Part shown: one piece after another, positions 1 through 64,000 of the stretch
How positions within the stretch are numbered: the stretch's first letter is position 1
Layout: the number at the start of each line of letters is the position of its first letter
Program-made: the position numbers and the translations under genes
Source of the DNA: Salipiger bermudensis HTCC2601
GTDB taxonomy: Bacteria; Pseudomonadota; Alphaproteobacteria; Rhodobacterales; Rhodobacteraceae
Assembly: GCF_000153725.1 (NCBI RefSeq)
Contig: NZ_DS022277.1
Span: 695,415 to 759,414, forward strand
Length of the DNA: 64,000 nucleotides
Reading direction: 5' to 3'
The notes under the pieces: model-generated
Databases searched by the model: none
Told to the model about the DNA's origin: nothing
What the model saw: only the letters and a program-made list of their open reading frames with translations

Positions 1-659
1 AGCGCGAACAGCCTGCCGCCGAGCCAGGTGCCGCCAAGCATCACCGGAAAGGCACAGAGCGCCGCGACGAGGTCGCTGCCGTGCAGGAGGCCTGCGACGG
101 CAAGACCGGGCAGCGCGATGGCGGCGGTGATGGCCACGAAGATCATCAGGCTCGCCCGCATTCGCGCGGCGGCTGCGCCCGTATAGAGGAAATAGGTGAT
201 CGCCGGCGGTCCCGGCATGGCGGCAAGCCCGCCGAAGAATCCCCCCGCGAGCCCGGCCGGAAAGGCCAGCCGCAGCGCCCCGGCACCGCGCGGTTTCTGC
301 GGCAGCGCCAGCATCGGGATGGCAAGGCAGATGATCGCCGCGATCACCACGCGCATCACGTCGGGATCGAGCCAGCCCAGAAGCAGGATGCCCGGCGGCG
401 TGCCGATCAAGGCGCCAAGGCCCATGCGGCCGAGCTCGCCTCGGTCGAATTGGCCGTGGAGGCTGATCAGGTCGCGCACCCCCACGAGGCACTGCAGCAG
501 CACCGCGATCACCACCGCCTGCGCTGGCGGGATCACGAGGCTGAGCAGCGGCACCGCGGCGAGCGCGAAGCCGAAGCCGGTGAGGCCGCGGAGCACCGCC
601 GCGATCCCCACCACGCCGCAGATCTCTGCGATCGTCACGAAGGAAAGACCGGTCAGCAT
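1..659 (-). CDS. TauE/SafE family sulfite exporter-type permease, C-terminus cut by window edge
   Basis: Reading the minus strand from ATG at 659 gives about 219 residues with no stop before the window edge. The protein is a chain of hydrophobic segments separated by short charged loops, with the family-typical glycine-rich start (VLRGLTGFGFALAAVPLL) and the later GGFFGGLAAMPGPPAI block of TauE/SafE permeases. These carry sulfite, sulfoacetate or other small organic anions across the inner membrane. The ATG overlaps the stop of the upstream aldehyde dehydrogenase (TGATG), so the two are co-transcribed and probably act on one substrate or product. The substrate cannot be read from the sequence. 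Confidence 0.85.
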   Translation of the reverse strand, partial: MLTGLSFVTIAEICGVVGIAAVLRGLTGFGFALAAVPLLSLVIPPAQAVVIAVLLQCLVGVRDLISLHGQFDRGELGRMGLGALIGTPPGILLLGWLDPDVMRVVIAAIICLAIPMLALPQKPRGAGALRLAFPAGLAGGFFGGLAAMPGPPAITYFLYTGAAAARMRASLMIFVAITAAIALPGLAVAGLLHGSDLVAALCAFPVMLGGTWLGGRLFA

Positions 660-2155
660 CAGCTCATCGATAGCACGACGGTCTTCTTGCGGGTGAAATG
701 TTCGAGCATCGACTCGAGCGAGGCCTCCTTGCCAAGCCCCGAGCGCCCAAAGCCGCCATAGGAGAGGTTCGGCTGGATGGTGAAGCCGGCATTGACCTGC
801 ACGAATCCCGCATCGAGCTGCTTGGACGCGGTCAGCGCGGTGGCGAGGTCCTTGGTCCAGATCGAGGCGGCGAGGCCGAACTCGGTGTCGTTGGCCTGCG
901 CCATGACCTCGTCATAGCTGGTCCATTTCCGGATCACCGTGACCGGGCCGAAGATCTCTTCCTGCACCACCGGGCTCTGCGGGTCGATGCCGAGAACCAG
1001 CGTCGGCTGAAGGAAGAGATCGGGCGCGACCGTGTCGGCCTCGGGCAGTTTTGCGCAGCGGATCACCTCGGCCTCGGGCGCGGCATCGGCCAGCGCGACG
1101 TAGCCTTTCACCTTTGCCACCTGCTGCGGCGAGGAGATGGTGCCGATATCGGTGGCCTCATCGAGCGGATCGCCGATCACCAGGGTGTCGAGCCGCGCCT
1201 TCAGCGCCGCGACAAAGGCGTCGTGGATGTCCGCGTGCACGTAGATCCGGCTGGCGGCAGTGCAGCTCTGGCCCTGCCGGGTAAACCGCATGCCGGTCAC
1301 GGCACCTTCGACGGCGCGCTCGAGATCGACATCCGCGCAGACGATCATCGGGCTCTTGCCGCCGAGTTCGAGCGACACCGGGATCAGCCGTTTCGCGGCC
1401 GAGATGTAGATCTTCTCGCCGACGGCTTCCGAACCGGTGAAGGTGATCTTGGCAACGTCGCGATGATCGACAAGCGCCTGTCCGCATTCGGCACCGCTGC
1501 CGCAGACCACGTTGATCACTCCCTCGGGCAGCAGCGCGGCCAGCATCTCGGCGCAGGCATAGGTGGCGAAGGGGGCGACCTCGGAGGCCTTGATCACCAC
1601 CGGGTTGCCGGCAACCAGCGCCGGCGCGATCTTGAGCATCATCAGCACCAGCGGCACGTTCCACGGCAGGATCGCACCGACCACGCCCACCGGCTCGCGG
1701 GTGGTGGCGGCGAAGACGTCAGGGGCGAATGGAAGGGTCTCACCCTTGATCTCGGAGCCCAGCCCGCCGAACATCTCGAGCAGGTCGGCGGCGACGCGGA
1801 TCTCGCCGCGGCACTCGGTGCGGATCGCCTTGCCGGTCTCGCGGGCCAGCAGATGCGCCAGCGGCTCGAGTTGCGCCAGCATGATGCGGCCGGCTTCGGC
1901 CACCAGCCGGCCGCGCTCGCGCGCCGGGGTCTCGGCCCAGTCATGCGCGGCGGCCTTTGCGGCGGCGACGGCGGCATCCACGTCGGCGGCGTCGTTGGCG
2001 GCCACCTCGCCAAGCACCGTCATGTGGGCAGGCTCGATCACCTCGATGGCGTTGGCCGAAGGGACGAGCCTGCCGCCGATCAGGGCAACCTTGGAATAGC
2101 GGTCGCGCCAGAGTTCGGCCTGCGCGGCGGGGGAGATATCGTGCGTGTCTTTCAT
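659..2155 (-). CDS. NAD(P)-dependent aldehyde dehydrogenase
   Basis: A 498-residue ALDH of normal length. Visible landmarks are the oxyanion Asn in PWNVP (about N166), the FTGSEAVG nucleotide-binding loop, the general base in LELGGKSP (about E263), the catalytic Cys in GQSCTAASR (about C298) and EEIFGPV near the C-terminus. It oxidises an aldehyde to the acid in the cytoplasm. An in-frame extension reaches 2251, but ATG 2155 follows an AAGGACAG ribosome site, so I start there. It overlaps the TauE/SafE permease gene. It lies downstream of the FadR-type regulator on the same strand, after a 430-base gap. The specific aldehyde is unknown. Confidence 0.93.
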   Translation of the reverse strand: MKDTHDISPAAQAELWRDRYSKVALIGGRLVPSANAIEVIEPAHMTVLGEVAANDAADVDAAVAAAKAAAHDWAETPARERGRLVAEAGRIMLAQLEPLAHLLARETGKAIRTECRGEIRVAADLLEMFGGLGSEIKGETLPFAPDVFAATTREPVGVVGAILPWNVPLVLMMLKIAPALVAGNPVVIKASEVAPFATYACAEMLAALLPEGVINVVCGSGAECGQALVDHRDVAKITFTGSEAVGEKIYISAAKRLIPVSLELGGKSPMIVCADVDLERAVEGAVTGMRFTRQGQSCTAASRIYVHADIHDAFVAALKARLDTLVIGDPLDEATDIGTISSPQQVAKVKGYVALADAAPEAEVIRCAKLPEADTVAPDLFLQPTLVLGIDPQSPVVQEEIFGPVTVIRKWTSYDEVMAQANDTEFGLAASIWTKDLATALTASKQLDAGFVQVNAGFTIQPNLSYGGFGRSGLGKEASLESMLEHFTRKKTVVLSMS

Positions 2156-2171
2156 CTGTCCTTGCCCGGGC

Positions 2172-2561
2172 TCAGGCCCGGTTATCCTTGAAATGATACC
2201 AGTGATCGGCGCAGCGCTGTCCGATCCGGCGGAGCGGCGTCGGGACGCCATGACGGGGCAGGGCGCCCCGGAAGATCGTCAGGTCCGGGATAGACGTCCT
2301 GTCGCCGGCTGCAAGCTGTGCAAGCCACCGCCCGGCCTGCGCAGGACGCATCGCGCCGTTTTCCGGTGTCGCCGATGCTGGAGTAGATCGAATTTTCGGC
2401 ATCCACGGAACGATCCCGCGCATGAGCTGGTGGCCGAGATGACTCCAGCCCACCGCGCTTGGGTTGGGCGCAAAGGGCTCTGGTCGGCTTGGTGGGCCGG
2501 TCAAAGGACCCTCTCGCTGCGCGAGGCCATAGCAGCGACCAAGCCCGTGGAAATCCGTCAT
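2172..2561 (-). pseudogene. Possible remnant of a FAD oxidoreductase (D-amino acid oxidase type) C-terminus
   Basis: The 428-base gap between the regulator and the aldehyde dehydrogenase has no convincing intact gene. One minus-strand frame stays open for about 130 codons and contains GRWLAQLAAGDR followed by a short acidic-hydrophobic run. This resembles the C-terminal GRLLAELI-G...IDLSPF block of DadA/DAO-type flavoproteins. No N-terminal FAD motif is present and the rest is unlike the family. It may be a decayed gene end or a chance open frame in GC-rich DNA. Confidence 0.22.
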
Positions 2562-2583
2562 GCGTTCGTTCCGCGCCGCCGGT

Positions 2584-3309
2584 CTACGGGCCGTCAGCCT
2601 CGCTGTCCTCCACGAGAAGCGCCCCGGCAATCGAGGCCGTATTGCTGATATGAGTGCGCATCGTGAGGGCCGCCATGGCACCATTGCGTGCCCTGAGAGC
2701 TGCGAGGATCGCGTGATGTTCCGAGATCGAAGCCTCCATTCTCGAAACCTCGGTGTTCGGGATCGGAACCCTCTGGCTTTCGGTCAGCACGTCATGAATG
2801 GACCGGTAGAACATGCGCAGCATCCCGTTCGGGCAGGCGTCGGCGATCTGCGAGTGGAAATCGAGATCGGCCTCCACATGCGCCAGAAGATCACCCTTTC
2901 GCCAGGCCTGTTCGAAGGTCCGCGCGGCGGCTTCGAGCGCTGCGAGTTGTACGTCCGTCATCACCGGGGCCGCGAGGCGACACATCTCGCTTTCGATGAC
3001 GAGCCTCGTCTGAAACACTTCGGTGATCGAATAGCGGGCATCATGTCGCCAGTTCTGGCCGGCCTTGGGCGCGCGCGTGCGCTCTCCGGTCACGAAGGTG
3101 CCGCGCGCGGGCAGCGTACGGATGAGCCCGAGCGTTTCGAGGGTCAGAAGCGCCTCGCGCAAAGAGGCGCGGGAGACACCCAGTCGCTCCGACAGGATCC
3201 GCTGCGAGGGAAGCTTGGCATCGGGAGGGAATTCGCCGCTACGGATCATCTCCTGAATCCGACGCGTCACGACCTCCGTGACCGGCAGCTTTCCAAAGTC
3301 TTCTTCCAT
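2584..3309 (-). CDS. FadR-subfamily GntR transcriptional regulator
   Basis: A 241-residue regulator. Residues about 5-72 form the winged helix (KLPSQRILSERLGVSRASLREALLTLETLGLI), and the rest is an all-helical FCD ligand-binding domain with metal-site-style residues (HSQIADACP, SISEHHAILAAL). The start at 3309 follows AGGAACAG; the frame runs further upstream without a better site. It is divergent from the amino acid ABC operon starting at 3473, and a FadR-style operator candidate sits between them at 3417-3431. It probably represses that operon and perhaps the aldehyde dehydrogenase genes on its own strand. The effector is unknown. Confidence 0.9.
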   Translation of the reverse strand: MEEDFGKLPVTEVVTRRIQEMIRSGEFPPDAKLPSQRILSERLGVSRASLREALLTLETLGLIRTLPARGTFVTGERTRAPKAGQNWRHDARYSITEVFQTRLVIESEMCRLAAPVMTDVQLAALEAAARTFEQAWRKGDLLAHVEADLDFHSQIADACPNGMLRMFYRSIHDVLTESQRVPIPNTEVSRMEASISEHHAILAALRARNGAMAALTMRTHISNTASIAGALLVEDSEADGP

Positions 3310-3416
3310 CGCTCTGTTCCTAATTCTGAGCATTGCCTGCGGCCGCGGCTCTCGCAGCGCCGAAATTAGTGATTGCACACTTGCAAAAATCTTGCCAGCG
3401 TGATCCTACCGGTATG

Positions 3417-3431
3417 ACTGGTCTGACCGGT
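3417..3431. promoter_or_regulatory. Candidate FadR/GntR operator
   Basis: ACTGGTC-T-GACCGGT is a 7-1-7 inverted repeat with one mismatch, resembling the CTGGTCnGACC core of FadR-type operators. It lies in the 163-base divergent gap between the FadR-type regulator and the amino acid binding-protein gene. The hexamer ACCGGT also occurs at 3408-3413, in phase with the right arm. That the adjacent regulator binds here is inference. Confidence 0.5.
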
Positions 3432-3472
3432 TGATCCGAACGCTTCGGATGCAAGACAACAGGGAGAAAAAG

Positions 3473-4258
3473 ATGCTCAGAAAATTCATCGTTCCGGTTT
3501 GGGTTGTCGCCGCTGGCGCAGGTGCTGCGGCTCAGGCGCAGGACGCGCTCGAGGTCGGTGCGAATATCGGCAACGTGCCTTGGGAGTTCCAGGACGAGAG
3601 CGGCGAATTCGTCGGCTTCGAGGTCGAGCTCGCAAACGCGGTTGCGTCGCAGCTCGGACGCGAGGTGGAGATCGTCAACATCCCGTTCAACGGGCTGTTC
3701 TCGGCGGTGCAGTCGGGCCGCATCGACATGGCGATGTCGTCGATCACCATCACCGACGAGCGCCTGCAGTCGGTGAGCTTCGCGCAGCCCTACTATGACA
3801 GCGACCAGTCGCTCACCGTTGGCGCCGAGGGTCCTGCCTCGCTGGACGAGATGAAAGACAAGGTCGTCGGTGTCGACACCGGCTCGACCGGCGACATGTG
3901 GGCCACCGAGCACGCCGAGGACTACGGCTTCGCCGACATTCGTCGCTACGAGGGCCTGCAGCCGGCCATGCTCGACCTGACCGCTGGCCGCATCGACGGC
4001 TACATCTCGGACATCCCGGCGCTTCAGTACTACGTGAAGGACAAGCCCGCTCTGGAGGTCGTGCAGCGCATCGAGACCGGTGAGAAGTACTCCTTCATGT
4101 TCGCCAAGGACGCGGAGCTGGCCACCGAGGTCAACGAGATCCTCAGTGGTCTGAAAGAGGACGGGACGCTCGCGGAGCTGCACGAGAAATGGTTCGGCGC
4201 AGCGCCCGAGGCCGGAACCTCGACGGTGACCGTTCTCGACATGCCGAGCGCCCAGTAA
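3473..4258 (+). CDS. Polar amino acid ABC transporter, periplasmic binding protein
   Basis: 261 residues from ATG 3473, which follows GGGAGA. A Sec signal peptide ends near AAQAQD, followed by a typical SBP_bac_3 fold: [28 protein letters not shown], the [23 protein letters not shown] hinge block, and [10 protein letters not shown]. It captures a polar amino acid or related small molecule in the periplasm. It heads an operon with a permease, an ATPase and a class-V aminotransferase. A strong hairpin follows the stop codon. The specificity cannot be deduced. Confidence 0.93.
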
Positions 4259-4269
4259 GCGCGCGCGAT

Positions 4270-4289
4270 CCGGGCGCGGGAGCGCCCGG
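4270..4289 (+). terminator. GC hairpin between binding-protein and permease genes
   Basis: A perfect 8-bp stem (CCGGGCGC / GCGCCCGG) with a GGGA loop begins 11 bases after the binding-protein stop. It has no T-run, so it is more likely a partial terminator or an mRNA-stabilising end that keeps binding-protein transcript in excess over the permease. Confidence 0.5.
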
Positions 4290-4308
4290 GTCCCTGCAGG
4301 GGATCCAG

Positions 4309-4980
4309 ATGGACTTGTTCGAAACCTTCCTCAATTTCGAGGTGCTCGCCCGAAGTTTTCCGATGTTGCTCAAGGGGCTCTGGCTCACGCTCAAGCTGGG
4401 CGCCGCGAGCATCCTGGCTGGGCTCGTGCTGGGCCTCGCGCTGTGCATGATGCGGCTCTATTCGGTGCGGCCGGTGCAGATCCTCACGCGCATCTACATC
4501 GACGTCTTCCGCTCGATCCCGCTGCTGGTGCTGCTCATAATCGTTTACTACGCGCTGCCCTTCGTCGGGGTGCGGCTCTCGCCCTTCGCGTCGGCCATGA
4601 CCGCGCTCACGATGGTCTCGGGGGCCTACACGGCCGAGATCTTCCGCTCGGGGATCGAGGCCATCCCGAAAGGCCAGTTCGAAGCCGCCGCGGCCCTGGG
4701 CCTCGGTCATCGCCAGACCATGGTCGACGTCATCCTGCCGCAGTCGATCCGCATGGTGATCCCGCCGCTGACCAACAATTCGATCAACGTCGTCAAGGAC
4801 ACGGCGCTGGCCTCGGTCGTGGCGATGCCGGACCTGCTGAAGCAGGCGACGCAGGCGCAGGCGCTTGCGGCCAACCCGAGCCCGCTCATCGGTGCCGCGG
4901 CGATCTATCTCGCGTTTCTGCTGCCGCTGGTGCTGCTGGTGTCGCGTCTGGAGCGGCGGCTCAACCGGGGGAAAGCATGA
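4309..4980 (+). CDS. Amino acid ABC transporter permease (HisM/GlnP type)
   Basis: A 223-residue inner-membrane protein with about five hydrophobic segments. The ATPase-docking EAA loop is visible as [33 protein letters not shown]. The N-terminal [23 protein letters not shown] is characteristic of the His/Glu/Gln transporter permeases. ATG 4309 follows a weak GGGGATC ribosome site. The end overlaps the ATPase start (ATGA). One permease gene only, so the membrane part is probably a homodimer. Confidence 0.92.
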
Positions 4981-5717
4981 TGTCGGGCTATATCAGCATC
5001 CGGAACCTGCAGAAATTCTACGGCCACTATCACGCCCTGCGCGGCATCGACCTCGAGATTGCGCGCGGTGAAGTGGTGTGCGTTGTCGGCCCTTCGGGCT
5101 CGGGCAAGTCGACACTGATCCGATGCATCAACAGGCTCGAGGATTTCTTCGCCGACAGTGCCATCCATGTCGACGGCGTGCCGGTGTTGCCCGGGGCCAA
5201 TCTGGCCAAGGTGCGCGCCGAGGTCGGCATGGTCTTCCAGAGCTTCAATCTCTTTCCGCACCTCACCGTGCGCCAGAACATCATGCTCGCGCCGCGCCGC
5301 GTGCGGGGAACGACGAAGGCCGCGGCGGCCGCCCAGGCCGACCAGCTGCTCGCGCGCGTCGGGCTGGAATCGCAGGCCGAGAAATACCCCAGCGGCCTGT
5401 CTGGCGGCCAGCAGCAGCGCGTGGCGATCGCCCGTGCGCTGGCGATGGAGCCGCAGGTGCTGCTCTTCGATGAGCCCACCTCGGCGCTCGATCCCGAGAT
5501 GGTCGGCGAGGTGCTCGACGTTATGCGCGACCTCGCGCAGACCGGCGTGACCATGGTGGTTGTGACCCACGAGATGGGTTTTGCCCGGCAGGTCGCCGAC
5601 CGCGTGATCTTCATGGATGGCGGCGAGGTGATCGAAAGCGCGCCGCCCGCGGAGTTCTTTTCCGCCCCGCGCGAGACGCGCACCCGCAACTTCCTGCACG
5701 CCGTGCTGGACCACTGA
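4977..5717 (+). CDS. Amino acid ABC transporter ATP-binding protein (GlnQ type)
   Basis: 246 residues. Walker A is GPSGSGKST, the Q-loop is [14 protein letters not shown], the signature is [15 protein letters not shown], Walker B is [14 protein letters not shown] and the switch His is in [10 protein letters not shown]. It drives the amino acid importer together with the two genes upstream. ATG 4977 overlaps the permease stop. The frame is open far upstream, but that stretch is antisense to sense codons of the permease and not real. Confidence 0.94.
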
Positions 5718-5749
5718 ACACCACTTCGAGACAGACACAGGGGCAGCCG

Positions 5750-7024
5750 ATGTCAGAGTACACAGATCAACTGGATATGGAGTTCGTGCGCGGCCAGTTT
5801 CCCGCGTTGGCCAAGGACTGGGCGTTTTTCGACAACGCTGGCGGCTCACAGACGCTGCAGGGCGCGATGGACCGGATCGTCGAATTCCTCACCCATCGCG
5901 ACGTGCAGATCGGCGGCAGCTACGAGATCTCGCAGCTTGCGGCGGAGGCGCTGATGGATGGGCGCCGCGCCGCTCAGACCTTCGTCAACGCCGCGCGGCC
6001 CGAGGAAATCGTGTTTGGTCCCTCGACCACGGTGTTGGTCCAGACCCTCGCGGCCGCCATGCGCAGCCAGTTCGAACCCGGCGACGAGATCATCGTGACC
6101 CATGCCGACCACGAGTCCAACATCGGGCCGTGGGAGCGGCTGCGCGAGTTCGGTGTGGAGATCAAGGTCTGGCCCATCGACACGTCGTCGATGCAACTGC
6201 GTCTCGAAGACCTCGCGCCGCTGATGGGGCCGCACACGAAGCTGGTCTGCGTGCACCATGTCTCCAACATTCTGGGGTCCATCAACCCGGTCGGCGAGAT
6301 CGCAGATTTCGTTCACAGGCACGGTGCGAAGATCTGTGTCGACGGCGTCGCCTATGCGCCGCATCGCGCCATCGATGTGACCGCATGGGATGTCGATTAC
6401 TACATCTTCAGCCTCTACAAGTGCTACGGGCCTCACACCGCGGTCATGTATGGCAAGTACGAGCTCCTGGCCGAGCTCGACGGGCTCTATCACTACTTCT
6501 ACGGCAAGGATAAGGTCCCCGGGAAGCTCGAGCCGGGCAATCCGAACTACGAGCTGGCCTACTCCATGACGGCTGTGGTCGAGTACGTGCAGGCGCTGGG
6601 TCGCCGCGCCGGATCGGATGCGGAGGGGCGCGCGTTGTTCGAGGCCGGCTTCGCGGCCATAGCGCGTCAGGAGGAAGTGTTGACCAACCGTCTGCTGGAT
6701 TGGCTGGGCGCGCGCAACGACTGCCGGGTGATCGGCGATCCCGGGAATGGCGGCAACCTGCGCGTTCCGACGATCTCCTTCCGTGTCGAGGGCGTGAACT
6801 CGGGGGCAGTCGCGCGTGGGATGGACGACCACAAGGTCGCGATCCGCTTCGGCGATTTCCACTCGCGCCGTTTGGTCGAACGTTTGGGGGAAGATCACGA
6901 CGACGGCGTCGTGCGCGTCTCGATGGTGCACTACAACACCCTCGCAGAGCTCGAGCGCATGCTCTCGGCACTGCCTGACGTTCTGAGCGGCGCCGAGCTG
7001 ACACTGGCGGCGGACGCGGATTGA
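5750..7024 (+). CDS. Class-V aminotransferase family PLP enzyme (cysteine desulfurase-like)
   Basis: A 424-residue fold-type I PLP enzyme. Visible are the FFDNAGGSQT start motif, HADHESNIGPW, the PLP-nitrogen Asp in KICVDGVAY (about D198) and the Schiff-base Lys in FSLYKCYGPH (about K224). It belongs to the cysteine desulfurase-like subfamily and lacks an obvious mobile Cys loop, so an aminotransferase, lyase or isopenicillin-N-epimerase-like role is as likely as desulfuration. It lies 32 bases after the ABC ATPase and is the only enzyme of the operon, so it probably acts on the imported amino compound. Confidence 0.85.
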   Translation: MSEYTDQLDMEFVRGQFPALAKDWAFFDNAGGSQTLQGAMDRIVEFLTHRDVQIGGSYEISQLAAEALMDGRRAAQTFVNAARPEEIVFGPSTTVLVQTLAAAMRSQFEPGDEIIVTHADHESNIGPWERLREFGVEIKVWPIDTSSMQLRLEDLAPLMGPHTKLVCVHHVSNILGSINPVGEIADFVHRHGAKICVDGVAYAPHRAIDVTAWDVDYYIFSLYKCYGPHTAVMYGKYELLAELDGLYHYFYGKDKVPGKLEPGNPNYELAYSMTAVVEYVQALGRRAGSDAEGRALFEAGFAAIARQEEVLTNRLLDWLGARNDCRVIGDPGNGGNLRVPTISFRVEGVNSGAVARGMDDHKVAIRFGDFHSRRLVERLGEDHDDGVVRVSMVHYNTLAELERMLSALPDVLSGAELTLAADAD

Positions 7025-7065
7025 ATAGCATCGCCAGCGGAGGCCTGTGGCGCGGCTGTGATGGT

Positions 7066-7082
7066 CGCGCCCGCTGGGCGCG
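7066..7082 (+). terminator. Hairpin in the gap after the aminotransferase
   Basis: CGCGCCC-GCT-GGGCGCG is a perfect 7-bp stem within the 303-base gap 7025-7327. There is no T-run. It is a plausible end of the ABC/aminotransferase transcript. I see no coding sequence in the rest of the gap. Confidence 0.4.
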
Positions 7083-7327
7083 CCCGACGCCTCGGACCAC
7101 AGCAGTCCGGGCGTCTGTGGGGCTTGGCTCATCCCTTCGTCCGGGTGAGTTGCAGAAGCGGCGTTTCCTGCGGTTGTCCCCGGGGGCGTGATGCCCTTCA
7201 CTGTCAGGGGCAGTCCTGACCGTCGGTTGGAGGGTGCCCCTGCAGGTGCACCGCTTCTATGGGGCACGACCATTGCAGCCTGCCAGGCTGTACAATCAGA
7301 GACCCGGACAGCCTCAGGACGAATGCC

Positions 7328-8176
7328 ATGGACCAGACCTATCACATCGCACAGCGCCTTTTGCTGGCCTACGACGAGATGCCGCGTGGAGAGCGGCGGC
7401 TGGCCGACCTTCTGCTCGAGGATGTCGGCGTGCTCGCTTACATGACCGCAGGCGATATTGCTGATCAGGCAAACGTGTCGAAGGCCACCGCAGCACGGCT
7501 CTTCCGGCGGCTCGGCTATCGCGGCTATCGCGAGGCACAGCACGAAGTGCGCGAGAGCCAGTCCGCCAAGCCCACGGCGCCCGAGGTTCCGGCGTTCTCG
7601 GGCGGGTTTCTCTCTCCGGGAGAGTATCTCGATGCTGAGGTGAAGCATCTCGTGCGGACCTTCGAAAGCCTTCCGGCAGAACAGATGTCGGAAGCCGTCG
7701 AGATCCTCTGCCGCGCCGCCAAGCTCTGGGTGGTGGGCTTCGGCGAAGGCTATCCACTGGCGCTCTTCGCACGCGCGCTGCTCATCAAGGTCTTTCCGGA
7801 CATCCGAATGATCCCCCTGAGCGGCTTTCCGGTGCCGGAGGAATTCGCCTCGATCAGCCCCGAGGACGCGGTGCTGGCCTTCGGCGTCGGTCGGCGCACG
7901 GCCGAGCTGCGCAACGTGATCGGCTCGTCACGGCGCGCGGGCGCCAAGGTCATCCTCGTCACCAACTCGCTCGCGGCGGGCGACAAGCGGGGCGCCGACC
8001 TGATCCTGCGCGGTCGCTCGGAAGGGCCGACGGTCTTCGGTTCGATGACCGCGCCGCTGAGCCTCGTCACCTATCTCTGCGCCCGGGTTGCGACGCGGAC
8101 CGGCGATTCGGCGCAGAGGCGACTCGACCACATCGAGTCGATCCATTCGCAATGGGCTGAAGAAAGCAGCAAATGA
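7328..8176 (+). CDS. MurR/RpiR family transcriptional regulator
   Basis: 282 residues from ATG 7328 (AGGACG upstream). The N-terminal HTH_6 domain covers about residues 1-77 (GERRLADLLLEDVGVLAYMTAGDIADQANVSKATAARLFRRLGYRGYRE). A SIS sugar-isomerase-type domain follows (LWVVGFGEGYPLALFARALL ... VLAFGVGRRTAELRNVI ... AKVILVTNS). It stands directly upstream of the dipeptide ABC/D-aminoacylase operon, and an inverted repeat of RpiR style lies just after it at 8187. It is probably the local regulator of that operon; the ligand is unknown. Confidence 0.9.
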   Translation: MDQTYHIAQRLLLAYDEMPRGERRLADLLLEDVGVLAYMTAGDIADQANVSKATAARLFRRLGYRGYREAQHEVRESQSAKPTAPEVPAFSGGFLSPGEYLDAEVKHLVRTFESLPAEQMSEAVEILCRAAKLWVVGFGEGYPLALFARALLIKVFPDIRMIPLSGFPVPEEFASISPEDAVLAFGVGRRTAELRNVIGSSRRAGAKVILVTNSLAAGDKRGADLILRGRSEGPTVFGSMTAPLSLVTYLCARVATRTGDSAQRRLDHIESIHSQWAEESSK

Positions 8177-8186
8177 GATCGCTCGG

Positions 8187-8202
8187 TTTTCAGAACTGAA
8201 AA
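8187..8202. promoter_or_regulatory. Candidate RpiR operator upstream of dipeptide ABC operon
   Basis: TTTTCAG-AA-CTGAAAA is a perfect inverted repeat with 7-bp arms, 10 bases after the RpiR gene and about 160 bases before the binding-protein start. TGAAA half-sites recur at 8222 and 8239, in the same AT-rich stretch of an otherwise GC-rich region. RpiR proteins commonly bind GAAA/TTTC repeats; assignment to this regulator is inferred from position. Confidence 0.5.
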
Positions 8203-8361
8203 GAACGATCTGCCGCGCACGTGAAAAAGATTCATTTATGAAAATCGACATGTCGTTTGTGAACCTTTTTCTTGCGCCGGCCTGTATCCTGCCCGGAGCC
8301 TTGTCTGCATGTCGCTCCTCGATCCGAGGCGACGCACCGCGACTTGATGGAGATGAGGAAC

Positions 8362-9939
8362 ATGGACGACACACGCAGAAGACTGCGCGGATTGCCCGCG
8401 CTGCCCGGGCTCGCGCTGACGGCGTCACTGACACTCGGCGCGACAACGGCCAGCGCTCAGGAGCTTGTCTGGGCACGCTATGGCGACATCGACAGTCTCG
8501 ACCCGCACCGCGCCACAAGCACCCTGTCGATGCAGGTCTGGGACCAGATCTACGATACGTTGCTCGCCTTCGACATGGAGGGGAACCCCGGGCCCAACAT
8601 GGCCGCAAGTTGGGAGGCCAGCGAGGACGGGCTGGAGTACACCTTCACCCTTAACGAGGGGATCATGTGCCATGACGGCACGCCGTTCGACGCCAATGAC
8701 GTGAAGTTCACCATCGACCGGGCCTTCGGCGACACGCCGAGCCTGACCAAGACCAGCTGGGGCCCGATCACCGACGTGACGGTCGTCGATCCGCTGACCT
8801 TCAAGGTCACTCTGGCAAGCAAGTTCGGCGCCTTCCTGCCGTTCCTCGCCGACAGTTTCTCGTCGATGATCTGCGACAGCAACACGGCCGAGACCTTCGG
8901 CTCGACCACCGCCATTGGCACCGGGCCGTTCAGTCTTGACGAATGGGTCAAGGGCAGCGAGGTCGCGCTGTCGAAGAACCCGGATTACGTCAATTACGGC
9001 GAGCCCTACGACAACGAGGGAGCCCCTCATATCGACAGGCTGCTGATCCGCACTGTGCCGGAGGCTCAGACCCGCCTCGCTGCGCTGCGCACCGGCGAGG
9101 TGCATATCGCCGAACCGCCCTTCGATGACATCGAGGCCATCAAGGAGGCCGGCGAGCTGGAGATCATGGTCGCCGAGAACACCGGTCAGGACGTGTTCTG
9201 GGAGTTCACCACCTCGCGTGCGCCCTTCGACGACATCCGCGCCCGGCAGGCGGTGGCCTATGCCACCGATCCGCAGATGGCGATCGACATCATCTACGGT
9301 GGCCTGACCAACCGCGAGTGGTGCCCGGTGGCGCGCGGTGTCTTCGGCAACGACCAGGAGTTCTGCAAGCAGTACGGCTACGAGTACGACCCGGAAAAGG
9401 CCAAGGCGCTGCTCGCCGAGATGGGCTACGGCCCGGACAATCCGCTCGAGACGACGATGTTCGTCTGGACCGGTGGCAACCGGCACAAGCTGGCCGAGAT
9501 CTTCCAGTCGCAACTGGCGCAGGTCGGCATCGATGCGGGCGTCGAGATCATGGACATCGGGACCATGAACGCCCGTGTGAAGGCGCAGAACGAGGACACC
9601 ACCTCGGACGAGCCTGGCACGTTCGACATGATGACCTGGTCCTGGTACGACCCGGATATTCTCTACCAGCTGTGGCACTCGCCGGGCGCCTATTCAGGCT
9701 ACCAATCGCCCGAGCTCGACGCGATGCTCGAGGAAACCCGCACCACGATCGATCCCGACGCCCGGCTTGAGAAGGTGCAGGCGGTGATCAAGTACCTGAT
9801 GGAAAACGCAGTGCATATCGGCCTCTACAGCCCCGGCTGGGAGTGGGTCTTTGCGGTGCGTCCCGAAGTCGAGGGGTTCAAGGTCGGTCCCTTCCTGCAC
9901 CCGAACTTCCTTGACGTGACGGTGGTGAGCGGGGGCTGA
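8362..9939 (+). CDS. Dipeptide/oligopeptide ABC transporter, periplasmic binding protein
   Basis: 525 residues of the family-5 solute-binding type. A basic N-terminus and hydrophobic stretch end at TASAQE (Sec signal). Family blocks are YGDIDSLDPHRATSTLS, GLEYTFTLNEGIMCHDGTPFDANDVKFTIDR and GTGPFSLDEW. ATG 8362 is chosen from three nearby in-frame ATGs (8347, 8353, 8362) because GGAG lies 9 bases ahead. It delivers peptides or acylated amino acids to the permeases that follow. The downstream D-aminoacylase-type enzyme suggests N-acyl-D-amino acids or D-residue peptides as ligand. Confidence 0.92.
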   Translation: MDDTRRRLRGLPALPGLALTASLTLGATTASAQELVWARYGDIDSLDPHRATSTLSMQVWDQIYDTLLAFDMEGNPGPNMAASWEASEDGLEYTFTLNEGIMCHDGTPFDANDVKFTIDRAFGDTPSLTKTSWGPITDVTVVDPLTFKVTLASKFGAFLPFLADSFSSMICDSNTAETFGSTTAIGTGPFSLDEWVKGSEVALSKNPDYVNYGEPYDNEGAPHIDRLLIRTVPEAQTRLAALRTGEVHIAEPPFDDIEAIKEAGELEIMVAENTGQDVFWEFTTSRAPFDDIRARQAVAYATDPQMAIDIIYGGLTNREWCPVARGVFGNDQEFCKQYGYEYDPEKAKALLAEMGYGPDNPLETTMFVWTGGNRHKLAEIFQSQLAQVGIDAGVEIMDIGTMNARVKAQNEDTTSDEPGTFDMMTWSWYDPDILYQLWHSPGAYSGYQSPELDAMLEETRTTIDPDARLEKVQAVIKYLMENAVHIGLYSPGWEWVFAVRPEVEGFKVGPFLHPNFLDVTVVSGG

Positions 9940-9978
9940 GGACCGTCCCCCCAACGGATCGCTTCCCCTCACGACCTC

Positions 9979-10007
9979 GGCGCGCGGCCTTGCTCCCGCC
10001 GCGCGCC
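9979..10007 (+). terminator. GC hairpin between binding-protein and permease genes
   Basis: A perfect 9-bp stem (GGCGCGCGG / CCGCGCGCC) with an 11-base loop in the 98-base gap after the binding-protein gene. No T-run. Its position parallels the hairpins at 4270 and 54904, also right after binding-protein genes. Confidence 0.5.
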
Positions 10008-10037
10008 GGACCCTTCCCTTCGGCAAGGAGATGCCCC

Positions 10038-10958
10038 ATGGGCAAGTTCATCCTGCAGCGCCTGTTCGCCGCGCTCGTGACCATCTGGATTGCGACCATC
10101 GCGGTGACCATCCTGATCCACCTGGTGCCGGGCGATCCGGTGCGGATCATGTATGGCAGTTTCCAGACCACCCCCGAGGAACTCGAGGCGATCCGCGTGC
10201 GGCTTGGGCTCGACCAGCCGATCTGGACCCAGTACCTGATGTATCTCGAGCGCCTCGTGCAGGGCGATCTCGGCCGCTCCATCGTCGGCGACCAGCCGGT
10301 GCTCGACGTGCTGCTGACGCGCTTCCCGGCAACACTCGCGCTCACCGTGTCGAGCCTTGCGATCGCCATCGTGGTGGGCATGAGCCTCGGCTTCCTGGCC
10401 GCCTACAAGCGCGGCACATGGGTCGATGTCGGTGCCATGGTGCTGGCGATCGTCGGTGTGTCGATGCCGCATTTCTGGCTCGGCCTTCTGTTGCTGTTCC
10501 TGTTTGCCCTTCAGTTGCAATGGTTGCCCGTGGCGGGCGGTGACTGGCGCAGCCTGCTGCTGCCGGCATTGACGCTCGGGCTCGCCAATGCCGCCGTGCT
10601 GGCGCGCCTGACCCGCTCGGCGATGATCGACATCTTCGACCAGGATTTCATCCGTACCGCCCGCGCCAAGGGTCTGCCGCGCTCGATCGTGCTGTACCGC
10701 CACGCGCTGCGCTCGGGGCTCGTGCCGGTGGTGTCGATGCTGGGCCTGCAGTTCGCCTACCTCATGGGCGGCGCCATCGTGATCGAGAATGTCTTCGCCT
10801 GGAACGGCGTGGGGCGGCTGGCGATCGAGGCGGTGCTGTCGCGCGACTACCCCCTGATCCAGGGCTTCATCCTGTTCTTTGCAACCGTGGTCGCGCTGGC
10901 ATCGGTGGTGATCGACATCGCCTACGCCTTCCTTGACCCCCGCATCCGGTATTCGTGA
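10038..10958 (+). CDS. Dipeptide-type ABC transporter permease (DppB)
   Basis: 306 residues starting MGKFILQRLF at ATG 10038, behind AAGGAG. It has the DppB pattern: an N-terminal membrane segment, the conserved LVPGDPVRIM block, and the EAA-loop region RTARAKGLPRSIVLYRHALRSGLVPVVSMLGLQ. It forms the membrane channel with the next gene, whose start it overlaps. Confidence 0.93.
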   Translation: MGKFILQRLFAALVTIWIATIAVTILIHLVPGDPVRIMYGSFQTTPEELEAIRVRLGLDQPIWTQYLMYLERLVQGDLGRSIVGDQPVLDVLLTRFPATLALTVSSLAIAIVVGMSLGFLAAYKRGTWVDVGAMVLAIVGVSMPHFWLGLLLLFLFALQLQWLPVAGGDWRSLLLPALTLGLANAAVLARLTRSAMIDIFDQDFIRTARAKGLPRSIVLYRHALRSGLVPVVSMLGLQFAYLMGGAIVIENVFAWNGVGRLAIEAVLSRDYPLIQGFILFFATVVALASVVIDIAYAFLDPRIRYS

Positions 10959-11854
10959 TGATCCACTCATCCTCCACCGCCGAGCTGGCGGACGATCTCG
11001 CCACCGCCTCCGCGCCGCGCAAGCGCAGTTTCTGGCGGGCGCTCCTTGCCGGCCCGTCCGGCCTGATCGGCCTCGTGATCGTGGCGGTCCTGATATTCGC
11101 GGCACTGACCGCTCCGGTGATCGCGCCCTACGATCCGCTGCGTATGGCGGCCGGGCCTCGGCTCGACGCCCCATCCACGAACTATCTCATGGGCACCGAC
11201 GATTTCGGCAGGGACGTGCTGAGCCGGATCATCTACGGCGCGCGGCTGACGCTGCAGATCGGCGTGATCGCCGTCGGCATCTCGCTGTCCTGCGGACTGC
11301 TGCTCGGCCTCGTGGCCGGCTATTCCTCGGGCTGGACCGAGCGGGTCCTGATGCGGCTGGTGGACGTGCTCTTCTCGTTCACCGAGATCGTGATCGCGCT
11401 CGCCTGCCTGGCCATCTTCGGCGTCGGCCTGACGAACGCGATGATTGCCATCGGCATCGCCTCGATCCCGTTCTACGCCCGTGTGACCCATTCCGTGGTG
11501 CTGGTGGAGAAGGGCAAACCCTATTTCGAGGCTGCCGTCGCCGCGGGCGCGGGCCACCTGCGGCTGATCTTTCTGCATCTGCTGCCCAACGTGGTGCCGA
11601 CGCTGATCGTCATCGGCACACTGGGGGTCTCCACCGCGATCCTCGCCGCGGCCGGGCTGTCCTTTCTCGGGCTCGGTGCACAACCGCCACAGCCGGAATG
11701 GGGCTTCATGCTGTCTTCGTCGCGCGATCTCATCAGTCGCGCTCCGTGGATGATGATCTTTCCCGGCCTCGCCATCGCCACCACCGTCCTGGGGTTCAAC
11801 CTGCTGGGCGACGGCATCCGCGAGGCCCTCGACCCGAGGCAGACAGACCGATGA
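10958..11854 (+). CDS. Dipeptide-type ABC transporter permease (DppC)
   Basis: 298 residues. A cytoplasmic N-terminus leads to a first membrane segment, then the DppC hallmarks APYDPLRMAAGPRLDAPSTNYLMGTDDFGRDVLSRIIYGARLTL and the EAA loop EAAVAAGAGHLRLIFLHLLPNVVPTLIV. ATG 10958 overlaps the previous stop (TGATG); a GTG one codon earlier is also possible. The 3' end overlaps the ATPase gene (ATGA). Confidence 0.93.
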   Translation: MIHSSSTAELADDLATASAPRKRSFWRALLAGPSGLIGLVIVAVLIFAALTAPVIAPYDPLRMAAGPRLDAPSTNYLMGTDDFGRDVLSRIIYGARLTLQIGVIAVGISLSCGLLLGLVAGYSSGWTERVLMRLVDVLFSFTEIVIALACLAIFGVGLTNAMIAIGIASIPFYARVTHSVVLVEKGKPYFEAAVAAGAGHLRLIFLHLLPNVVPTLIVIGTLGVSTAILAAAGLSFLGLGAQPPQPEWGFMLSSSRDLISRAPWMMIFPGLAIATTVLGFNLLGDGIREALDPRQTDR

Positions 11855-13590
11855 CACCAGACACAGACGCCCCGCTCCTGTCCGTCAGGGACCTGACCAT
11901 CTCGTTCGGCAAGGGCCGCCACCGGAACGTCGCTGTGAAGGACCTGAGCTACGATCTGCGCGCCGGTGAAACGCTGGCCATCGTCGGCGAGAGTGGCTCC
12001 GGCAAGAGCGTATCTTCAATGGCGCTGCTGGGTCTCTTGCCGCGGGGCGCCGCGACCATCGAGGCCGGCAGGGCCCGGTTCGACGGTCGGGATCTGTTGC
12101 ACCTGAGCGACGAGCAGCTGCGCGGCATCCGGGGCGACCGGGTGACGATGATCTTCCAGGAACCGATGACCTCGCTCACCCCGGTGCTGCGCATCGGCCA
12201 GCAGCTCACCGAGGCGCTGATCGAGCACAAGGGCATGAGCCGGTCGCAGGCCGCGGCGCGGGGCCGCGAGATGCTGACACTGGTGGGGCTCGACGACGCC
12301 CCACGCCGCATGAAGCAGTTCCCGCACGAGCTGTCGGGCGGTATGCGTCAGCGGGTGATGATCGCGATGGCGATGGCCTCGGACCCGGCGATCCTGCTGG
12401 CGGATGAGCCGACCACGGCGCTCGACGTGACCGTGCAGGCCCAAATCCTCGATCTGATGCGCGACCTCAAGGCCCGCTTCGGCACGTCGATCATCCTGAT
12501 CACCCATGACATGGGCGTTGTCGCCGAGATGGCCGACCGGGTCGTTGTCATGCGCAAGGGGCGTAAGATCGAGGAGGGCACGGTCCGCGAGATCTTCGAG
12601 ACGCCGCAGCAGGACTACACCAAGGCGTTGCTCGCGGCGGTCCCACGGCTTGGGGCCCATGCGGCGGCGGCGGAGCCGCGGCAGGTGGTCGACAGCCCTT
12701 CACGTCCCGGCGCACGGCTGCTGCATACGCACGGCATGTCCAAGACCTTTCGCGAACGCGGGCTTTTCGCGGCTAAGGCGGGGGGCACGGCGGCGATGCA
12801 GGACGTGGGCTTCGACCTCGCGGCGGGAGAGACGCTGGCGCTGGTCGGCGAAAGCGGTTCGGGCAAGTCCACCACGGGACGGGCGGTGCTGCGATTGCTG
12901 GAGCTTGACCAAGGCGTGATCGAGATCGGCGGGACCGACATGCGACGGCTCTCTGGTGGTGCGGTGCGCAAGGCGCGGCGCGAGATGCAGATGATCTTTC
13001 AGGACCCCTTCGCCTCGCTCAACCCACGCCTCAGCGCCGGGCGGCTGGTGGCAGAGCCGATGGTGATCCACGGCCTTGCAAAGGGCCGCGAGTTGCAGGA
13101 CCGGACCGAGCAGCTTTTCACGCGCGTCGGGCTCGAGGCAGACCACATGCGCCGCTTCCCGCACGAGTTCTCGGGCGGTCAGCGCCAGCGCCTGTCAATC
13201 GCGCGCGCCTTGTCGGTGAACCCGAAGTTGATCGTCGCCGATGAACCGACCTCGGCGCTCGATGTCAGTGTCCAGGCGCAGGTGCTCGAGCTGATGCTCG
13301 AGCTGCAACAGAGCCTCGGCCTCGCCTATCTCTTCATCAGCCACGACATGGCGGTGGTCGAGGAGGTGGCGCATCGCGTCGCAGTGATGCGGCGCGGCCG
13401 GATCGTCGAGATCGGGCCGCGGCACGCGGTGCTGAACGATCCGCGCCATCCCTATACCCGCGCCCTGCTCGCGGCGGTGCCGGTGCCGGATCCGACCCGC
13501 ACCCGGGGCACCTTGCCGACGCTTGACACAAGCACCCTGCCCACCGGGCCGCTGACCGAGATCGCCCCCCAACACATGGTGGCAAGTTGA
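11851..13590 (+). CDS. Fused double ATPase of dipeptide-type ABC transporter (DppD-DppF in one chain)
   Basis: 579 residues containing two complete ABC ATPase domains. The first has Walker A GESGSGKS at about 46-53, ELSGGMRQRVMIAMA and LLADEPTTALDVT; the second has Walker A at about 333-340, EFSGGQRQRLSIARAL and [13 protein letters not shown]. Each is followed by the oligopeptide C-terminal extension (QQDYTKALLAAVPRL; RHPYTRALLAAVPVP). It replaces separate DppD and DppF. The in-frame open stretch back to 10933 is a shadow of the permease gene. Confidence 0.94.
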   Translation: MTPDTDAPLLSVRDLTISFGKGRHRNVAVKDLSYDLRAGETLAIVGESGSGKSVSSMALLGLLPRGAATIEAGRARFDGRDLLHLSDEQLRGIRGDRVTMIFQEPMTSLTPVLRIGQQLTEALIEHKGMSRSQAAARGREMLTLVGLDDAPRRMKQFPHELSGGMRQRVMIAMAMASDPAILLADEPTTALDVTVQAQILDLMRDLKARFGTSIILITHDMGVVAEMADRVVVMRKGRKIEEGTVREIFETPQQDYTKALLAAVPRLGAHAAAAEPRQVVDSPSRPGARLLHTHGMSKTFRERGLFAAKAGGTAAMQDVGFDLAAGETLALVGESGSGKSTTGRAVLRLLELDQGVIEIGGTDMRRLSGGAVRKARREMQMIFQDPFASLNPRLSAGRLVAEPMVIHGLAKGRELQDRTEQLFTRVGLEADHMRRFPHEFSGGQRQRLSIARALSVNPKLIVADEPTSALDVSVQAQVLELMLELQQSLGLAYLFISHDMAVVEEVAHRVAVMRRGRIVEIGPRHAVLNDPRHPYTRALLAAVPVPDPTRTRGTLPTLDTSTLPTGPLTEIAPQHMVAS

Positions 13591-14516
13591 CCATAGGAAT
13601 AGCAGTGAAGGCCCCGGGTGCCGCCCGCGCGGCGCTGGCCGGGCTCGAGGCGGTCGAAGCCGTCGGGCGAGGTGCCATTGGCGGTTTCGTCAGCCTCACG
13701 GTGCTTGCACCGGATGGCGCGGTGCACGATCTCGGGGTGCAGCGCGGCGGGGCGCGGGCGATGCTGGCCGAGCCGCAGCTCGCGGCGCTGGCGGAGGCCC
13801 GGTTGGCGGTGTTGATGTCCTCGGCGCCGGACCGGCCCGAACCCCTGTCGCAGTTCACCCCCGGTGCCGCCGATGCAGGGCTGATGACCGGGCACCGCCT
13901 GCCGAACATGCCGGGCCTGAACGGGCCCCCCCCGAACCTCGTCGCGCTTCAGGCGCTGCGCGAGGGGCTGTCTCCCGCGCAGGCGATCGACCGGGCGCTT
14001 GCGGATGCCCCGGATCTTGACGCCGGGCTCATCGCCATGACCCCGAGCGGCGAACTCGCGATCGGAAACTCGGCCTCGGTGGCGGAACGACCCGATATCG
14101 GAGAGGCGCTTGTGGTCGAACCGGGCCTGTCGATCGCAGTCCTGCACAACTCGATCCTGCCTCACGAGGCGCTCGCGGATCTTGCGGTCTCGGCGATCCA
14201 CGACACGCTGGCGCCGCTCGACGCATGGAGCGGCTCGGGCAGCGCCATCGGTCTCAGCGTTCGCCCCGGCCCCCGCAAGCGCGCGCTTCTGCTCGACGCG
14301 GATCGCGGTACACCGCTGGGGTTCGAGGCGGAGGGAGAGGAGTGGCGACGCCCGGAATGGGAGGGCTGTCCGGTCCGACGTGGCGACCCGGTGGTCGCGG
14401 CGGAGCAGGTCGTGGGTTATGTCGTGCAGGAGGCCTATTGCATCCTGCGGGGTGGCACCGTGACCCAGGCGCGGGGCGACCACCACCTTACCTGGACACG
14501 GAGCGAGGCGACATGA
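13587..14516 (+). CDS. Conserved protein of unknown function in the dipeptide/D-aminoacylase operon
   Basis: 309 residues with a putative TTG start that overlaps the ATPase stop (TTGA, mirroring the ATGA junctions around it). It has no signal peptide or membrane segment. Visible features are an N-terminal GIAVKAPGAARAALAGLEAVEAVGRGAIGGF block, TGHRLPNMPG, and a C-terminal half with alternating hydrophobic strands. It resembles, from memory, an uncharacterised family (possibly DUF6963) found beside amidohydrolases. The tight overlaps on both sides say it works in the same pathway, perhaps as a second hydrolase or a substrate-handling partner. Confidence 0.7.
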   Translation: MTIGIAVKAPGAARAALAGLEAVEAVGRGAIGGFVSLTVLAPDGAVHDLGVQRGGARAMLAEPQLAALAEARLAVLMSSAPDRPEPLSQFTPGAADAGLMTGHRLPNMPGLNGPPPNLVALQALREGLSPAQAIDRALADAPDLDAGLIAMTPSGELAIGNSASVAERPDIGEALVVEPGLSIAVLHNSILPHEALADLAVSAIHDTLAPLDAWSGSGSAIGLSVRPGPRKRALLLDADRGTPLGFEAEGEEWRRPEWEGCPVRRGDPVVAAEQVVGYVVQEAYCILRGGTVTQARGDHHLTWTRSEAT

Positions 14517-15967
14517 CTGGCGATTTTGAATGCGACCTGCTGATCCGGAATGCGGAGGTCTACGACGGCACCGGTGCACCGCCCGTCATGGCCGACGTGG
14601 CGGTGGCGGGAGACCGCATCGCGGCTGTCGGCGCAGGGCTGACGCTGTCGGCGCGCGAGGTGGTCGAGGCTGCCGGGCTGGCGCTTGCGCCGGGCTTCAT
14701 CGACGTCCACACCCATGATGACCTCGCCGCGATGCACGTTGAGACCAGCCTGCCGAAGCTGAGTCAGGGCGTTACCACCGTAGTGACAGGCAATTGCGGG
14801 ATCAGCCTTGGGCCAAGCCCGCTCACGCGGCGTGACACCGTCGTGCCGCCGCTCGACCTGATCGCCACGGCAGAGGAATACCGCTACCCGCGCTTTGGCG
14901 ATTACCTCGACGCGCTGCGCCAGCACGCCCCCGGCGTGAACGTGGTGCCGCTGGTCGGTCACACGGTTCTGCGCGCGCGGGCGGTGGAGGATCTGACCGG
15001 GCCGGCACGCGCTGAAGAGGTCGAAGCGATGCGGCAAGGTCTGGCAGAGGCGCTCGATCAGGGCGCTGCCGGGTTGTCCACCGGGCTGGCCTATCCGCCC
15101 GCCAAGGCGGCCACGACCTCCGAGGTGCTGCCCCTCGTGGGCGAGGTCGCGACCGCCGGTGCCCTCTGGACGACCCATATGCGTGACGAGCGGACCGGGG
15201 TGGTCTCGGCGGTGGCCGAGACCATCGACATCGCCCGGCGCAGCGGCGCACGGACGCTGATCTCGCATCACAAGTGCTGCGGCGAGGCCGCCTTCGGCCT
15301 CTCACGCACCACGCTCGCGATGATCGAGGAGGCGCGTGGCGAGATCCGGCTCGACATCGACGTCTACCCCTACACCGCCAGCTCGACGGTTCTGATCGAG
15401 AGCTTCGCACGCGACAGCCGGAGGGTGACGGTCAGCTGGTCGGACCCGCATCCGGACATGGCGGGGCGCGATCTCGACGAGATCGCCGCGTTCTGGGGCA
15501 TCGATCCGATGGCGGCGCTCGACCGGCTGCGGCCCGGCGGCGCGATCTACCACCAGATGGACGACGACGATCTGGAGCGGATCCTGTCCTGGCCTCCGTC
15601 GCTGGTGGGATCCGACGGGCTGCCCCGCGACCGGCGCCCGCATCCGCGCCTTTGGGGCGCCTTCCCCCGCGTGCTGGGCCTCTACGCCCGCGAACAGGCA
15701 CTGCTGCCGATGGCGGGCGCCATCGCCAAGATGACCGGCCAGACGGCAGACGTTCTTGACCTGCCTGACCGCGGGCGGATCGCGGAGGGGGCCTTTGCCG
15801 ACCTCGTGCTCTTCGATCCCGAGACCATCCGCGATGCCGCCAGTTTCGAAGATCCCGTGCGCCCGTCCATCGGGGTCCGCGCTGTCTATGTGAACGGACG
15901 CCGCGCCTATGACGGCGAGACGAACGAGGGCAGCGCCTGCGGCAGGCTGCTTGCGCGTTCCGCGTGA
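14513..15967 (+). CDS. N-acyl-D-amino-acid deacylase (D-aminoacylase-type amidohydrolase)
   Basis: 484 residues. The N-terminal beta-sandwich (LLIRNAEVYDGTGAPPVMADVAVAGDRIAAVG) leads to the first metal-binding HTH (H66, H68), then GNCGIS with Cys95 equivalent to the zinc-bridging Cys of D-aminoacylases, SHHKCCG, and a late SDGLPRDRRPHPR block carrying the catalytic Asp. It removes the acyl group from N-acyl-D-amino acids in the cytoplasm. ATG 14513 overlaps the unknown protein gene. It closes the ABC operon, consistent with import then deacylation. Confidence 0.9.
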   Translation: MTGDFECDLLIRNAEVYDGTGAPPVMADVAVAGDRIAAVGAGLTLSAREVVEAAGLALAPGFIDVHTHDDLAAMHVETSLPKLSQGVTTVVTGNCGISLGPSPLTRRDTVVPPLDLIATAEEYRYPRFGDYLDALRQHAPGVNVVPLVGHTVLRARAVEDLTGPARAEEVEAMRQGLAEALDQGAAGLSTGLAYPPAKAATTSEVLPLVGEVATAGALWTTHMRDERTGVVSAVAETIDIARRSGARTLISHHKCCGEAAFGLSRTTLAMIEEARGEIRLDIDVYPYTASSTVLIESFARDSRRVTVSWSDPHPDMAGRDLDEIAAFWGIDPMAALDRLRPGGAIYHQMDDDDLERILSWPPSLVGSDGLPRDRRPHPRLWGAFPRVLGLYAREQALLPMAGAIAKMTGQTADVLDLPDRGRIAEGAFADLVLFDPETIRDAASFEDPVRPSIGVRAVYVNGRRAYDGETNEGSACGRLLARSA

Positions 15968-16033
15968 CGCCTTCGCGGATGAAATCGGCCACATCCCCGG
16001 GCGAAATACGGCCAGCCTGGCAGAATTGATCGT

Positions 16034-16062
16034 GGCCCCGGCCTCGAAGAAAAGCCGGGGCC
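16034..16062 (+). terminator. Terminator of the dipeptide/D-aminoacylase operon
   Basis: A perfect 9-bp stem (GGCCCCGGC / GCCGGGGCC) with an 11-base A-rich loop, 66 bases after the amidohydrolase stop, followed by GTTCG. The rest of the 305-base gap (15968-16272) becomes AT-richer and holds the promoter for the next operon. Confidence 0.6.
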
Positions 16063-16174
16063 GTTCGCGTGGAAAGCAATGCTCAGGGGGCTTGCTGTGC
16101 ATAGGGAATGCACATGAAGACAGGGGCACTGCTCGGCTGTGTCGAGCCGAACCCAGAGTTGATGGGTGTCCGGA

Positions 16175-16202
16175 TTGACAATTATAAGTTGAAAAATATC
16201 GA
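16175..16202 (+). promoter_or_regulatory. Candidate sigma-70 promoter for the exported-protein/cytochrome pair
   Basis: TTGACA at 16175-16180 and TATCGA at 16197-16202 are 16 bases apart, about 70 bases before the next gene, in a locally AT-rich stretch. The -10 is imperfect. Confidence 0.4.
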
Positions 16203-16272
16203 CGGGCGTGGAACAGTCACGCCACACGGCATTTCCTGTGCCATTCGGCGTAATTAGCTTTGGAGTCATCGT

Positions 16273-18222
16273 ATGACTCACTTTACTCGCCTCCCAATTG
16301 CGGCGTTGCTTCTTTTTCCAATGGCTGCTGTCCCTGCTATTGCGGAAGATTTCCAATACGACACGCCAGCCGATATCGCGGAAACCGATTTCGCTGACGA
16401 TCCGGACGGGCTTGCGGAAATGCAGCGGCGATGGACCGATGCCATGACGGCTTTCACCGACATGGCCATCGCCGGAAATCCCTGGACGAATGTGAACGAT
16501 GCGCCCCGGGTCAATTACCTCGATCCGGCGGAATATGATCAGACCGTCAATACGGCGGTGCAGCCGATCACGTGGACGGCCTTTCCCAACAAGGTGAACT
16601 GGTATTTCAGCACGTCGCAAGGCACCCCTTATGCGCTCGATCCCGCGCTGACCTATCCGCTGGCAGACAAGGGCAATCTTGCCGACGACGCGGTTCTGCA
16701 GACTTGGATCGACGCGCACGGCGCGACGTACGCCAAGACCCTTCGGGCAAACCTGTCGGACGTTCTCGCCAAGTATCCTGCCCTGGGCGAGACGCCGGGC
16801 GACGGCTTTGCCGCGGTGTCGATCCCGACCGGCGTCTCGGGCGTCTGTCCGGTGGTGCACTGGGACCAACCGCAGGATGAATGGGCGCTCTACAGCTCGC
16901 GGGTCGGCGGGCCGCGGGGGTGGAAGGACGAATACAACGAATGGGTGGTGACCCGGAACGAGGGCGGGCAGATCACCAAGATCTCGTTCACCGCGGAGAA
17001 CCCGGAATACTGGTTCACGCTCTGGGAGGTCGATCCGGAAAAGGTGCTGGTGCTTTACCAGCAGCTTGTTGGACCCCAGGTCGTGGTCGAGGATCTCTAC
17101 CTGCGCGATGCCGAAGGGAACGTGGTCAACGATGCCGCGGGCAATCCCGCCTACAACCCGCTCAACAAGTGGAACTACGGCAACGAGGCGACGGAGACCG
17201 GCGGCGGCGCAGTGCACCTGACGAGCCCGCCCAACACGGTGGGCGCAGAGATGTATCTTGGCGGCGCGGCAACGATCCTGCGGGACCTGCCGGGCGATCA
17301 GTACAGCCCCGCGAACATGATCTGCTCGGGTCAGTATGGCGGCAACTTCCGCAACTCCGACCCCAATATCGGCATGCAGGGAAACCAGGTGGTGCGCAAT
17401 GTCGGCAAGCCGATCACGCTGACCAACCCGATCGCGCTGTACATGCAGATGCCGGACTTCTCCAACTACGAGACTCCGGACGGCACGCCCGCTTCCGAGT
17501 TCTTCACGGTGGTGCGCGGGCGCACGGCGGCCGAGGCGGGGCCGGATGTCCATTACGACCAGATCCTGCACGCGACCTTCGAGGTGCCGGCCGAGAAGGG
17601 CTACACCGTGTCAGACATCGTGATCTCGCCTCCGACGAACGAGGACCGGGTGTTTCCGGGCATGGTCTTGCGTACGCCGCCGCTGCCGATCCTGTATGGC
17701 AGCCAGATCGCCGAGACCTTCAATCAGGCGCTGGCGGCGACTGCCTATCTGGACGTGGACCTCGCGGACAGCACGCGCTTCCCACCCGTCGCCGAAAAAA
17801 GCCCCGCCTCGGCCCAGAACGGCTGGGCGCAACCGCTGGTGGCGATGGCGGTCTTCGATGCAGTTCAGAGCCAGCCGGCGATCTCTGCTGCGACGATCCC
17901 GCTCTTGCCATTCGAGACGCCGCCGGGCGTGTCACTGCCGCACATGGCGCTCGAGGTGCTTGGGGGCGCGATGGCGCCGGTGATCGACTATGTGGGGCCG
18001 GACGGCACGGTGGCGCAGGGCATCACGGTTACATTGAACGGCGCCATGCCGCAGACCGATGCACCGGCGGATGACGGCATCTACGAGGTCATTCTCTACG
18101 ATCTTTCCATCGAGATCGGCCCGGACGTGCCGGACGGAAGCTACGGTGTGCGCGTCACCAATCCCGGCAACGATCCCGATGTGCCGGTGCCCGGCAACAT
18201 CCTCGTCCGGTCCGGCCAGTAG
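16273..18222 (+). CDS. Large exported protein of unknown function (paralogue A1)
   Basis: 649 residues with a clear Sec signal peptide (cleavage near AIAED). It is paralogous to the protein at 19832-21676. Shared blocks include WTAFPN, PRGWxDEY, ENPEYWxTLW (A1 residues 242-251), YNPLNKWN, GGGAxHLTSxPNT, GAATxLR, QYG, RNSDPxIG and an aromatic IALYMQMP/IGLYIQTP segment. The C-terminal about 90 residues look like an IPT/Ig-type beta domain (DLSIEIGPDVPDGSYGVRVTNPG). I recognise no catalytic motif. It is followed 22 bases later by the monohaem protein gene, so the pair is one transcript. ATG 16273 follows GGAG. Confidence 0.8.
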   Translation: MTHFTRLPIAALLLFPMAAVPAIAEDFQYDTPADIAETDFADDPDGLAEMQRRWTDAMTAFTDMAIAGNPWTNVNDAPRVNYLDPAEYDQTVNTAVQPITWTAFPNKVNWYFSTSQGTPYALDPALTYPLADKGNLADDAVLQTWIDAHGATYAKTLRANLSDVLAKYPALGETPGDGFAAVSIPTGVSGVCPVVHWDQPQDEWALYSSRVGGPRGWKDEYNEWVVTRNEGGQITKISFTAENPEYWFTLWEVDPEKVLVLYQQLVGPQVVVEDLYLRDAEGNVVNDAAGNPAYNPLNKWNYGNEATETGGGAVHLTSPPNTVGAEMYLGGAATILRDLPGDQYSPANMICSGQYGGNFRNSDPNIGMQGNQVVRNVGKPITLTNPIALYMQMPDFSNYETPDGTPASEFFTVVRGRTAAEAGPDVHYDQILHATFEVPAEKGYTVSDIVISPPTNEDRVFPGMVLRTPPLPILYGSQIAETFNQALAATAYLDVDLADSTRFPPVAEKSPASAQNGWAQPLVAMAVFDAVQSQPAISAATIPLLPFETPPGVSLPHMALEVLGGAMAPVIDYVGPDGTVAQGITVTLNGAMPQTDAPADDGIYEVILYDLSIEIGPDVPDGSYGVRVTNPGNDPDVPVPGNILVRSGQ

Positions 18223-18244
18223 TTCGACAGCGGAGATCAACGCC

Positions 18245-19639
18245 ATGACACGTCCCCTTGTCCTTTCCGCCCTCGGGCTGATCCTGAGCTCCGGAAGTGC
18301 GGCGCTGGCGCAGGACGCGCCGTCCTTCCCCTGCCTCAACCCACCGACGCTAGGTCCGACCTTTCCGGGAGACACGCTTCTCAGCGACCAGCAATCGTTC
18401 AATTGCTTCGCGTGGCAGGAGTTCATCGCGGTGACCTGGCCGCAGGCAGGCGGAGATCCCGGGGTCTACGGCGATCCGGGCGGCGGGCCCACGGTCTTCG
18501 AGACGTTCATGACTTCGGCGGAACTGATGCCTCCGGCGGATTACGTTGCGCCGCCCGAGGCCGCGGAGGGGGTGCGCCAGCTCGCACGGACCGCGAAGCT
18601 CGACGGCAACTTCAACCCCGGGAGCGATATCAACGAGGCGACACCGACGACCGCGTGGCTCGCCGACCGGGATGGTAACCTCGTCTGGTACGAGATCCTC
18701 GTGAACGACGCGGAGGCCGACTACATCATCGGAAACCAGCTGTTCAAGGCGGCGAGACAGAGGGCGATGGTCGAGGATGGCGGTCGGATCGACCTGCCAA
18801 TGGGGGTTTTCAACGACAGCTCGGGAGCGGCGGAGTTCAAGGCCGCATGGCTGTCCGTCACCGACCCCGACGATCCACGTTGGACGCGGTATCTGACGGC
18901 CGATGCCCAGTTCTGCAGCGGGACCGGTGGCGATCAGGTCTGCACGACGGGAACCGTGGCGCTCGTGGGGCTGCACATCCTGCACAAGACCTCGGCGCAG
19001 CCAAGCTGGACGTGGTCCACGTTCGATCACGTGGACAATGCGCCGGACCAGGCCCAGGTTGATGCCGGGACGCTCGACCGCGAGTACCGGTTCTACCGCG
19101 AAAGCGGGTGTGTCGAGATGCCGGTGCCTGAGTCCTGCGCGGCGTTCGACAACGCAACGACAACCTCTTGCCTGCCGAACGTGTCGCCGGCCTATGCGCT
19201 CAAAGATTTCCAAGGCGGGGTGGTGGATCCGGGAAGCGCCTGCCAACCCTACCCGATCCAGGTGACACGCCAGTTTTCGCTGCCGTCGACGAACGAGAAC
19301 CCGATCGTGGCGACGAACGCCGCGGCACAGGCGATGATCGCTGCGGCCAACCCAGACAGCGTGTTCCAGTACTACCAGCTGGTCAACGTGCTCTGGGCAG
19401 ACAGTCCGGTCGACGAGAACGCGGGAGCGACCGCGCCGATGTCGCCGCTGTCGGAAACCGCGTTCCGCCCGGCGCTCAATGCTTTCAAGGTGTCGAACCC
19501 AATGCTCGAGACCTATGCGCAGGACGTCTCCTGCGTGGAGTGCCATTCCGGCGCGACGATCAAAGACGGCGGTGGCTCGGACGGGGTGCCGGCCTATGCA
19601 TCGGATTACAGCTTTATCTTCGGAATGGCCCAACAGTAG
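18245..19639 (+). CDS. Exported monohaem c-type cytochrome-like protein (paralogue B1)
   Basis: 464 residues, signal peptide ending near LAQDA, and a single haem-attachment motif CVECH at about 430-434 near the C-terminus. It is paralogous to the protein at 21691-23190. Both share FPCLNPPTL, CFAWQEFIA, ETxxxSxxLxP-type spacing, LVWYEI, VALVGLHIxHKTxxQPxWxWSTFxHVxNAPD, PDSVFxxYxLVxVLWxDSPVDEN and a final ASDYSF. The large N-terminal region is not a standard cytochrome c fold, so the haem site sits at the end of an otherwise uncharacterised domain. Co-transcribed with paralogue A1. Probably a periplasmic electron acceptor or carrier; inference only. Confidence 0.8.
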   Translation: MTRPLVLSALGLILSSGSAALAQDAPSFPCLNPPTLGPTFPGDTLLSDQQSFNCFAWQEFIAVTWPQAGGDPGVYGDPGGGPTVFETFMTSAELMPPADYVAPPEAAEGVRQLARTAKLDGNFNPGSDINEATPTTAWLADRDGNLVWYEILVNDAEADYIIGNQLFKAARQRAMVEDGGRIDLPMGVFNDSSGAAEFKAAWLSVTDPDDPRWTRYLTADAQFCSGTGGDQVCTTGTVALVGLHILHKTSAQPSWTWSTFDHVDNAPDQAQVDAGTLDREYRFYRESGCVEMPVPESCAAFDNATTTSCLPNVSPAYALKDFQGGVVDPGSACQPYPIQVTRQFSLPSTNENPIVATNAAAQAMIAAANPDSVFQYYQLVNVLWADSPVDENAGATAPMSPLSETAFRPALNAFKVSNPMLETYAQDVSCVECHSGATIKDGGGSDGVPAYASDYSFIFGMAQQ

Positions 19640-19831
19640 TCTCAACGGTCTCGATACCCGATCCCGACGCGTTCGATGTCATTGTCGCGCGCCCCGAGGC
19701 GGTATCGCAGCGGCGTCGAGCCATCGAGATCGCCGAGGCGAGCTCTCCGGTCGTGATCTCGCAGCCCGGGTGTCTACAAGGCGTCTGCCCTTCGAAATGC
19801 GCCGATGGTCGCGCCGCGCAGGCAATTGCCC

Positions 19832-21676
19832 CTATCCCTCGACCCAGAGGAAGAACGGTGCCGTCTCGCCAAGTGCGTCGCCGGCATTCGCGACCGACAC
19901 CGACCGGGTGCCGGGCGCGGCGTCCGCGCCGACATCGACCGTCAGGCGCAGGAGCTGCTGCGGCCCGGGCTCGGAGTTGCCGGGCACCGCGTAGACCACG
20001 TCTTCCAGCCCTTCGACCGTTACGGTGATCGCGGCGTCGGGAGATGTATCGCCTTCGCGGAAGAATGCCACCTGCGGGAGCGCTCCCTCCGCCTCGAACG
20101 CCGAGCCGAGCAGGGCCAGCGTTGCCGTCGTCCCGGGCATGATCCGCGGCGCCACGATGATCGTGTTCGATGCCAGCGTCATCGCCACGCCGCGCGCGTT
20201 CGGCACCGCCGACGCGTTGTATCCGTCCCAGAGGTCCTGATACATGATCTGCTGCGGCTGGGCCTTGGCGAAAGGTGCGGAGAGCCCCGCCACGCAGGGC
20301 TGTGGCGCCTGCGGCGTGTCGGCGGCCACCGCGCGGGGGAAGAGCGCCACCTGGATGGTCGGCAGCATCTGGCTGCCGTAGCGGATCGGCTCGCCATCGA
20401 CCGCGATATCACCGACCTCGAAGCTCACGCCGGCATCGCGCCACGCCTGGGGGATCTCGAATTTCGCGTGCAGGAGGAAGTTGAAGTTGGACGGGAAACC
20501 GGGCAGCGTTTCCTGCCCGCGCAGGATGGTCCAGCAATCGGCAGCGCTGGCCCCCTCGGGCAGGTTGGGATCATCGGGCAGGACGTAATTGGTGAAGGTC
20601 GGTGTCTGGATGTAAAGGCCGATCGGATCGGCGAGAGACACCCGGAAGCCGCCGCCGAAGCCCACGATCTGGTTCGAAATCTGTCCGATATGCGGGTCTG
20701 AATTGCGCATGATCTGGCCATATTGGGCGCAGCAGATCAGATCCGTGCCGTTGGCATTGCCCATGTTGCGCAGGACCGTCGCAGCGCCGGCAAGGCCGAG
20801 TTCGGTCTGTAGCGTGTTGGGTGTGGAGGTGAGGTGCATCGCGCCGCCGCCATCGGCCGTCCGGTGCGGGCCGCTGTTCCACTTGTTGAGTGGATTGTAG
20901 GCCGACCGACCGGTGCCGGGATCGATCACCGGGTTTCCCGCGGCATCGTGCAGTTCCAGATCGGCAAGGGTGATCTGCGGGCGCCCGAGGATCTCCTGAT
21001 AGATTTCAAGCACCGTCTCGGGCGAAACGGACCAGAGCGTGTACCAGTACTCTGGGTTCTCGCAGACAAAGTCGATGCGGGTGATCCGGCCATCGGTGCG
21101 GTCGCCCTCCCGCGTTACGGCCATCTCGCAATACTCGTCCATCCAGCCGCGCGGACCGTAGGGCTGGAACTGGTTCGTGGGGCCATTCGCGGGGATCTCT
21201 CCACCGGTCTGCTCCGCGCAGATCGTGGTGGTCGCAGGGATGGGGGCGATGGGCGCCGAGGTCGAATAGCCGAAATCGACGAACTCGAACCGCTGTTGTT
21301 CGCTCAATGCGTCGAGATAGAACACCGCGCGGTTCGGAAAGGCGGTCCAGCTGACCTTCTCGACGATAGAGCCGGTGAGGTCGGTAGACAGCGGGTTGTA
21401 GTAGTAATCCTGGTTTGCGGCGAAGAGCGTGGTGAAGGGATTGCCGCGGATCGCCTGTTCCGTCCAGCCGTTGGCGTTGATGTTCCACGCGTCGTTCAAC
21501 GCTGCCTGCAGCGTCGGATTGGCGGCCAGGTCCTGGATGAACGCGGGTGTCGAAAATGCCGACAACGGGACGCTCTGCGCAAGCGCCGGCCGTGGCAGGC
21601 CGGCGGCAAGGGCAGCGGCCGAAGCCCCGGCAAGAAAGCCGCGGCGCGAGAGGTGAGGTGATGCTGTGGGGCCCAT
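19832..21676 (-). CDS. Large Tat-exported protein of unknown function (paralogue A2)
   Basis: 614 residues. The N-terminus carries a twin-arginine signal (SRRGFLAG at 10-17, then a hydrophobic alanine-rich stretch to ALAQS), so the protein is exported folded. The body matches paralogue A1: WTAFPNR at 110-116, YGPRGWMDEYCE, ENPEYWYTLW from 206, YNPLNKWN, GGGAMHLTS, MRNSDPHIG. It has more cysteines than A1. The C-terminal beta domain is again Ig-like (LTVDVGADAAPGTRSVSVANAG). ATG 21676 follows GAGGAGAG. It is the last gene of a tyrosinase / monohaem protein / A2 operon. A much longer open frame reading back to 22909 is a shadow of the upstream gene. Confidence 0.82.
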   Translation of the reverse strand: MGPTASPHLSRRGFLAGASAAALAAGLPRPALAQSVPLSAFSTPAFIQDLAANPTLQAALNDAWNINANGWTEQAIRGNPFTTLFAANQDYYYNPLSTDLTGSIVEKVSWTAFPNRAVFYLDALSEQQRFEFVDFGYSTSAPIAPIPATTTICAEQTGGEIPANGPTNQFQPYGPRGWMDEYCEMAVTREGDRTDGRITRIDFVCENPEYWYTLWSVSPETVLEIYQEILGRPQITLADLELHDAAGNPVIDPGTGRSAYNPLNKWNSGPHRTADGGGAMHLTSTPNTLQTELGLAGAATVLRNMGNANGTDLICCAQYGQIMRNSDPHIGQISNQIVGFGGGFRVSLADPIGLYIQTPTFTNYVLPDDPNLPEGASAADCWTILRGQETLPGFPSNFNFLLHAKFEIPQAWRDAGVSFEVGDIAVDGEPIRYGSQMLPTIQVALFPRAVAADTPQAPQPCVAGLSAPFAKAQPQQIMYQDLWDGYNASAVPNARGVAMTLASNTIIVAPRIMPGTTATLALLGSAFEAEGALPQVAFFREGDTSPDAAITVTVEGLEDVVYAVPGNSEPGPQQLLRLTVDVGADAAPGTRSVSVANAGDALGETAPFFLWVEG

Positions 21677-21690
21677 GTCCGTCTCTCCTC

Positions 21691-23190
21691 TCACTCGCCA
21701 GCCGGGATTGGCAGGGCGTTCTGAAAGCTGAAGCTGTAGTCCGAAGCAAAAGGCGTCAGCGCATCGTTCTGGCTTGGCCAGGCGAGTTTCGCTCCCATAT
21801 GGCAGCTGATGCAGGTGGTGCCCTGGATATACGTCTCCATCGTGGTGTTCGCGACGGGTCTCTCGGTCGGCGCAGGCCGCATGCCAGAGATCGAGAGCGG
21901 GGCGGTCGATGGCGCGCGGTTGGGCGTGTTCTCGTCGACGGGACTGTCCGACCAAAGCACGTCGACCAGCATGTAGTTGGCGAAGACCGAGTCCGGAGCG
22001 GCCGCGCGGATCATCGACTGTGCGGCGGCGTTGAGGGACGCGACGAGGTTGTCCTGCCCGTCGGCAATGGCGTGCTCGCGCGCCACCTGTACCGGCATCG
22101 GCGGACAGTCCGGCGTGACGCAGAAGCCAGGCGAAGCGTTCGGTGTACAGGATGTCTCGGTCGGCGAGCCGACTTTGGAGGCGTCGCAAAAGAGCGTCCC
22201 GTCTGGCCGCGCGACTGAATTGCCGACGCATTGCGCCGGGATCGCCTGCGAGGCGCAGGACGGGTTGAAGAAACGGAACTCGTTGCCCACGTCGCCTGCC
22301 GAGACTGCGGCGGCGTCGGGAGCGTTCGCGACATGCTCGAAAGTCGACCAGATCCATTGCGGCTGGCTCTCGGTCTTGTGGATGATGTGAAGACCGACCA
22401 GCGCCAGCGTGGCAGTCTCGCAGCTGCCATGCGCGGGGTCGTGGATCAGCGCTTCGGTCAGCTTGTAGGTCGACCAGACGGGCTGAGCAGGGTCGGGGAC
22501 TTCGACCCAGGCGGATTTGAGCTCGATGGCGCCCACCGCTCCGCCTGTCCGACCGCGCGGCAGATCCACCTCCTGTCCACCGAGCGTGGCAAGATAGCCC
22601 TCCACCGCGTTGTAGAGGCGGTTCGCGACGATGTAGTCGAATTCGTCGCGGTTGATCATGATCTCGTACCAGACCTGGTTGCCGTCCCGGTCGGCGAGCC
22701 AGTTGGGCGAGCCGTCGAAGGGGAAGGCCTCGGCAATGTCGTCGGGCGCCTCGAAGTCGATGGAGACCTTGGAGGAGCGGGTCAGGACCCGCGTGCCCGG
22801 CGTGTAGATTTCCGCACAGGCGGCAGGCGCCGGGGGCAGCTCGCCGAAGGGCGGCGGCGGGCTGCCATCGGGCAGAAAGACGCTGTGGATGTCGGAATAG
22901 GTTTCCCAAACGGTGGGTCCGGTGTCGTCCGGCGCGCCGAAATTCGCGACCGGATCGGGGCCTGCCGGCGCATCGATGCCGTCGGCTTTCCAGTTCAGCG
23001 CGATGAATTCCTGCCAGGCAAAGCAGTTCAGCGAGTTCTGATCGGTGATCGGGCTGTCCGAGGGGACGGTCGAGTCAAGTGTTGGCGGGTTCAGGCAGGG
23101 AAAGGCCGGGCCGTCCTGCGCCGCCGCCACGGTGCCGCCACCAATGAAGAGCCCTGCGGCAAGGCCCGCCGCTGCAATCTTGCGTCTCAT
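21691..23190 (-). CDS. Exported monohaem c-type cytochrome-like protein (paralogue B2)
   Basis: 499 residues with a Sec signal peptide (IAAAGLAAGLFIGGGTVAAAQD) and one CISCH haem motif at about 460-464. It is the paralogue of B1, with the same CFAWQEFIA, LVGLHIIHKT, WIWSTFEHV, DSPVDEN and ASDYSF blocks and an extra Cys-rich insertion (SCASQAIPAQC, TSCTPNASPGFC). ATG 23190 follows GAGGGAGGG. It lies 47 bases after the tyrosinase gene and 14 bases before A2, so all three are one operon. A role as haem-bearing electron partner of the oxidases is inference. Confidence 0.8.
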   Translation of the reverse strand: MRRKIAAAGLAAGLFIGGGTVAAAQDGPAFPCLNPPTLDSTVPSDSPITDQNSLNCFAWQEFIALNWKADGIDAPAGPDPVANFGAPDDTGPTVWETYSDIHSVFLPDGSPPPPFGELPPAPAACAEIYTPGTRVLTRSSKVSIDFEAPDDIAEAFPFDGSPNWLADRDGNQVWYEIMINRDEFDYIVANRLYNAVEGYLATLGGQEVDLPRGRTGGAVGAIELKSAWVEVPDPAQPVWSTYKLTEALIHDPAHGSCETATLALVGLHIIHKTESQPQWIWSTFEHVANAPDAAAVSAGDVGNEFRFFNPSCASQAIPAQCVGNSVARPDGTLFCDASKVGSPTETSCTPNASPGFCVTPDCPPMPVQVAREHAIADGQDNLVASLNAAAQSMIRAAAPDSVFANYMLVDVLWSDSPVDENTPNRAPSTAPLSISGMRPAPTERPVANTTMETYIQGTTCISCHMGAKLAWPSQNDALTPFASDYSFSFQNALPIPAGE

Positions 23191-23237
23191 CACTCCGGGT
23201 CCCTCCCTCAGGAAATCATTGCCGTCGTCCGTTTCGG

Positions 23238-25046
23238 TCAGCCGCCGCAGCATGGTGTGACGGGCGGGTCCGCCGCGGTGTCCGCAGGCGGTGCGCCCCA
23301 ATGGAAGCGCGGTACGAAGCCCGGCAGCGCCGCGGCTTCGTCATCGCCCAACCGGTGGCCATCGCTGAGGCGTGTGACGACCGCCGTGACCTCTGGAGCT
23401 TCGGGCCCCGAGAGGCCGAGCGCCGCCACGGCCCGCCGGGCAGTCATCAGACGCGTCACGCCATGTCGGATGCAGCGGCCCTTGTCGTCGACGATGCCCA
23501 TGCCGATGCGCGAGAAGCGGCCCACGTAATTCGGGCAGGCCGGGCCGATATCCCCGGCATCCGCGTCCGGTTTCTCGAGAAAGACATCGATGGTGTAGCT
23601 GTCATGGGTGCAGCGCACGCCGGAGAAGGCGATCCAGGGACCGCCAGCGACGGCCGGCGCCGTGGAGAGGCCCGCAGCCTGCGGTTTGTCCTGCGCCGCG
23701 CCTTGGCGGGTGGCGCGGTAGGAGGGCACCGTCACCGGCCCATAGTCGTAGCCCAGTCGCCTGCAGTCCTGCGCCATTTGGCCGAGCGTGGTATAGCGCC
23801 AGCGCTCGGGGGAGGCCTCGTCCACGGCTGTCGCAAGCGGTCCCACGAAGGGCTGAAGCGGCGTCTGCGTCGTGTACTGCGCACCCGGGTGGGCGCGGAT
23901 CCAGATCTCCAGCATCCTGTCGATGTTTGCGTGGTAGGAGATAAAGATCGGATCGAAGGCGGTGTAGGCGTTGTCCGCCATGTCGTAGCCGATCCAGCCA
24001 TGGTAATTGTCATGCGGCTGCTCGTAGAGCCCGTCGAAATTGATCTGCCGGAACGGGTAGAGGTCGTCGGGCTGCGGAGGGGTGAAGACCGGGATGTTGG
24101 CCCAAGGCACGCCGGTCGCTCCCCAGGCGCCCTGCGGGGTCGAGAAGCTGTCGAACAGCAGCGCGTCGGCCACCTGATCCTGAAAGATGCGGGGCATCTC
24201 GAAATACCGCGCGCGGTCCGGATCGGCGGGATCGGAAAACACCTCGAGCCGCTGCACGTAGCGGCATTCGTCGCCGGTGCAGCGGTCGGGCGCGACGTCG
24301 CATTTCTTCGATCGGCCATCCTTGGCGGCGGCAAAGCGCAGCGGGTTCGGGCGGGTGCTCCCGTCGGGATGCACGTAGGTCTCGTCGAGGAAGGCCTGGG
24401 GTAGGCCCGCGCGCGGGCTCGTGGGGTCGGCGGCATCCCAGGCCATCCAGTCCCAGTAGGGGATCGCCATGCCGATCCTGTCCTCGAGATACATCAGGAA
24501 CGCGCGGTGCCAGAAGCCGAAAGCCTCTTGGTAGTGCAGGCACCAGTTGGTGTGGAGATAGGCCCACTGCTGCCATGGGCTGGAGGGTGAGGATGAGCCG
24601 ACATGCATGATGTCGTCGAGCGCGGCGCGAAAGGCGGTCAGCTCCGCCTCGCTCAGTGCGGTGATGTCTTTTCGCACGCGCAGGCCCGGATCCGGCTGCA
24701 CGGGTGGCGGGATCCGCTCCGCTGGATCGAGCGTCGACGTCGCGTCGCGTGGGCATCCGGCATTGATCCAGGCGCGGAGGGTCTCGAGCGCTTCGTCGGG
24801 CCACATCTGCCGCTGGTCGCGGGTCAGTGGCATGTTGCGAGAAGCGAGGTGGTTGTAGATCGTGACAGCCCAAGTCGTCACGCTGTCGTAGTCTGTGAAG
24901 TCGATGAGATAGGCTGCCATGCAGCGAGTCCAGAAATATCCGACATCCTCTCGCTCCGCCTCGTCGATCCAGTATGGCATTGCGAAGAGTGGCGAAATAT
25001 CGACGTCCCAGACAGGTGGTTTTTCTATCATTTTCTCAAAACTCAT
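23238..25046 (-). CDS. Tyrosinase family type-3 copper protein
   Basis: 602 residues. CuA ligands are H165 (YLHTNW), H171 (CLHYQ) and H180 (FWHRAFLMYLE); CuB ligands are H345 and H349 (PHDNYHGWIG) and H372 (DPIFISYHANIDRMLEIW). C169 two residues before H171 gives the Cys-x-His arrangement that forms a thioether bridge in fungal tyrosinases and molluscan haemocyanins. Residues about 35-100 form an extra N-terminal module ending in a WPDEALETLRAWINAGCP motif, and about 200 residues follow the copper core. There is no signal peptide. It oxidises phenols or catechols to quinones. It heads the operon with B2 and A2 and diverges from the LodA-like gene. Confidence 0.9.
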   Translation of the reverse strand: MSFEKMIEKPPVWDVDISPLFAMPYWIDEAEREDVGYFWTRCMAAYLIDFTDYDSVTTWAVTIYNHLASRNMPLTRDQRQMWPDEALETLRAWINAGCPRDATSTLDPAERIPPPVQPDPGLRVRKDITALSEAELTAFRAALDDIMHVGSSSPSSPWQQWAYLHTNWCLHYQEAFGFWHRAFLMYLEDRIGMAIPYWDWMAWDAADPTSPRAGLPQAFLDETYVHPDGSTRPNPLRFAAAKDGRSKKCDVAPDRCTGDECRYVQRLEVFSDPADPDRARYFEMPRIFQDQVADALLFDSFSTPQGAWGATGVPWANIPVFTPPQPDDLYPFRQINFDGLYEQPHDNYHGWIGYDMADNAYTAFDPIFISYHANIDRMLEIWIRAHPGAQYTTQTPLQPFVGPLATAVDEASPERWRYTTLGQMAQDCRRLGYDYGPVTVPSYRATRQGAAQDKPQAAGLSTAPAVAGGPWIAFSGVRCTHDSYTIDVFLEKPDADAGDIGPACPNYVGRFSRIGMGIVDDKGRCIRHGVTRLMTARRAVAALGLSGPEAPEVTAVVTRLSDGHRLGDDEAAALPGFVPRFHWGAPPADTAADPPVTPCCGG

Positions 25047-25255
25047 CGCGGGATGGCAGAGTTTGAATTCGCTGACGTGAATGAGAGCTTACGACACGTG
25101 TCGCGGATTTGCATTACCAATTTGGAGAGTGTTGTGATTTAATTTCTCCTATTGGTAGAGCCTCAATGACTCGCGAGGGCGCCGCGCTGCCCGATCAATT
25201 CCGCGCCAGCGGGCAAATGCGGAGGGGCGATCCGGAGAATTGACAGGGAATGTCC
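25047..25255. promoter_or_regulatory. Divergent promoter region between tyrosinase and LodA-like genes
   Basis: 209 bases with a distinctly AT-rich core (about 25050-25160) in a GC-rich neighbourhood. It contains the 5' ends of both operons and no open frame of note. I cannot assign -35/-10 elements with confidence. Shared control of both oxidases is likely from geometry. Confidence 0.5.
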
Positions 25256-26920
25256 ATGCAGTCCGTAGCCTACTTGAAGATACACCCCGGAGTAGGCATC
25301 GCACGGCTGGGCAATGCGCGCGGCGAAGGGCCTGCCGCGCAGCGGACGGATTATTTTGTCGGTCCGGTGCGCCCCGGTCCGGTGGCGCCACCGCCGGGCG
25401 GCTACAAGGTCGAGGGCTGCGTGAAGCGGCAGGCAGCGGAGTTCCGCGTCTTCGCTTACGACGCGGAGGGCGGTTGCCTTGGCGAAGTGACGGCGGCGGA
25501 GGCGCGGATCGACTGGACTGTCACCGTGGCCAATACCAAAGCATCCTGGCTGACCTTCAATGGCCAGAAGCCCGGCGCGCCGAGGAACCCGAAGATCTCC
25601 GGCCCGGCGCGCGCCGGGCTCGAGATTGCGCCGGGGCCGCGCTCCATCTCGGGTGCGCATGCGGGTCCGGTGCGGTTCGACAGCGGGCAATTCGTGGCCG
25701 ACCCCGAAACTGCGCCGGTTGCGGTGCCGCTTGGCGAGTTGCTGACCGATGGCGCCGGCCGGCTCCTCGTCCTTGGCGGACACGGGCACTCCGCGGCGCC
25801 CGGGGGTGAGCCGATCGAAGATTATGCCAACAATGACGGGTGGCATGACGATACCTCGGACGGGCGGGTTGCCGCGCAGGTCACGCTTCCTGACGGTCGC
25901 GTCCTCGACGCCGCGCCGTCATGGGTGATCTGTACGGTGCCGAAATTCGCGCCCGCGCTGGAGAACGTGGTGACGGCGTATGACATGCTTTGGGATCTCT
26001 GGGTGCAGGGCCACCCGGAGGACCGGCCAACGACCACCGACTACTGGACCGACGTGCATCCGGTGCTCCTGCGGATCATGAACGTACGCTGGACCATGGG
26101 AACCGGGCCGGTGCACGCTTTCGCCGTCCAGATGGCGATGCGGGAGGCCGCAACCCGCGGCGACCGCAAGGCGCTCTTTGATCGCATCCGCAGCCCTTAC
26201 GGTGACAATCGCGGGCTGATGAACATGCCGATGCTGTATTCCGACCAGTATGTCTGGCGTCCGCAGGGCGATGCCGGCTTTGCCGTGACGGGCGTGATCT
26301 ACGACCATCTGCGCCGCTGGGTCGACGTGGGCGCACCCGGGGGGGCGCCGCCCGCGACGCCGGGTGCCGACGCCCCGGTGACGCCCGAGGGGATGGACCG
26401 TGCGGCGTTGGAGAATGCCTGTGGCGGGCCGTTCTACCCGGGCATGGAGTTCGGCTGGATGATGCGCGATGTCTACACCTGGGCAGAGCCCTTCCGGCTG
26501 GCGGAGGCGCAGCGGGCCTCGGTCACTGGCAAGCTCGAGCCCGGCGACGTGACGAAGCAGATGGCCGTGCCTTGGCAGGCGGATTTCCTGCAGTGCCGGC
26601 GCGACACGGTTGACGCTCCGGCGCCCGGGGCGACGAAGGCGCCGCCTGAAGACACGGCGCAGCTCGCCGGGCCGGTCTACTATCCGGGCTGGTGGCCACA
26701 GCACAGGCCGGACATGGTGACCCCCTTCGGGCAGACCGTGCCAAGGGTCTGGACCCGGGGGATCGGGATCAACGATACCGCCGGGTTTATTGCGGAGTGG
26801 TCGAAACTTGGCTTCGTTCTGGAGCGCGCTGGCGTCTACTGGGAAACCGAGCGCGACCTTCCGGAGCCGCCCGAGCCGCCCGAGCCGCCCGAGCCGCCCG
26901 AGCCGCCCGAGCCGACATGA
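25256..26920 (+). CDS. LodA/GoxA-like quinoprotein (CTQ-dependent amino acid/amine oxidase)
   Basis: 554 residues. The N-terminal IHPGVGIARLGN and TDYFVGP blocks and the IKRQAARFRVYAYD-like VKRQAAEFRVFAYD identify the family of Marinomonas L-lysine epsilon-oxidase and glycine oxidase. The cofactor pair is visible: Cys about 389 in ENACGGPFYPG and Trp about 440 in AVPWQADFLQC, matching LodA Cys516 and Trp581 contexts, which crosslink to cysteine tryptophylquinone. Expected reaction: oxidative deamination releasing H2O2 and ammonia. ATG 25256 is preferred over 25250 because AGGGA has correct spacing. No signal peptide. The C-terminus ends in six PEP repeats. Substrate unknown. Confidence 0.87.
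   Translation: MQSVAYLKIHPGVGIARLGNARGEGPAAQRTDYFVGPVRPGPVAPPPGGYKVEGCVKRQAAEFRVFAYDAEGGCLGEVTAAEARIDWTVTVANTKASWLTFNGQKPGAPRNPKISGPARAGLEIAPGPRSISGAHAGPVRFDSGQFVADPETAPVAVPLGELLTDGAGRLLVLGGHGHSAAPGGEPIEDYANNDGWHDDTSDGRVAAQVTLPDGRVLDAAPSWVICTVPKFAPALENVVTAYDMLWDLWVQGHPEDRPTTTDYWTDVHPVLLRIMNVRWTMGTGPVHAFAVQMAMREAATRGDRKALFDRIRSPYGDNRGLMNMPMLYSDQYVWRPQGDAGFAVTGVIYDHLRRWVDVGAPGGAPPATPGADAPVTPEGMDRAALENACGGPFYPGMEFGWMMRDVYTWAEPFRLAEAQRASVTGKLEPGDVTKQMAVPWQADFLQCRRDTVDAPAPGATKAPPEDTAQLAGPVYYPGWWPQHRPDMVTPFGQTVPRVWTRGIGINDTAGFIAEWSKLGFVLERAGVYWETERDLPEPPEPPEPPEPPEPPEPT
26861..26914 (+). repeat. Six tandem 9-base repeats encoding Pro-Glu-Pro
   Basis: The unit CCCGAGCCG (first copy CCGGAGCCG) is repeated six times, nearly perfectly, at the very 3' end of the LodA-like gene, three bases before its stop. 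It encodes a stiff acidic proline tail. The repeat number could vary by slippage without changing frame. Confidence 0.9.
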
Positions 26921-27966
26921 CTGTGCACGATGTCGCAGTCATAGGGGCCGGACCTGCGGGGCTGGCGGCGGCCCTGACGCTGGCAGAGGGCGGCGCTCGG
27001 GTGGTCGTGTTGGAGCGGTCCGAGTCGTTTCGCGATATGCCCGGCGAGCACCTCGGGCCGGCAGCCCTCCCGGTCCTCGCGCGGCTCGGCTGGACGCCCC
27101 GAGCGCCCGGCGCGGTGCCGCTCTCTGCCATCGTCAGCCACTGGCGCGCGGGTCCGCCCGTGCGGCAGGAGGCGCTGTTCGACCCGTATGGCCTCGGCTT
27201 CGCCATCGAGCGCGCGACGCTCCTGTCGGATCTCGCCGCACGGGCCGGGGCGGCAGGTGCCGCCCTGCGGTTCGGATCCACCGCGCGAGGGATCTCGGGT
27301 CGCCCCGGTGACTGGCGCATCACCTGCGATTCCGGTGACGTGACGGCCGGAGCGATCTTCGACGCAAGCGGCCGGGCGCGGCGCGTGGCGCGGGCGCTCG
27401 GGGCGGCCGCGGGAGCGGCTGACGACTTGATCTGCCATCACCGCGTTCTGGCAGGGGCGGACGCGGGCGCGGTCGAGCTCGTTCTGGAAGCCGTGGACCA
27501 GGGCTGGTGGTATACCTTGGCTCTGCCGCGGCCCGGCCGGATCGCGGCAGGGTTCGTCACCGACCGCATGACCGGCGCGGTTTGGGAGAGTGCCCTTGGC
27601 CGCGCCCCCGCGACGCGCGCTCGGATCGGCGGCTTTTCCGAGTGCACCCGCTGCACCGTGCCCTGCGGCAGCCCGGGCCAGCACCTCGCGGGCGGCGCGG
27701 GCTGGCGGGGACTGGGGGATGCGCACGCGGCGTCCGATCCGCTGTCGGGCCTTGGTCTCGCGCGGGCGCTGTCGGACGGGCGGGAGGCCGCGCGTGTCTA
27801 TCTTGGACTTGCTCCGGAACCGGTGCCGTTGCCGCCCCGCAGCGCCGAGACCGCAACGCGCCGCCTGCTCTATGCCGAGGCCGGTGCGCGCTGGCCCCGT
27901 GCATCGTTTTGGCGGGCGCGAACCGAGGACAAGCGGCGGCCTCTTGCGCTTCGGGAGAGGGCGTAG
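26917..27966 (+). CDS. LodB-like FAD-dependent maturation enzyme
   Basis: 349 residues. The N-terminal GAGPAGLAAALTLAEGGARVVVLER is a Rossmann FAD-binding motif, and a later GLGDAHAASDPLSGLGLARAL block is the second FAD contact of the tryptophan-halogenase/geranylgeranyl-reductase-like group. In Marinomonas, LodB is required to make the CTQ cofactor in LodA. The ATG overlaps the LodA-like stop (ATGA), the usual lodAB arrangement. Cytoplasmic, no signal peptide. Confidence 0.87.
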   Translation: MTVHDVAVIGAGPAGLAAALTLAEGGARVVVLERSESFRDMPGEHLGPAALPVLARLGWTPRAPGAVPLSAIVSHWRAGPPVRQEALFDPYGLGFAIERATLLSDLAARAGAAGAALRFGSTARGISGRPGDWRITCDSGDVTAGAIFDASGRARRVARALGAAAGAADDLICHHRVLAGADAGAVELVLEAVDQGWWYTLALPRPGRIAAGFVTDRMTGAVWESALGRAPATRARIGGFSECTRCTVPCGSPGQHLAGGAGWRGLGDAHAASDPLSGLGLARALSDGREAARVYLGLAPEPVPLPPRSAETATRRLLYAEAGARWPRASFWRARTEDKRRPLALRERA

Positions 27967-27973
27967 ACCTGCG

Positions 27974-28069
27974 GTTGCGGGCTACGCCATCCTCGACATG
28001 TATCAGCCCCAGCTCGACGGCTTCGAGCTGGCCGAGCGGGTCGCGGCGATCCGGTTGTCCGCCGACATG
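27974..28069 (+). pseudogene. Possible remnant of a response-regulator receiver domain
   Basis: Between the LodB-like gene and cobO, one plus frame reads VAGYAILDMYQPQLDGFELAERV, close to the phosphoacceptor block of CheY-like receivers (aILDvxxPxxDGfela). No HTH or remaining receiver strands are found nearby, and neighbouring residues are low-complexity. It looks like a piece left by deletion or recombination, or a chance match. Confidence 0.38.
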
Positions 28070-28078
28070 ACCGGACGG

Positions 28079-28097
28079 GGCGGGAAAGCCTCCCGCC
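28079..28097. terminator. Hairpin between convergent LodB-like gene and cobO
   Basis: GGCGGGA-AAGCC-TCCCGCC, a perfect 7-bp stem in the 170-base convergent gap. It could end transcription from both sides. No T-run on the plus strand. Confidence 0.45.
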
Positions 28098-28136
28098 GCC
28101 GCCAGTTGTCCGGTGCGTTGCGCGCCGCGTGCGGTC

Positions 28137-28760
28137 TCAGAACTCGACGCCCTTCTGGGCCTTCACCCCATCCTTGAACGGGTGCTTGAGCAGCGTCATC
28201 TCGGTCACGAGGTCGGCCGCCTCGAGCAGCTCGGGCTTGGCGTTGCGCCCGGTGAGGCAGACATGGGTCATCGGCGGCTTCTCGGTGAGGAGGAAATCCA
28301 CCACCTCGTCGATCTCGAGGTAATCGTAGCGCAGCGCGATGTTGATCTCGTCAAGCAGCACGAACTGGATCTCGGGGTCACGGATCTGGGCCTTGGCGAT
28401 CTCCCAGCCGTTCCGCGCCGCAGCGATGTCGCGTTCGCGATCCTGCGTGTCCCAGGTGAAGCCCTCGCCGGAGATGAAGAAGCGGCATTCCTCGGAGAAG
28501 CGGTTGCGCAGGAACTCGGCTTCGCCCGTGACCCAGTTGCCCTTGATGAACTGGACCACGGCGCAGGGCATGCCATGCCCGATGCAGCGCATGATCATCC
28601 CGAAGCCCGAGGAGGACTTGCCCTTTCCGGGGCCGGTATGGACGATGATCAGGCCTTTCTCCTCGGTCTTTCCCTGCATCATTCTGTCGCGGGCGGCCTT
28701 GATTTTCTTCATCTTTTCTTTGTGACGGGCGTTTTCGTCGGCGGGTGTCTCGTCGCTCAC
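28137..28760 (-). CDS. cobO: Cob(I)yrinic acid a,c-diamide adenosyltransferase
   Basis: 207 residues with a GTG start at 28760 behind AAGGAGC; there is no suitable ATG. The charged N-terminal helix (ARHKEKMKKIKAARDRMM) precedes the P-loop TGPGKGKSS (about 42-50). Further CobO/BtuR blocks are AVVQFIKGNW, GEGFTWDTQD, LLDEINIALRY and LTGRNA. It transfers the 5'-deoxyadenosyl group from ATP to cob(I)yrinate diamide in the cytoplasm. It diverges from the riboswitch-led cob operon, so it has its own promoter in the 45 bases up to the riboswitch or inside it. Confidence 0.95.
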   Translation of the reverse strand: MSDETPADENARHKEKMKKIKAARDRMMQGKTEEKGLIIVHTGPGKGKSSSGFGMIMRCIGHGMPCAVVQFIKGNWVTGEAEFLRNRFSEECRFFISGEGFTWDTQDRERDIAAARNGWEIAKAQIRDPEIQFVLLDEINIALRYDYLEIDEVVDFLLTEKPPMTHVCLTGRNAKPELLEAADLVTEMTLLKHPFKDGVKAQKGVEF

Positions 28761-28804
28761 CGGAAGCTCCTTCGCTTGACAAGGGCGGAAATTGCGGCGC
28801 ATCT

Positions 28805-28998
28805 GGCACCACGCTGGTGCCTGTGTAAACAGGTGAAAAGGGAATGCGCCAGCCCGGGAAACCGGGTCAAGCGCAGCCGCCCCCGCGACCGTGACCGGAA
28901 AGGTCCTCCACCGCCACTGGCCTTGCGCCGGGAAGGCAGGGGGGCCGCTGGATGGCGCTGCCATCCTGCATCCGCAAGCCGGGAGACCTGCCAGCGCA
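28805..28998 (+). ncRNA. Cobalamin riboswitch upstream of the cob operon
   Basis: On the plus strand the leader shows the B12 element in order: GGCACC...GGTGCC stem, GTGAAAAGGGAAT (GAAnnGGGAA type box), AGCCGCCCCCGCGACCGTGACCGG, and the B12 box AAGCCGGGAGACCTGCC at 28976-28992. The next genes are the DUF1636 protein, cobW and cobN, so it should switch the whole operon off when adenosylcobalamin is plentiful. Edges are approximate. Confidence 0.93.
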
Positions 28999-29106
28999 AG
29001 ACGACACCAAGACCGGACGGGGTGTGCCGGGGACGGGTTCATGCCGCCGGTTCATGCCGGGGGTGATCCTGCTCGCATGCCTTTGCCGACACCAGCGGAG
29101 AGGCCT

Positions 29107-29517
29107 GTGCAGAACGATCCACAATCCAGCGCCGAGAGCGAGCTTCTCGTTTGCGTCAAGTGTCGCCGCGGCCCCGAGGCGCCCGCCGATGACCGCCGTC
29201 CGGGGCGCCGCCTCTACGACCGGTTGTGCGCGCTCGGGCCCCCCGCGGGGGTGCGGCTGCGCGCCGTCGAGTGCCTGCAGAACTGCGAGGCGGGCTGCAC
29301 CGTGGCGCTGCGCGGCGCGGGCCGGTGGACCTATGTCTACGGGCAGCTCGACGACGAGGCCCATGCCGAGACGCTGCTCGACGGCGCCGGCCGCTATCAC
29401 GCCACCGCCGACGGGCTGATCCCGTGGCGCGAGCGCCCGGAGCATTTCAAGCGCAACTGCGTGGCGCGCGTGCCGCCCGCGACCTTTCCAGACCCCCTTC
29501 AGGAGACCGACCAATGA
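29107..29517 (+). CDS. DUF1636 family metal-binding-type protein
   Basis: 136 residues from a GTG at 29107 behind GGAGAGG; ATG 29077 is the alternative start. The N-terminal LLVCVKCRRG CxxC pair and ECLQNCEAGC (C-x3-C-x3-C) recall the thioredoxin-like 2Fe-2S ferredoxin layout. The remainder includes WTYVYGQLDD and a short C-terminal extension. DUF1636 genes commonly sit beside cobW. Being first after the riboswitch and overlapping cobW (ATGA), it likely helps metal handling for cobalt insertion; function unproven. Confidence 0.85.
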   Translation: MQNDPQSSAESELLVCVKCRRGPEAPADDRRPGRRLYDRLCALGPPAGVRLRAVECLQNCEAGCTVALRGAGRWTYVYGQLDDEAHAETLLDGAGRYHATADGLIPWRERPEHFKRNCVARVPPATFPDPLQETDQ

Positions 29518-30569
29518 GCGACCTCAGGAAGCTGCCCGTCACCGTGATCACCGGCTTTCTCGGCTCCGGCAAGACCACGCTGATCACCGGGCTGATGCAG
29601 AACCCCGGCGGCAAGCGCCTTGCCGTGGTGGTCAACGAGTTCGGCGATGTGGGCGTCGATGGCGAGATCCTCAAAGGGTGTGCGATCCCCGACTGCCCGG
29701 CGGAGAACATCATGGAGCTGTCGAACGGCTGCATCTGCTGCACCGTCGCGGATGATTTCATCCCCACCATCAAGGCGCTGATGGCGCTCGAGCCGCGCCC
29801 CGATCACATCCTGATCGAGACCTCGGGGCTCGCCCTGCCGAAGCCGCTGCTGAAGGCGTTCGACTGGCCCGACATCCGCTCGCGCATCACCGTCGACGGG
29901 GTGATCGCGCTGGCCGATGCCGAGGCGGTGGCGGCAGGGCGTTTCGCGCCCGACGTGGCGCGGGTCGACGCGCAGCGCGCCGCCGATGACAGCCTCGATC
30001 ACGAGACCCCGCTGTCGGAGGTGTTCGAGGACCAGATCGCCTGCGCCGACATCGTGCTGCTGACCAAGCCCGACCTCGCCGGTCCCGACGGCGTCGCGCG
30101 CGCCAAGGAAATCATCGCCGCCGAGGCGCCGCGCCCGATCCCGGTCATCGAGGTGGCCGAGGGCGTGGTCGACGCCCGCGTCATCCTCGGGCTCGAGGCG
30201 GCGGCCGAGGATGACATGGCGGCGCGCCCGAGCCACCACGACACCCCGCATGACCACGATCACGACGAGTTCGACTCGATCGCGGTGGAGATCCCCGAGC
30301 TGAGCGATCCCGCCGCCCTCGTCCGCGCCATCGAGGGGCTTGCGCGCGAGCACAACATCCTGCGGGTCAAGGGCTATGCCGCGGTGGCGGGCAAGCCGAT
30401 GCGCCTGCTCGTGCAGGCGGTCGGCGCGCGGGTGCGTCACCAGTTCGACCGGCCGTGGGGCGCGGGCGAGGCGCGGCACGGCCGTCTGGTGGTGATCGCC
30501 GAGCATGACGACATCCGCCGCGACGTGATCGAGGCGGCGCTCGGCGCCGCCCGCCAGCCCGCCGAGTAA
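29514..30569 (+). CDS. cobW: CobW GTPase, cobalt chaperone of cobalamin synthesis
   Basis: 351 residues. P-loop GFLGSGKTT at 14-22, the metal-binding CICC at 73-76 (GCICC), the SGLALPKP switch region, LLTKPDL as guanine-specificity motif, a histidine-rich linker (HHDTPHDHDHD) and a CobW_C domain. G3E-family GTPase that supplies Co2+ for CobN-dependent chelation. ATG 29514 overlaps the DUF1636 stop, and 12 bases separate it from cobN, matching the usual cobW-cobN order. Confidence 0.95.
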   Translation: MSDLRKLPVTVITGFLGSGKTTLITGLMQNPGGKRLAVVVNEFGDVGVDGEILKGCAIPDCPAENIMELSNGCICCTVADDFIPTIKALMALEPRPDHILIETSGLALPKPLLKAFDWPDIRSRITVDGVIALADAEAVAAGRFAPDVARVDAQRAADDSLDHETPLSEVFEDQIACADIVLLTKPDLAGPDGVARAKEIIAAEAPRPIPVIEVAEGVVDARVILGLEAAAEDDMAARPSHHDTPHDHDHDEFDSIAVEIPELSDPAALVRAIEGLAREHNILRVKGYAAVAGKPMRLLVQAVGARVRHQFDRPWGAGEARHGRLVVIAEHDDIRRDVIEAALGAARQPAE

Positions 30570-30581
30570 GGCCCGCCCGCC

Positions 30582-33500
30582 ATGCACGTCATCTTCCGCG
30601 AAAGCCACGGGCTCGAGGAGAGCGAGACCCCCACCGATCTCGGGCAGAGCCCGGCGGATCTGGTGGTGCTGTCGTTCTCCGACAGCGATCTCGGGGCCTT
30701 CGCGGAAGCGTGGCACCGGGCCGCGGGCGGCCTGCCGGAGCTGGGGCTGGCCAATCTCGCTGCGCTGAAGCATCCGCTGTCGGTCGACACCTATGTCGAG
30801 CAGACGCTTGCGGGCGCGAAGGGCATCCTGATCCGGCTGATCGGCGGGATGCCCTACTGGTCCTACGGTCTGGCGCAGGTGCGGGCACTTGCGCAAGAGC
30901 GAGGCATCGCGCTGGCGGTGCTTCCCGCCGACGGGCGCGAGGACGCGCAGCTCGATGCGGTCTCGACCCTGCCGGTCTCGACCCTGCGGCGGCTGGCGCA
31001 TCTGTGCGACACCGGCGGCGCGGTGGCGGCGCAGGCGGCGCTGGCCCAGATGGCGCTGGCGGCGGGGCTCTATGCCGGGCCGGTGCCGGGCTCGAAGGCG
31101 CTGCCGCCGTGGGGGCTTTGGACGCCTGAAAATGGTGTGCTGGAGAGTGTGCCGCCGCGCGCTTTGGCTGATCCGCAGGGCGCGCTGGCCGGGCGCCGGG
31201 TGCTGGTGGTGGTCTACCGATCCTACCTCGTGGCCGCCGACATGGCCCCGGTCGAGGCGCTATTCGTGCAGTTCCGCGCCGAGGGGGCCGAGGTTCTGGC
31301 GCTGTTTGCGCCCTCGCTCAAGGTCGCCGCGCTGACCGATGAGATCGAGGGAGCGATCAGGGCGTTCGCCCCGGATGCAATCGTGAACCTGACGGCGTTC
31401 TCGGGTCGTGGCGAGAGCGGCGGCTCGGTGCTCGACGTGGCCGGAGTGCCGGTGTTTCAGGCCGCGCTCGCGACCTCCACCCGGCGCGCGTGGGAAGAGG
31501 CAGAGCGCGGGCTCTCACCCGCCGATCTGGCCATGCACGTGGTGCTGCCCGAGGTCGACGGGCGGCTCAGCGGCGGGGTGATCTCGTTCAAGGAGCCGGG
31601 CGCCCGCGATCCGGCGCTGCAATTCGCGCGCATGGTGCACCGCCCGCACGAAACGCAGGTGGCCGCTCTGGTGGCGCGGGTCGCGGGCTGGCTGCGCCTG
31701 TCCTCGTTCGACACAGCCAAGCGGCGGGTGGCGCTGGTGCTCTCGACCTATCCCGGCAAGGACTGGCAGATGGGCCACGCGGTCGGGCTCGACGCGCCGG
31801 CCTCGGCGGCGGCGATGCTCGAGGATCTGCGCGCGGCGGGCTATGACATTCCGGCGAAGACGGGGGATCTGCCGACCCGGCTGCAGGAGGAAGCGATGCG
31901 CTGGCCTCTGGAGGCGTACCGCGACGCGCTCGCCGCCCTGCCGCAGGCCCTGCGCGACGATCTTGCCGCCGCATGGGGGGCGCCGGAGGATGATCCCTCC
32001 TGCGAGGACGGTGCGTTCCGTTTCCCGGCGGTCGAGCTTGGCGCGGCGCTGCTGGCGCTGCAGCCCGAGCGCGGCACGCCCGCGCGGCGCGAGGACGACT
32101 ACCACGATCTGCAGCGCGTGCCGCGCCATGGCTACGTGGCGTTCTGTCTCTGGCTGCAGGGCCGGGCCGACGCGCTGGTGCATATCGGGGCGCATGGCAC
32201 ACTGGAATGGCTGCCGGGCAAGTCGGTGGCGCTGTCCGAGCGCTGCTGGCCCGAGGCGCTGACCGGCGCGCTGCCGGTGATCTACCCGTTCATCGTCAAC
32301 GATCCCGGCGAGGCGGCACAGGCCAAGCGCCGGATCGGCGCGGTCACGCTGGGCCACATCCCGCCGCCGCTGAAACCGGCCGGCACGCCGGAGCGGCTGG
32401 CCCGGCTCGAGGCGCTGCTGGACGAGTTCTCCAATGCCGACGGGCTCGACCCGCGCCGCCGCAACCGGTTGCAGGGCGACATCCGGGAAGAGGCGCGCAG
32501 CCTCGGGGTCGAGGACGATCTGGGCCTCGATGCCGCCGGGTGCAGCGCCGAGGCGATCACCCGCATCGACCGCTTCGTCTGCGATGTGAAGGAAAGCCAG
32601 TTCGGTGAGGGGCTGCATGTCTGGGGCCGCCCGGCCCACCCCGGCGCCCCGTTCGAGACCGCGGCCTCGGTCGACGCGGAGCGCGCCGCGCTGCTTTCGG
32701 CGCTCGAGGGCCGGTGGATCGCGCCGGGGCCGTCGGGCTCGCCCTACCGGGGCCGGGGCGACGTCCTTCCGACCGGGCGCAACCTCTTCACCACCGATCC
32801 GCGCGCGGTGCCGACGCGCGCCGCCCACGCGCAGGGCGTGCGCCTCGCCGACGAGCTCGTCCGGCGGCACCTGCAGGACGAGGGCGACTGGCCGCGCGGG
32901 CTGGTGGTCGATCTCTGGGGCTCGGCCACCATGCGCACCGCCGGCGAGGAGTTCGCCATGGCGCTGCACCTGCTGGGTTGCCGCCCGGTCTGGGACGCGG
33001 GCAGCGAGCGGGTGAGCGGCATCGAGGTGCTGCCCATCGCCGAGCTCGACCGCCCGCGCATCGACGTCACCCTGCGCGTGTCGGGGCTGTTCCGCGATGT
33101 CTTTCCGACGCTCTCGGCGCTGTTTGCCAGCGCGGTGCGGGCGCTCACAGCGCGCGACGAGGCGGCGGATTTCAATCCTTACGTGCTGCGCCCCGGCGCG
33201 CGAGTCTACGGGCCGCGACCGGGCAGCTTCGGGCTGGGGATGCTGGACGCGCTCGAGGATTACAGCGAGGACGGGCGCCGCCGCGCCGGGGAGGCGTGGC
33301 TGGCGGCCTCGAGCTGGGCGCTCGATGGCGAGACCGCGGCGCATGATGCGGCCGGGCTGCGCCGGCAGGTCGCCGCGGCGGACGGTTTCGTGCACCCGCA
33401 GGACCTGCCTGAAAGCGACCTGCTGCTGGCCGCCGACTATGCCGCGCACGAGGCGGGCTTTGCCGCGGCCAAGGAGATCACAGGCGGCACGGCGCGGCTC

Positions 33501-33881
33501 TACCATCTCGACAACACCGATCCCGCGCGCCCGCGTGCGCGCGCCCTGAGCGAAGAGGTTGCGCGCGTCGTGCAGGCCCGCGCAGGCTCGCGCGGCTGGA
33601 TGCAGGGGATGCGGGCGCATGGCTTTCGCGGTGCCGCCGAGATCGCCGCGACGCTCGATCACATGGCCGCCTTCGCGCATCTCGCCGGGGTCGTGGGGCC
33701 GCATCTCTTCGATCTCTATTACGAGGCCACGCTGGGCGATGACGACATCGCGGGGTTCATGGCCGAGGCCAACCCGCAGGCGCTCGAGGCGCTGCGGGCG
33801 CGGTTCCGCGCGTTGGCGGAGGCCGGGCTGTGGCAGACCCGGCGCAATTCGATCCGTGCCGCGCTGGAGGCGGGGGCATGA
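30582..33881 (+). CDS. cobN: Cobaltochelatase subunit CobN
   Basis: 1099 residues, somewhat short for CobN but complete from MHVIFRESHGLEE to a normal C-terminus. Blocks include RLIGGMPYWSYGL, HIGAHGTLEWLPGKSVALS, PVIYPFIVNDPGEAAQAKRR, RIDVTLRVSGLFRDVFPTL and NPYVLRPGARVYGPRPGSFGLG. With CobS and CobT, not present here, it inserts cobalt into hydrogenobyrinate a,c-diamide using ATP. It is the largest gene of the riboswitch operon and its stop overlaps cobG. Confidence 0.96.
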   Translation: MHVIFRESHGLEESETPTDLGQSPADLVVLSFSDSDLGAFAEAWHRAAGGLPELGLANLAALKHPLSVDTYVEQTLAGAKGILIRLIGGMPYWSYGLAQVRALAQERGIALAVLPADGREDAQLDAVSTLPVSTLRRLAHLCDTGGAVAAQAALAQMALAAGLYAGPVPGSKALPPWGLWTPENGVLESVPPRALADPQGALAGRRVLVVVYRSYLVAADMAPVEALFVQFRAEGAEVLALFAPSLKVAALTDEIEGAIRAFAPDAIVNLTAFSGRGESGGSVLDVAGVPVFQAALATSTRRAWEEAERGLSPADLAMHVVLPEVDGRLSGGVISFKEPGARDPALQFARMVHRPHETQVAALVARVAGWLRLSSFDTAKRRVALVLSTYPGKDWQMGHAVGLDAPASAAAMLEDLRAAGYDIPAKTGDLPTRLQEEAMRWPLEAYRDALAALPQALRDDLAAAWGAPEDDPSCEDGAFRFPAVELGAALLALQPERGTPARREDDYHDLQRVPRHGYVAFCLWLQGRADALVHIGAHGTLEWLPGKSVALSERCWPEALTGALPVIYPFIVNDPGEAAQAKRRIGAVTLGHIPPPLKPAGTPERLARLEALLDEFSNADGLDPRRRNRLQGDIREEARSLGVEDDLGLDAAGCSAEAITRIDRFVCDVKESQFGEGLHVWGRPAHPGAPFETAASVDAERAALLSALEGRWIAPGPSGSPYRGRGDVLPTGRNLFTTDPRAVPTRAAHAQGVRLADELVRRHLQDEGDWPRGLVVDLWGSATMRTAGEEFAMALHLLGCRPVWDAGSERVSGIEVLPIAELDRPRIDVTLRVSGLFRDVFPTLSALFASAVRALTARDEAADFNPYVLRPGARVYGPRPGSFGLGMLDALEDYSEDGRRRAGEAWLAASSWALDGETAAHDAAGLRRQVAAADGFVHPQDLPESDLLLAADYAAHEAGFAAAKEITGGTARLYHLDNTDPARPRARALSEEVARVVQARAGSRGWMQGMRAHGFRGAAEIAATLDHMAAFAHLAGVVGPHLFDLYYEATLGDDDIAGFMAEANPQALEALRARFRALAEAGLWQTRRNSIRAALEAGA

Positions 33882-35014
33882 TCGGGGTGAAGGGCTGGTG
33901 TCCGGGCGCGCATCGCCCGATGATGTCGGGCGACGGGCTGGTGGTGCGGGTGCGGCCAAGGCTGGCGCGGCTCGACCGGGCGCAGGCGTTGGGGCTCGCG
34001 GCACTGGCGCAGCGCTTCGGCAGTGGTGTCATCGATCTGACCAGCCGCGCCAACCTGCAGATCCGCGGCGTGGCCGAGGCCGATCACGAGGTGCTGCTGC
34101 AGGAGTTGGCGCGGCTTCATCTGCTCGATGCCGATGCGAGCCTCGAACGCCGGCGCAACGTGCTTGTCACGCCGTTCTGGCAGCGCGGCGATCTGACTGA
34201 GCGCCTCACGCGGGCGCTGCTCGGGGCCTTGCCCGCTCTGCCGGAGCTGCCGGCCAAGGTGAGCTTTGCCGTCGACACCGGCGCGGCGCCGCTGCTGGGG
34301 GGAGCTTCGGCGGATGTCCGGTTCGAGCGCGGGTCCTCGGGCCTGATCCTGCGCGCCGACGGGGCCGCACGCGGCAGGCCGGTCACGGAGCAGGACGCGA
34401 TCCCGGCGCTGCTCGAGATGGCGCGCTGGTTCGACGCAAACCGCAGCGACAGCGCGCGGCGGATGCGCGCGGTGCTCGGACAGGCGCGTTTGCCCCAAGC
34501 GTGGCAGGCGGAGCCGCCCTGCGCCGCCGGGCCGCCCCCCGAGCCGGGCCCGCACGCGGCGGGCATGGTGATCGGCGCGGCCTTCGGGCAGTTCGACGCC
34601 GCCGAGCTGGCGCGGCTGCTGGGCGAAAGCGAGGCACCGGCGATCCGCGTGACGCCGTGGCGGATGCTGATGCTCGAAGATGTGGCTGACGTGCCTGCCG
34701 GACCGTTCATCACCGCTCCCGGCGATCCCCTGCTTGGCGTCGATGCCTGCCCGGGCGCGCCGTTCTGCGCCTCGGCCAGCGTCGAGACGCGGCCCTTGGC
34801 CCGAAAGCTGGCCGCGAGACTGGCCCGCGATGCCGCGGGACCGGGCGGGCTGCACGTCTCGGGCTGCGCCAAGGGCTGCGCCCGGGCGCGCCCCGCCGCC
34901 CGCACCCTCGTTGGGCGCGACGGCCGGTTCGACCTCGTCGAGAACGGCTGCGCCGGCGACCCCCCAAACCGAACCGGGCTCAGCCCCGAAGACCTTGTGA
35001 CCGGAGCCATTTAG
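33878..35014 (+). CDS. cobG: Precorrin-3B synthase (sirohaem/4Fe-4S enzyme)
   Basis: 378 residues of the nitrite/sulfite reductase fold. Conserved substrate-binding WCPGAHRPMMSGDGLVVRV opens the protein, and cluster cysteines are visible late (DACPGAPFCAS and GCAKGCAR). It uses O2 to make precorrin-3B, so this is the aerobic pathway. ATG 33878 overlaps the cobN stop. Start taken at MIGVKGW; the upstream in-frame stretch lies inside cobN. Confidence 0.93.
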   Translation: MIGVKGWCPGAHRPMMSGDGLVVRVRPRLARLDRAQALGLAALAQRFGSGVIDLTSRANLQIRGVAEADHEVLLQELARLHLLDADASLERRRNVLVTPFWQRGDLTERLTRALLGALPALPELPAKVSFAVDTGAAPLLGGASADVRFERGSSGLILRADGAARGRPVTEQDAIPALLEMARWFDANRSDSARRMRAVLGQARLPQAWQAEPPCAAGPPPEPGPHAAGMVIGAAFGQFDAAELARLLGESEAPAIRVTPWRMLMLEDVADVPAGPFITAPGDPLLGVDACPGAPFCASASVETRPLARKLAARLARDAAGPGGLHVSGCAKGCARARPAARTLVGRDGRFDLVENGCAGDPPNRTGLSPEDLVTGAI

Positions 35015-35017
35015 CCG

Positions 35018-35647
35018 ATGACCTATACCTACAAGACCGACGGCGCGGCGATCTATGCCGAGAGCTTCGCCACCATCCGCGCCGAAGCCGCGCTCGACCG
35101 GTTCCCCCCCGAGGACGAGCCGGTCGTGGTGCGCATGATCCATGCCGCCGGCATGGTGGGGCTCGAGGCGCGTGTGAAGTTCTCAAAGGGCTTCACCGAC
35201 CGCGCCCGGGCCGCGCTCGGGGCCGGCGCGCCGATCCTGTGCGACGCGCGCATGGTGTCGGAGGGCATCACCCGCCCGCGCCTGCCGGCGGACAACCGGG
35301 TGATCTGTACCCTGCATGATCCGCAGGTGCCCGCGCTGGCCAAGGAGATGGGCAACACCCGCTCCGCCGCCGCGCTGGAGCACTGGCGGCCGCATCTGGG
35401 CGGCGCTCTGGTGGCGATCGGCAACGCGCCGACGGCGCTGTTCCACCTGCTCAACATGCTGCAGGACCCCGGCTGCCCGCGCCCGGCGGCGATCATCGGC
35501 TGCCCGGTGGGGTTCGTGGGCGCCGCCGAAAGCAAGGCGGCGCTCTGGGCCGACCAGCCGGCGCCCTGCTGCGTGGTCGAGGGCCGGCTCGGGGGCAGCG
35601 CCATCACGGTCGCCGCCGTCAACGCCATCGCGAGCCGCGCCGAATGA
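35018..35647 (+). CDS. cobH: Precorrin-8X methylmutase
   Basis: 209 residues. AIYAESFATIRAEA, the catalytic His-bearing VRMIHAAGMVG, ARMVSEGITRPRL, NTRSAAALE and IIGCPVGFVGAAESK are all family blocks. It moves the C11 methyl to C12, giving hydrogenobyrinic acid. Three bases separate it from cobG and it overlaps cobI by four. Confidence 0.96.
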   Translation: MTYTYKTDGAAIYAESFATIRAEAALDRFPPEDEPVVVRMIHAAGMVGLEARVKFSKGFTDRARAALGAGAPILCDARMVSEGITRPRLPADNRVICTLHDPQVPALAKEMGNTRSAAALEHWRPHLGGALVAIGNAPTALFHLLNMLQDPGCPRPAAIIGCPVGFVGAAESKAALWADQPAPCCVVEGRLGGSAITVAAVNAIASRAE

Positions 35648-36384
35648 GCGGCGCGGTCACCCCCGGCACGGTCTACGGCCTCGGGCTCGGCCCGGGCGAT
35701 CCGGACCTGATGACCGTGCGCGCCGACCGGCTGCTGCGCGGCGCGCGCCACGTGGCCTTCTTCCGCAAGGCCGGGCGCAAGGGGCAGGCGCGCGGCATCG
35801 TCGAGGGGCTGCTTCCCGACGGCGCGCAGGAGCTGCCGATGGAGTACCCGGTGACCACCGAGATCCCGTTCACCGACCCCGAGTACAACCGGCTTCTGGC
35901 GGAGTTCTACGAGGCCTGCACCGAGCGGCTCGCGGCGCTGGCCGAGGCCGGCGAGGACGTGGTGGTGCTCTGCGAGGGCGATCCGTTCTTCTATGGCTCG
36001 TTCATGCATCTCTACATGCGGCTGGCCGACCGGGTGCCGCTCGAGGTGGTGCCGGCGATCACCGGCATGTCGGCGGCCTGGACCGCGACCGGCGCACCGA
36101 TCACCTGGGGCGACGACATGCTGAGCGTGCTGATGGGCACGCTGCCCGAGGACATGCTCGCCGCGCGCATGGCCGAAAGCGACGCGCTGGTGGTGATGAA
36201 GATCGGGCGCAACCTCGACAAGGTGCGCCGGGCGCTGCGCCGGGCGGGGCGGTTCGATGCCGCGTGGCTGGTGGAGTTCGCCTCGATGCCGGGGCAGAGC
36301 GTGCAGCGCCTCGCCGAGGCCGCGGGCCGGGTGACGCCCTATTTCTCGATCATCGTGGTGCATGGACAGGGGCGGCGGCCATGA
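35644..36384 (+). CDS. cobI: Precorrin-2 C20-methyltransferase
   Basis: 246 residues of the tetrapyrrole methylase fold: GLGLGPGDPDLMTVRADRLL for SAM, CEGDPFFYGSFMHLYMRL, and the CobI-typical PAITGMSAAWTATGAPITWGDDMLSVLMGTLP. Methylates precorrin-2 at C20. Overlaps cobH and cobJ by four bases each. Confidence 0.95.
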   Translation: MSGAVTPGTVYGLGLGPGDPDLMTVRADRLLRGARHVAFFRKAGRKGQARGIVEGLLPDGAQELPMEYPVTTEIPFTDPEYNRLLAEFYEACTERLAALAEAGEDVVVLCEGDPFFYGSFMHLYMRLADRVPLEVVPAITGMSAAWTATGAPITWGDDMLSVLMGTLPEDMLAARMAESDALVVMKIGRNLDKVRRALRRAGRFDAAWLVEFASMPGQSVQRLAEAAGRVTPYFSIIVVHGQGRRP

Positions 36385-37127
36385 CCGGGCGCGTGGTGGT
36401 GGCCGGGCTCGGACCCGGTGCCGAGGCGCTGGTGACGCCCGAGGTGCGCGCGGCGCTCGACGAGGCCAGCGACGTGATCGGCTACATCCCTTATGTCGCG
36501 CGCGTGGCCGACCGGCCCGGACTGGTCAAGCACGCTTCCGACAACCGGGTCGAGCTGGACCGGGCGCGCCATGCGCTCGAGCTGGCGGGGCAGGGGCGGC
36601 GCGTGGTGGTGGTCTCGTCGGGTGATCCCGGCGTCTTCGCCATGGCCTCGGCGCTGTTCGAGGCGGTCGAGGCCGGGCCGCCCGCGTGGCGCGATCAGCG
36701 CATCGAGGTGCTGCCGGGGATCACCGCCATGCTGGCGGCGGCGGCGCGGGCCGGGGCGCCGCTCGGGCATGATTTCTGCGCCATCAACCTGAGCGACAAT
36801 CTCAAGCCATGGGCGCTGATCGAGAAACGGCTGCGGCTGGCGGTCGAGGCGGATTTCGCCATGGCGCTCTACAATCCGCGCTCCAAGGCGCGGCCCGAGG
36901 GCTTCGTCCGCGCGCTCGACCTGCTCCGGGAGGCCTGCAAGGACGCCCGGCCGGTGATCTTTGCCCGCGCGGTGTCGACCTCCGAGGAGACGCTGCGCGT
37001 GGTGCCGCTGCCCGAGTGCCGGCCCGAGATGGCCGACATGCGCACGGTGGTGCTGGTGGGTTCCTCCCGGACCCGGGTGATCGCGCGGGAGGGCGCGCCC
37101 TACGTTTTTACCCCGAGATCGGCATGA
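36381..37127 (+). CDS. cobJ: Precorrin-3B C17-methyltransferase
   Basis: 248 residues. VAGLGPGAEALVTPEVRAAL, VIGYIPYVARV, SSGDPGVFAMASALFEAVE, LPGITAMLAAAARAGAPLGHDFCAINLSDNLKPW are diagnostic of CobJ/CbiH. It carries out ring contraction with C17 methylation. ATG 36381 overlaps the cobI stop. Its last 28 bases overlap the 3' end of antisense cobK. Confidence 0.95.
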   Translation: MTGRVVVAGLGPGAEALVTPEVRAALDEASDVIGYIPYVARVADRPGLVKHASDNRVELDRARHALELAGQGRRVVVVSSGDPGVFAMASALFEAVEAGPPAWRDQRIEVLPGITAMLAAAARAGAPLGHDFCAINLSDNLKPWALIEKRLRLAVEADFAMALYNPRSKARPEGFVRALDLLREACKDARPVIFARAVSTSEETLRVVPLPECRPEMADMRTVVLVGSSRTRVIAREGAPYVFTPRSA

Positions 37128-37849
37128 CCGAGCCAGCGCATCACCGCCTGCGGATCGTGGGTCTCGGCCCGGTCGGGCAGGGTGGGCCGGTCGATCATCA
37201 GCACCGGCAGCCCAAGCTGGCGCGCGGCGGCGATCTTGGCCACCGCGCCGGGGCCGCCGGCATTCTTGGCGACCACGAGCTCGGTGCCATGCGCGCGCAT
37301 CAGCGCCACATCGCCTGCGAGCGTGAAGGGGCCGCGCGCGACGACGCAGTCGTGGCGCGGCAGCGGCACCGCCTCCGGCGCATCAACGAGGCGCAGCAGG
37401 TAGTGATGCTGCGGCTGCGCGGCGAACGCCTCGAGATGCATCCGGCCCACCGCGAGAAAGACCCGCATCGCGGGGCGGTCGAGCCCCGCCACCGCGCCGG
37501 CGATATCGGGCACGCGCTGCCAGCGATCCCCGGCAAGCGGCTGCCACGGCGCCCGGCTGAGCGCGAGGAGCGGCAGGTTCAGCGCGGCGCAGGCCTGCGC
37601 GGCGTTGCGGCTCATCTGCGCGGCGAACGGGTGGGTTGCGTCGATCATGTGCGTGATGCGCTGCTCTCGCAGGTAGCGCGCCAGCCCCTCCGCCCCGCCG
37701 AACCCGCCGATGCGCGTCGGCAGCGGCTGCGCGGCGGGCGTTCTGGTGCGCCCTGCGAGCGACAGCCGCGCCGCGATACCGGCCCCGTCCAGCAGCGCCG
37801 CGAGGGCCGAGGCCTCGGTGGTGCCGCCAAGCAAGAGGGGGCGCGGCAT
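37100..37849 (-). CDS. cobK: Precorrin-6A reductase, antisense within the cob operon
   Basis: 249 residues. The N-terminal LLLGGTTEASALAALL nucleotide-binding motif, MIDATHPFAAQMSRNAAQAC and FLAVGRMHL, LVVAKNAGG are CobK/CbiJ blocks; it reduces precorrin-6A with NADPH. It runs opposite to every other cob gene here, overlaps the cobJ 3' end by 28 bases and begins only 16 bases from the cobL start, so its promoter must lie inside cobL. Confidence 0.94.
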   Translation of the reverse strand: MPRPLLLGGTTEASALAALLDGAGIAARLSLAGRTRTPAAQPLPTRIGGFGGAEGLARYLREQRITHMIDATHPFAAQMSRNAAQACAALNLPLLALSRAPWQPLAGDRWQRVPDIAGAVAGLDRPAMRVFLAVGRMHLEAFAAQPQHHYLLRLVDAPEAVPLPRHDCVVARGPFTLAGDVALMRAHGTELVVAKNAGGPGAVAKIAAARQLGLPVLMIDRPTLPDRAETHDPQAVMRWLGHADLGVKT

Positions 37850-37865
37850 GTCTGGTGAGGCCATC

Positions 37866-39059
37866 ATGGGGGATCCGTGGCTGACGATTGTCGGGCTCGG
37901 CGAAGATGGCGCGGAAGGGCTGCCGCCCGCAAGCCTTGCGGCGCTCGATGCGGCGGAGGTCGTGATGGGACCGCCACGCCACCTCGCGCTGCTGCGGGAG
38001 GGGCAGGCGAGAGGCATCGCCTGGCCGGTGCCCTTCGCCGACGGCATTCCGCCGCTTCTGGCCCTGCGCGGGCGGCGGGTGGTGGTGCTGGCCTCGGGCG
38101 ATCCGTTCTGGTGCGGCGCCGGCACGGTGCTGGCGCGTCATCTGGATCCCGGGGAGTGGCGCGCGCTGCCCGGCCCGTCCTGCGTCTCGCTGGCGGCGAG
38201 CCGGATGGGCTGGGGGCTCGAGGGCGTACTTTGCCTCGGGCTGCACGCCGCCCCCCTGAGCCGGCTGCGCCCGCATCTGGCACCCGGCGCGCGCGTGCTG
38301 CTGACCCTGCGCGACGGGGACGCGGTTGCGGTGCTTGCGGGCGTCCTTTGCGAGGCGGGCTTCGGCGCCTCGCAGGCCACGGTGATGGAGGCGCTCGGCG
38401 GCCCGCGTGAGCGGATCACGACCAGCCGCGCAGATGCCTTGCACGGCAATTTCGCGCATCCTCTGTGTGTCGCGCTGGAGGTGGCGGGGCCGGGGGCCGC
38501 GCTGCCGCTCGCCTCGGGGCGGGGCGACGACTGGTTCGAGAGCGACGGCCAGATGACCAAGCGCCCGGTGCGGGCGCTGACCCTGTCGGCGCTCGCCCCG
38601 AGGCTGGGCGAGCACCTGTGGGACATCGGCGGCGGCTCGGGCAGTATCTCCATCGAGTGGCTGCTGTCGCACCCCTCGCTCAGCGCCACCGCCATCGAGT
38701 CGCGCGCCGATCGGGCGGACCGCTCCCGCGGCAACGCCTCGCGGCTCGGCGTCGACCGGCTGCAGGTCGTCACCGGGGCGGCGCCTCAGGCGCTCGACGG
38801 GCTTCAGGCGCCGGATGTGGTGTTCGTGGGCGGCGGGCTCGATGCGGCGCTGCTCGGCTGGCTCGAGGCGCGGCTCGCGCCGGGCACACGGCTTGTCGCC
38901 AACGCGGTGACGCTCGAGACCGAGGCGCTGCTGCTCGCCGCGCAGGGAAGGCGAGGTGGCGATCTGCTGCGCATCGAGCTGGCAACTTCGGCGCCGCTCG
39001 GGCCCCGCCGGGGCTGGACGCCGTCGCGGCCCGTCGTGCAGTGGAGTGTGACGTTGTGA
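37866..39059 (+). CDS. cobL: Precorrin-6Y C5,15-methyltransferase (decarboxylating)
   Basis: 397 residues in two parts: an N-terminal CbiE-type tetrapyrrole methylase ([40 protein letters not shown]) and a C-terminal CbiT-type Rossmann methyltransferase with [16 protein letters not shown] from about residue 251. It methylates C5 and C15 and decarboxylates C12. ATG 37866 has GGTGAGG ahead; an in-frame ATG at 37848 would overlap the cobK start codon. Confidence 0.94.
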
Positions 39060-39415
39060 TCGTCGCCGGGTTCGGATTCCGGGCAGGGGTCAGCGCGCAG
39101 AGCCTTGCCGACGCGCTGGCGCTGACCGGGGCGGCGCCCGACGCGCTCGCCACCGCCGAGGACAAGGCCGCGCACCCCGCGTTCCGCGCCCTTGCCCACG
39201 CGCTGAACCTGCCGGTTCACGCGCTGCCTGCCGCAGCGCTCGACCAGCCGACCGCGACGCGCTCCGCCGCATCCCTCGCGGCGCGGGGCACCGGCAGCCT
39301 TGCCGAGGCGGCGGCGCTCGCGGTGGTGGGCCCGCGCGCGCGGCTGCTTGCACCGCGCCAGATCTCACCCGACAGGATGGCCACATGCGCCATCGCGACA
39401 GGAGACCCCGAATGA
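39056..39415 (+). CDS. cobE: CobE cobalamin biosynthesis protein (CbiG C-terminal type)
   Basis: 119 residues from GTG 39056, which overlaps the cobL stop (GTGA). [32 protein letters not shown] and [11 protein letters not shown]...[20 protein letters not shown] match the small CobE/CbiG_C family. Its exact biochemical role in the aerobic pathway is still unclear. Ends in a 4-base overlap with cobM. Confidence 0.9.
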
Positions 39416-40200
39416 CGGTTCATTTCATCGGCGCCGGCCCCGGCGCCCCCGACCTGCTGACCCTGCGCGGGCGCGACCTGATCGCGGCCTGCCCGGTCTG
39501 CCTCTATGCCGGCTCGCTGGTGCCCGAGGCGGTGCTCGCGCATTGCCCGGAGGGGGCGCACATCGTCAACACCGCGGCGCTCGACCTCGATGCGATCATG
39601 GCCGAGATCCGCGCCGCGCACGCGGCAGGCCAAGACGTGGCGCGGCTGCATTCCGGCGATCTCTCGGTCTGGTCGGCGATGGGCGAGCAGCTGAGGCGGC
39701 TGCGGGCCGAGGGCATCCCGGTCTCGGTCACGCCGGGCGTGCCGGCCTTTGCCGCCGCCGCCGCCGCGCTCGGCACCGAGCTGACGCTGCCGGGACTGGC
39801 GCAGTCGGTGGTGCTGACGCGTACGCAGGGCCGGGCCAGCGCGATGCCGGAGGGCGAGACGCTGGCCAATTTCGCCGCAACCGGCGCGACGCTGGCGCTG
39901 CACCTGTCGGTGCAGAACCTCGCGACCGTGGTGGCCGAGCTTGCACCGGTCTATGGCGCCGACTGCCCGGTGGCGGTGGTCTACCGGGCGAGCTGGCCCG
40001 ACGAGCGGATCCTGCGCGGCACGCTTGCCGATATCGAGGCCCGGATGGAGCCGCAGATCACCCGCACGGCGCTGATCCTCGTGGGCCCCGCGCTGGCTGG
40101 CGAGGGCTTTGACGAAAGCTGCCTCTACGCCCCGGATTACGACCGGCGCTACCGCCCGCAAAGCGCCTCGAGCCCGTGGTCGGGCTGGAGCGAAGACTGA
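39412..40200 (+). CDS. cobM: Precorrin-4 C11-methyltransferase
   Basis: 262 residues. [74 protein letters not shown] and [17 protein letters not shown] are CobM/CbiF signatures. Methylates C11 of precorrin-4. Start at ATG 39412, four-base overlap with cobE; TGATG junction with cobB. Confidence 0.95.
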
Positions 40201-41510
40201 TGCGCGGGGTTCTGATCTCCGCCCCGTCCTCGGGCACCGGCAAGACCACGGTGATGCTGGGACTGTTGCGCGCACTCTCCGAGGACGGGCTCGCGGTGCA
40301 GGGGTTCAAGTCGGGCCCGGACTATATTGACCCGGCCTTCCACCGCGCCGCCTGCGGGCGGCCCTCGTTCAACCTCGACAGCTGGGCGATGGGCGAGGGG
40401 CTGCTCTCGGCCATTGCCGGGCAGGCGGCGGGTGCCGATATCTGCGTCGCCGAGGGCTCGATGGGGCTCTACGATGGGGTCGCGACCCGCGGCCTCAGCG
40501 GCTTTGGCACCAGCGCCGAGACCGCGCGGCGCATGGGCTGGCCGGTGGTGCTGGTGCTCGATGTGGGCGGGCAGGCGCAGAGCGCCGCCGCCACGGCGCT
40601 GGGGTTCCGCAGCTACATGCCCGATCTGCCCTTCGCCGGGGTCATCCTCAACCGAGTGGCCTCCCCCCGGCATGAGCGGCTGATCCGGGCGGGCATGGAG
40701 CGCGCCGGCCTGCCGGTGCTGGGCGTGCTGCCGCGGCGTGGCGACCTGACCCTGCCCGAGCGCCATCTGGGCCTCATTCAGGCGGTGGAGCATCCCGATC
40801 TCGAGGCCGCGATCGTGGGCTACGCGGCCTTCCTGCGGGAGCATGTCGATCTGGCGGCGATCCGCGCCGCCGCCTCCGGCCATCCGCTGGGCGAGGCCGG
40901 GCCGCTGCCCGCGCCGCCCGCGCAGCGCATCGCGCTGGCGCAGGATGCGGCGTTCTCCTTCACCTATCCGCACCTGCTCGAGGGCTGGCGCGCGGCGGGG
41001 GCCGAGATCCTGCCGTTCTCGCCGCTGGCCGACGAGGCCCCCGATGCGCGCGCCGATCTGGTCTGGCTGCCCGGCGGCTACCCGGAGCTGCACGCCGGCC
41101 GGCTGGCCGCGGCGCGGCGGTTTCGTGCGGGGCTGTGCGCCCATGCCGAGACCCGCCCGGTGCATGGCGAATGCGGCGGCTACATGGTGCTGGGGCAGGG
41201 GTTGATCGACAAGGAGGGCACCCGGCACGAGATGGCGGGCCTGCTGGGGCTGGTGACAAGCTACGAGCGGCGCAAGTTCCACCTTGGCTATCGCCGCGCG
41301 GTACTGCACGCGCCGTTGCCCGGCCTCGCGGCGGGCACCGCCCTGCGCGGGCACGAGTTCCACTACTCGACCATCCTCGAGCAGCCCGATCCTGCCCTGG
41401 CCGAGGTCGCGGATGCCGACGGCGCTCTGGTGCCGGAAACCGGCTCGCATCGCGGCCCCGTCAGTGGCACCTTCTTTCACCTGATCTCGCAGGAGGAGCG
41501 CGCGTCATGA
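40200..41510 (+). CDS. cobB: Cobyrinate/hydrogenobyrinate a,c-diamide synthase
   Basis: 436 residues. An N-terminal ATP-binding domain (SAPSSGTGKTTVMLGLLRAL, SGPDYIDPAFH, EGSMGLYDG) and a C-terminal triad-type glutamine amidotransferase domain (WLPGGYPELHAGRLA, HGECGGYMVLG with the nucleophilic Cys, HEFHYSTI). It amidates the a and c side chains using glutamine and ATP. ATG 40200 overlaps the cobM stop; ATG 40176 is an in-frame alternative inside cobM. Confidence 0.95.
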   Translation: MRGVLISAPSSGTGKTTVMLGLLRALSEDGLAVQGFKSGPDYIDPAFHRAACGRPSFNLDSWAMGEGLLSAIAGQAAGADICVAEGSMGLYDGVATRGLSGFGTSAETARRMGWPVVLVLDVGGQAQSAAATALGFRSYMPDLPFAGVILNRVASPRHERLIRAGMERAGLPVLGVLPRRGDLTLPERHLGLIQAVEHPDLEAAIVGYAAFLREHVDLAAIRAAASGHPLGEAGPLPAPPAQRIALAQDAAFSFTYPHLLEGWRAAGAEILPFSPLADEAPDARADLVWLPGGYPELHAGRLAAARRFRAGLCAHAETRPVHGECGGYMVLGQGLIDKEGTRHEMAGLLGLVTSYERRKFHLGYRRAVLHAPLPGLAAGTALRGHEFHYSTILEQPDPALAEVADADGALVPETGSHRGPVSGTFFHLISQEERAS

Positions 41511-42244
41511 GCGGATTCGTCAGTTTCGTGGGGTCCGGCCCCGGCGATCCGGAGCTGCTGACCCTCAAGGCCGTGGACCGGCTGGGCCGCGCCGAGGCGG
41601 TGCTGTTCGACGATCTCTCCGCCGGGCCGATCCTCGCCCATGCCAACCCAAAGGCGGATCTCGTCGGGGTCGGCAAGCGGGCCGGGCGGGCCTCGCCCCG
41701 GCAGCACCATGTCAGCCGGCTGCTGGTCGAGTATGCCCGCACCGGGCAGCGCGTGGTGCGGCTGAAATCCGGCGACAGCGGGCTGTTCGGCCGCCTCGAA
41801 GAAGAGCTTCTGGCGTTGCGCGAGGCTGGCATCGGTTACGAGATCATCCCCGGCGTGCCGTCGGCGGTGGCGGCGGCGGCGGCCTGCGGCATTCCGCTGA
41901 CCCGGCGGCTCACCGCGCGGCGGGTGCAGTTCGTCACCGGGCACGGCGCCACCGGCGCGCTGCCTGAGGATATCGACCTTGCGTCGCTCGCGGATGCCGG
42001 CGCCTCGACGGTTGTGTTCATGGGCAAGCGCACCTTTCCCAAACTCGCCGAGATGTTGTTTGCGAGGGGCCTGCCGCCCGAGACCCCGGCGCTTCTGGCC
42101 GAGGCGGTCTCGACCCCCGAGCAGCAGCTCCACCGCAGCACCGTCGCCACTCTGGCCGAGCGCCTTCAGGCGGGCTTCGCCGACGCGCCGGCGCTGATCC
42201 TCTACGGGCCGCTGGCCGAGGTCGGGGTGGGCTTCGATGACTGA
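41507..42244 (+). CDS. cobA: Uroporphyrinogen-III C-methyltransferase
   Basis: 245 residues. FVGSGPGDPELLTLKAVDRL, VLFDDLSAGPILAHA, RLKSGDSGLFGRLEEE, PGVPSAVAAAAACGIPLTRR and TVVFMGKRT are SUMT motifs. It makes precorrin-2, the entry to the corrin branch (and to sirohaem). No CysG reductase or chelatase domain is fused. Overlaps cobB by four bases and cobF by eight. Confidence 0.95.
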   Translation: MSGFVSFVGSGPGDPELLTLKAVDRLGRAEAVLFDDLSAGPILAHANPKADLVGVGKRAGRASPRQHHVSRLLVEYARTGQRVVRLKSGDSGLFGRLEEELLALREAGIGYEIIPGVPSAVAAAAACGIPLTRRLTARRVQFVTGHGATGALPEDIDLASLADAGASTVVFMGKRTFPKLAEMLFARGLPPETPALLAEAVSTPEQQLHRSTVATLAERLQAGFADAPALILYGPLAEVGVGFDD

Positions 42245-42974
42245 GCTCTGGCTGATCGGCATCGGCACCGGCAACCCGGCGCAACTGACGCTCGAGGGCC
42301 GGCAGGCCCTGCGCGAGGCGGCTTGCGTGCTGCTGCCGCGCAAGGGGCCGGGCAAGGACGATCTCGCGCATCTGCGGCTTGCGATCCTCGCGGACTCCGG
42401 CAGCGCCGCCGAGGTGATCCCTTTCGACATGCCGTTGCGCGACGAAAGCCTGCCCTATGACGAGCGGGTCGCGCGCTGGCACGAGGCCATCGCCGCGCGC
42501 TGGCAGGCGGCGCTGGAGGACGCGCCCGAGGGGCCGGTGGCGCTCTTGGTCTGGGGCGATCCGGGGCTTTACGATTCCACCCTGCGCATCGCCGCGCGGC
42601 TGCCGGGACCGCCACGTCTGCGGGTGGTGCCGGGGATCACCGCCCTGCAGGCCCTGACCGCCGCCCACGCGACCCCGTTCAACACGATCAACGGCGCGGT
42701 CACGGTGACCACCGGCCGGAGGTTGCGCGACGGGGGCTGGCCCGAGGGTGCCGAGAGCGTGGCGGTGATGCTCGACGGGGCGTGCAGCTTCCGCTCGCTG
42801 CCGCCCGAGGGGCTGCGGATCTGGTGGGGGGCGTTTCTCGGGATGCCCGAACAGATTCTCGAACACGGAGCGCTCTGCGAGGCTGGACCGCGTATCGTGG
42901 CACGGCGAGCCGAGGCCCGTGCCCGGCATGGCTGGATCATGGACACCTACCTGCTGCGCCGCGAGCCGGTCTAG
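42237..42974 (+). CDS. cobF: Precorrin-6A synthase (deacetylating)
   Basis: 245 residues. LWLIGIGTGNPAQLTLEGRQALREA, VLLPRKGPGKDDL, WGDPGLYDSTLRIA, VVPGITALQALTAAHATPFNTINGAV and WIMDTYLLRREPV are CobF-specific. It methylates C1 with loss of acetate and is found only in the aerobic route. Last gene of the operon; its TAG stop is shared with the cbiO stop on the opposite strand through a single CTAG palindrome. Confidence 0.94.
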   Translation: MTELWLIGIGTGNPAQLTLEGRQALREAACVLLPRKGPGKDDLAHLRLAILADSGSAAEVIPFDMPLRDESLPYDERVARWHEAIAARWQAALEDAPEGPVALLVWGDPGLYDSTLRIAARLPGPPRLRVVPGITALQALTAAHATPFNTINGAVTVTTGRRLRDGGWPEGAESVAVMLDGACSFRSLPPEGLRIWWGAFLGMPEQILEHGALCEAGPRIVARRAEARARHGWIMDTYLLRREPV

Positions 42975-43621
42975 ACCGGCACCAGACGCCCGTCGCGCAG
43001 CTCCAGAGCCTCGGGTGCCAACGCCGCGCGGAAAGAGGGGGCGTGGCTGACCAGAAGGATCGCCTGCGGCAGGGCACACAGGATCTCGAGCAGGCGCGCC
43101 TCGTTCTTGGTGTCGAGCGCGTTTGTCGGCTCGTCGAGCAGCAGCGCCTCGGGCTCCATCGCCAGCACTGCGGCCAGCGTCACCAGACGCTTCTCGCCCC
43201 CCGAAAGCTTGTGGGTGATGCGCCCTTTCAGGTGCATGAGGTCGAGATCGTCCAGAACCTTGTCGACGATGGCCAGCGCTTCGTCCCGAGAGCGTCCGAG
43301 ATTGAGCGGGCCGAAGGCGATGTCCTCGGCCACGGTCGGGCAGAAGAGCTGATCGTCGGGATCCTGAAAGACCAGACCGACGCGGCGCCGCAGCTCGTGG
43401 AAATCGGCCTCTTTCGAGCGTGATGTGCCGAACGCGGTGATCGTACCCGAGTCCGGCGCCTGCAGCCCCATAATGATCCGCAGAAGGGTCGACTTGCCCG
43501 AACCGTTGGGCCCGGTCAGGGACAGGCGCTGGCCGGGCGCAAGGCGGAGCGAGGCCCCGTCGAGCACCGGCGGATGGCCGGGGTAGGCAAAGCGGATGTC
43601 CCGCAGATCGAGCAGCGTCAT
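42971..43621 (-). CDS. cbiO: Cobalt ECF transporter ATPase CbiO
   Basis: 216 residues, short for CbiO. Walker A GPNGSGKST, Q-loop VFQDPDDQLFCPTV (the QDPDDQLF motif is typical of ECF ATPases), signature LSGGEKRL, Walker B ALLLDEPTNALD, switch LLVSHAPS. Powers the cobalt importer. ATG 43621 overlaps the cbiQ stop. The long open frame upstream is antisense/shadow of cbiQ. Confidence 0.93.
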   Translation of the reverse strand: MTLLDLRDIRFAYPGHPPVLDGASLRLAPGQRLSLTGPNGSGKSTLLRIIMGLQAPDSGTITAFGTSRSKEADFHELRRRVGLVFQDPDDQLFCPTVAEDIAFGPLNLGRSRDEALAIVDKVLDDLDLMHLKGRITHKLSGGEKRLVTLAAVLAMEPEALLLDEPTNALDTKNEARLLEILCALPQAILLVSHAPSFRAALAPEALELRDGRLVPV

Positions 43622-44400
43622 AGGGTATCCAGCAGCAGAAGGCCAAGGCAGAGAGCGGTCATCGCCGCGCCGACGACCCGGTCGCGCCTGGTCAGTGCGA
43701 AGTCCTGCATCAGAAGCAACCGGCCCGAGAAGCCCCGGCATTTCATCGCCCCGAGGATGCGCTCGGAACGTTCGATGGCCCGTACCAGCATCATGCCGAC
43801 AAGATAGCCGAAGCTGCGATAGGTGTGCCAGTTGCTGCCGGGGCGGAAGCCGCGCACCTTCATCGCGCCGCGCAGGCGCAGGTATTCCTCGCGCAGGACC
43901 TCGATATAGCGGATCGTGAACATTAGCAGGTGCACCAGTGTTTCGGGGCAGCGCAGCCTGTGCAGCGCGTGGCCCAGCGTCACCGGCTCGAGCGTTCCGA
44001 CCAGCACCATCAGGGCGAGGATCACCGCATTGGCGGTCAGCGCGATCTCGACCGCCTGCCAGAGCCCTGCCCAGCTGGCGGTGAGGCCCCAGATCGTGAC
44101 GATCGGAGGGCCCGGGACCGAGAACGGCAGCAGCACCAGCATGAACAGAATGAAGCCGTCCATCATTGCCATCCGCTTCAGGGTGGGCACCGGTGGCAAC
44201 CGCGACGCGGCAAGCAGCAGCAGCGCCGTGGCCAGCGCGGCGCAGAGCGCCGGCAGCGAGGTCAGCGCCACCGTGACGGTGCCGAAAAGGCAGGCCATGA
44301 CGATGCGCAGACGCGGATCGAGTGCTCCGATGATCCCCGCCCGATCGCTGTCGCCGGCCTCGGAGAGGGTCGCCTCGCGATGTCCGAGCGCATGTGCCAT
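43618..44400 (-). CDS. cbiQ: Cobalt ECF transporter transmembrane component CbiQ
   Basis: 260 residues with about five hydrophobic segments. The family coupling helices are visible as LRLRGAMKVRGFRPG and RILGAMKCRGFSG, the two AxxxRG motifs that contact the ATPase. DPRLRI near the N-terminus is also typical. The ATG at 44400 overlaps the preceding stop (TGATG). Confidence 0.93.
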   Translation of the reverse strand: MAHALGHREATLSEAGDSDRAGIIGALDPRLRIVMACLFGTVTVALTSLPALCAALATALLLLAASRLPPVPTLKRMAMMDGFILFMLVLLPFSVPGPPIVTIWGLTASWAGLWQAVEIALTANAVILALMVLVGTLEPVTLGHALHRLRCPETLVHLLMFTIRYIEVLREEYLRLRGAMKVRGFRPGSNWHTYRSFGYLVGMMLVRAIERSERILGAMKCRGFSGRLLLMQDFALTRRDRVVGAAMTALCLGLLLLDTL

Positions 44401-44987
44401 CAGCCCGCGAGCCTGCGCCGTGCGGCAAGGTAGAAGCCCAGCCCGAACAGCCCGACGATATAGCCGATGCCGCCGAGGATGGTCTGCAGGTCGTTGTGCT
44501 CTCGATAGGCGGCGATCTCGCGACGCAACGGGCGGATCTCGTTGCGCACCGCCTCGGCGATGGCCCGTCGCCGGGTCTCGGCAAGCGCGGCCATGCTGGC
44601 GCCGGCGTCGGCGGCGGGGGCAGGAGCGGCGGGCGGTTCGGCCTCCGGGGTGGCGGGTGCGGCGGCACCGAGGATTCCCGCCACCTCTTCGGCCGGCATG
44701 GTGACTTCGGCCACGTGACCGGCTCCGAGATCGGCACGGAAGGTGTGAGCGACGGGCGCAGTCGGGACGAAGAGGAAGAAGCCGTCCTCGTCGGTGATCG
44801 TGCGGCCAAGCTCGGCCCCGTCCGGCCCGGTCACGACGACCTCGGTCCCCGCGGCCATGTCGCCGTTCGAGAAGCCGAGTTCGCCCTCGATGGCATCGCC
44901 GGACGGAAACACACCGGCGACGACCTTGTGGGCCAGAGCGGGCAGTGGCGCGCAGAGCAGCGCCGTGATCAGGAAAAGATGTCTCAT
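44400..44987 (-). CDS. CbiL/NikL-like accessory component of the cobalt transporter
   Basis: 195 residues. A signal peptide (LITALLCAPLPALA) is followed by a carboxypeptidase-regulatory-like beta domain (GELGFSNGDMAAGTEVVVTGPDG ... TDEDGFFLFVP), an Ala/Pro/Glu linker, a helical region and a C-terminal membrane anchor (GIGYIVGLFGLGFYLAARRR). Mature protein would begin HKVV. This replaces the small CbiN subunit. NikL proteins usually accompany nickel importers; the B12 riboswitch here argues for cobalt. Confidence 0.82.
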   Translation of the reverse strand: MRHLFLITALLCAPLPALAHKVVAGVFPSGDAIEGELGFSNGDMAAGTEVVVTGPDGAELGRTITDEDGFFLFVPTAPVAHTFRADLGAGHVAEVTMPAEEVAGILGAAAPATPEAEPPAAPAPAADAGASMAALAETRRRAIAEAVRNEIRPLRREIAAYREHNDLQTILGGIGYIVGLFGLGFYLAARRRLAG

Positions 44988-45595
44988 GCGATGGCGTTCC
45001 GGGTGAAGAGCTCCGGTTTGACCTTGCGGGCGAGCAGCACGGCAAAGCCGGCGAGCAGCGCCTCGATGACCATGACCGGAAGATGGGCGAAGAACACGAG
45101 CTTTGCGGCGGGCAGGAACGCGTCTCCCGACAGCGCCAGCGACAGCGCGACCATCGCGGTTGTCCCCGCGATGGCGAAGCCACCGCCAAGGCCGCCCCAG
45201 AGCGCGCCCTGACCGGGAGTGCCGCGCCCGATCAGCCGCCCGAAAATCAGCCATGCCAGCATCGCTGGCAGGGCGATGTTGAGGGTGTTGATCCCAAGGA
45301 CCGTGAGCCCGCCGAAGCCGAAGAATACCGCCTGCAGCAACAGGCCGACGAAGAGCGCCGGAAAGGCGGCCCAGCCGAGCAGCAGCCCGGCCAGCCCGTT
45401 GAGGATCAGATGCACCGAGGAGGGCCCGATCGGCACGTGGATCAGCGACGCGACGAAGAAGCTTGCAGATAGAACGCCCGCGGTCGGGATCCGGTCGATG
45501 TCGAGCGATCTCAGGCCCATGGCGATGCCACCGGCGGCGGCGATGCCGCCACCGAGGACCACCGCGTTCGACAGGGCGCCGTCGACGATGTGCAT
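44984..45595 (-). CDS. cbiM: Cobalt ECF transporter substrate-binding component CbiM
   Basis: 203 residues, starting MHIVDG, in which Met1-His2 co-ordinate the metal in CbiM/NikM. PIGPSSVHLILNGLAGLLLG carries the second conserved His, and six to seven hydrophobic segments follow. It binds Co2+ in the membrane. Overlaps the CbiL-like gene by four bases; six bases separate it from the CbiK-like gene. Confidence 0.94.
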   Translation of the reverse strand: MHIVDGALSNAVVLGGGIAAAGGIAMGLRSLDIDRIPTAGVLSASFFVASLIHVPIGPSSVHLILNGLAGLLLGWAAFPALFVGLLLQAVFFGFGGLTVLGINTLNIALPAMLAWLIFGRLIGRGTPGQGALWGGLGGGFAIAGTTAMVALSLALSGDAFLPAAKLVFFAHLPVMVIEALLAGFAVLLARKVKPELFTRNAIA

Positions 45596-45601
45596 GCGCG
45601 C

Positions 45602-46387
45602 CTACTCCAGATCCCAGGCGCGGATCCAGATCACCGCGTCCTGGCTGAGTTCCTTGCCCTCGTGCTCGGTCTCGGGGCCCGAGCCTAGCGCGGCAAAGCC
45701 CCAGTAGCCGGCCTTGGGGACGCCGAAGGTGAAGTAGCCATTGGCGTCCGAGACCGCCACCACGGCCCCGCCCGGCAGCGGCGACACGGTGGGCTCGGAG
45801 GACGCCGCGCTCTGCATGTCGGGCTCGGCCGCCATGTACTCGATCTCGATTTCTGCCCCGGCAACCGGGGCGCCATCGGCGACAACCTGGCCTGTGAAGG
45901 TGCCTCCGGAGATGACGTTGTAGGGCTTGTTCAGCGGGATGATCTCGGTTGGCAGGCCGACCGGCTGGTCCCAATCGGTGGGCAGTTCGTTGCGGTTCAG
46001 GAAGGCCTTGGTGATCTGCTGGATATAGATCTCCTCGGACTCCTCGTAGTAGGGCTGCGGCACCGTCACCAGCACGTAATCGCCCGAGCGCCTGACCGGC
46101 ACCGTGCCCCGGAAGGCCGCGCCCTCGTTCTCGCCGCCGCTGAACATGACCGGTTCGAGCGTGCCGAGAAGATCTGTCTTCTCGCCGTTGTGGATCATGA
46201 AGAACGCTTCGGGCGTCTCCAGGTCCATCACGTGGCCGTTCTCGAACGGGTGCCAGAAGATCAGCTTCACCGGCACATCGCCAGGCGTCTCGATCATCGT
46301 GTCGGTGGTGTATTCCAGCAGAAAATGCGCCTGCGCGGCTGCCGGGATGGCAAGCGCCGCTGCTGCGGCAATCAGGGTCGTCTTCAT
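45602..46387 (-). CDS. CbiK/NikK-like periplasmic DUF4198 protein
   Basis: 261 residues. Signal peptide cleaved after AQA, giving a mature N-terminus beginning HFLLEYTTD, then beta-rich blocks (KLIFWHPFENGHVMDLETPE, PEAFFMIHNGEKTDL, YNVISGGTFTGQVV, ANGYFTFGVPKAGYWGFAAL) of the DUF4198/GM family. It is first in the transporter operon, downstream of a cobalamin riboswitch. Likely captures cobalt in the periplasm for CbiM. ATG 46387 is chosen by the signal peptide; the upstream frame runs into the riboswitch. Confidence 0.88.
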   Translation of the reverse strand: MKTTLIAAAAALAIPAAAQAHFLLEYTTDTMIETPGDVPVKLIFWHPFENGHVMDLETPEAFFMIHNGEKTDLLGTLEPVMFSGGENEGAAFRGTVPVRRSGDYVLVTVPQPYYEESEEIYIQQITKAFLNRNELPTDWDQPVGLPTEIIPLNKPYNVISGGTFTGQVVADGAPVAGAEIEIEYMAAEPDMQSAASSEPTVSPLPGGAVVAVSDANGYFTFGVPKAGYWGFAALGSGPETEHEGKELSQDAVIWIRAWDLE

Positions 46388-46551
46388 CAGGCTCGTCGTC
46401 CTTGTCCTTTGCGCCACACCCGGCGCAACTGTCTTTGAGACATCGGGACAAGAGCTTGCGATCCTCGCGCGCGGACAGGGCCGGCACCACGCGGATCCGC
46501 TCTGGCGCTCACCCCGACGCCCGGCTTGGCGCCCGTTCCAGGGGCGCGTAT

Positions 46552-46748
46552 CCGGCAGGTCTCCTGACTTGCGGGTCATCGCGCGGGCTGGCCTTCCCGG
46601 ATTGCTCCAGTGGCACGATCAGCCGTTGCTCGCCGCTTACAGTTGCGGGGGCAGTCGCAGAATTGGCCGTGACCGAATGGCCCGTGCCGCACTGCGTTCC
46701 CTTCTTGCGCCCGGGGCAGAGACTGCACCGGGACCGGATATGCGTCAG
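46552..46748 (-). ncRNA. Cobalamin riboswitch upstream of the cobalt transporter operon
   Basis: Read on the minus strand: GGTCCCGGTGCAG, then GAAGGGAACGCAGTGCGG, then CTGCCCCCGCAACTGTAAGCGG, and the B12 box AAGTCAGGAGACCTGCC at 46570-46554. All core elements are near consensus. It lies about 165 bases ahead of the CbiK-like start, so cobalt uptake falls when cobalamin is sufficient. Confidence 0.95.
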
Positions 46749-46995
46749 TGATGCCAGAGTTTTGCCGCACGCGTCAATCGGCGTCTCGCTGCAGGGCAGC
46801 GAGACGCGCCCACCGCGACCCTGTCAACGACCTGCGGCAGCCACTCGGGCTGCCGGGGCTTGCCGCTGTGCTGATGCAGGCAGCCCACCATCCGACATTC
46901 CCGGTCGGAGCCCGGCCGAGGCACCCTCCGGGCGTGGCCATCCGAAGTCGCCACCAGTCGTCTTGGCAAGTTTGCAACATCGTTTGGAAACCTGA

Positions 46996-47013
46996 AACAT
47001 GCAATTGCATGTT
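46996..47013. promoter_or_regulatory. 18-bp perfect palindrome upstream of the TonB receptor
   Basis: AACATGCAA/TTGCATGTT is a perfect palindrome 80 bases before the receptor start, in a locally AT-rich stretch. TTGCAA also occurs at 46973. The size suits a dimeric metal regulator (Fur/Zur/Mur class) or a MarR protein. Most of the rest of 46749-47093 holds nothing I can identify. Confidence 0.6.
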
Positions 47014-47093
47014 ATGCCATGCCCGGAGTAAGCGAACGTCAAGCCAGGCCCTGCCCAGCCAACCTTTGGGAATTTGTGAGGGGAACAGGGATC

Positions 47094-49022
47094 ATGGCAT
47101 CGACCATCACCAAAACGGTATTGCTGGCCGGCACCGCAAGCGCGGCGTTCGCGGCGCAGGGCTGGGGGCAGGAGCTTGAGGGCTACTACGCGCTAGACCC
47201 GTTGTATTTCGAACAGCTTGACGGCCTTGCCGGCGCCGCGGACCGCGCCACGTCGATGTACGTGTCGGGGCGCGAGCTTGAACATGCGCGCACCGGCGAT
47301 CTGAAGGACCTGTTCTCCGGCATTGCCTCGGTGAGCGTCGGCGGGGCCATTCCCGTCGCCCAGAAGATCTTTGTCAACGGCGTCGACATGCTCAATCTCG
47401 GCGTCGTGGTCGACGGCACCGCGCAGAACAACCGCACCTTCCATCACGCCACCGCGAACGCCATCGACCCCGGCCTGCTGGAAGAGGTGCGTGTCGATGC
47501 CACCGTCTCGCCCGCCGATGCCGGGCCCTATGCGCTGGCCGGCTCGGTGGTGATGGAGACCGTGGACCCTGAGCGCCTGCTGGACGAAGGGCGCAACTTC
47601 GGCGGCAATGTGCGCCTGAGCTACGGCGACAACGGCGAGACCTTCCAGCGCGCGCTGACGCTTGCGGGCCGCACCGGCGGGCTGTCGGTGCTGGGCTATG
47701 CCAAGCGTGCCACCGGCGAGGACTATGTCACTGGCGATGGCGACACCATGGGGGGCACCGCCGCCGATCTCGACAGCCTGCTCGGCAAGATCGCCTACGA
47801 GAGCGAAAGCGGTCATCGCATCGAGTTCTCGGGCCAGCAGCTTCGGGATGACACGTTGCGCCAGTACCGGGCCAATTTCGGCGGCGACGACTCGGACCTG
47901 CGCACCTACGACACCACGCGCACCAGCTATTCGCTGCGCTACGAGAACACCGCCGCCACGGGGCTGTGGGATCCCTCGGCGCATCTTGGCTATTCCGAGA
48001 GCGATATCATCGTCGAAGAGCCATATGACAGCAACGGCCTGTCCTGGACCAAGTCGGCGACGCTGATGAACACCTTCAACCTCGCGACAGGCACGGTCAA
48101 CGCGGGCTACGACTGGCGCGAGCGCTTCGGCGAATACGACAGCCCCGCCTTTGACGAGTACCAGACCGAACAGAGCGTCACTCACGGCCTTTTCGCACAG
48201 GCCCGTCTGCAGCCGACCGACGCGCTCGGCCTGTCCTTCGGCGCGCGCTACGACTGGCAGGAGTTCGAGGGCGTCACCGGCGAGGAGGTGTCCCATTCCG
48301 GTGCCTCGGGCAACCTTTCGGCGACCTACGCGGTCACCAATGAGCTGACGCTGCGCGGCGGTGTCTCGTCGGTCTTTGGTGGCATCGACATCGAGGACAA
48401 CTACACCTATTGGGAGTTCCTGCCGCCCTTCGACTATGGCACGCTCGATCCGTCCCGCGCCCGCAATGCCTCGCTGGGCCTCGACTGGGAGCGCGGCAGG
48501 CTCAAGCTTGGCGGCGAGCTCTTCATCACCCAGATCGACAATGCCCGCGGCGGCACCGACAATTTCGACTTCGAGAGCCGCGGCTTCAACATCGGCGCGA
48601 GCTACGGCTGGGACAGCGGATTTGCCCGTTTCACTCTTTCGAAAAGCGACACCCGCATCGACGGAGACCGGTCCGACAGCTACGACCAGCTTGATTTCGG
48701 TGCGCCGCTCGGCACGGTCATGGCGTTCGAGATCGATCAGGAGACCGGCGTAGATGGTCTGAACGTTGGTGGCGGCATAGATGCCGCGCTCGATTACGAG
48801 ATGCCCTCGGGCCTCGAGGATCTCGAGGGCTACACCGTCGTCAATGCCTATGCCGAGTACGTGCCGCCGCAACTCGACAACATCACCGTGCGCGCGTCCG
48901 TCGACAACCTGTTCGACACGGAATACGCGGATCGCGCCACCTATGGCAGCGACTACGTCGGCTTCACCACGCTCAAGGAGCCGGGTCGGACGTTCTCCCT
49001 CACCGTCGTCGGACGCTTCTGA
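47094..49022 (+). CDS. TonB-dependent outer-membrane receptor
   Basis: 642 residues from ATG 47094 (AGGGG upstream). A signal peptide precedes a plug domain (ATSMYVSGRELEHARTGDLKDLF...IFVNGVDMLNLGVVVDGTAQNN...EEVRVDATVSPADAGPYALAGSVVMETVD) and a beta-barrel of alternating aromatic strands ending GRTFSLTVVGRF with a terminal Phe. The histidine pair in RTFHHATANAIDP sits on the plug and could contact a metal complex. Ligand unknown; closeness to the cobalt/B12 genes makes a cobalt, cobalamin or other metal chelate possible, but it has no riboswitch of its own. Confidence 0.9.
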   Translation: MASTITKTVLLAGTASAAFAAQGWGQELEGYYALDPLYFEQLDGLAGAADRATSMYVSGRELEHARTGDLKDLFSGIASVSVGGAIPVAQKIFVNGVDMLNLGVVVDGTAQNNRTFHHATANAIDPGLLEEVRVDATVSPADAGPYALAGSVVMETVDPERLLDEGRNFGGNVRLSYGDNGETFQRALTLAGRTGGLSVLGYAKRATGEDYVTGDGDTMGGTAADLDSLLGKIAYESESGHRIEFSGQQLRDDTLRQYRANFGGDDSDLRTYDTTRTSYSLRYENTAATGLWDPSAHLGYSESDIIVEEPYDSNGLSWTKSATLMNTFNLATGTVNAGYDWRERFGEYDSPAFDEYQTEQSVTHGLFAQARLQPTDALGLSFGARYDWQEFEGVTGEEVSHSGASGNLSATYAVTNELTLRGGVSSVFGGIDIEDNYTYWEFLPPFDYGTLDPSRARNASLGLDWERGRLKLGGELFITQIDNARGGTDNFDFESRGFNIGASYGWDSGFARFTLSKSDTRIDGDRSDSYDQLDFGAPLGTVMAFEIDQETGVDGLNVGGGIDAALDYEMPSGLEDLEGYTVVNAYAEYVPPQLDNITVRASVDNLFDTEYADRATYGSDYVGFTTLKEPGRTFSLTVVGRF

Positions 49023-49027
49023 ACACC

Positions 49028-49056
49028 GCACCGCGCCCGCAGGTCGGGCGCGGTGC
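49028..49056. terminator. Bidirectional terminator between receptor and MarR-like gene
   Basis: GCACCGCGCCCG / CGGGCGCGGTGC is a perfect 12-bp stem with a 5-base loop, filling the 39-base gap between two convergent stop codons. No T-run, but symmetrical and very stable. Confidence 0.75.
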
Positions 49057-49061
49057 CCCAT

Positions 49062-49541
49062 TCAGGGATAGAGCCGGATCAGCATCCGTGACAGCGCATA
49101 GGCCTCCTCGGTGCTCATCCGTGGACCAAGCCGCGCGCGAATGGCCTCCTCGTAGACCGTCCAGAGGCGTGCGTGCAGCCCTTTCCCGGCCTCGGTCAGC
49201 GCGAGCATCTGCCCGCGCCCCGGCCCCGGTCTCGGGCTGCGGCGAATCCAGCCGGTCGCCTCGAGCCGGGCGGCGTGTCGTGAGAGCGAATATTGCGGCA
49301 TGAACAGCTTGTCTTCGAGTGTGGCCATTGCGATGCCATCCGGGCCGGCGCGCTCGAGCTCGAGCAGGATCTCGTACCAGACCGGATCGTCGACGCCCTC
49401 GCCCTTGAGCGCGCGGGCGATCTCGGGGCCAAGGCAGCGCTGGATCCGCAGAAGATTGAACCAGACGCGGTTGTAGGCCATCTCGTCGTAGGAATCTGAT
49501 GCGAATGCCGGGTGCCTGCTGTCGGTGCCTTGCGCGCTCAC
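49062..49541 (-). CDS. MarR-like winged-helix transcriptional regulator
   Basis: 159 residues from GTG 49541, which has TGGAGAC 7 bases ahead; ATG 49481 lacks a ribosome site. Body: VWFNLLRIQRCLGPEIARALKGEGVDDPVWYEILLELERAGPDGIAMATLEDKLFMPQYSLSRHAARLEATGWIRRSP, a MarR helix-turn-helix, then a basic wing and LTEAGKGLHARLW. It is convergent with the TonB receptor. Target unknown; the receptor palindrome is one candidate. The upstream gap 49542-49798 (257 bases) shows no gene. Confidence 0.85.
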   Translation of the reverse strand: MSAQGTDSRHPAFASDSYDEMAYNRVWFNLLRIQRCLGPEIARALKGEGVDDPVWYEILLELERAGPDGIAMATLEDKLFMPQYSLSRHAARLEATGWIRRSPRPGPGRGQMLALTEAGKGLHARLWTVYEEAIRARLGPRMSTEEAYALSRMLIRLYP

Positions 49542-49798
49542 GTCGGGTCTCCAGAGTGTTTCCGGGATCGGGATACCCGGCCCGGGCCGGCGGGCCAAGG
49601 CCCGGCAGCGATGCTGGCGAGCGACGCGCACATCTTGCCCCCGACCACGCTTCTTTCCGAGCGAGGGGGGGAGGGACCAGCCTGTCGGTCGAGGCGCCGG
49701 AGACAGGGAGGTTGGTTCAGCCCGCTTGTCGCTGAGGCCGCAGCCGCCAGTCTTCGGAACGGATCGGCCGCCACCGTCGCGCGGTGACCGATCCGTTG

Positions 49799-51118
49799 TC
49801 ACGTCATCGTTTCGGCAAAAGCTTCGAGCAGCCTGAGCCGGTCGGTGGCATACTCGACGATTTGGCTGGCGGTGTCCGTGGGCACGCTGTCGGGCAGCCG
49901 CTCGAGCGCGCGATGCAGCGCACCGGGCGCGGCGGCCAGGAGATCGCGGACGGCGCGATGCCGCGCCTCAACCGGCACACCGGCGCGATGTGCGGTTTCG
50001 TCGAAGTGCCGTGGCAGGATCTTGTCGAGACGATAGTGGCCGCGCTTGCCTACCGACATGGCCAGCTGGAGATCCTTGTGCCGGAACCCCGCGCGCAGCC
50101 GTTCAGGGGCGGCGCTCATGATGTCGTAGAGCGGCGTCATGCGAAAGCCGTCGCCCTCGAGGAAGATCGAGTAGTTCTTGGCATGCCCGTCGATCGCCGC
50201 GATCATCCAGTTGAAGATCTGCGCTTTCAGGAAGGCCGCCTGATCGTCGATCGGAGTGTCGGACTGCTGCAGCAGCGCGAAGCACTCTGCCATCGATGGC
50301 CCGCCATGCTGCTGATATTTCTCGGCGGAGAACCGGCCCATGGCCTGCAGGAAATCCTCCTGCGGAACCCGCACGAGACCGCCGGCCCGTCTTGGCCGTC
50401 GGTCGAAGCGCTCGACGACCAGGGCGATCTGGTCCTCGAACTGGTGGATCTCGGCCTGGTTCGCCGGCAGTCCCATCTCGCGGGCGAGCAGGAGGCAGAA
50501 ATACTCGTTCTCGACGCTTCCGCTCATGTCGAGCCCGCCGCCCACGATGCCCATGGGGCGCTTGAAGATATGCGTCGTCGGGGTCGATCCGAGCGGGCGC
50601 ATCCAAGCGCCGTCCTTGCGCAGATAGGCGGTCTTTTCCTGTGCCCCCGCCAGCGAGATCCGAAACGGCGCGCCGGGGTCGATGCCCAGCGGGGTGGTGC
50701 TCAGCGACCTGAGCGTGTCTGCGATCTCCGCTTCGGATTGAGCCTCGCCGTCGATCCGGAACGGGTCGGGCGGGGTTGCGCCATGCGGCAGGAACTGCAT
50801 CGCGCCAACGCAATCCTGTCCGATCGCGGCCAGAAGGTCGTGGGGCCGGTCGCTACGCGCCTCGGTGCGCTCCGCGATCTTCTTCCTCAGGTCGGTGCCA
50901 TCGGGGAGCAGGTTTTCGAACACCGCGTCCACCTCATCGCCCGCGCGGATGTCCAGACCAAGCGGAAGGCGGCGCGAGATCGGGAAGGCATACGCCCAGC
51001 CCAGCCAGTCTTCGGCGTATTGGAAGCTTGCGCCGGCAGAGGGGCGGTAGCGGTAGTAGCCGGCCAGCCGCCCGTTGACATGGACGTCCAGCGTGCGGGT
51101 CAGGGGCTTGCGACCCAT
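49799..51118 (-). CDS. hipA: HipA-type serine/threonine kinase toxin
   Basis: 439 residues. The N-terminal couple_hipA-like part (LDVHVNGRLAGYYRYRP, FENLLPDG) precedes the kinase: SLAGAQEKTAYL ATP loop, HIFKRP, catalytic IDGHAKN with D310, K314 and N315, and PLYDIMS with the metal-binding D332. HipA kinases phosphorylate translation-related targets (GltX in E. coli) and stall growth. ATG 51118 overlaps the hipB stop (TGATG). All catalytic residues are present, so it should be active. Confidence 0.92.
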   Translation of the reverse strand: MGRKPLTRTLDVHVNGRLAGYYRYRPSAGASFQYAEDWLGWAYAFPISRRLPLGLDIRAGDEVDAVFENLLPDGTDLRKKIAERTEARSDRPHDLLAAIGQDCVGAMQFLPHGATPPDPFRIDGEAQSEAEIADTLRSLSTTPLGIDPGAPFRISLAGAQEKTAYLRKDGAWMRPLGSTPTTHIFKRPMGIVGGGLDMSGSVENEYFCLLLAREMGLPANQAEIHQFEDQIALVVERFDRRPRRAGGLVRVPQEDFLQAMGRFSAEKYQQHGGPSMAECFALLQQSDTPIDDQAAFLKAQIFNWMIAAIDGHAKNYSIFLEGDGFRMTPLYDIMSAAPERLRAGFRHKDLQLAMSVGKRGHYRLDKILPRHFDETAHRAGVPVEARHRAVRDLLAAAPGALHRALERLPDSVPTDTASQIVEYATDRLRLLEAFAETMT

Positions 51119-51384
51119 CAGAAGATGTCTTCGGGCCGGGGGCGGGCGGTCTCGGGTGAGGCGCCTTGCCGTGGCAGGAGAGCGAGGTCGAGTTCAAGCG
51201 CGGCGATGACCGCCAGCAGGAGGCTCAGTTTCGGCTCGTGCGCGGCGGTTTCGATCCGCGAGACCTGCCGCGCATCGGTGCCGGCAAGGCGCGCCAGATC
51301 CGCCTGCGACCAGCCCTTCGCCTTGCGGAGGCGGCGGATCGCGTGACCAAGCGCTGTCGCGTCGCGGAATGTGGTCGCATCCAT
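51118..51384 (-). CDS. hipB: HipB-type antitoxin, XRE-family repressor
   Basis: 88 residues with a HTH_3 domain (LGHAIRRLRKAKGWSQADLARLAGTDARQVSRIETAAHEPKLSLLLAVIAALELDLAL). It should neutralise HipA and repress the operon by binding the repeat at 51448-51467. The C-terminal tail (PRPEDIF) is short and probably flexible. Start ATG 51384 behind GAGGGTG. Confidence 0.9.
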   Translation of the reverse strand: MDATTFRDATALGHAIRRLRKAKGWSQADLARLAGTDARQVSRIETAAHEPKLSLLLAVIAALELDLALLPRQGASPETARPRPEDIF

Positions 51385-51447
51385 GGGACACCCTCATGCC
51401 ATCCGTGTAGGAGCTTCAGGATATGCCATTCTTGTAGTAAATACAAT

Positions 51448-51467
51448 ATACAACACGTATGTTGTAT
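51448..51467. promoter_or_regulatory. Candidate HipB operator/promoter
   Basis: ATACAACA-CGTA-TGTTGTAT, a perfect inverted repeat with 8-bp arms, 64 bases upstream of hipB. A further half-site (AATACAA) lies at 51440. The stretch 51420-51480 is strikingly AT-rich. Rest of the 51385-51643 gap contains nothing else I can name. Confidence 0.65.
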
Positions 51468-51643
51468 TTATCGAATATGCCAGAGATGGCAACTTCCGGC
51501 TCCGCGCGCGACCCAGTGCCCAGCCGCGCGAAGGTGCTCCGGACCTGCGCGACAAACCTGCGATCCCGGCTCTTCACCGCCGACTTGGGCGTCAGGGCTG
51601 CGCCGGGGTCGCGGAATTCGCCACCCCGGCCCGCTGTTTCAGT

Positions 51644-52861
51644 TCAGCTCTGCGCCTCGGTCGGGACGGTGCTGAGTTCCGCGACGACACCTTCTAGGAA
51701 GGCGACGCAAGCGTCGAGCTGGTCAAGCGCCACGAACTCGTTGGGCTTGTGCGCCTGCTCGATCGAGCCCGGCCCCACGATCACCGAGGGGATGCCGCCG
51801 ATCAGCTCGAAGATCCCGCCCTCGGAGCCGTAGGAGACCTTGCCGCCCCACGCCTCCGGCATAAGCTGGGCGTAGCGGGCAAAGCCCGCGGTGTTGCGCG
51901 CCTCGCCCATCGGCGGGTAGGAGAAGATCTGTTCGAAGGCGATGCCGGTCCCGGCGGTCTTTGCGGACATCTCGGCGCCGACCTCGGTCTCGATCCGCGC
52001 CAGCAGCTCGGCCATGTCGGCCTCCGGGTCCATGCCGGCGATCGAGCGCAGCTCGAAGGTGAAGCTGCAGCTTTCGGGGGTGACGTTGGTCGCGACCCCG
52101 CCCTCGATCATCGTGGCCAGCATGGTCGCGTGCGGCACGGTGAAATCGTGGTCGAACGGACCCTCGGTCTCATACCGCTTGCCGCGCTCCGAGATCATCG
52201 CGATGGCGCGGGCGGCGTATTCGACCGCGTTGACGTGCTCGGGCGCGAAGGACGAGTGCCCCGATGTGCCGGTCACATGCGCGCGCATGGCGATCTTGCC
52301 CTTTTGGCCGGTCACCAACTCCATCATCGACGGCTCGCCGATGATGGCGAACTCGGGCGGCACCGGCAGCGCTGCCAGATGCCGCGCGATCGCCGGCGCC
52401 CCGAGGCAGCCGACCTCTTCGTCAAAGGAGAAGCAGAAATACACCGGGCGCGAGAGCTGCGCGGCCGCCAGCTGCGGTGCGACCGCCATGGCGCAGGCGG
52501 CAAATCCCTTCATGTCGCAGGCGCCGCGCCCGTAAAGCTTGCCGTCGCGGATCTCGGCGGTGAAGGGGTCGCTCTGCCACTCGGGCTCGTCCGCCGGAAC
52601 CACGTCGGTATGGCCCGACCAGACCACGCCCGCGACCCCTTCGGGCCCGAAGGCTGCGACGAGGTTGGCCTTGGCCCCGGTCTCGTCGGGCAGGATGGTG
52701 ATCCGCGCCCCCAGCCCTTCGAGAAAGGCGGCCATGTGGTCGATCAGCGGACGGTTGCCGTTGCGGGACACCGTGTCGAAGCCGATCAGGTCCGAGAGGT
52801 GCTGCGCGGCGCTGGCCTGCCGGTCTTGGGCGGCGGGCTGTGTCTCGCTCTGCAGGGTCAT
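51644..52861 (-). CDS. ArgE/DapE-type M20 metallodeacylase (acetylornithine deacetylase-like)
   Basis: 405 residues. Metal and catalytic motifs: WSGHTDVVPAD, GRGACDMKGF, FSFDEEVGCLGA with the general-base Glu pair, IGEPSMM, and a C-terminal GPGSIEQAHKPNE His ligand. It matches acetylornithine deacetylase. It overlaps the tctA gene (ATGA) and is last in the tctCBA operon, so it more likely hydrolyses an imported N-acyl amino acid than serving arginine synthesis. Confidence 0.88.
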   Translation of the reverse strand: MTLQSETQPAAQDRQASAAQHLSDLIGFDTVSRNGNRPLIDHMAAFLEGLGARITILPDETGAKANLVAAFGPEGVAGVVWSGHTDVVPADEPEWQSDPFTAEIRDGKLYGRGACDMKGFAACAMAVAPQLAAAQLSRPVYFCFSFDEEVGCLGAPAIARHLAALPVPPEFAIIGEPSMMELVTGQKGKIAMRAHVTGTSGHSSFAPEHVNAVEYAARAIAMISERGKRYETEGPFDHDFTVPHATMLATMIEGGVATNVTPESCSFTFELRSIAGMDPEADMAELLARIETEVGAEMSAKTAGTGIAFEQIFSYPPMGEARNTAGFARYAQLMPEAWGGKVSYGSEGGIFELIGGIPSVIVGPGSIEQAHKPNEFVALDQLDACVAFLEGVVAELSTVPTEAQS

Positions 52862-54348
52862 TGGGCTACTCGTCTTTCTGTCTTGGATTTCAGGATTTCG
52901 CGGCGCACCGTGATGAACAGGACGAACACGATGAGCGCGGCAAACACCCAGGTGATTGGCGACGACAGTAGCACTGCCGGCTCCCCGCGCGAGATTGCCA
53001 GCGCGCGGCGCAGGTTTTCCTCCAGCATCGGGCCGAGGATGAAGGCGATGAGGAACGGCGCTGCCGGGATATTCAGCAGGAACATCCCGAAGCCCACCAC
53101 GCCCATGACCAGCAGCACCGCCACGTCGAAGGGGCTCGAGGCGATCGAGTAGATGCCGAAGATGCACAGCAGCAGGACCAGCGGCGTCAGCAGCGTCTGC
53201 GGGATGTGCGAGACCTTGGCAAACATCCGCATCGTCGCCTTGCCGGCGAAGAACAGCAGCACCGACGAGACCAGCATGCCGATCAGCAGCATGTAGACCT
53301 CGTGGATGTTGGTCTGGAACAGCAGCGGCCCGGGCGTCAGGCCCTGGATCATGAAGGCGCCCAGCATGACCCCGGTGATCACGTCGCCGGGCACACCGAG
53401 AGCCAGCAGCGGGATCATCGTGGCACCGCAGGCCCCGTTATTGGCGGATTCCGACGCAGCGATGCCCTCGAGCTCGCCCTTGCCGAAATTGGCGCCGTTC
53501 TTCGAGCTGCGCTGCGCCTCGCCATAGGAGAAGAACGCCGCCGAGGACGGCCCGATGCCGGGGATGGCGCCCAGAACGGAGCCGATCACCGAGCCCTTGA
53601 GGATGCTCTTGAGCGAGCCCATGAACTCTGCGCGTGTCACGTGCTGCGCGCCGAGGGTGGCGGCCTCTTCCTTCTTGGCGGCACGCATCACCACCAGCTT
53701 GATCAGCTCGGGCAGGGCGAAGAGGCCAATGAGCACCGGCGCGATCGACAGGCCCGCCTGCATGTCCGGGGTGAAGGCGAAACGGAACGAGCCGTACATG
53801 TCCTCGCCCACGGTCGCCAGCAGCAGACCCAGCGCCGCCGAGACCAGCCCCATCAGCAGCGAGCTGCCCGAGACGCCGGCCACGGTGGTCAGCGCGAACA
53901 GCATCAGCATGAAGAACTCGGGCGGGCCGATGCGCAGCGCCAGAACGGCGAGCGGCGCGGCGAAGAAGATCAGCGACAGGTTGGAGATGAAGTCGCCGGT
54001 GACCGAGGAATAGAGCGCCATGTTGAGCGCCTTGCCGGCCTTGCCCTGCTGCGCCAGCGGGTAGCCGTCGAGCGCGGTGCAGGCGGCCGAGGCGGTGCCC
54101 GGCGTCTTGATCAGGATCGCCGAGACCGAGCCGCCATAGGTCGAGCCCTTGTAGAGCGCGACCAGCAGCAGGATCGAGGGCACCGGGTCCATGTAGAAGG
54201 TGAAGGGCAGCGCGAGGGTCACGGCCATGGTTCCGGTCATGCCGGGGATGGCGCCGACGATGACGCCGCCCCAGATGCCCGCGACCATGATCAGCAGGTT
54301 CTGCAGCGTCGCCACGGCGACCAGCGCGGAGAGGATTTCATTGAGCAT
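52858..54348 (-). CDS. tctA: Tripartite tricarboxylate transporter large permease TctA
   Basis: 496 residues, about 11-12 hydrophobic segments. GAIPGMTGTMAVTLALPFTFYMDPVPSILLLVALYKGSTYGGSVSAILIKTPGTASA is the TctA signature, with the mirrored GAIPGIGPSSAAFFSYGEAQRSSKN later. Carries carboxylates with TctB and TctC. ATG 54348; 12 bases after tctB. Confidence 0.94.
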   Translation of the reverse strand: MLNEILSALVAVATLQNLLIMVAGIWGGVIVGAIPGMTGTMAVTLALPFTFYMDPVPSILLLVALYKGSTYGGSVSAILIKTPGTASAACTALDGYPLAQQGKAGKALNMALYSSVTGDFISNLSLIFFAAPLAVLALRIGPPEFFMLMLFALTTVAGVSGSSLLMGLVSAALGLLLATVGEDMYGSFRFAFTPDMQAGLSIAPVLIGLFALPELIKLVVMRAAKKEEAATLGAQHVTRAEFMGSLKSILKGSVIGSVLGAIPGIGPSSAAFFSYGEAQRSSKNGANFGKGELEGIAASESANNGACGATMIPLLALGVPGDVITGVMLGAFMIQGLTPGPLLFQTNIHEVYMLLIGMLVSSVLLFFAGKATMRMFAKVSHIPQTLLTPLVLLLCIFGIYSIASSPFDVAVLLVMGVVGFGMFLLNIPAAPFLIAFILGPMLEENLRRALAISRGEPAVLLSSPITWVFAALIVFVLFITVRREILKSKTERRVAQ

Positions 54349-54360
54349 GGGGATCTCCGA

Positions 54361-54855
54361 TCAGAAGCCGAAGGGCTTCGTCAGCACGCCCTTGGGAAAC
54401 TGGGTGCCGAGCGCGGAATTGAAGAACAGCTGCAGCAGGATCGGCGCGCCGAAGGCGAGCAGGGCGATCCAGATGCGGTGGCCGCGCTCGCCGGTCATCA
54501 GCACGATGCAGAGCGTGAGCAGCATCGTCGAGACCAGGAAGCCGAGCAGCGGAATGGCCACGAGGAACAGCACGAAGGCCAGCATCAGCCCGGCGAAACG
54601 GCCCGTCATGCGGGCGGGGCTGCTGCCATCGGTCTCGAGCGGCGGCTCGTCGGCCTGCGGGCGGGTGACGGCGAAGAGCAGCGCCAGCGCGCCAAGCGCG
54701 ATGCCAGCCAGCGAGACGGTGCGCGGCCACATGTCGGGCGGCGGGGCGAAGCCGGGAATGAAGGCGGGGCGCGGCACGAAGGCCGGAACGAGAACGAAGG
54801 CGGTCAGCGCGAAGAAGGCGACAATGATCAGCCCCCGCAGGACGGGCTTGGGCAT
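54361..54855 (-). CDS. tctB: Tripartite tricarboxylate transporter small subunit TctB
   Basis: 164 residues with four hydrophobic segments (RGLIIVAFFALTAFVLV, LAGIALGALALLFAV, FAGLMLAFVLFLVAIPLLGFLV, FGAPILLQLFFNSALG) and the family C-terminus FPKGVLTKPFGF. Sits between tctC and tctA. Confidence 0.9.
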   Translation of the reverse strand: MPKPVLRGLIIVAFFALTAFVLVPAFVPRPAFIPGFAPPPDMWPRTVSLAGIALGALALLFAVTRPQADEPPLETDGSSPARMTGRFAGLMLAFVLFLVAIPLLGFLVSTMLLTLCIVLMTGERGHRIWIALLAFGAPILLQLFFNSALGTQFPKGVLTKPFGF

Positions 54856-54903
54856 GCGACACTCCGGGAAAGAGGGGGCCCCGGTGGCGCGGGGCGGAAC
54901 GGT

Positions 54904-54972
54904 GGCGCGGCCCGCTCTTGTCGGGGCCGCGCCGATCGGTCGTCAGGTCAGCCGGGCCGCGGCGCGGCCCGG
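54904..54972 (-). terminator. Twin GC hairpins between tctC and tctB
   Basis: Two perfect stems follow the tctC stop in transcription order: CCGGGCCGC/GCGGCCCGG (54952-54972, 3-base loop) and GGCGCGGCCC/GGGCCGCGCC (54904-54933, 10-base loop). Neither has a T-run. They probably attenuate read-through or protect the tctC mRNA end, giving more binding protein than permease. Confidence 0.6.
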
Positions 54973-54977
54973 GGCGC

Positions 54978-55949
54978 TCAGTTCGACAGGTAGCCGAAAT
55001 CCTGCGCCAGGCCGTGGAACAGCTCGTACTGGCTCTGGGCGTAGTCGCTCATGTCGACATCGCCGATGGTCGAGATCGAGCCCCGGCGCGCCGCGAGGTC
55101 GAGCCATTTCTCGTCGGTGGCGACCTCGGCCAGCACGTCCTGCCACTTGGCGGTCACCTCTTCGGGCAGGTCCTTGGGACCGTAGAGCGCGCTCCAGCCG
55201 GCGATCTGGCCGGCCTTCTCGTAGCCGAGCTCGGCCGCGGTCGCGACGTCGGGCAGGGTGTCCATGCGCTTGGGCGCGAAGACCATCAGCGCCTTCAGAT
55301 CACCGCTTTCGATATGCGGCATCAGCGAGCCCGCCGCCATGGCGACGAAATCCACGTGGCCGCCGAGCAGCGCGGTGGCCAGCGCGCCGCCCCCCTTGTA
55401 GGGCACCAGCGTTGCCGCGGTGAGCGGGTCGAGATCGTTGTCGGCCAGCAGCGCCTGCGTGGTGAAGCCGTCGATCGCGGTGGCGCCCGAGGCGGCATAG
55501 GTCATGCGGCCGTTGCTCTCCTTGATCGCGGTCACCAGCTCTTCGGCGGTGTCATAGGGGGCATCGGCACGCACCGCGAGGATCATCGGCGTGGCTTCGA
55601 GCGCACCGAGGAAGGTGTAGGCGTCCCACGGCACAGCGTTGCCCGGGGTCACGGCGGGCGACAGCGCCATGCCGACGCGGGCGAGCAGCAGGGTGTAGCC
55701 GTCGGCGTCCGCCTCGGAGACCGAGCGGGCGCCGTTCATGCCGCCTGCGCCGGGCTTGTTCATCACGGTGACCGGCTGGCCAAGGAACGGCTGCGCGGTC
55801 TCTGCCAGCGCGCGGCCGGCGAGATCGGAGGCACCGCCGGGGCCATAGGGGACCACGAGGGTCACCGCCTGATCGGGATACTCCTGGGCCGCGGCGGGCC
55901 CGGTTGCTGCGATCACGGCGAGGGCGATCGTTCCAAGAAGTTTTTTCAT
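54978..55949 (-). CDS. tctC: Tripartite tricarboxylate transporter periplasmic binding protein TctC
   Basis: 323 residues. Signal peptide to AAAQE, then YPDQAVTLVVPYGPGGASDLAGRALAE and VMNKPGAGGMNGA, the two conserved TctC loops around the carboxylate. Later LVPYKGGGALATALLGGHVDF. Ligand unknown; the linked deacylase suggests an N-acyl amino acid. Start ATG 55949. Divergent from the LysR regulator gene. Confidence 0.93.
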   Translation of the reverse strand: MKKLLGTIALAVIAATGPAAAQEYPDQAVTLVVPYGPGGASDLAGRALAETAQPFLGQPVTVMNKPGAGGMNGARSVSEADADGYTLLLARVGMALSPAVTPGNAVPWDAYTFLGALEATPMILAVRADAPYDTAEELVTAIKESNGRMTYAASGATAIDGFTTQALLADNDLDPLTAATLVPYKGGGALATALLGGHVDFVAMAAGSLMPHIESGDLKALMVFAPKRMDTLPDVATAAELGYEKAGQIAGWSALYGPKDLPEEVTAKWQDVLAEVATDEKWLDLAARRGSISTIGDVDMSDYAQSQYELFHGLAQDFGYLSN

Positions 55950-56005
55950 GTTTGCCTCACATCTGCGCCGGCAGGGCCGGTCTGTTGGATGCGCCGCACC
56001 ATTCA

Positions 56006-56058
56006 CAGTATGCGAAGATTGACAATAGATCGCCTCTGTTTGCATAAAATGCATACTG
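56006..56058. promoter_or_regulatory. LysR-type operator and promoter region between tctC and the regulator
   Basis: CAGTATGC at 56006-56013 and GCATACTG at 56051-56058 form a perfect inverted pair, and TGCAT-AAA-ATGCA (56041-56053) overlaps the right arm, giving three ATGC/GCAT half-sites. TTGACA at 56019 with CATAAA 18 bases on is a plausible promoter towards the LysR gene. Layout suits an autoregulating LysR protein controlling tctC. Confidence 0.55.
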
Positions 56059-56070
56059 AGGGAGCGCGCC

Positions 56071-56982
56071 ATGTTCAAGACACGCGAATTGGAGGCTTTT
56101 GACGCCTATATGCGGCTGGGCGGGGTCAAAATGGCCGCGGAAGACCTTGAGACGAGCCAACCGATGGTGAGCCGATTGCTCTCGGCGCTGGAGGAAAAGG
56201 TCGGCTTCGACTTGTTTCTGCGCAAACGGAATCGCCTTGCCCCGACGCCCGAGGCGTTCCGATTCCACCAGACCGTGGTGCGCCATCTCGCCGGGTTGCG
56301 CAGCCTCGAGCAGGAGGCGGTGGCGATCTCCAACGGACAGGTCGGGCACCTTGTGATCGCTGCCCAGCCGATCTTCTGCGACACCTTCCTGCTCGATGCG
56401 CTGCAGAGCTTTCGCGAGAGCCATCCTCTCGCGACCGTGCAGATCGTCGATGTCGGCATGGCCGAGCTCCTGCGCATGATCAGCGAGCAACGCTGCGACC
56501 TGGCCTTCGGGATCACGCTCAACGCCGAGGCGTTTGGCGGCGATGCGCGCGCGCTGGCGCACTGCGAAGCGCATTGCATTTTGCCGAAGGGCCATCCCCT
56601 CGGTGACGTTGAGGAAATTCCTCTGCCGCGGTTGCGCAAGGAGTGGTTTATCGACCTTGCCGAGGGCAGCCCGTTGCGCCAGCGCGTCGATCACATGATG
56701 GAGACCATCAATGTCGACCGCACCATCGCCGCGGAGCTGCGAACGCTGCACGGCGTGGTGCGCCTCGTCGAACGTGGCGTTGGTGTCGCGATCGTCGATC
56801 CCGTGGCAAGCCAGCTGCTCGATCCCGGGAAGGTCTCGTCGCACAGGCTGCTTCCGGCGATCACCTGGGACATCGCCCAGTTCGTTCCGCGCGATCGCCC
56901 CCTGAGCACCGTCGGGCTGGCCTTTGCCGAGGCGGTCTCGTCCGAGATCGACCGGCTCAAGCGCGCGGGCGTGGTAAGCTGA
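56071..56982 (+). CDS. LysR-family transcriptional regulator
   Basis: 303 residues. N-terminal HTH (LEAFDAYMRLGGVKMAAEDLETSQPMVSRLLSALEEKVGFDLFLRKRNRLAPTPEA), then the two-lobed periplasmic-binding-like effector domain (GHLVIAAQPIFCDTFLLDALQSF...). Divergent from tctC by 121 bases with operator-like repeats between them, so likely the regulator of the tct/deacylase operon. Confidence 0.92.
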   Translation: MFKTRELEAFDAYMRLGGVKMAAEDLETSQPMVSRLLSALEEKVGFDLFLRKRNRLAPTPEAFRFHQTVVRHLAGLRSLEQEAVAISNGQVGHLVIAAQPIFCDTFLLDALQSFRESHPLATVQIVDVGMAELLRMISEQRCDLAFGITLNAEAFGGDARALAHCEAHCILPKGHPLGDVEEIPLPRLRKEWFIDLAEGSPLRQRVDHMMETINVDRTIAAELRTLHGVVRLVERGVGVAIVDPVASQLLDPGKVSSHRLLPAITWDIAQFVPRDRPLSTVGLAFAEAVSSEIDRLKRAGVVS

Positions 56983-57047
56983 GCGCCGTCATCGCGACTG
57001 TCTCGTTGCCCTCAAAAGAGGATCCGTCGTCGCCGCTGTATCCCGGC

Positions 57048-57728
57048 TCAGACGTTGCCGGAGAAGTGGCTCTCGCCGATATGCTCGTCATAGTAGCGCA
57101 GCACGGTCGGTATGCTGACAAGGATATGTTCACGCATGGTTTCGGCGGCGCCGGGGATATCGCCGCGGCGAAGCTCGGCAACTAGCTGGACATGGTAGTC
57201 CAACGTGCCGTTCTGACGCGCGCGGCCCTTCAGGGATGAAAAGCGCAGCGGCTGGCAGATCATGTTCATCTGGAGGATCGCGCGCTTCAATGGCAGGTTC
57301 GCGGCGTGGTCGAGAATGGCAGTGTGAAAGGCGATGTTGCCCTCGAGATGGGCATCGACATCTTCGTTCACCATCGCCTCGCGCATGACCGCGTTGTGCC
57401 GTTCCAGCTCGGTTATGAGCCCCTCGAGATTGCCGCGGGTCTCGAGCGCAAGCACGGCTTTCGCCTCCAGATCGGCGCGGAGCTCGTAGAGGTCGCGGAC
57501 CTCGCTGCGGGTCATCTTGCGAACCCGGAAACCACGCCTCGGAATGTGGACCACCAGCCCCTGAACCTCGAGCAGTCGCAGAGCTTCGCGCACCGAGGCG
57601 CGTGACGCGCCGACCCGGGCCTCGAGATCCTGTTCGCCCAGGCGGTCGCCGGGAACGTAGCTGCCCTCCACGATCAGGCGACGGATGCGCTCCATGACTT
57701 GATAGGTGAGAGTCTTGTCGAGGGGCAT
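57048..57728 (-). CDS. GntR-family (FCD) transcriptional regulator
   Basis: 226 residues. Winged helix at about 1-70 (RIRRLIVEGSYVPGDRLGEQDLEARVGASRASVREALRLLEVQGLVVHIPRRGFRV), then an FCD domain with LEGNIAFHTAILDHAAN, DYHVQLVAELRRGD and MREHI metal-ligand positions. Last gene of the TRAP operon, 43 bases after the HD-domain gene. Similar in HTH to the regulator at 62318 but clearly a separate gene. Confidence 0.9.
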   Translation of the reverse strand: MPLDKTLTYQVMERIRRLIVEGSYVPGDRLGEQDLEARVGASRASVREALRLLEVQGLVVHIPRRGFRVRKMTRSEVRDLYELRADLEAKAVLALETRGNLEGLITELERHNAVMREAMVNEDVDAHLEGNIAFHTAILDHAANLPLKRAILQMNMICQPLRFSSLKGRARQNGTLDYHVQLVAELRRGDIPGAAETMREHILVSIPTVLRYYDEHIGESHFSGNV

Positions 57729-57771
57729 ACGGTTGCGAGATCCTGCAGGCTGTGCGCGCTAGGGTAGACGG

Positions 57772-58380
57772 TCAGGTTCCGGCAGGCAAATCGCCTGGAG
57801 CCCGTTTCGTGAAGAAGGGCATTTTCCCCGACAGGACAAGGGCCTGATCCGCACAAAACATGTCGGCGTAGTGGAGGATGTGCTCCAGTGGACCCTGCCC
57901 GCGGAAGGGCGCATCGACCGCGTGCGTCGCGACGGCTGCGATGATCGCTTCGTCTAGGCCGATCTCGGCCAGCATTAGCGAGGCCAAGACACCGTGCGGC
58001 AGCCTCTGAGAGACGATCGTGGCGTCTACATTGCCGTCGGGCCCCGGGCGGTAGAGGAGCGCCTTGTCGAGATCGTGGAGCAGAAGCGCGGCAATCAGGG
58101 CGTCGCGATCAATCTGAGCCAGCCAGAGCGCTTCGGCAGAGGCGCGCAGCGCCAGGCCGGTCTCGCAGACCTCGCGTGTGTGGCGCAACAGCCCGTAGCC
58201 GGTGCCGGGCGCGAAGGCCATGTCTTCGAACCGCGTGAAGTCCGACGAGGCAAGCGCCGAGCCCCAGGCCTTGACGACCTGCGCGCGCAGCGGGTGCGGC
58301 AGCTCGGAGAGGCGAGGGAGCGCCGCAGCAAGCGCGGCTTCGGTCTCGGGGGCAACCTCGACGATCCGATAGCTTTTCAT
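57772..58380 (-). CDS. HD-domain hydrolase-like protein
   Basis: 202 residues. HD motif elements are H67 (LLRHTREV), H102-D103 (LLLHDLDK) and a later THAVDAPFRG, with HILHYADMFCADQAL near the end, where the final Asp ligand would be. HD proteins are metal-dependent phosphohydrolases or lyases; the substrate is not evident. It sits between dctM and a GntR gene in the TRAP operon, so it is probably a catabolic or regulatory enzyme of the imported compound. Confidence 0.82.
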   Translation of the reverse strand: MKSYRIVEVAPETEAALAAALPRLSELPHPLRAQVVKAWGSALASSDFTRFEDMAFAPGTGYGLLRHTREVCETGLALRASAEALWLAQIDRDALIAALLLHDLDKALLYRPGPDGNVDATIVSQRLPHGVLASLMLAEIGLDEAIIAAVATHAVDAPFRGQGPLEHILHYADMFCADQALVLSGKMPFFTKRAPGDLPAGT

Positions 58381-58398
58381 GGGTCTACGCTCCTTCGG

Positions 58399-59643
58399 TC
58401 AGACCATCAGCGGAAGGTAGGTGACGACGGCGAGCACCACGAACATCGCCGCGAGATACCAGACCATATATGGAAAGGTCTCCTTGATCGGGGTGCGGGT
58501 GATGCCGCAGACGGTCATCAGGACCGTCGCGACCGGCGGGGTCTGCTGGCCGATGGCGAGGTTGACGCAGGTAAGGATGCCGAAATGCACCGGATCGATT
58601 CCGAAGGAGAGCACCACTGGCATCAAGACCGGCACGACCACGATGATGGCGGCCGTTGCCTGAAGAAACATGCCCGCCACGAGCAGGAGGAGGTTGATGT
58701 AGAGGAGCAGCAGCCACGCGCTTTCGGTCGTGTCGCCGAGGTGCGCCGCGAGGCGCTGCGGCACCTGTTCGTTTGCCAGCACCTGTCCGAGAATGGCCGA
58801 GGCTGCGACGATGATCAGGATCGAGGCGGATTGGTGGGACGTTGACACGAGCAATCGCCACAGCGTGGCGAGTGAAAGCTCGCGCAGCACGAAGCCGTAG
58901 AGCAGCGAGGCGATGACACCGATCGCCGCGGCCTCGGTGGGGGTCACGATCCCGCCGATCAGACCCCCGATGACGACGACCGGAATAAGCAGGGGCACCA
59001 GCGCCCGGCGCAGCGCCGCGAGCAGGGCTGCGACCGCGAAGGCCGCGTCCCGGGGATGGTTCTCGCGGCGAGCGAAGAGCCGGTTGGTGATCATGAAAAC
59101 GATCCCGAGCCCTATTCCGGGCGCGAGACCGGCAAGGAAGAGGTCGCGGATCGAGGTATTGGAGACGGCCCCGAAGATCACCATGGCGATGGATGGCGGG
59201 ATGATGATGCCGATGATCGCCGAGGCGGCAGTGACGGAGACCGAGAATGCCCTTGGATAGCCCGCGCGTTCCATCTGCGGCACGAAAAGCTTGCCCATCA
59301 TGGCGGCATCGGCGACGGCTGAGCCGCTCATCTCGGCCATCAGCATCGAGGAAACCACATTAACGTGGGCAAGCCCGCCCGACATCCAGCCCACGAGCGC
59401 GCGGCTGAGATCGATGAGGCGGGCTGCGATCGACGTGCTCGACATGATCTCGCCCATCAGGATGAAAAGCGGCACGGCGAGGATGACGAAGCTTGCCGAA
59501 CCCGAGAACAGCGTGACCGGCAAGGTGGGCATCCCGATGCCAGCGAGGGCCATGAAGCCGGTGGCCGAGAGAAGCATGGCGAAGGCCACCGGCAAGCCGA
59601 TGGCGATCAGGAAGATCATGGTCAGGATGAGGGCAATGGCCAA
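58399..59643 (-). CDS. dctM: TRAP transporter large permease DctM
   Basis: 414 residues, about 12 hydrophobic segments. IALILTMIFLIAIGLPVAFAMLLSA, LFVPQMERAGYPRAFSVSVTAASAIIGIIIPPSIAMVIFG and TPTEAAAIGVIASLLYGFVLREL, PPVATVLMTVC are DctM landmarks. Na+-driven import with DctQ and DctP. 12 bases after dctQ. Confidence 0.94.
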   Translation of the reverse strand: MAIALILTMIFLIAIGLPVAFAMLLSATGFMALAGIGMPTLPVTLFSGSASFVILAVPLFILMGEIMSSTSIAARLIDLSRALVGWMSGGLAHVNVVSSMLMAEMSGSAVADAAMMGKLFVPQMERAGYPRAFSVSVTAASAIIGIIIPPSIAMVIFGAVSNTSIRDLFLAGLAPGIGLGIVFMITNRLFARRENHPRDAAFAVAALLAALRRALVPLLIPVVVIGGLIGGIVTPTEAAAIGVIASLLYGFVLRELSLATLWRLLVSTSHQSASILIIVAASAILGQVLANEQVPQRLAAHLGDTTESAWLLLLYINLLLLVAGMFLQATAAIIVVVPVLMPVVLSFGIDPVHFGILTCVNLAIGQQTPPVATVLMTVCGITRTPIKETFPYMVWYLAAMFVVLAVVTYLPLMV

Positions 59644-59655
59644 GTCGGGCTCCGT

Positions 59656-60123
59656 TCAGTCGGTTTGGTCAGGCGCGGCGGGGCGCAATGCGTTCCACAG
59701 AAAAGCCACCGCCATGAGTGCGAAGGAAACCGGCAGGGCCGACAGGAACACCCCTCGCGGCATGTCGACGGAGCGCAGGCTGGAATGTCCGATTACGGTG
59801 AGCACTTTCCATGACTGCCAGGCGACGAACAGGCAGTAGGCCGACAGCGCTGCCTGAAGCGCCCGGTCTAGGATGCGGCGAAAGCGGGCGGGCAGGCGCT
59901 CGCTCAGGAAGGGGAAATCAAGGTGAAGCCCTTTTCGGGCGCAGGCGTAGCTTCCGAGGAAGATCATCCAGACAAGAGTGTAGGCGGCCACCTCATCGCT
60001 CCAACCCAGCGACACGTTGAGGACGTATCGGAACCACACCGCGAGCCCCAGAACGATCACCGTGCCGGCGAGGAGAAGCGCCAGCACGGTGTCCGCGATC
60101 CGGTCGATCAGACGCAGGATCAT
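59656..60123 (-). CDS. dctQ: TRAP transporter small permease DctQ
   Basis: 155 residues with four hydrophobic segments and the conserved WSDEVAAYTLVWMIFLGSYACARKGLHLDFPFL block. ATG 60123 chosen; an upstream open frame lies within dctP's 3' end. 10 bases after dctP. Confidence 0.9.
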   Translation of the reverse strand: MILRLIDRIADTVLALLLAGTVIVLGLAVWFRYVLNVSLGWSDEVAAYTLVWMIFLGSYACARKGLHLDFPFLSERLPARFRRILDRALQAALSAYCLFVAWQSWKVLTVIGHSSLRSVDMPRGVFLSALPVSFALMAVAFLWNALRPAAPDQTD

Positions 60124-60133
60124 CGGTGTTGCC

Positions 60134-61102
60134 TCATTCGGCCTGCGCCGCTCGGATGGCATCGAGCCACTCGGAGCCGTTCTCGGCAATGTAGTCATCG
60201 TAGACCGGCTGGACTGCCGCCTGGAAGGCGATGAAATCGATCTCGTTGACGGCAGCCTCGGTGGCGATTTCGTCGATCGCGATCTGGTCCTGGGTCGCGG
60301 CCTCTTCGAAGGACGGTTCGATGATCACCTCGGCGGCTTCGGCGAAGGCGGTTTTCGCCTCGTCGCTCAGCCCGCTCCAGAAGGTCTGGGAGGCGACCAG
60401 GAAGCTCGGTGCGTAGTTGTGGGCGGTCAGGGAAAGATGATCCGAAACCTGGTAGAGCTTGGAGCCTGCAAAGCCGTAGGCCGCCGCTTCAGCGCCGTCG
60501 ACAACCCCGGTCTGCAGGGCGGTGTAGACCTCGGACCAGTCGATCGGGGTGGGGTTTGCCCCCAGCATGCGGAACACCTCCTGTCGGACCTGTCCCCCGG
60601 GGAGGCGGATCTTGAGGCCTTCCATGTCCGCGGGTGTCGTGATCGCCACAGGCGACATCACGTGGCGGAAGCCGTTTTCGTAGATCCCGAGGACCTTGGT
60701 CGATGTCCCCGCTTCGGCCGCACCGACAATCTCGGACTTGAGGTCGCCCGTGATGGCGCGTTGCACGTGGGCGCGGTCCTCGAACAGCCAGGGTAGGTCG
60801 AAAATCCCGAGCCGGTCATCGGCTTCAGTCATCGGCGTGACGAGGTTGCCCATTTCCAGCGTGCCAAGCTGAAGCTGTTCGAGCGTTGCCTGTTCGTTGC
60901 CGAGCTGGGCCGAGGGGAAGAAACGGAACTCGAACGCGCCGGGGAGCCGCGCCTCGACCTGCTCGGCGAAGAGTCGGGCCTGCGAGGCCTGCGGCGAGTT
61001 CTCCGCGGTGACGTAGGCAATGCGGACGACTTGTTGGGCAAGGGCAGCACCGGGTAGCAGTACTAGCGCGGCAAGTGCCGTCGCGAGAAGCGTCTGTTTC
61101 AT
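60134..61102 (-). CDS. dctP: TRAP transporter periplasmic binding protein DctP
   Basis: 322 residues. Signal peptide to ALAQQ, FFPSAQLGNEQATLEQLQLGTLEMG, LKIRLPGGQVRQEVFRMLGANPTPIDWSEVYTALQTGVVDGAE, with the carboxylate-clamping Arg in IRLPGGQ. It binds an organic acid or related anion. ATG 61102 follows AGGGAAC. Unlike the ABC and TTT binding proteins here, it has no hairpin before the next gene. Confidence 0.93.
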   Translation of the reverse strand: MKQTLLATALAALVLLPGAALAQQVVRIAYVTAENSPQASQARLFAEQVEARLPGAFEFRFFPSAQLGNEQATLEQLQLGTLEMGNLVTPMTEADDRLGIFDLPWLFEDRAHVQRAITGDLKSEIVGAAEAGTSTKVLGIYENGFRHVMSPVAITTPADMEGLKIRLPGGQVRQEVFRMLGANPTPIDWSEVYTALQTGVVDGAEAAAYGFAGSKLYQVSDHLSLTAHNYAPSFLVASQTFWSGLSDEAKTAFAEAAEVIIEPSFEEAATQDQIAIDEIATEAAVNEIDFIAFQAAVQPVYDDYIAENGSEWLDAIRAAQAE

Positions 61103-61154
61103 CAAAGTTCCCTGTCTGTTGGTCTTTTAGAATTTCGCGTGCGCCGGCTCGGCC

Positions 61155-61847
61155 TCACGCCGGGGAGGTCATTTCCTCAAGTGCAGCGACGATGTCGTCG
61201 ACCGGCATGACGTCGGCGAACTGCCGGTCCATGTCGAAGAGGCTGATGGCGTGGGAAACCGGAATGCGGTCGAAAACCGCGTCCTGGGCCACGATCGTCC
61301 GGAAATTGTAGGAGGCGCTGTCAAATACCGTCGCGCGGATGCAGTTGGAGGTGGCGCCGCCGATCACGATCACGGTGTCGATGTCGCGGTCGTTGAGATA
61401 CCCAAGCAGCGGCGTTCCGTGAAACCCCGAGGGCTTTTTCTTGACGAAGGTGACATCCTGTTCCGCCGGCGACATCAGGTCGCTCAGCTCGGCCCCCTTG
61501 GTATTCTCGAGGCACCAGTGTTGGGAGTCGAGCAAACTGCGCTTGCGACCGTAGACACCGATGTCCTTGCCGTTGGCGGCAAGCTCGAAGAGGGTGAAGA
61601 AAACCGGCACCCCCATGGCCTGCGCGCGCGCGACGAGATCGGCGCCCCGCTGCAGGGCGGCGCGTCCAATGGCGCCACAGCTGGACGGCCAGTCCGAGTC
61701 TCGACCCTCTTCGCCGACCATGTATTTCTGGCAGTCGATTGCGACGATCGCCGCGCGTTTGCCAAGGCCCATCCGGTTCCCGAAACGTCCCTTCTGCAGA
61801 ACCGCCTGATCGGCGTCGTCGAGATATCGGGTCCAGGGCTTCATCAT
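61155..61847 (-). CDS. Isochorismatase-fold amidohydrolase (N-carbamoylsarcosine amidase-like)
   Basis: 230 residues. Catalytic triad candidates: D38 (AIDCQKYM), a Lys in FVKKKPSGFHGTPL (136-138) and C169 (GGATSNCIRAT). The N-terminal GFGxRxGLGKRAAIVAID arrangement is that of N-carbamoylsarcosine amidohydrolase-like members. It hydrolyses an amide or carbamoyl group. First gene of the TRAP operon, 52 bases before dctP; with the amidase upstream it points to catabolism of an amide-containing acid. ATG 61847 follows AAGGAA. Confidence 0.86.
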   Translation of the reverse strand: MMKPWTRYLDDADQAVLQKGRFGNRMGLGKRAAIVAIDCQKYMVGEEGRDSDWPSSCGAIGRAALQRGADLVARAQAMGVPVFFTLFELAANGKDIGVYGRKRSLLDSQHWCLENTKGAELSDLMSPAEQDVTFVKKKPSGFHGTPLLGYLNDRDIDTVIVIGGATSNCIRATVFDSASYNFRTIVAQDAVFDRIPVSHAISLFDMDRQFADVMPVDDIVAALEEMTSPA

Positions 61848-62317
61848 GCATTTCCTTTTGATGTCGTGGCGAAGAGTCTCTCGGGGAGGTTTGTCGCCAT
61901 GACCGGATGGCAGACATTTTCCCGACAATTTTCAAGAGTGGAGCGATACATTTGGTCGTGAAAATCTCGGCGACTTCACGAGAAGATCGAAAAATATGCA
62001 AGAAAACTGCAATTTGGTGAAGTTTTAGCGATACTTTGCGAGCTCACTTTCGCTCCGTGATGACATGCAAACACGCCAATTGAAGAAATATTGTCGTGAA
62101 AAAAGCTTTGAAGCAGAGCGGGCCACGGAGCCAGGACGTGAAGGCATGACGCGACGGCCTGGCCCCGTCACGTGGTCGGCGACCGTGAGACCCGCTCGTC
62201 GTCACGGCGCCTTTCGCGGTTCTGCCACCGGCTGGGCGCGTCGCGGTCGGACTGTGAAACGCGGTGGCTTCCCGCTCGCTCCGGGGCTGCCCGAGCTGGC
62301 ATTCGCAGTCCGTCGCG
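61848..62317. promoter_or_regulatory. 470-base gap carrying the TRAP operon promoter
   Basis: The left half (about 61930-62120) is AT-rich and should hold the promoter and operator for the isochorismatase/TRAP operon. CTTCAC at 61972 and GTGAAG at 62017 are inverted but far apart. The right half is GC-rich with only unconvincing open frames. I see no gene. Confidence 0.4.
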
Positions 62318-63049
62318 CTAGGGCTCGTAGCGAGCTTCGCGATAGGCGGTCAGAATATTGTCGAGATTGCTCATGACGTGGGCGCGTTTGGCCTCGGCGG
62401 CGTCCTGAAATCTCCGCTCGGCAAGCGCGTTGAGGATGATGCCGGTGTAATCCAGCGTCTGACTCTCGCCCAGTTTGCGCAGCAACAGGTTGTATCGCAC
62501 CGGTTCTATAGCGTCGTTGAGCCGGTCGAGAACCTCGCGCAGGGGCGTGTTTCCAGAGAAGTTGGCGATCAGATCGTAGAAGCTCCGGATGCTCTGAAGG
62601 TAGGCCCGTGGATCGTTGGCATCGCGCGCGCGCGTAAGTTCCGCGCGGGCCGTGGTGAGCTCGTCCACCAGCGGAGACAGGTCCTCGATACCGGTCAGTT
62701 GCAGGATCGCAAGCGCCTCGAGTTCTCCGCGCAGCATGAAATGGTCCCGCAGTTCGCGATCCTCGTAAAGCTTGACCCGAAAGCCACGCCTGGGAACGTG
62801 TGAAACCAGTCCACGCACCTCGAGCAGGCGCAGGGCTTCGCGCACCGGGCCGCGGCTGATGCTGAAGCGCTGCTCGAGATCTTGCTCGCGCAAGGGCTGG
62901 CCGGGACGGAAGGTCCCGTTCATTATGAGTTCGCGCACCTGAGAGGCGACGAAATATGGAATTGTTCCCGGAACGCCTTCCGCCATCAGCGCTTCATCGC
63001 CATTTGCATTTTTGTCCTGCCTAAACTTGGCCCGTGGTCGGGCATTCAT
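62318..63049 (-). CDS. GntR-family (FCD) transcriptional regulator
   Basis: 243 residues. After a basic leader comes the winged helix (VASQVRELIMNGTFRPGQPLREQDLEQRFSISRGPVREALRLLEVRGLVSHVPRRGFRV), then an FCD domain (RSFYDLIANFSGNTPLREVLDRLNDAIEP). It lies between the amidase gene and the TRAP operon, all on one strand, and is the likely regulator of either or both. Start ATG 63049; ATG 62986 is also possible and neither has a strong ribosome site. Confidence 0.88.
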   Translation of the reverse strand: MNARPRAKFRQDKNANGDEALMAEGVPGTIPYFVASQVRELIMNGTFRPGQPLREQDLEQRFSISRGPVREALRLLEVRGLVSHVPRRGFRVKLYEDRELRDHFMLRGELEALAILQLTGIEDLSPLVDELTTARAELTRARDANDPRAYLQSIRSFYDLIANFSGNTPLREVLDRLNDAIEPVRYNLLLRKLGESQTLDYTGIILNALAERRFQDAAEAKRAHVMSNLDNILTAYREARYEP

Positions 63050-63110
63050 CTTCAATATGGCCACCCATGTCAAAGCGCGAGATGGCGCAGTCACCAACTC
63101 GCGGGGCGTT

Positions 63111-64000
63111 TCAGGCCTGTTGTTCCGGGAGAATGGGCCAGCCCATTTGCAGCGAGAGCTGATGTGCAACGGCCAGCAACCGCCCCTCATCGAGCGGGCG
63201 CGCGATGAGCTGTGCGCCGACGGGCATGCCGTTTGCATCGACGCCGATAGGCATCGAGAGCACGGGCACACCGAGATAGCTGAAGGTCCTGGTCAACCGG
63301 GTGATGGCGGCGACCACGCCGAAGACGGAATCAGGTGCCTCCATGTCGGCATCGTTGCGCAGTGGCACCGGCAGCGGGACGGTCGGACAGATCAGCACAT
63401 CAGTGTCTCCGAGCGGGCCGTCGAGGAACGAGCGAAGCACAGTTGCCCGAAGGGAAAGCGCCTCGAGATAGCGCACGGCGGGCACATGAAGTCCGGGTTC
63501 GGTGCGCGAGAACACGGCTTGCGAAAAGCGCTCCGGAGACTGGCGCATGGCCTCGCTGTGAAGCGTGGCGGCCTCGACCTTCGAGATAATGTCGCCCAGT
63601 GCGTAGCAGGCCTCCATTTCCGGGAAGTCCCGGGCGGGCGCGGCTTCGAACATATCCGTGCAGCGTACCGTGAAGCGATCAAACACCTCTTGGATCCCCG
63701 GATCGCAGGGCACGCCAAGGCTCAGTGCAGCAACACGGCTTTGCATGACCCAGGGTGCGTCGAAAAGGGACAGGTAGTCCGGAACCGGCACGTCGAGGCT
63801 GGTGGGGTCGCGGGGGTCGTGGCCCGCGACTGACCGGAGCAGCAGCGCGCAATCCTCGGCGCTACGGGCGATTGGGCCGATAGAATCGAGCGAGAAGGCG
63901 CGGGGAAAACTGCCGGCCCGCGACACCAACCCGTAGGTCGGCTTGAGCCCGAATACGCCGTTCATCGAGGACGGCAGGCGGGTCGAGCCACCCGTGTCCG
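63111..64000 (-). CDS. Amidase-signature family hydrolase, N-terminus cut by window edge
   Basis: About 296 residues are visible, entering at DTGGSTRLPSS, the amidase signature with its cis-Ser/Ser nucleophile region, followed by GVFGLKPTYGLVSR, SLDSIGPIARSAEDCALLL and the C-terminal GVPVLSMPIGVDANGMPVGAQLIARPLDEGRLLAVA. The catalytic Lys would be upstream, outside the window. Hydrolyses an amide in a Glu-tRNA amidotransferase-like fold but more likely catabolic here. 61 bases before the GntR gene. Confidence 0.9.
   Translation of the reverse strand, partial: DTGGSTRLPSSMNGVFGLKPTYGLVSRAGSFPRAFSLDSIGPIARSAEDCALLLRSVAGHDPRDPTSLDVPVPDYLSLFDAPWVMQSRVAALSLGVPCDPGIQEVFDRFTVRCTDMFEAAPARDFPEMEACYALGDIISKVEAATLHSEAMRQSPERFSQAVFSRTEPGLHVPAVRYLEALSLRATVLRSFLDGPLGDTDVLICPTVPLPVPLRNDADMEAPDSVFGVVAAITRLTRTFSYLGVPVLSMPIGVDANGMPVGAQLIARPLDEGRLLAVAHQLSLQMGWPILPEQQA

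Follow-up and report, generated by a model that had tools for sequence, protein, structure and literature searches.

The window analysed here, a stretch of 64,000 nucleotides from Salipiger bermudensis HTCC2601, harbours an island of seven adjacent genes, all seven open reading frames lying where the initial annotation had placed them. On the plus strand, A1 (16273..18222; 649 aa), a member of a family termed here A, with a Sec-like signal judged from N-terminal hydropathy, is followed by B1 (18245..19639; 464 aa), a member of family B, with a CxxCH motif at residues 430-434 (19532-19546) and with Lys199 (18839-18841) at a P460-like motif in the family B alignment. On the minus strand lie the tyrosinase gene (23238..25046; 602 aa), the product of which lacks a signal-like N-terminus and carries an N-terminal extension of about 150 aa, then B2 (21691..23190; 499 aa), with His268, a CxxCH motif at residues 460-464 (21799-21813) and, by the family alignment, the corresponding Lys225 (22516-22518), and finally A2 (19832..21676; 614 aa), with a Tat-like signal (SRRGFL, residues 10-15). 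The two pairs are convergent, facing each other as had been claimed; the tyrosinase operon reads TYR-B2-A2, the reverse of the A-B order in the first pair. Divergent from the tyrosinase, on the plus strand, are a LodA/GoxA-like CTQ protein (25250..26920; 556 aa) and a LodB/GoxB-like FAD protein (26917..27966; 349 aa), the latter nearest to the NCBIfam models GoxB, LodB and QhpG, their reading frames overlapping by 4 bases. The proposal that both operons share a divergent promoter region holds as far as the divergence itself, across 203 bp (25047..25249); a consensus scan of 25047-25249 gave no match to a sigma-70-like promoter. In this genome A and B occur at this locus only, and LodA is present in one copy. 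An odd base composition of the island was considered and rejected (GC 0.664 vs 0.676 in the window).

The A-B unit and family A

A scan for family A in one genome per species returned 164 relatives, and the best 80 loci were examined. In 77 of these 80 (best 80 of 164), B follows A in the same orientation; in the three exceptions a B fragment lies upstream at a contig edge (L015), or the contig ends 161 or 194 bp past A (L043, L059). The gap between the two genes has a median of 25 bp (range -59 to 270; 74 measured pairs), and the best 80 of the 164 loci span Pseudomonadota, Bacteroidota, Myxococcota, Cyanobacteriota, Bdellovibrionota, and Planctomycetota. In the fetched flanks of the same best 80 of 164, the island's tyrosinase was found at 4 loci, counting matches above 100 bits and so dropping L062 (80) and L089 (23), and LodA at 3 (L022, L024, and L027). 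The pairs therefore occur broadly away from a tyrosinase or LodA neighbour, an outcome that had been named beforehand as one half of a test for coincidental grouping. Among 70 neighbours of A-B loci, no Pfam family was represented more than twice. A-B is thus a conserved unit across several phyla, independent of the oxidase island, and both of its families are unnamed in Pfam and NCBIfam.

Neither A1 nor A2 matched a Pfam or NCBIfam family above cut-off, and when 55 A proteins were compared with Pfam at E<=0.1, no family was matched by more than two; profile searches of PDB sequences with families A and B gave weak matches only, which were taken for chance. The predicted structure of A2 is of high confidence (pLDDT 87.6, pTM 0.89); searched against the PDB it returned no fold match at E<=0.001, the best being Ig-like and similar domains (3.2e-3). 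In sequence, at least 93% of 65 A proteins, and 6 of 7 short ones, agree at 43 positions, including Glu181, Tyr182, Glu184, Glu206, Glu209, and Tyr210, as well as His281, Arg324, Asp327, Tyr355, Arg386, and Gln436. Since no cysteine is found among these 43 positions, a CTQ-like cofactor in A is disfavoured. Family A is scarce, occurring in 3 of 398 Pseudomonadota genomes, all three of which also carry B. Its relatives adjoin B, other CxxCH proteins or DyP-like peroxidases: a CxxCH protein, X, lies beside A relatives in L036, L037, and L050, cysteine-less kin of X in L006 and L094, and DyP-type genes beside short A relatives in L008 and L009, and weakly in L100; no DyP enzyme is encoded in the window. 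The L007 protein combines an A domain with a phospholipase-D domain in one chain. The rhizobial partner P0003, considered as a DyP, was instead assigned as an X relative without haem cysteines, and a relationship between B and X was rejected, as hhalign gave probabilities of 2.8 and 2.4% and aligned CxxCH alone. The neighbour slot of A relatives thus holds haem or haem-like proteins, which suggests that A may be a subunit served by a haem protein.

Family B and cytochrome P460

For B1 and B2, likewise, Pfam and NCBIfam gave nothing above cut-off, and among 49 B proteins compared with Pfam at E<=0.1 no family was matched by more than one. The B2 model (pLDDT 87.9, pTM 0.89) found no PDB match at E<=0.001 (best 0.12), and P460 was absent among the 50 Foldseek matches listed of 80. 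In B2 numbering, all 114 B proteins compared retain Lys225 and His268, and 113 retain Trp228; a CxxCH motif stands near the C-terminus in all 113 that have letters there, and all 34 distant B matches contain a CxxCH. The P460 family PF16694 lies below cut-off in every B protein scanned, with a best score of 20.2 of 27 bits in a B relative adjoining LodA in Xanthomonas (L099); at E<=1 it matches 4 of 33 distant B proteins, no other family matching as many, and at E<=0.1 none of 49 closer members. PF16694 is itself common, being present in 18 of 96 Alphaproteobacteria.

L118 and L119, in which the final CxxCH is part of a different haem domain, were left out of the set for the P460 comparison. 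When the distant B proteins were compared as a profile with P460 proteins, three stretches matched, their order being that of P460: GaiElKaAW (probability 43%, E 2.5e-4), WIWaTFEH against GWGFGRF (0.014), and the stretch from CxxCH to DySF (0.54). With the haem motif cut, the profile score was 22.6 (probability 2%, E 0.028), against at most 17.0 in 60 column shuffles, 13.4 for the reversed profile and 16.2 for family A; in the same comparison, 30.9 was reached by family X, which has a CxxCH of its own. The B lysine motif aligns with the motif around the Methylococcus P460 residue Lys78 (numbered by hand in 6hiu), which is the cross-linking lysine (Table 2, PMC11928373). Like members of the P460/c'-beta superfamily (reviewed in PMC11928373), B carries a single c-type haem close to its C-terminus, and its lysine, within a G-x-x-x-x-K-x-x-W motif, is predicted by the alignment to sit at the place of the cross-link. 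Unlike P460 chains, of roughly 150-200 aa, B proteins reach about 500 aa with insertions, fall below the Pfam cut-off and have no P460 among their listed fold matches. Overall, we consider homology between B and cytochrome P460 moderately likely, and B is probably an enlarged relative of that cytochrome; the profile comparison supports this modestly and the fold search did not confirm it.

B is also a wider family than A (17 vs 3 of 398 Pseudomonadota genomes), and some of its members have no A beside them. GMC flavoprotein dehydrogenases come with a small subunit and a cytochrome; A-less B relatives adjoin GMC oxidoreductases in Azospirillum (L095) and Bradyrhizobium (L098) and in L153, with a small subunit of the FAD-SLDH type alongside in L095 and L098, and the window itself encodes no GMC enzyme. 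Others adjoin a molybdopterin enzyme in Methylobacterium (L097) or lodA-lodB in Xanthomonas (L099) and Pseudoalteromonas (L173). Of 55 genes neighbouring distant B genes, GMC and DAO account for the most, 4 each. The partner slot is not always filled in this way, since other B relatives, such as those of L174 to L176, adjoin unlike genes.

Tyrosinase, LodA and a second island

The window tyrosinase matches PF00264 at 98 bits (cut-off 22.6) and the NCBIfam MelC2 equivalog at 36.8 of 450 bits, below cut-off. His165, 171, 180, 345, 349, and 372, which we take from their motifs to be the copper ligands, are kept together with Cys169 in 7 of 7 A-linked tyrosinases, and the N-terminal extension of about 150 aa is common to seven of the A-linked tyrosinase loci. 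A match to this tyrosinase at E<=1e-5 occurs in 12 of 80 A-B genomes (8/40 and 4/40); at E<1e-50 there are 5, of which four lie beside A (L015, L036, L037, and L055), and the fifth (G385) is on a contig consistent with the order of the island, as judged across a contig break. In a plasmid collection, all five records with this tyrosinase have adjoining A and B, four of them being one species. With L006, L007, and L009 left out, tyrosinase forms the commonest cluster of neighbours, with 8 loci, including L004, L005, and L011 (outside the scan) and the weak L062; since the next cluster has 7, this frequency alone is not striking. In the A tree, the nine rows with a tyrosinase link, one of which owes its label to contig order, require at least four changes on well-supported branches, so that the link was gained or lost repeatedly.

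The window LodA scores 207.8 bits for LodA_N (PF17990; cut-off 26.3) and 79.4 for LodA_C (PF18417; cut-off 25), and falls below cut-off for the NCBIfam LodA and GoxA equivalogs (184 of 600 and 223 of 750 bits), a match to either of which would indicate the substrate. Its Cys449, Trp482, and Asp445 align with Cys516, Trp581, and Asp512 of 3weu, the stretch around Trp weakly (4.6 bits), and are presumably the residues of the CTQ site. LodA_N was found in 35 of 80 A-B genomes (20/40 and 15/40) vs 13 of 385 Alphaproteobacteria, including that of the window, the two sets being unmatched in phylum and genome size. In three A-B genomes (G402, G436, and G437), LodA adjoins a tyrosinase-like gene away from A-B. 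An association of this kind has precedents: operons that combine lodA with genes for a tyrosinase and a multicopper oxidase have been described, as has co-regulation in Marinomonas, and LodA-type enzymes are oxidases that give H2O2 (PMC4417212). The group ID operons of Campillo-Brocal et al. (2015, PMC4417212) are the closest likeness, with lodA-like and lodB-like genes near a tyrosinase gene, many of these operons being from Alphaproteobacteria. They differ from the island, the seven genes of which include neither a multicopper oxidase nor a small gene between lodA and lodB; the accessible text of that paper mentions no counterpart of the two A-B pairs, and the window LodA is likened to the group by gene content rather than by tree placement. 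Of the combination of tyrosinase, LodA, and unknown pair, for which the initial annotation knew of no description, the tyrosinase-LodA linkage was accordingly already published (PMC4417212), and it is the A-B system for which we found no description in the open-licence literature.

The closest relative of the island, in an alphaproteobacterial MAG, is split between two contigs (L014 and L101), which together carry the seven genes in a matching order. In L014, A1-B1 and B2-A2 are convergent as in the window, with identities of 58% for A1, 53% for B1, 72% for A2, and 64% for B2 over the 304 aa present; in L101, of 4,064 bp, a tyrosinase N-terminus (62% over 137 aa) is divergent from LodA (52%) and LodB (33%). 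The contigs are separate, their broken ends fitting one order, and beyond A1 L014 carries an enoyl-CoA hydratase, unlike the window. Recurrence of the arrangement in another genome, across two contigs, makes it more than chance. The two pairs of the window had been regarded as a duplication; B1 and B2 indeed group together with the B of L014 (100/98), but A1 and A2 belong to separate clades, both with good support, and a single A1+A2 clade is rejected (p-AU 7.5e-7, with 7 long-branch rows dropped beforehand and long branches still in play), so that simple duplication does not hold. In 29 CobO loci fetched from the family of the window as a test of the flanks, there was no match to the island or left-flank proteins; besides CobO, short CobW stretches appeared in 3, and no empty site emerged.

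By a hydropathy rule, applied with guessed start codons, 79 of 83 B proteins begin with a signal-like stretch, against 10 of 93 A proteins. The window A1 and A2 pass, and the window tyrosinase and LodA fail; in L014, A1 passes and A2, with SRRRFLQG, misses the threshold. The window A2 scores 15.5 of 22.7 (Pfam) and 16.4 of 16.7 bits (NCBIfam) with Tat models, below cut-off. Beside a tyrosinase, the Tat-like motif is found in the window and L014 only; A proteins beside tyrosinase in Paracoccus and Sinorhizobium are without it. MelC1 is a small helper protein, and A2, by comparison, is far larger and without a Pfam family save the sub-threshold Tat signal. In Streptomyces, the leaderless MelC2 is exported by hitchhiking on MelC1, which bears the Tat signal (PMC2758597); in the window, a leaderless tyrosinase is likewise encoded with a protein bearing a candidate Tat-like signal. 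By analogy, the window tyrosinase is perhaps exported on the Tat-like signal of A2.

A possible extracytoplasmic module and its alternatives

From these observations, we tentatively read the island as an oxidative module outside the cytoplasm, with the A-B unit at its base, a reading that we hold to be somewhat less likely than not. B would be an exported haem-c protein, probably an enlarged P460 relative keeping the haem-cross-linking lysine; A, which in the window lineage appears to carry its own export signal, is predicted to be the subunit served by B, most likely binding or oxidising the substrate. The leaderless tyrosinase, made with B2 and A2, may leave on the A2 signal as MelC2 does on MelC1, and LodA, presumably matured by LodB, would oxidise an amine or amino acid to yield H2O2, which B could use as an oxidant or need for cross-link formation, a process that is peroxide-dependent in P460 (Bollmeyer 2023, as cited in PMC11928373). 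The genes, the way they are conserved and linked, and the invariant residues are observed; P460 kinship, export route, redox roles and joint action of the enzymes are inferred. In favour of the reading as a whole are the order A then B in 77 of the best 80 of 164 loci, the signal-like N-termini of 79 of 83 B proteins, the invariant Lys225 and His268, the CxxCH of B, the alignment of its lysine motif with that of P460, the ordered profile matches and their score above the shuffles, the GMC, molybdenum, and LodA neighbours of B, the haem-type neighbours of A, the L014 island and the MelC1/MelC2 precedent. Counted against it are the many A-B units, most of the best 80 of 164, with neither oxidase in their fetched flanks, the few signal-like A proteins (10 of 93), the restriction of the Tat-like motif beside tyrosinase to the window and L014, and, for the P460 kinship, the sub-threshold PF16694 scores, the lack of P460 among the listed fold matches and the fall in probability from 43% to 2% without the haem motif.

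Taken to its full extent, the proposal is that A-B is an undescribed two-component oxidoreductase present in several bacterial phyla, with A of a new fold and B an enlarged P460-type protein with a lysine-cross-linked haem, supplied with H2O2 by neighbouring quinone or flavin oxidases and drawing the tyrosinase into the same exported complex; as a whole, we hold this to be doubtful. Were it true, P460-type haem chemistry, so far studied in proteins of ammonia oxidisers and methanotrophs, among others, would also belong to a large family working next to copper, flavin, molybdenum, and quinone enzymes; family A, with its unmatched fold, would acquire an initial functional context, and a second Tat carrier for tyrosinase, unrelated to MelC1, would be known. 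The most testable new claim is that of B as an enlarged P460-type cytochrome, the mechanism being inferred.

Cytochrome subunits of flavoprotein dehydrogenases relay electrons towards the respiratory chain, and B might be just such a plain relay, its single c-type haem passing electrons from an oxidoreductase (A, a GMC or molybdenum enzyme, or a LodA-like protein) to that chain with no P460 or peroxidase chemistry. B relatives do adjoin GMC genes with a FAD-SLDH-type small subunit, where a cytochrome subunit is expected, and one adjoins a molybdenum enzyme. Against this, H2O2-producing oxidase activity is described for LodA-type enzymes (PMC4417212), and an invariant lysine at the P460 position would be of no use to a relay; we judge the plain relay rather unlikely. 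That A and B are instead non-catalytic assembly factors, A carrying or loading a copper enzyme in the manner of MelC1 and B supplying or removing oxidant during cofactor maturation, would suit both the Tat-like signal that A2 bears next to a tyrosinase without a leader and the scatter of tyrosinase-linked A proteins over separate branches of the A tree. Yet most A-B units (best 80 of 164) have no tyrosinase or LodA in their fetched flanks, and A2 has no match to the MelC1 family in Pfam; we consider such a role improbable.

We give similarly little credence to a loose grouping, in which unrelated exported oxidative genes were assembled by transfer with no common function. The frequency of A-B without oxidases, the separate origin of A1 and A2 and the rarity of A (3 of 398 Pseudomonadota genomes) would all fit it; the arrangement is nevertheless kept in a relative at 33-72% protein identity, and the tyrosinase-A linkage recurs. 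Of the oxidative module with haem partners originally envisaged, the recurring grouping is supported; the notion that A/B pairs belong to such an island is not supported. Given the L014 island, the strong tyrosinase matches beside A and the greater frequency of LodA in A-B genomes (against an unmatched background), the grouping is not coincidental, though the A-B pairs are independent of the island.

The Bradyrhizobium barranii cluster

On a plasmid of Bradyrhizobium barranii (locus L094), one stretch at positions 6057-25355 includes a B gene, a ferritin-like gene, a divergent LodA_N protein and a radical SAM gene. The stretch also holds a tryptophan halogenase-like gene, an X-like gene, a short A, an MBL hydrolase, LodA and an FAD monooxygenase; it looks like a bigger cluster sharing its theme with the window island.

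Partners and fusions of A

Family X, for which no Pfam family was matched by the proteins of L006, L036, L037, L050 and L094, carries CxxCH in L036, L037 and L050, while its rhizobial relatives in L006 and L094 are without the haem cysteines. At all five loci the A gene lies directly 3' of the X or X-relative gene. On a Mesorhizobium plasmid (L007, 10001-12481), an A-type domain is fused to a phospholipase-D-like domain, and S8 and M20 peptidase genes adjoin the fusion gene.

Protein ends and flanks of the island

Residues 1-150 of the window tyrosinase (23238-25046, minus strand) form an N-terminal extension common to the A-linked tyrosinases; this extension matches no Pfam family. At its C-terminus LodA carries an EPP repeat, EPPEPPEPPEPPEPPEPT (window 26860-26920), immediately before the lodB overlap. 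As named by eye from translations, the island is flanked on the left by peptide-type ABC transporter and amidohydrolase genes (window 9990-15967) and on the right by cobalamin synthesis genes (window 28137-33881).
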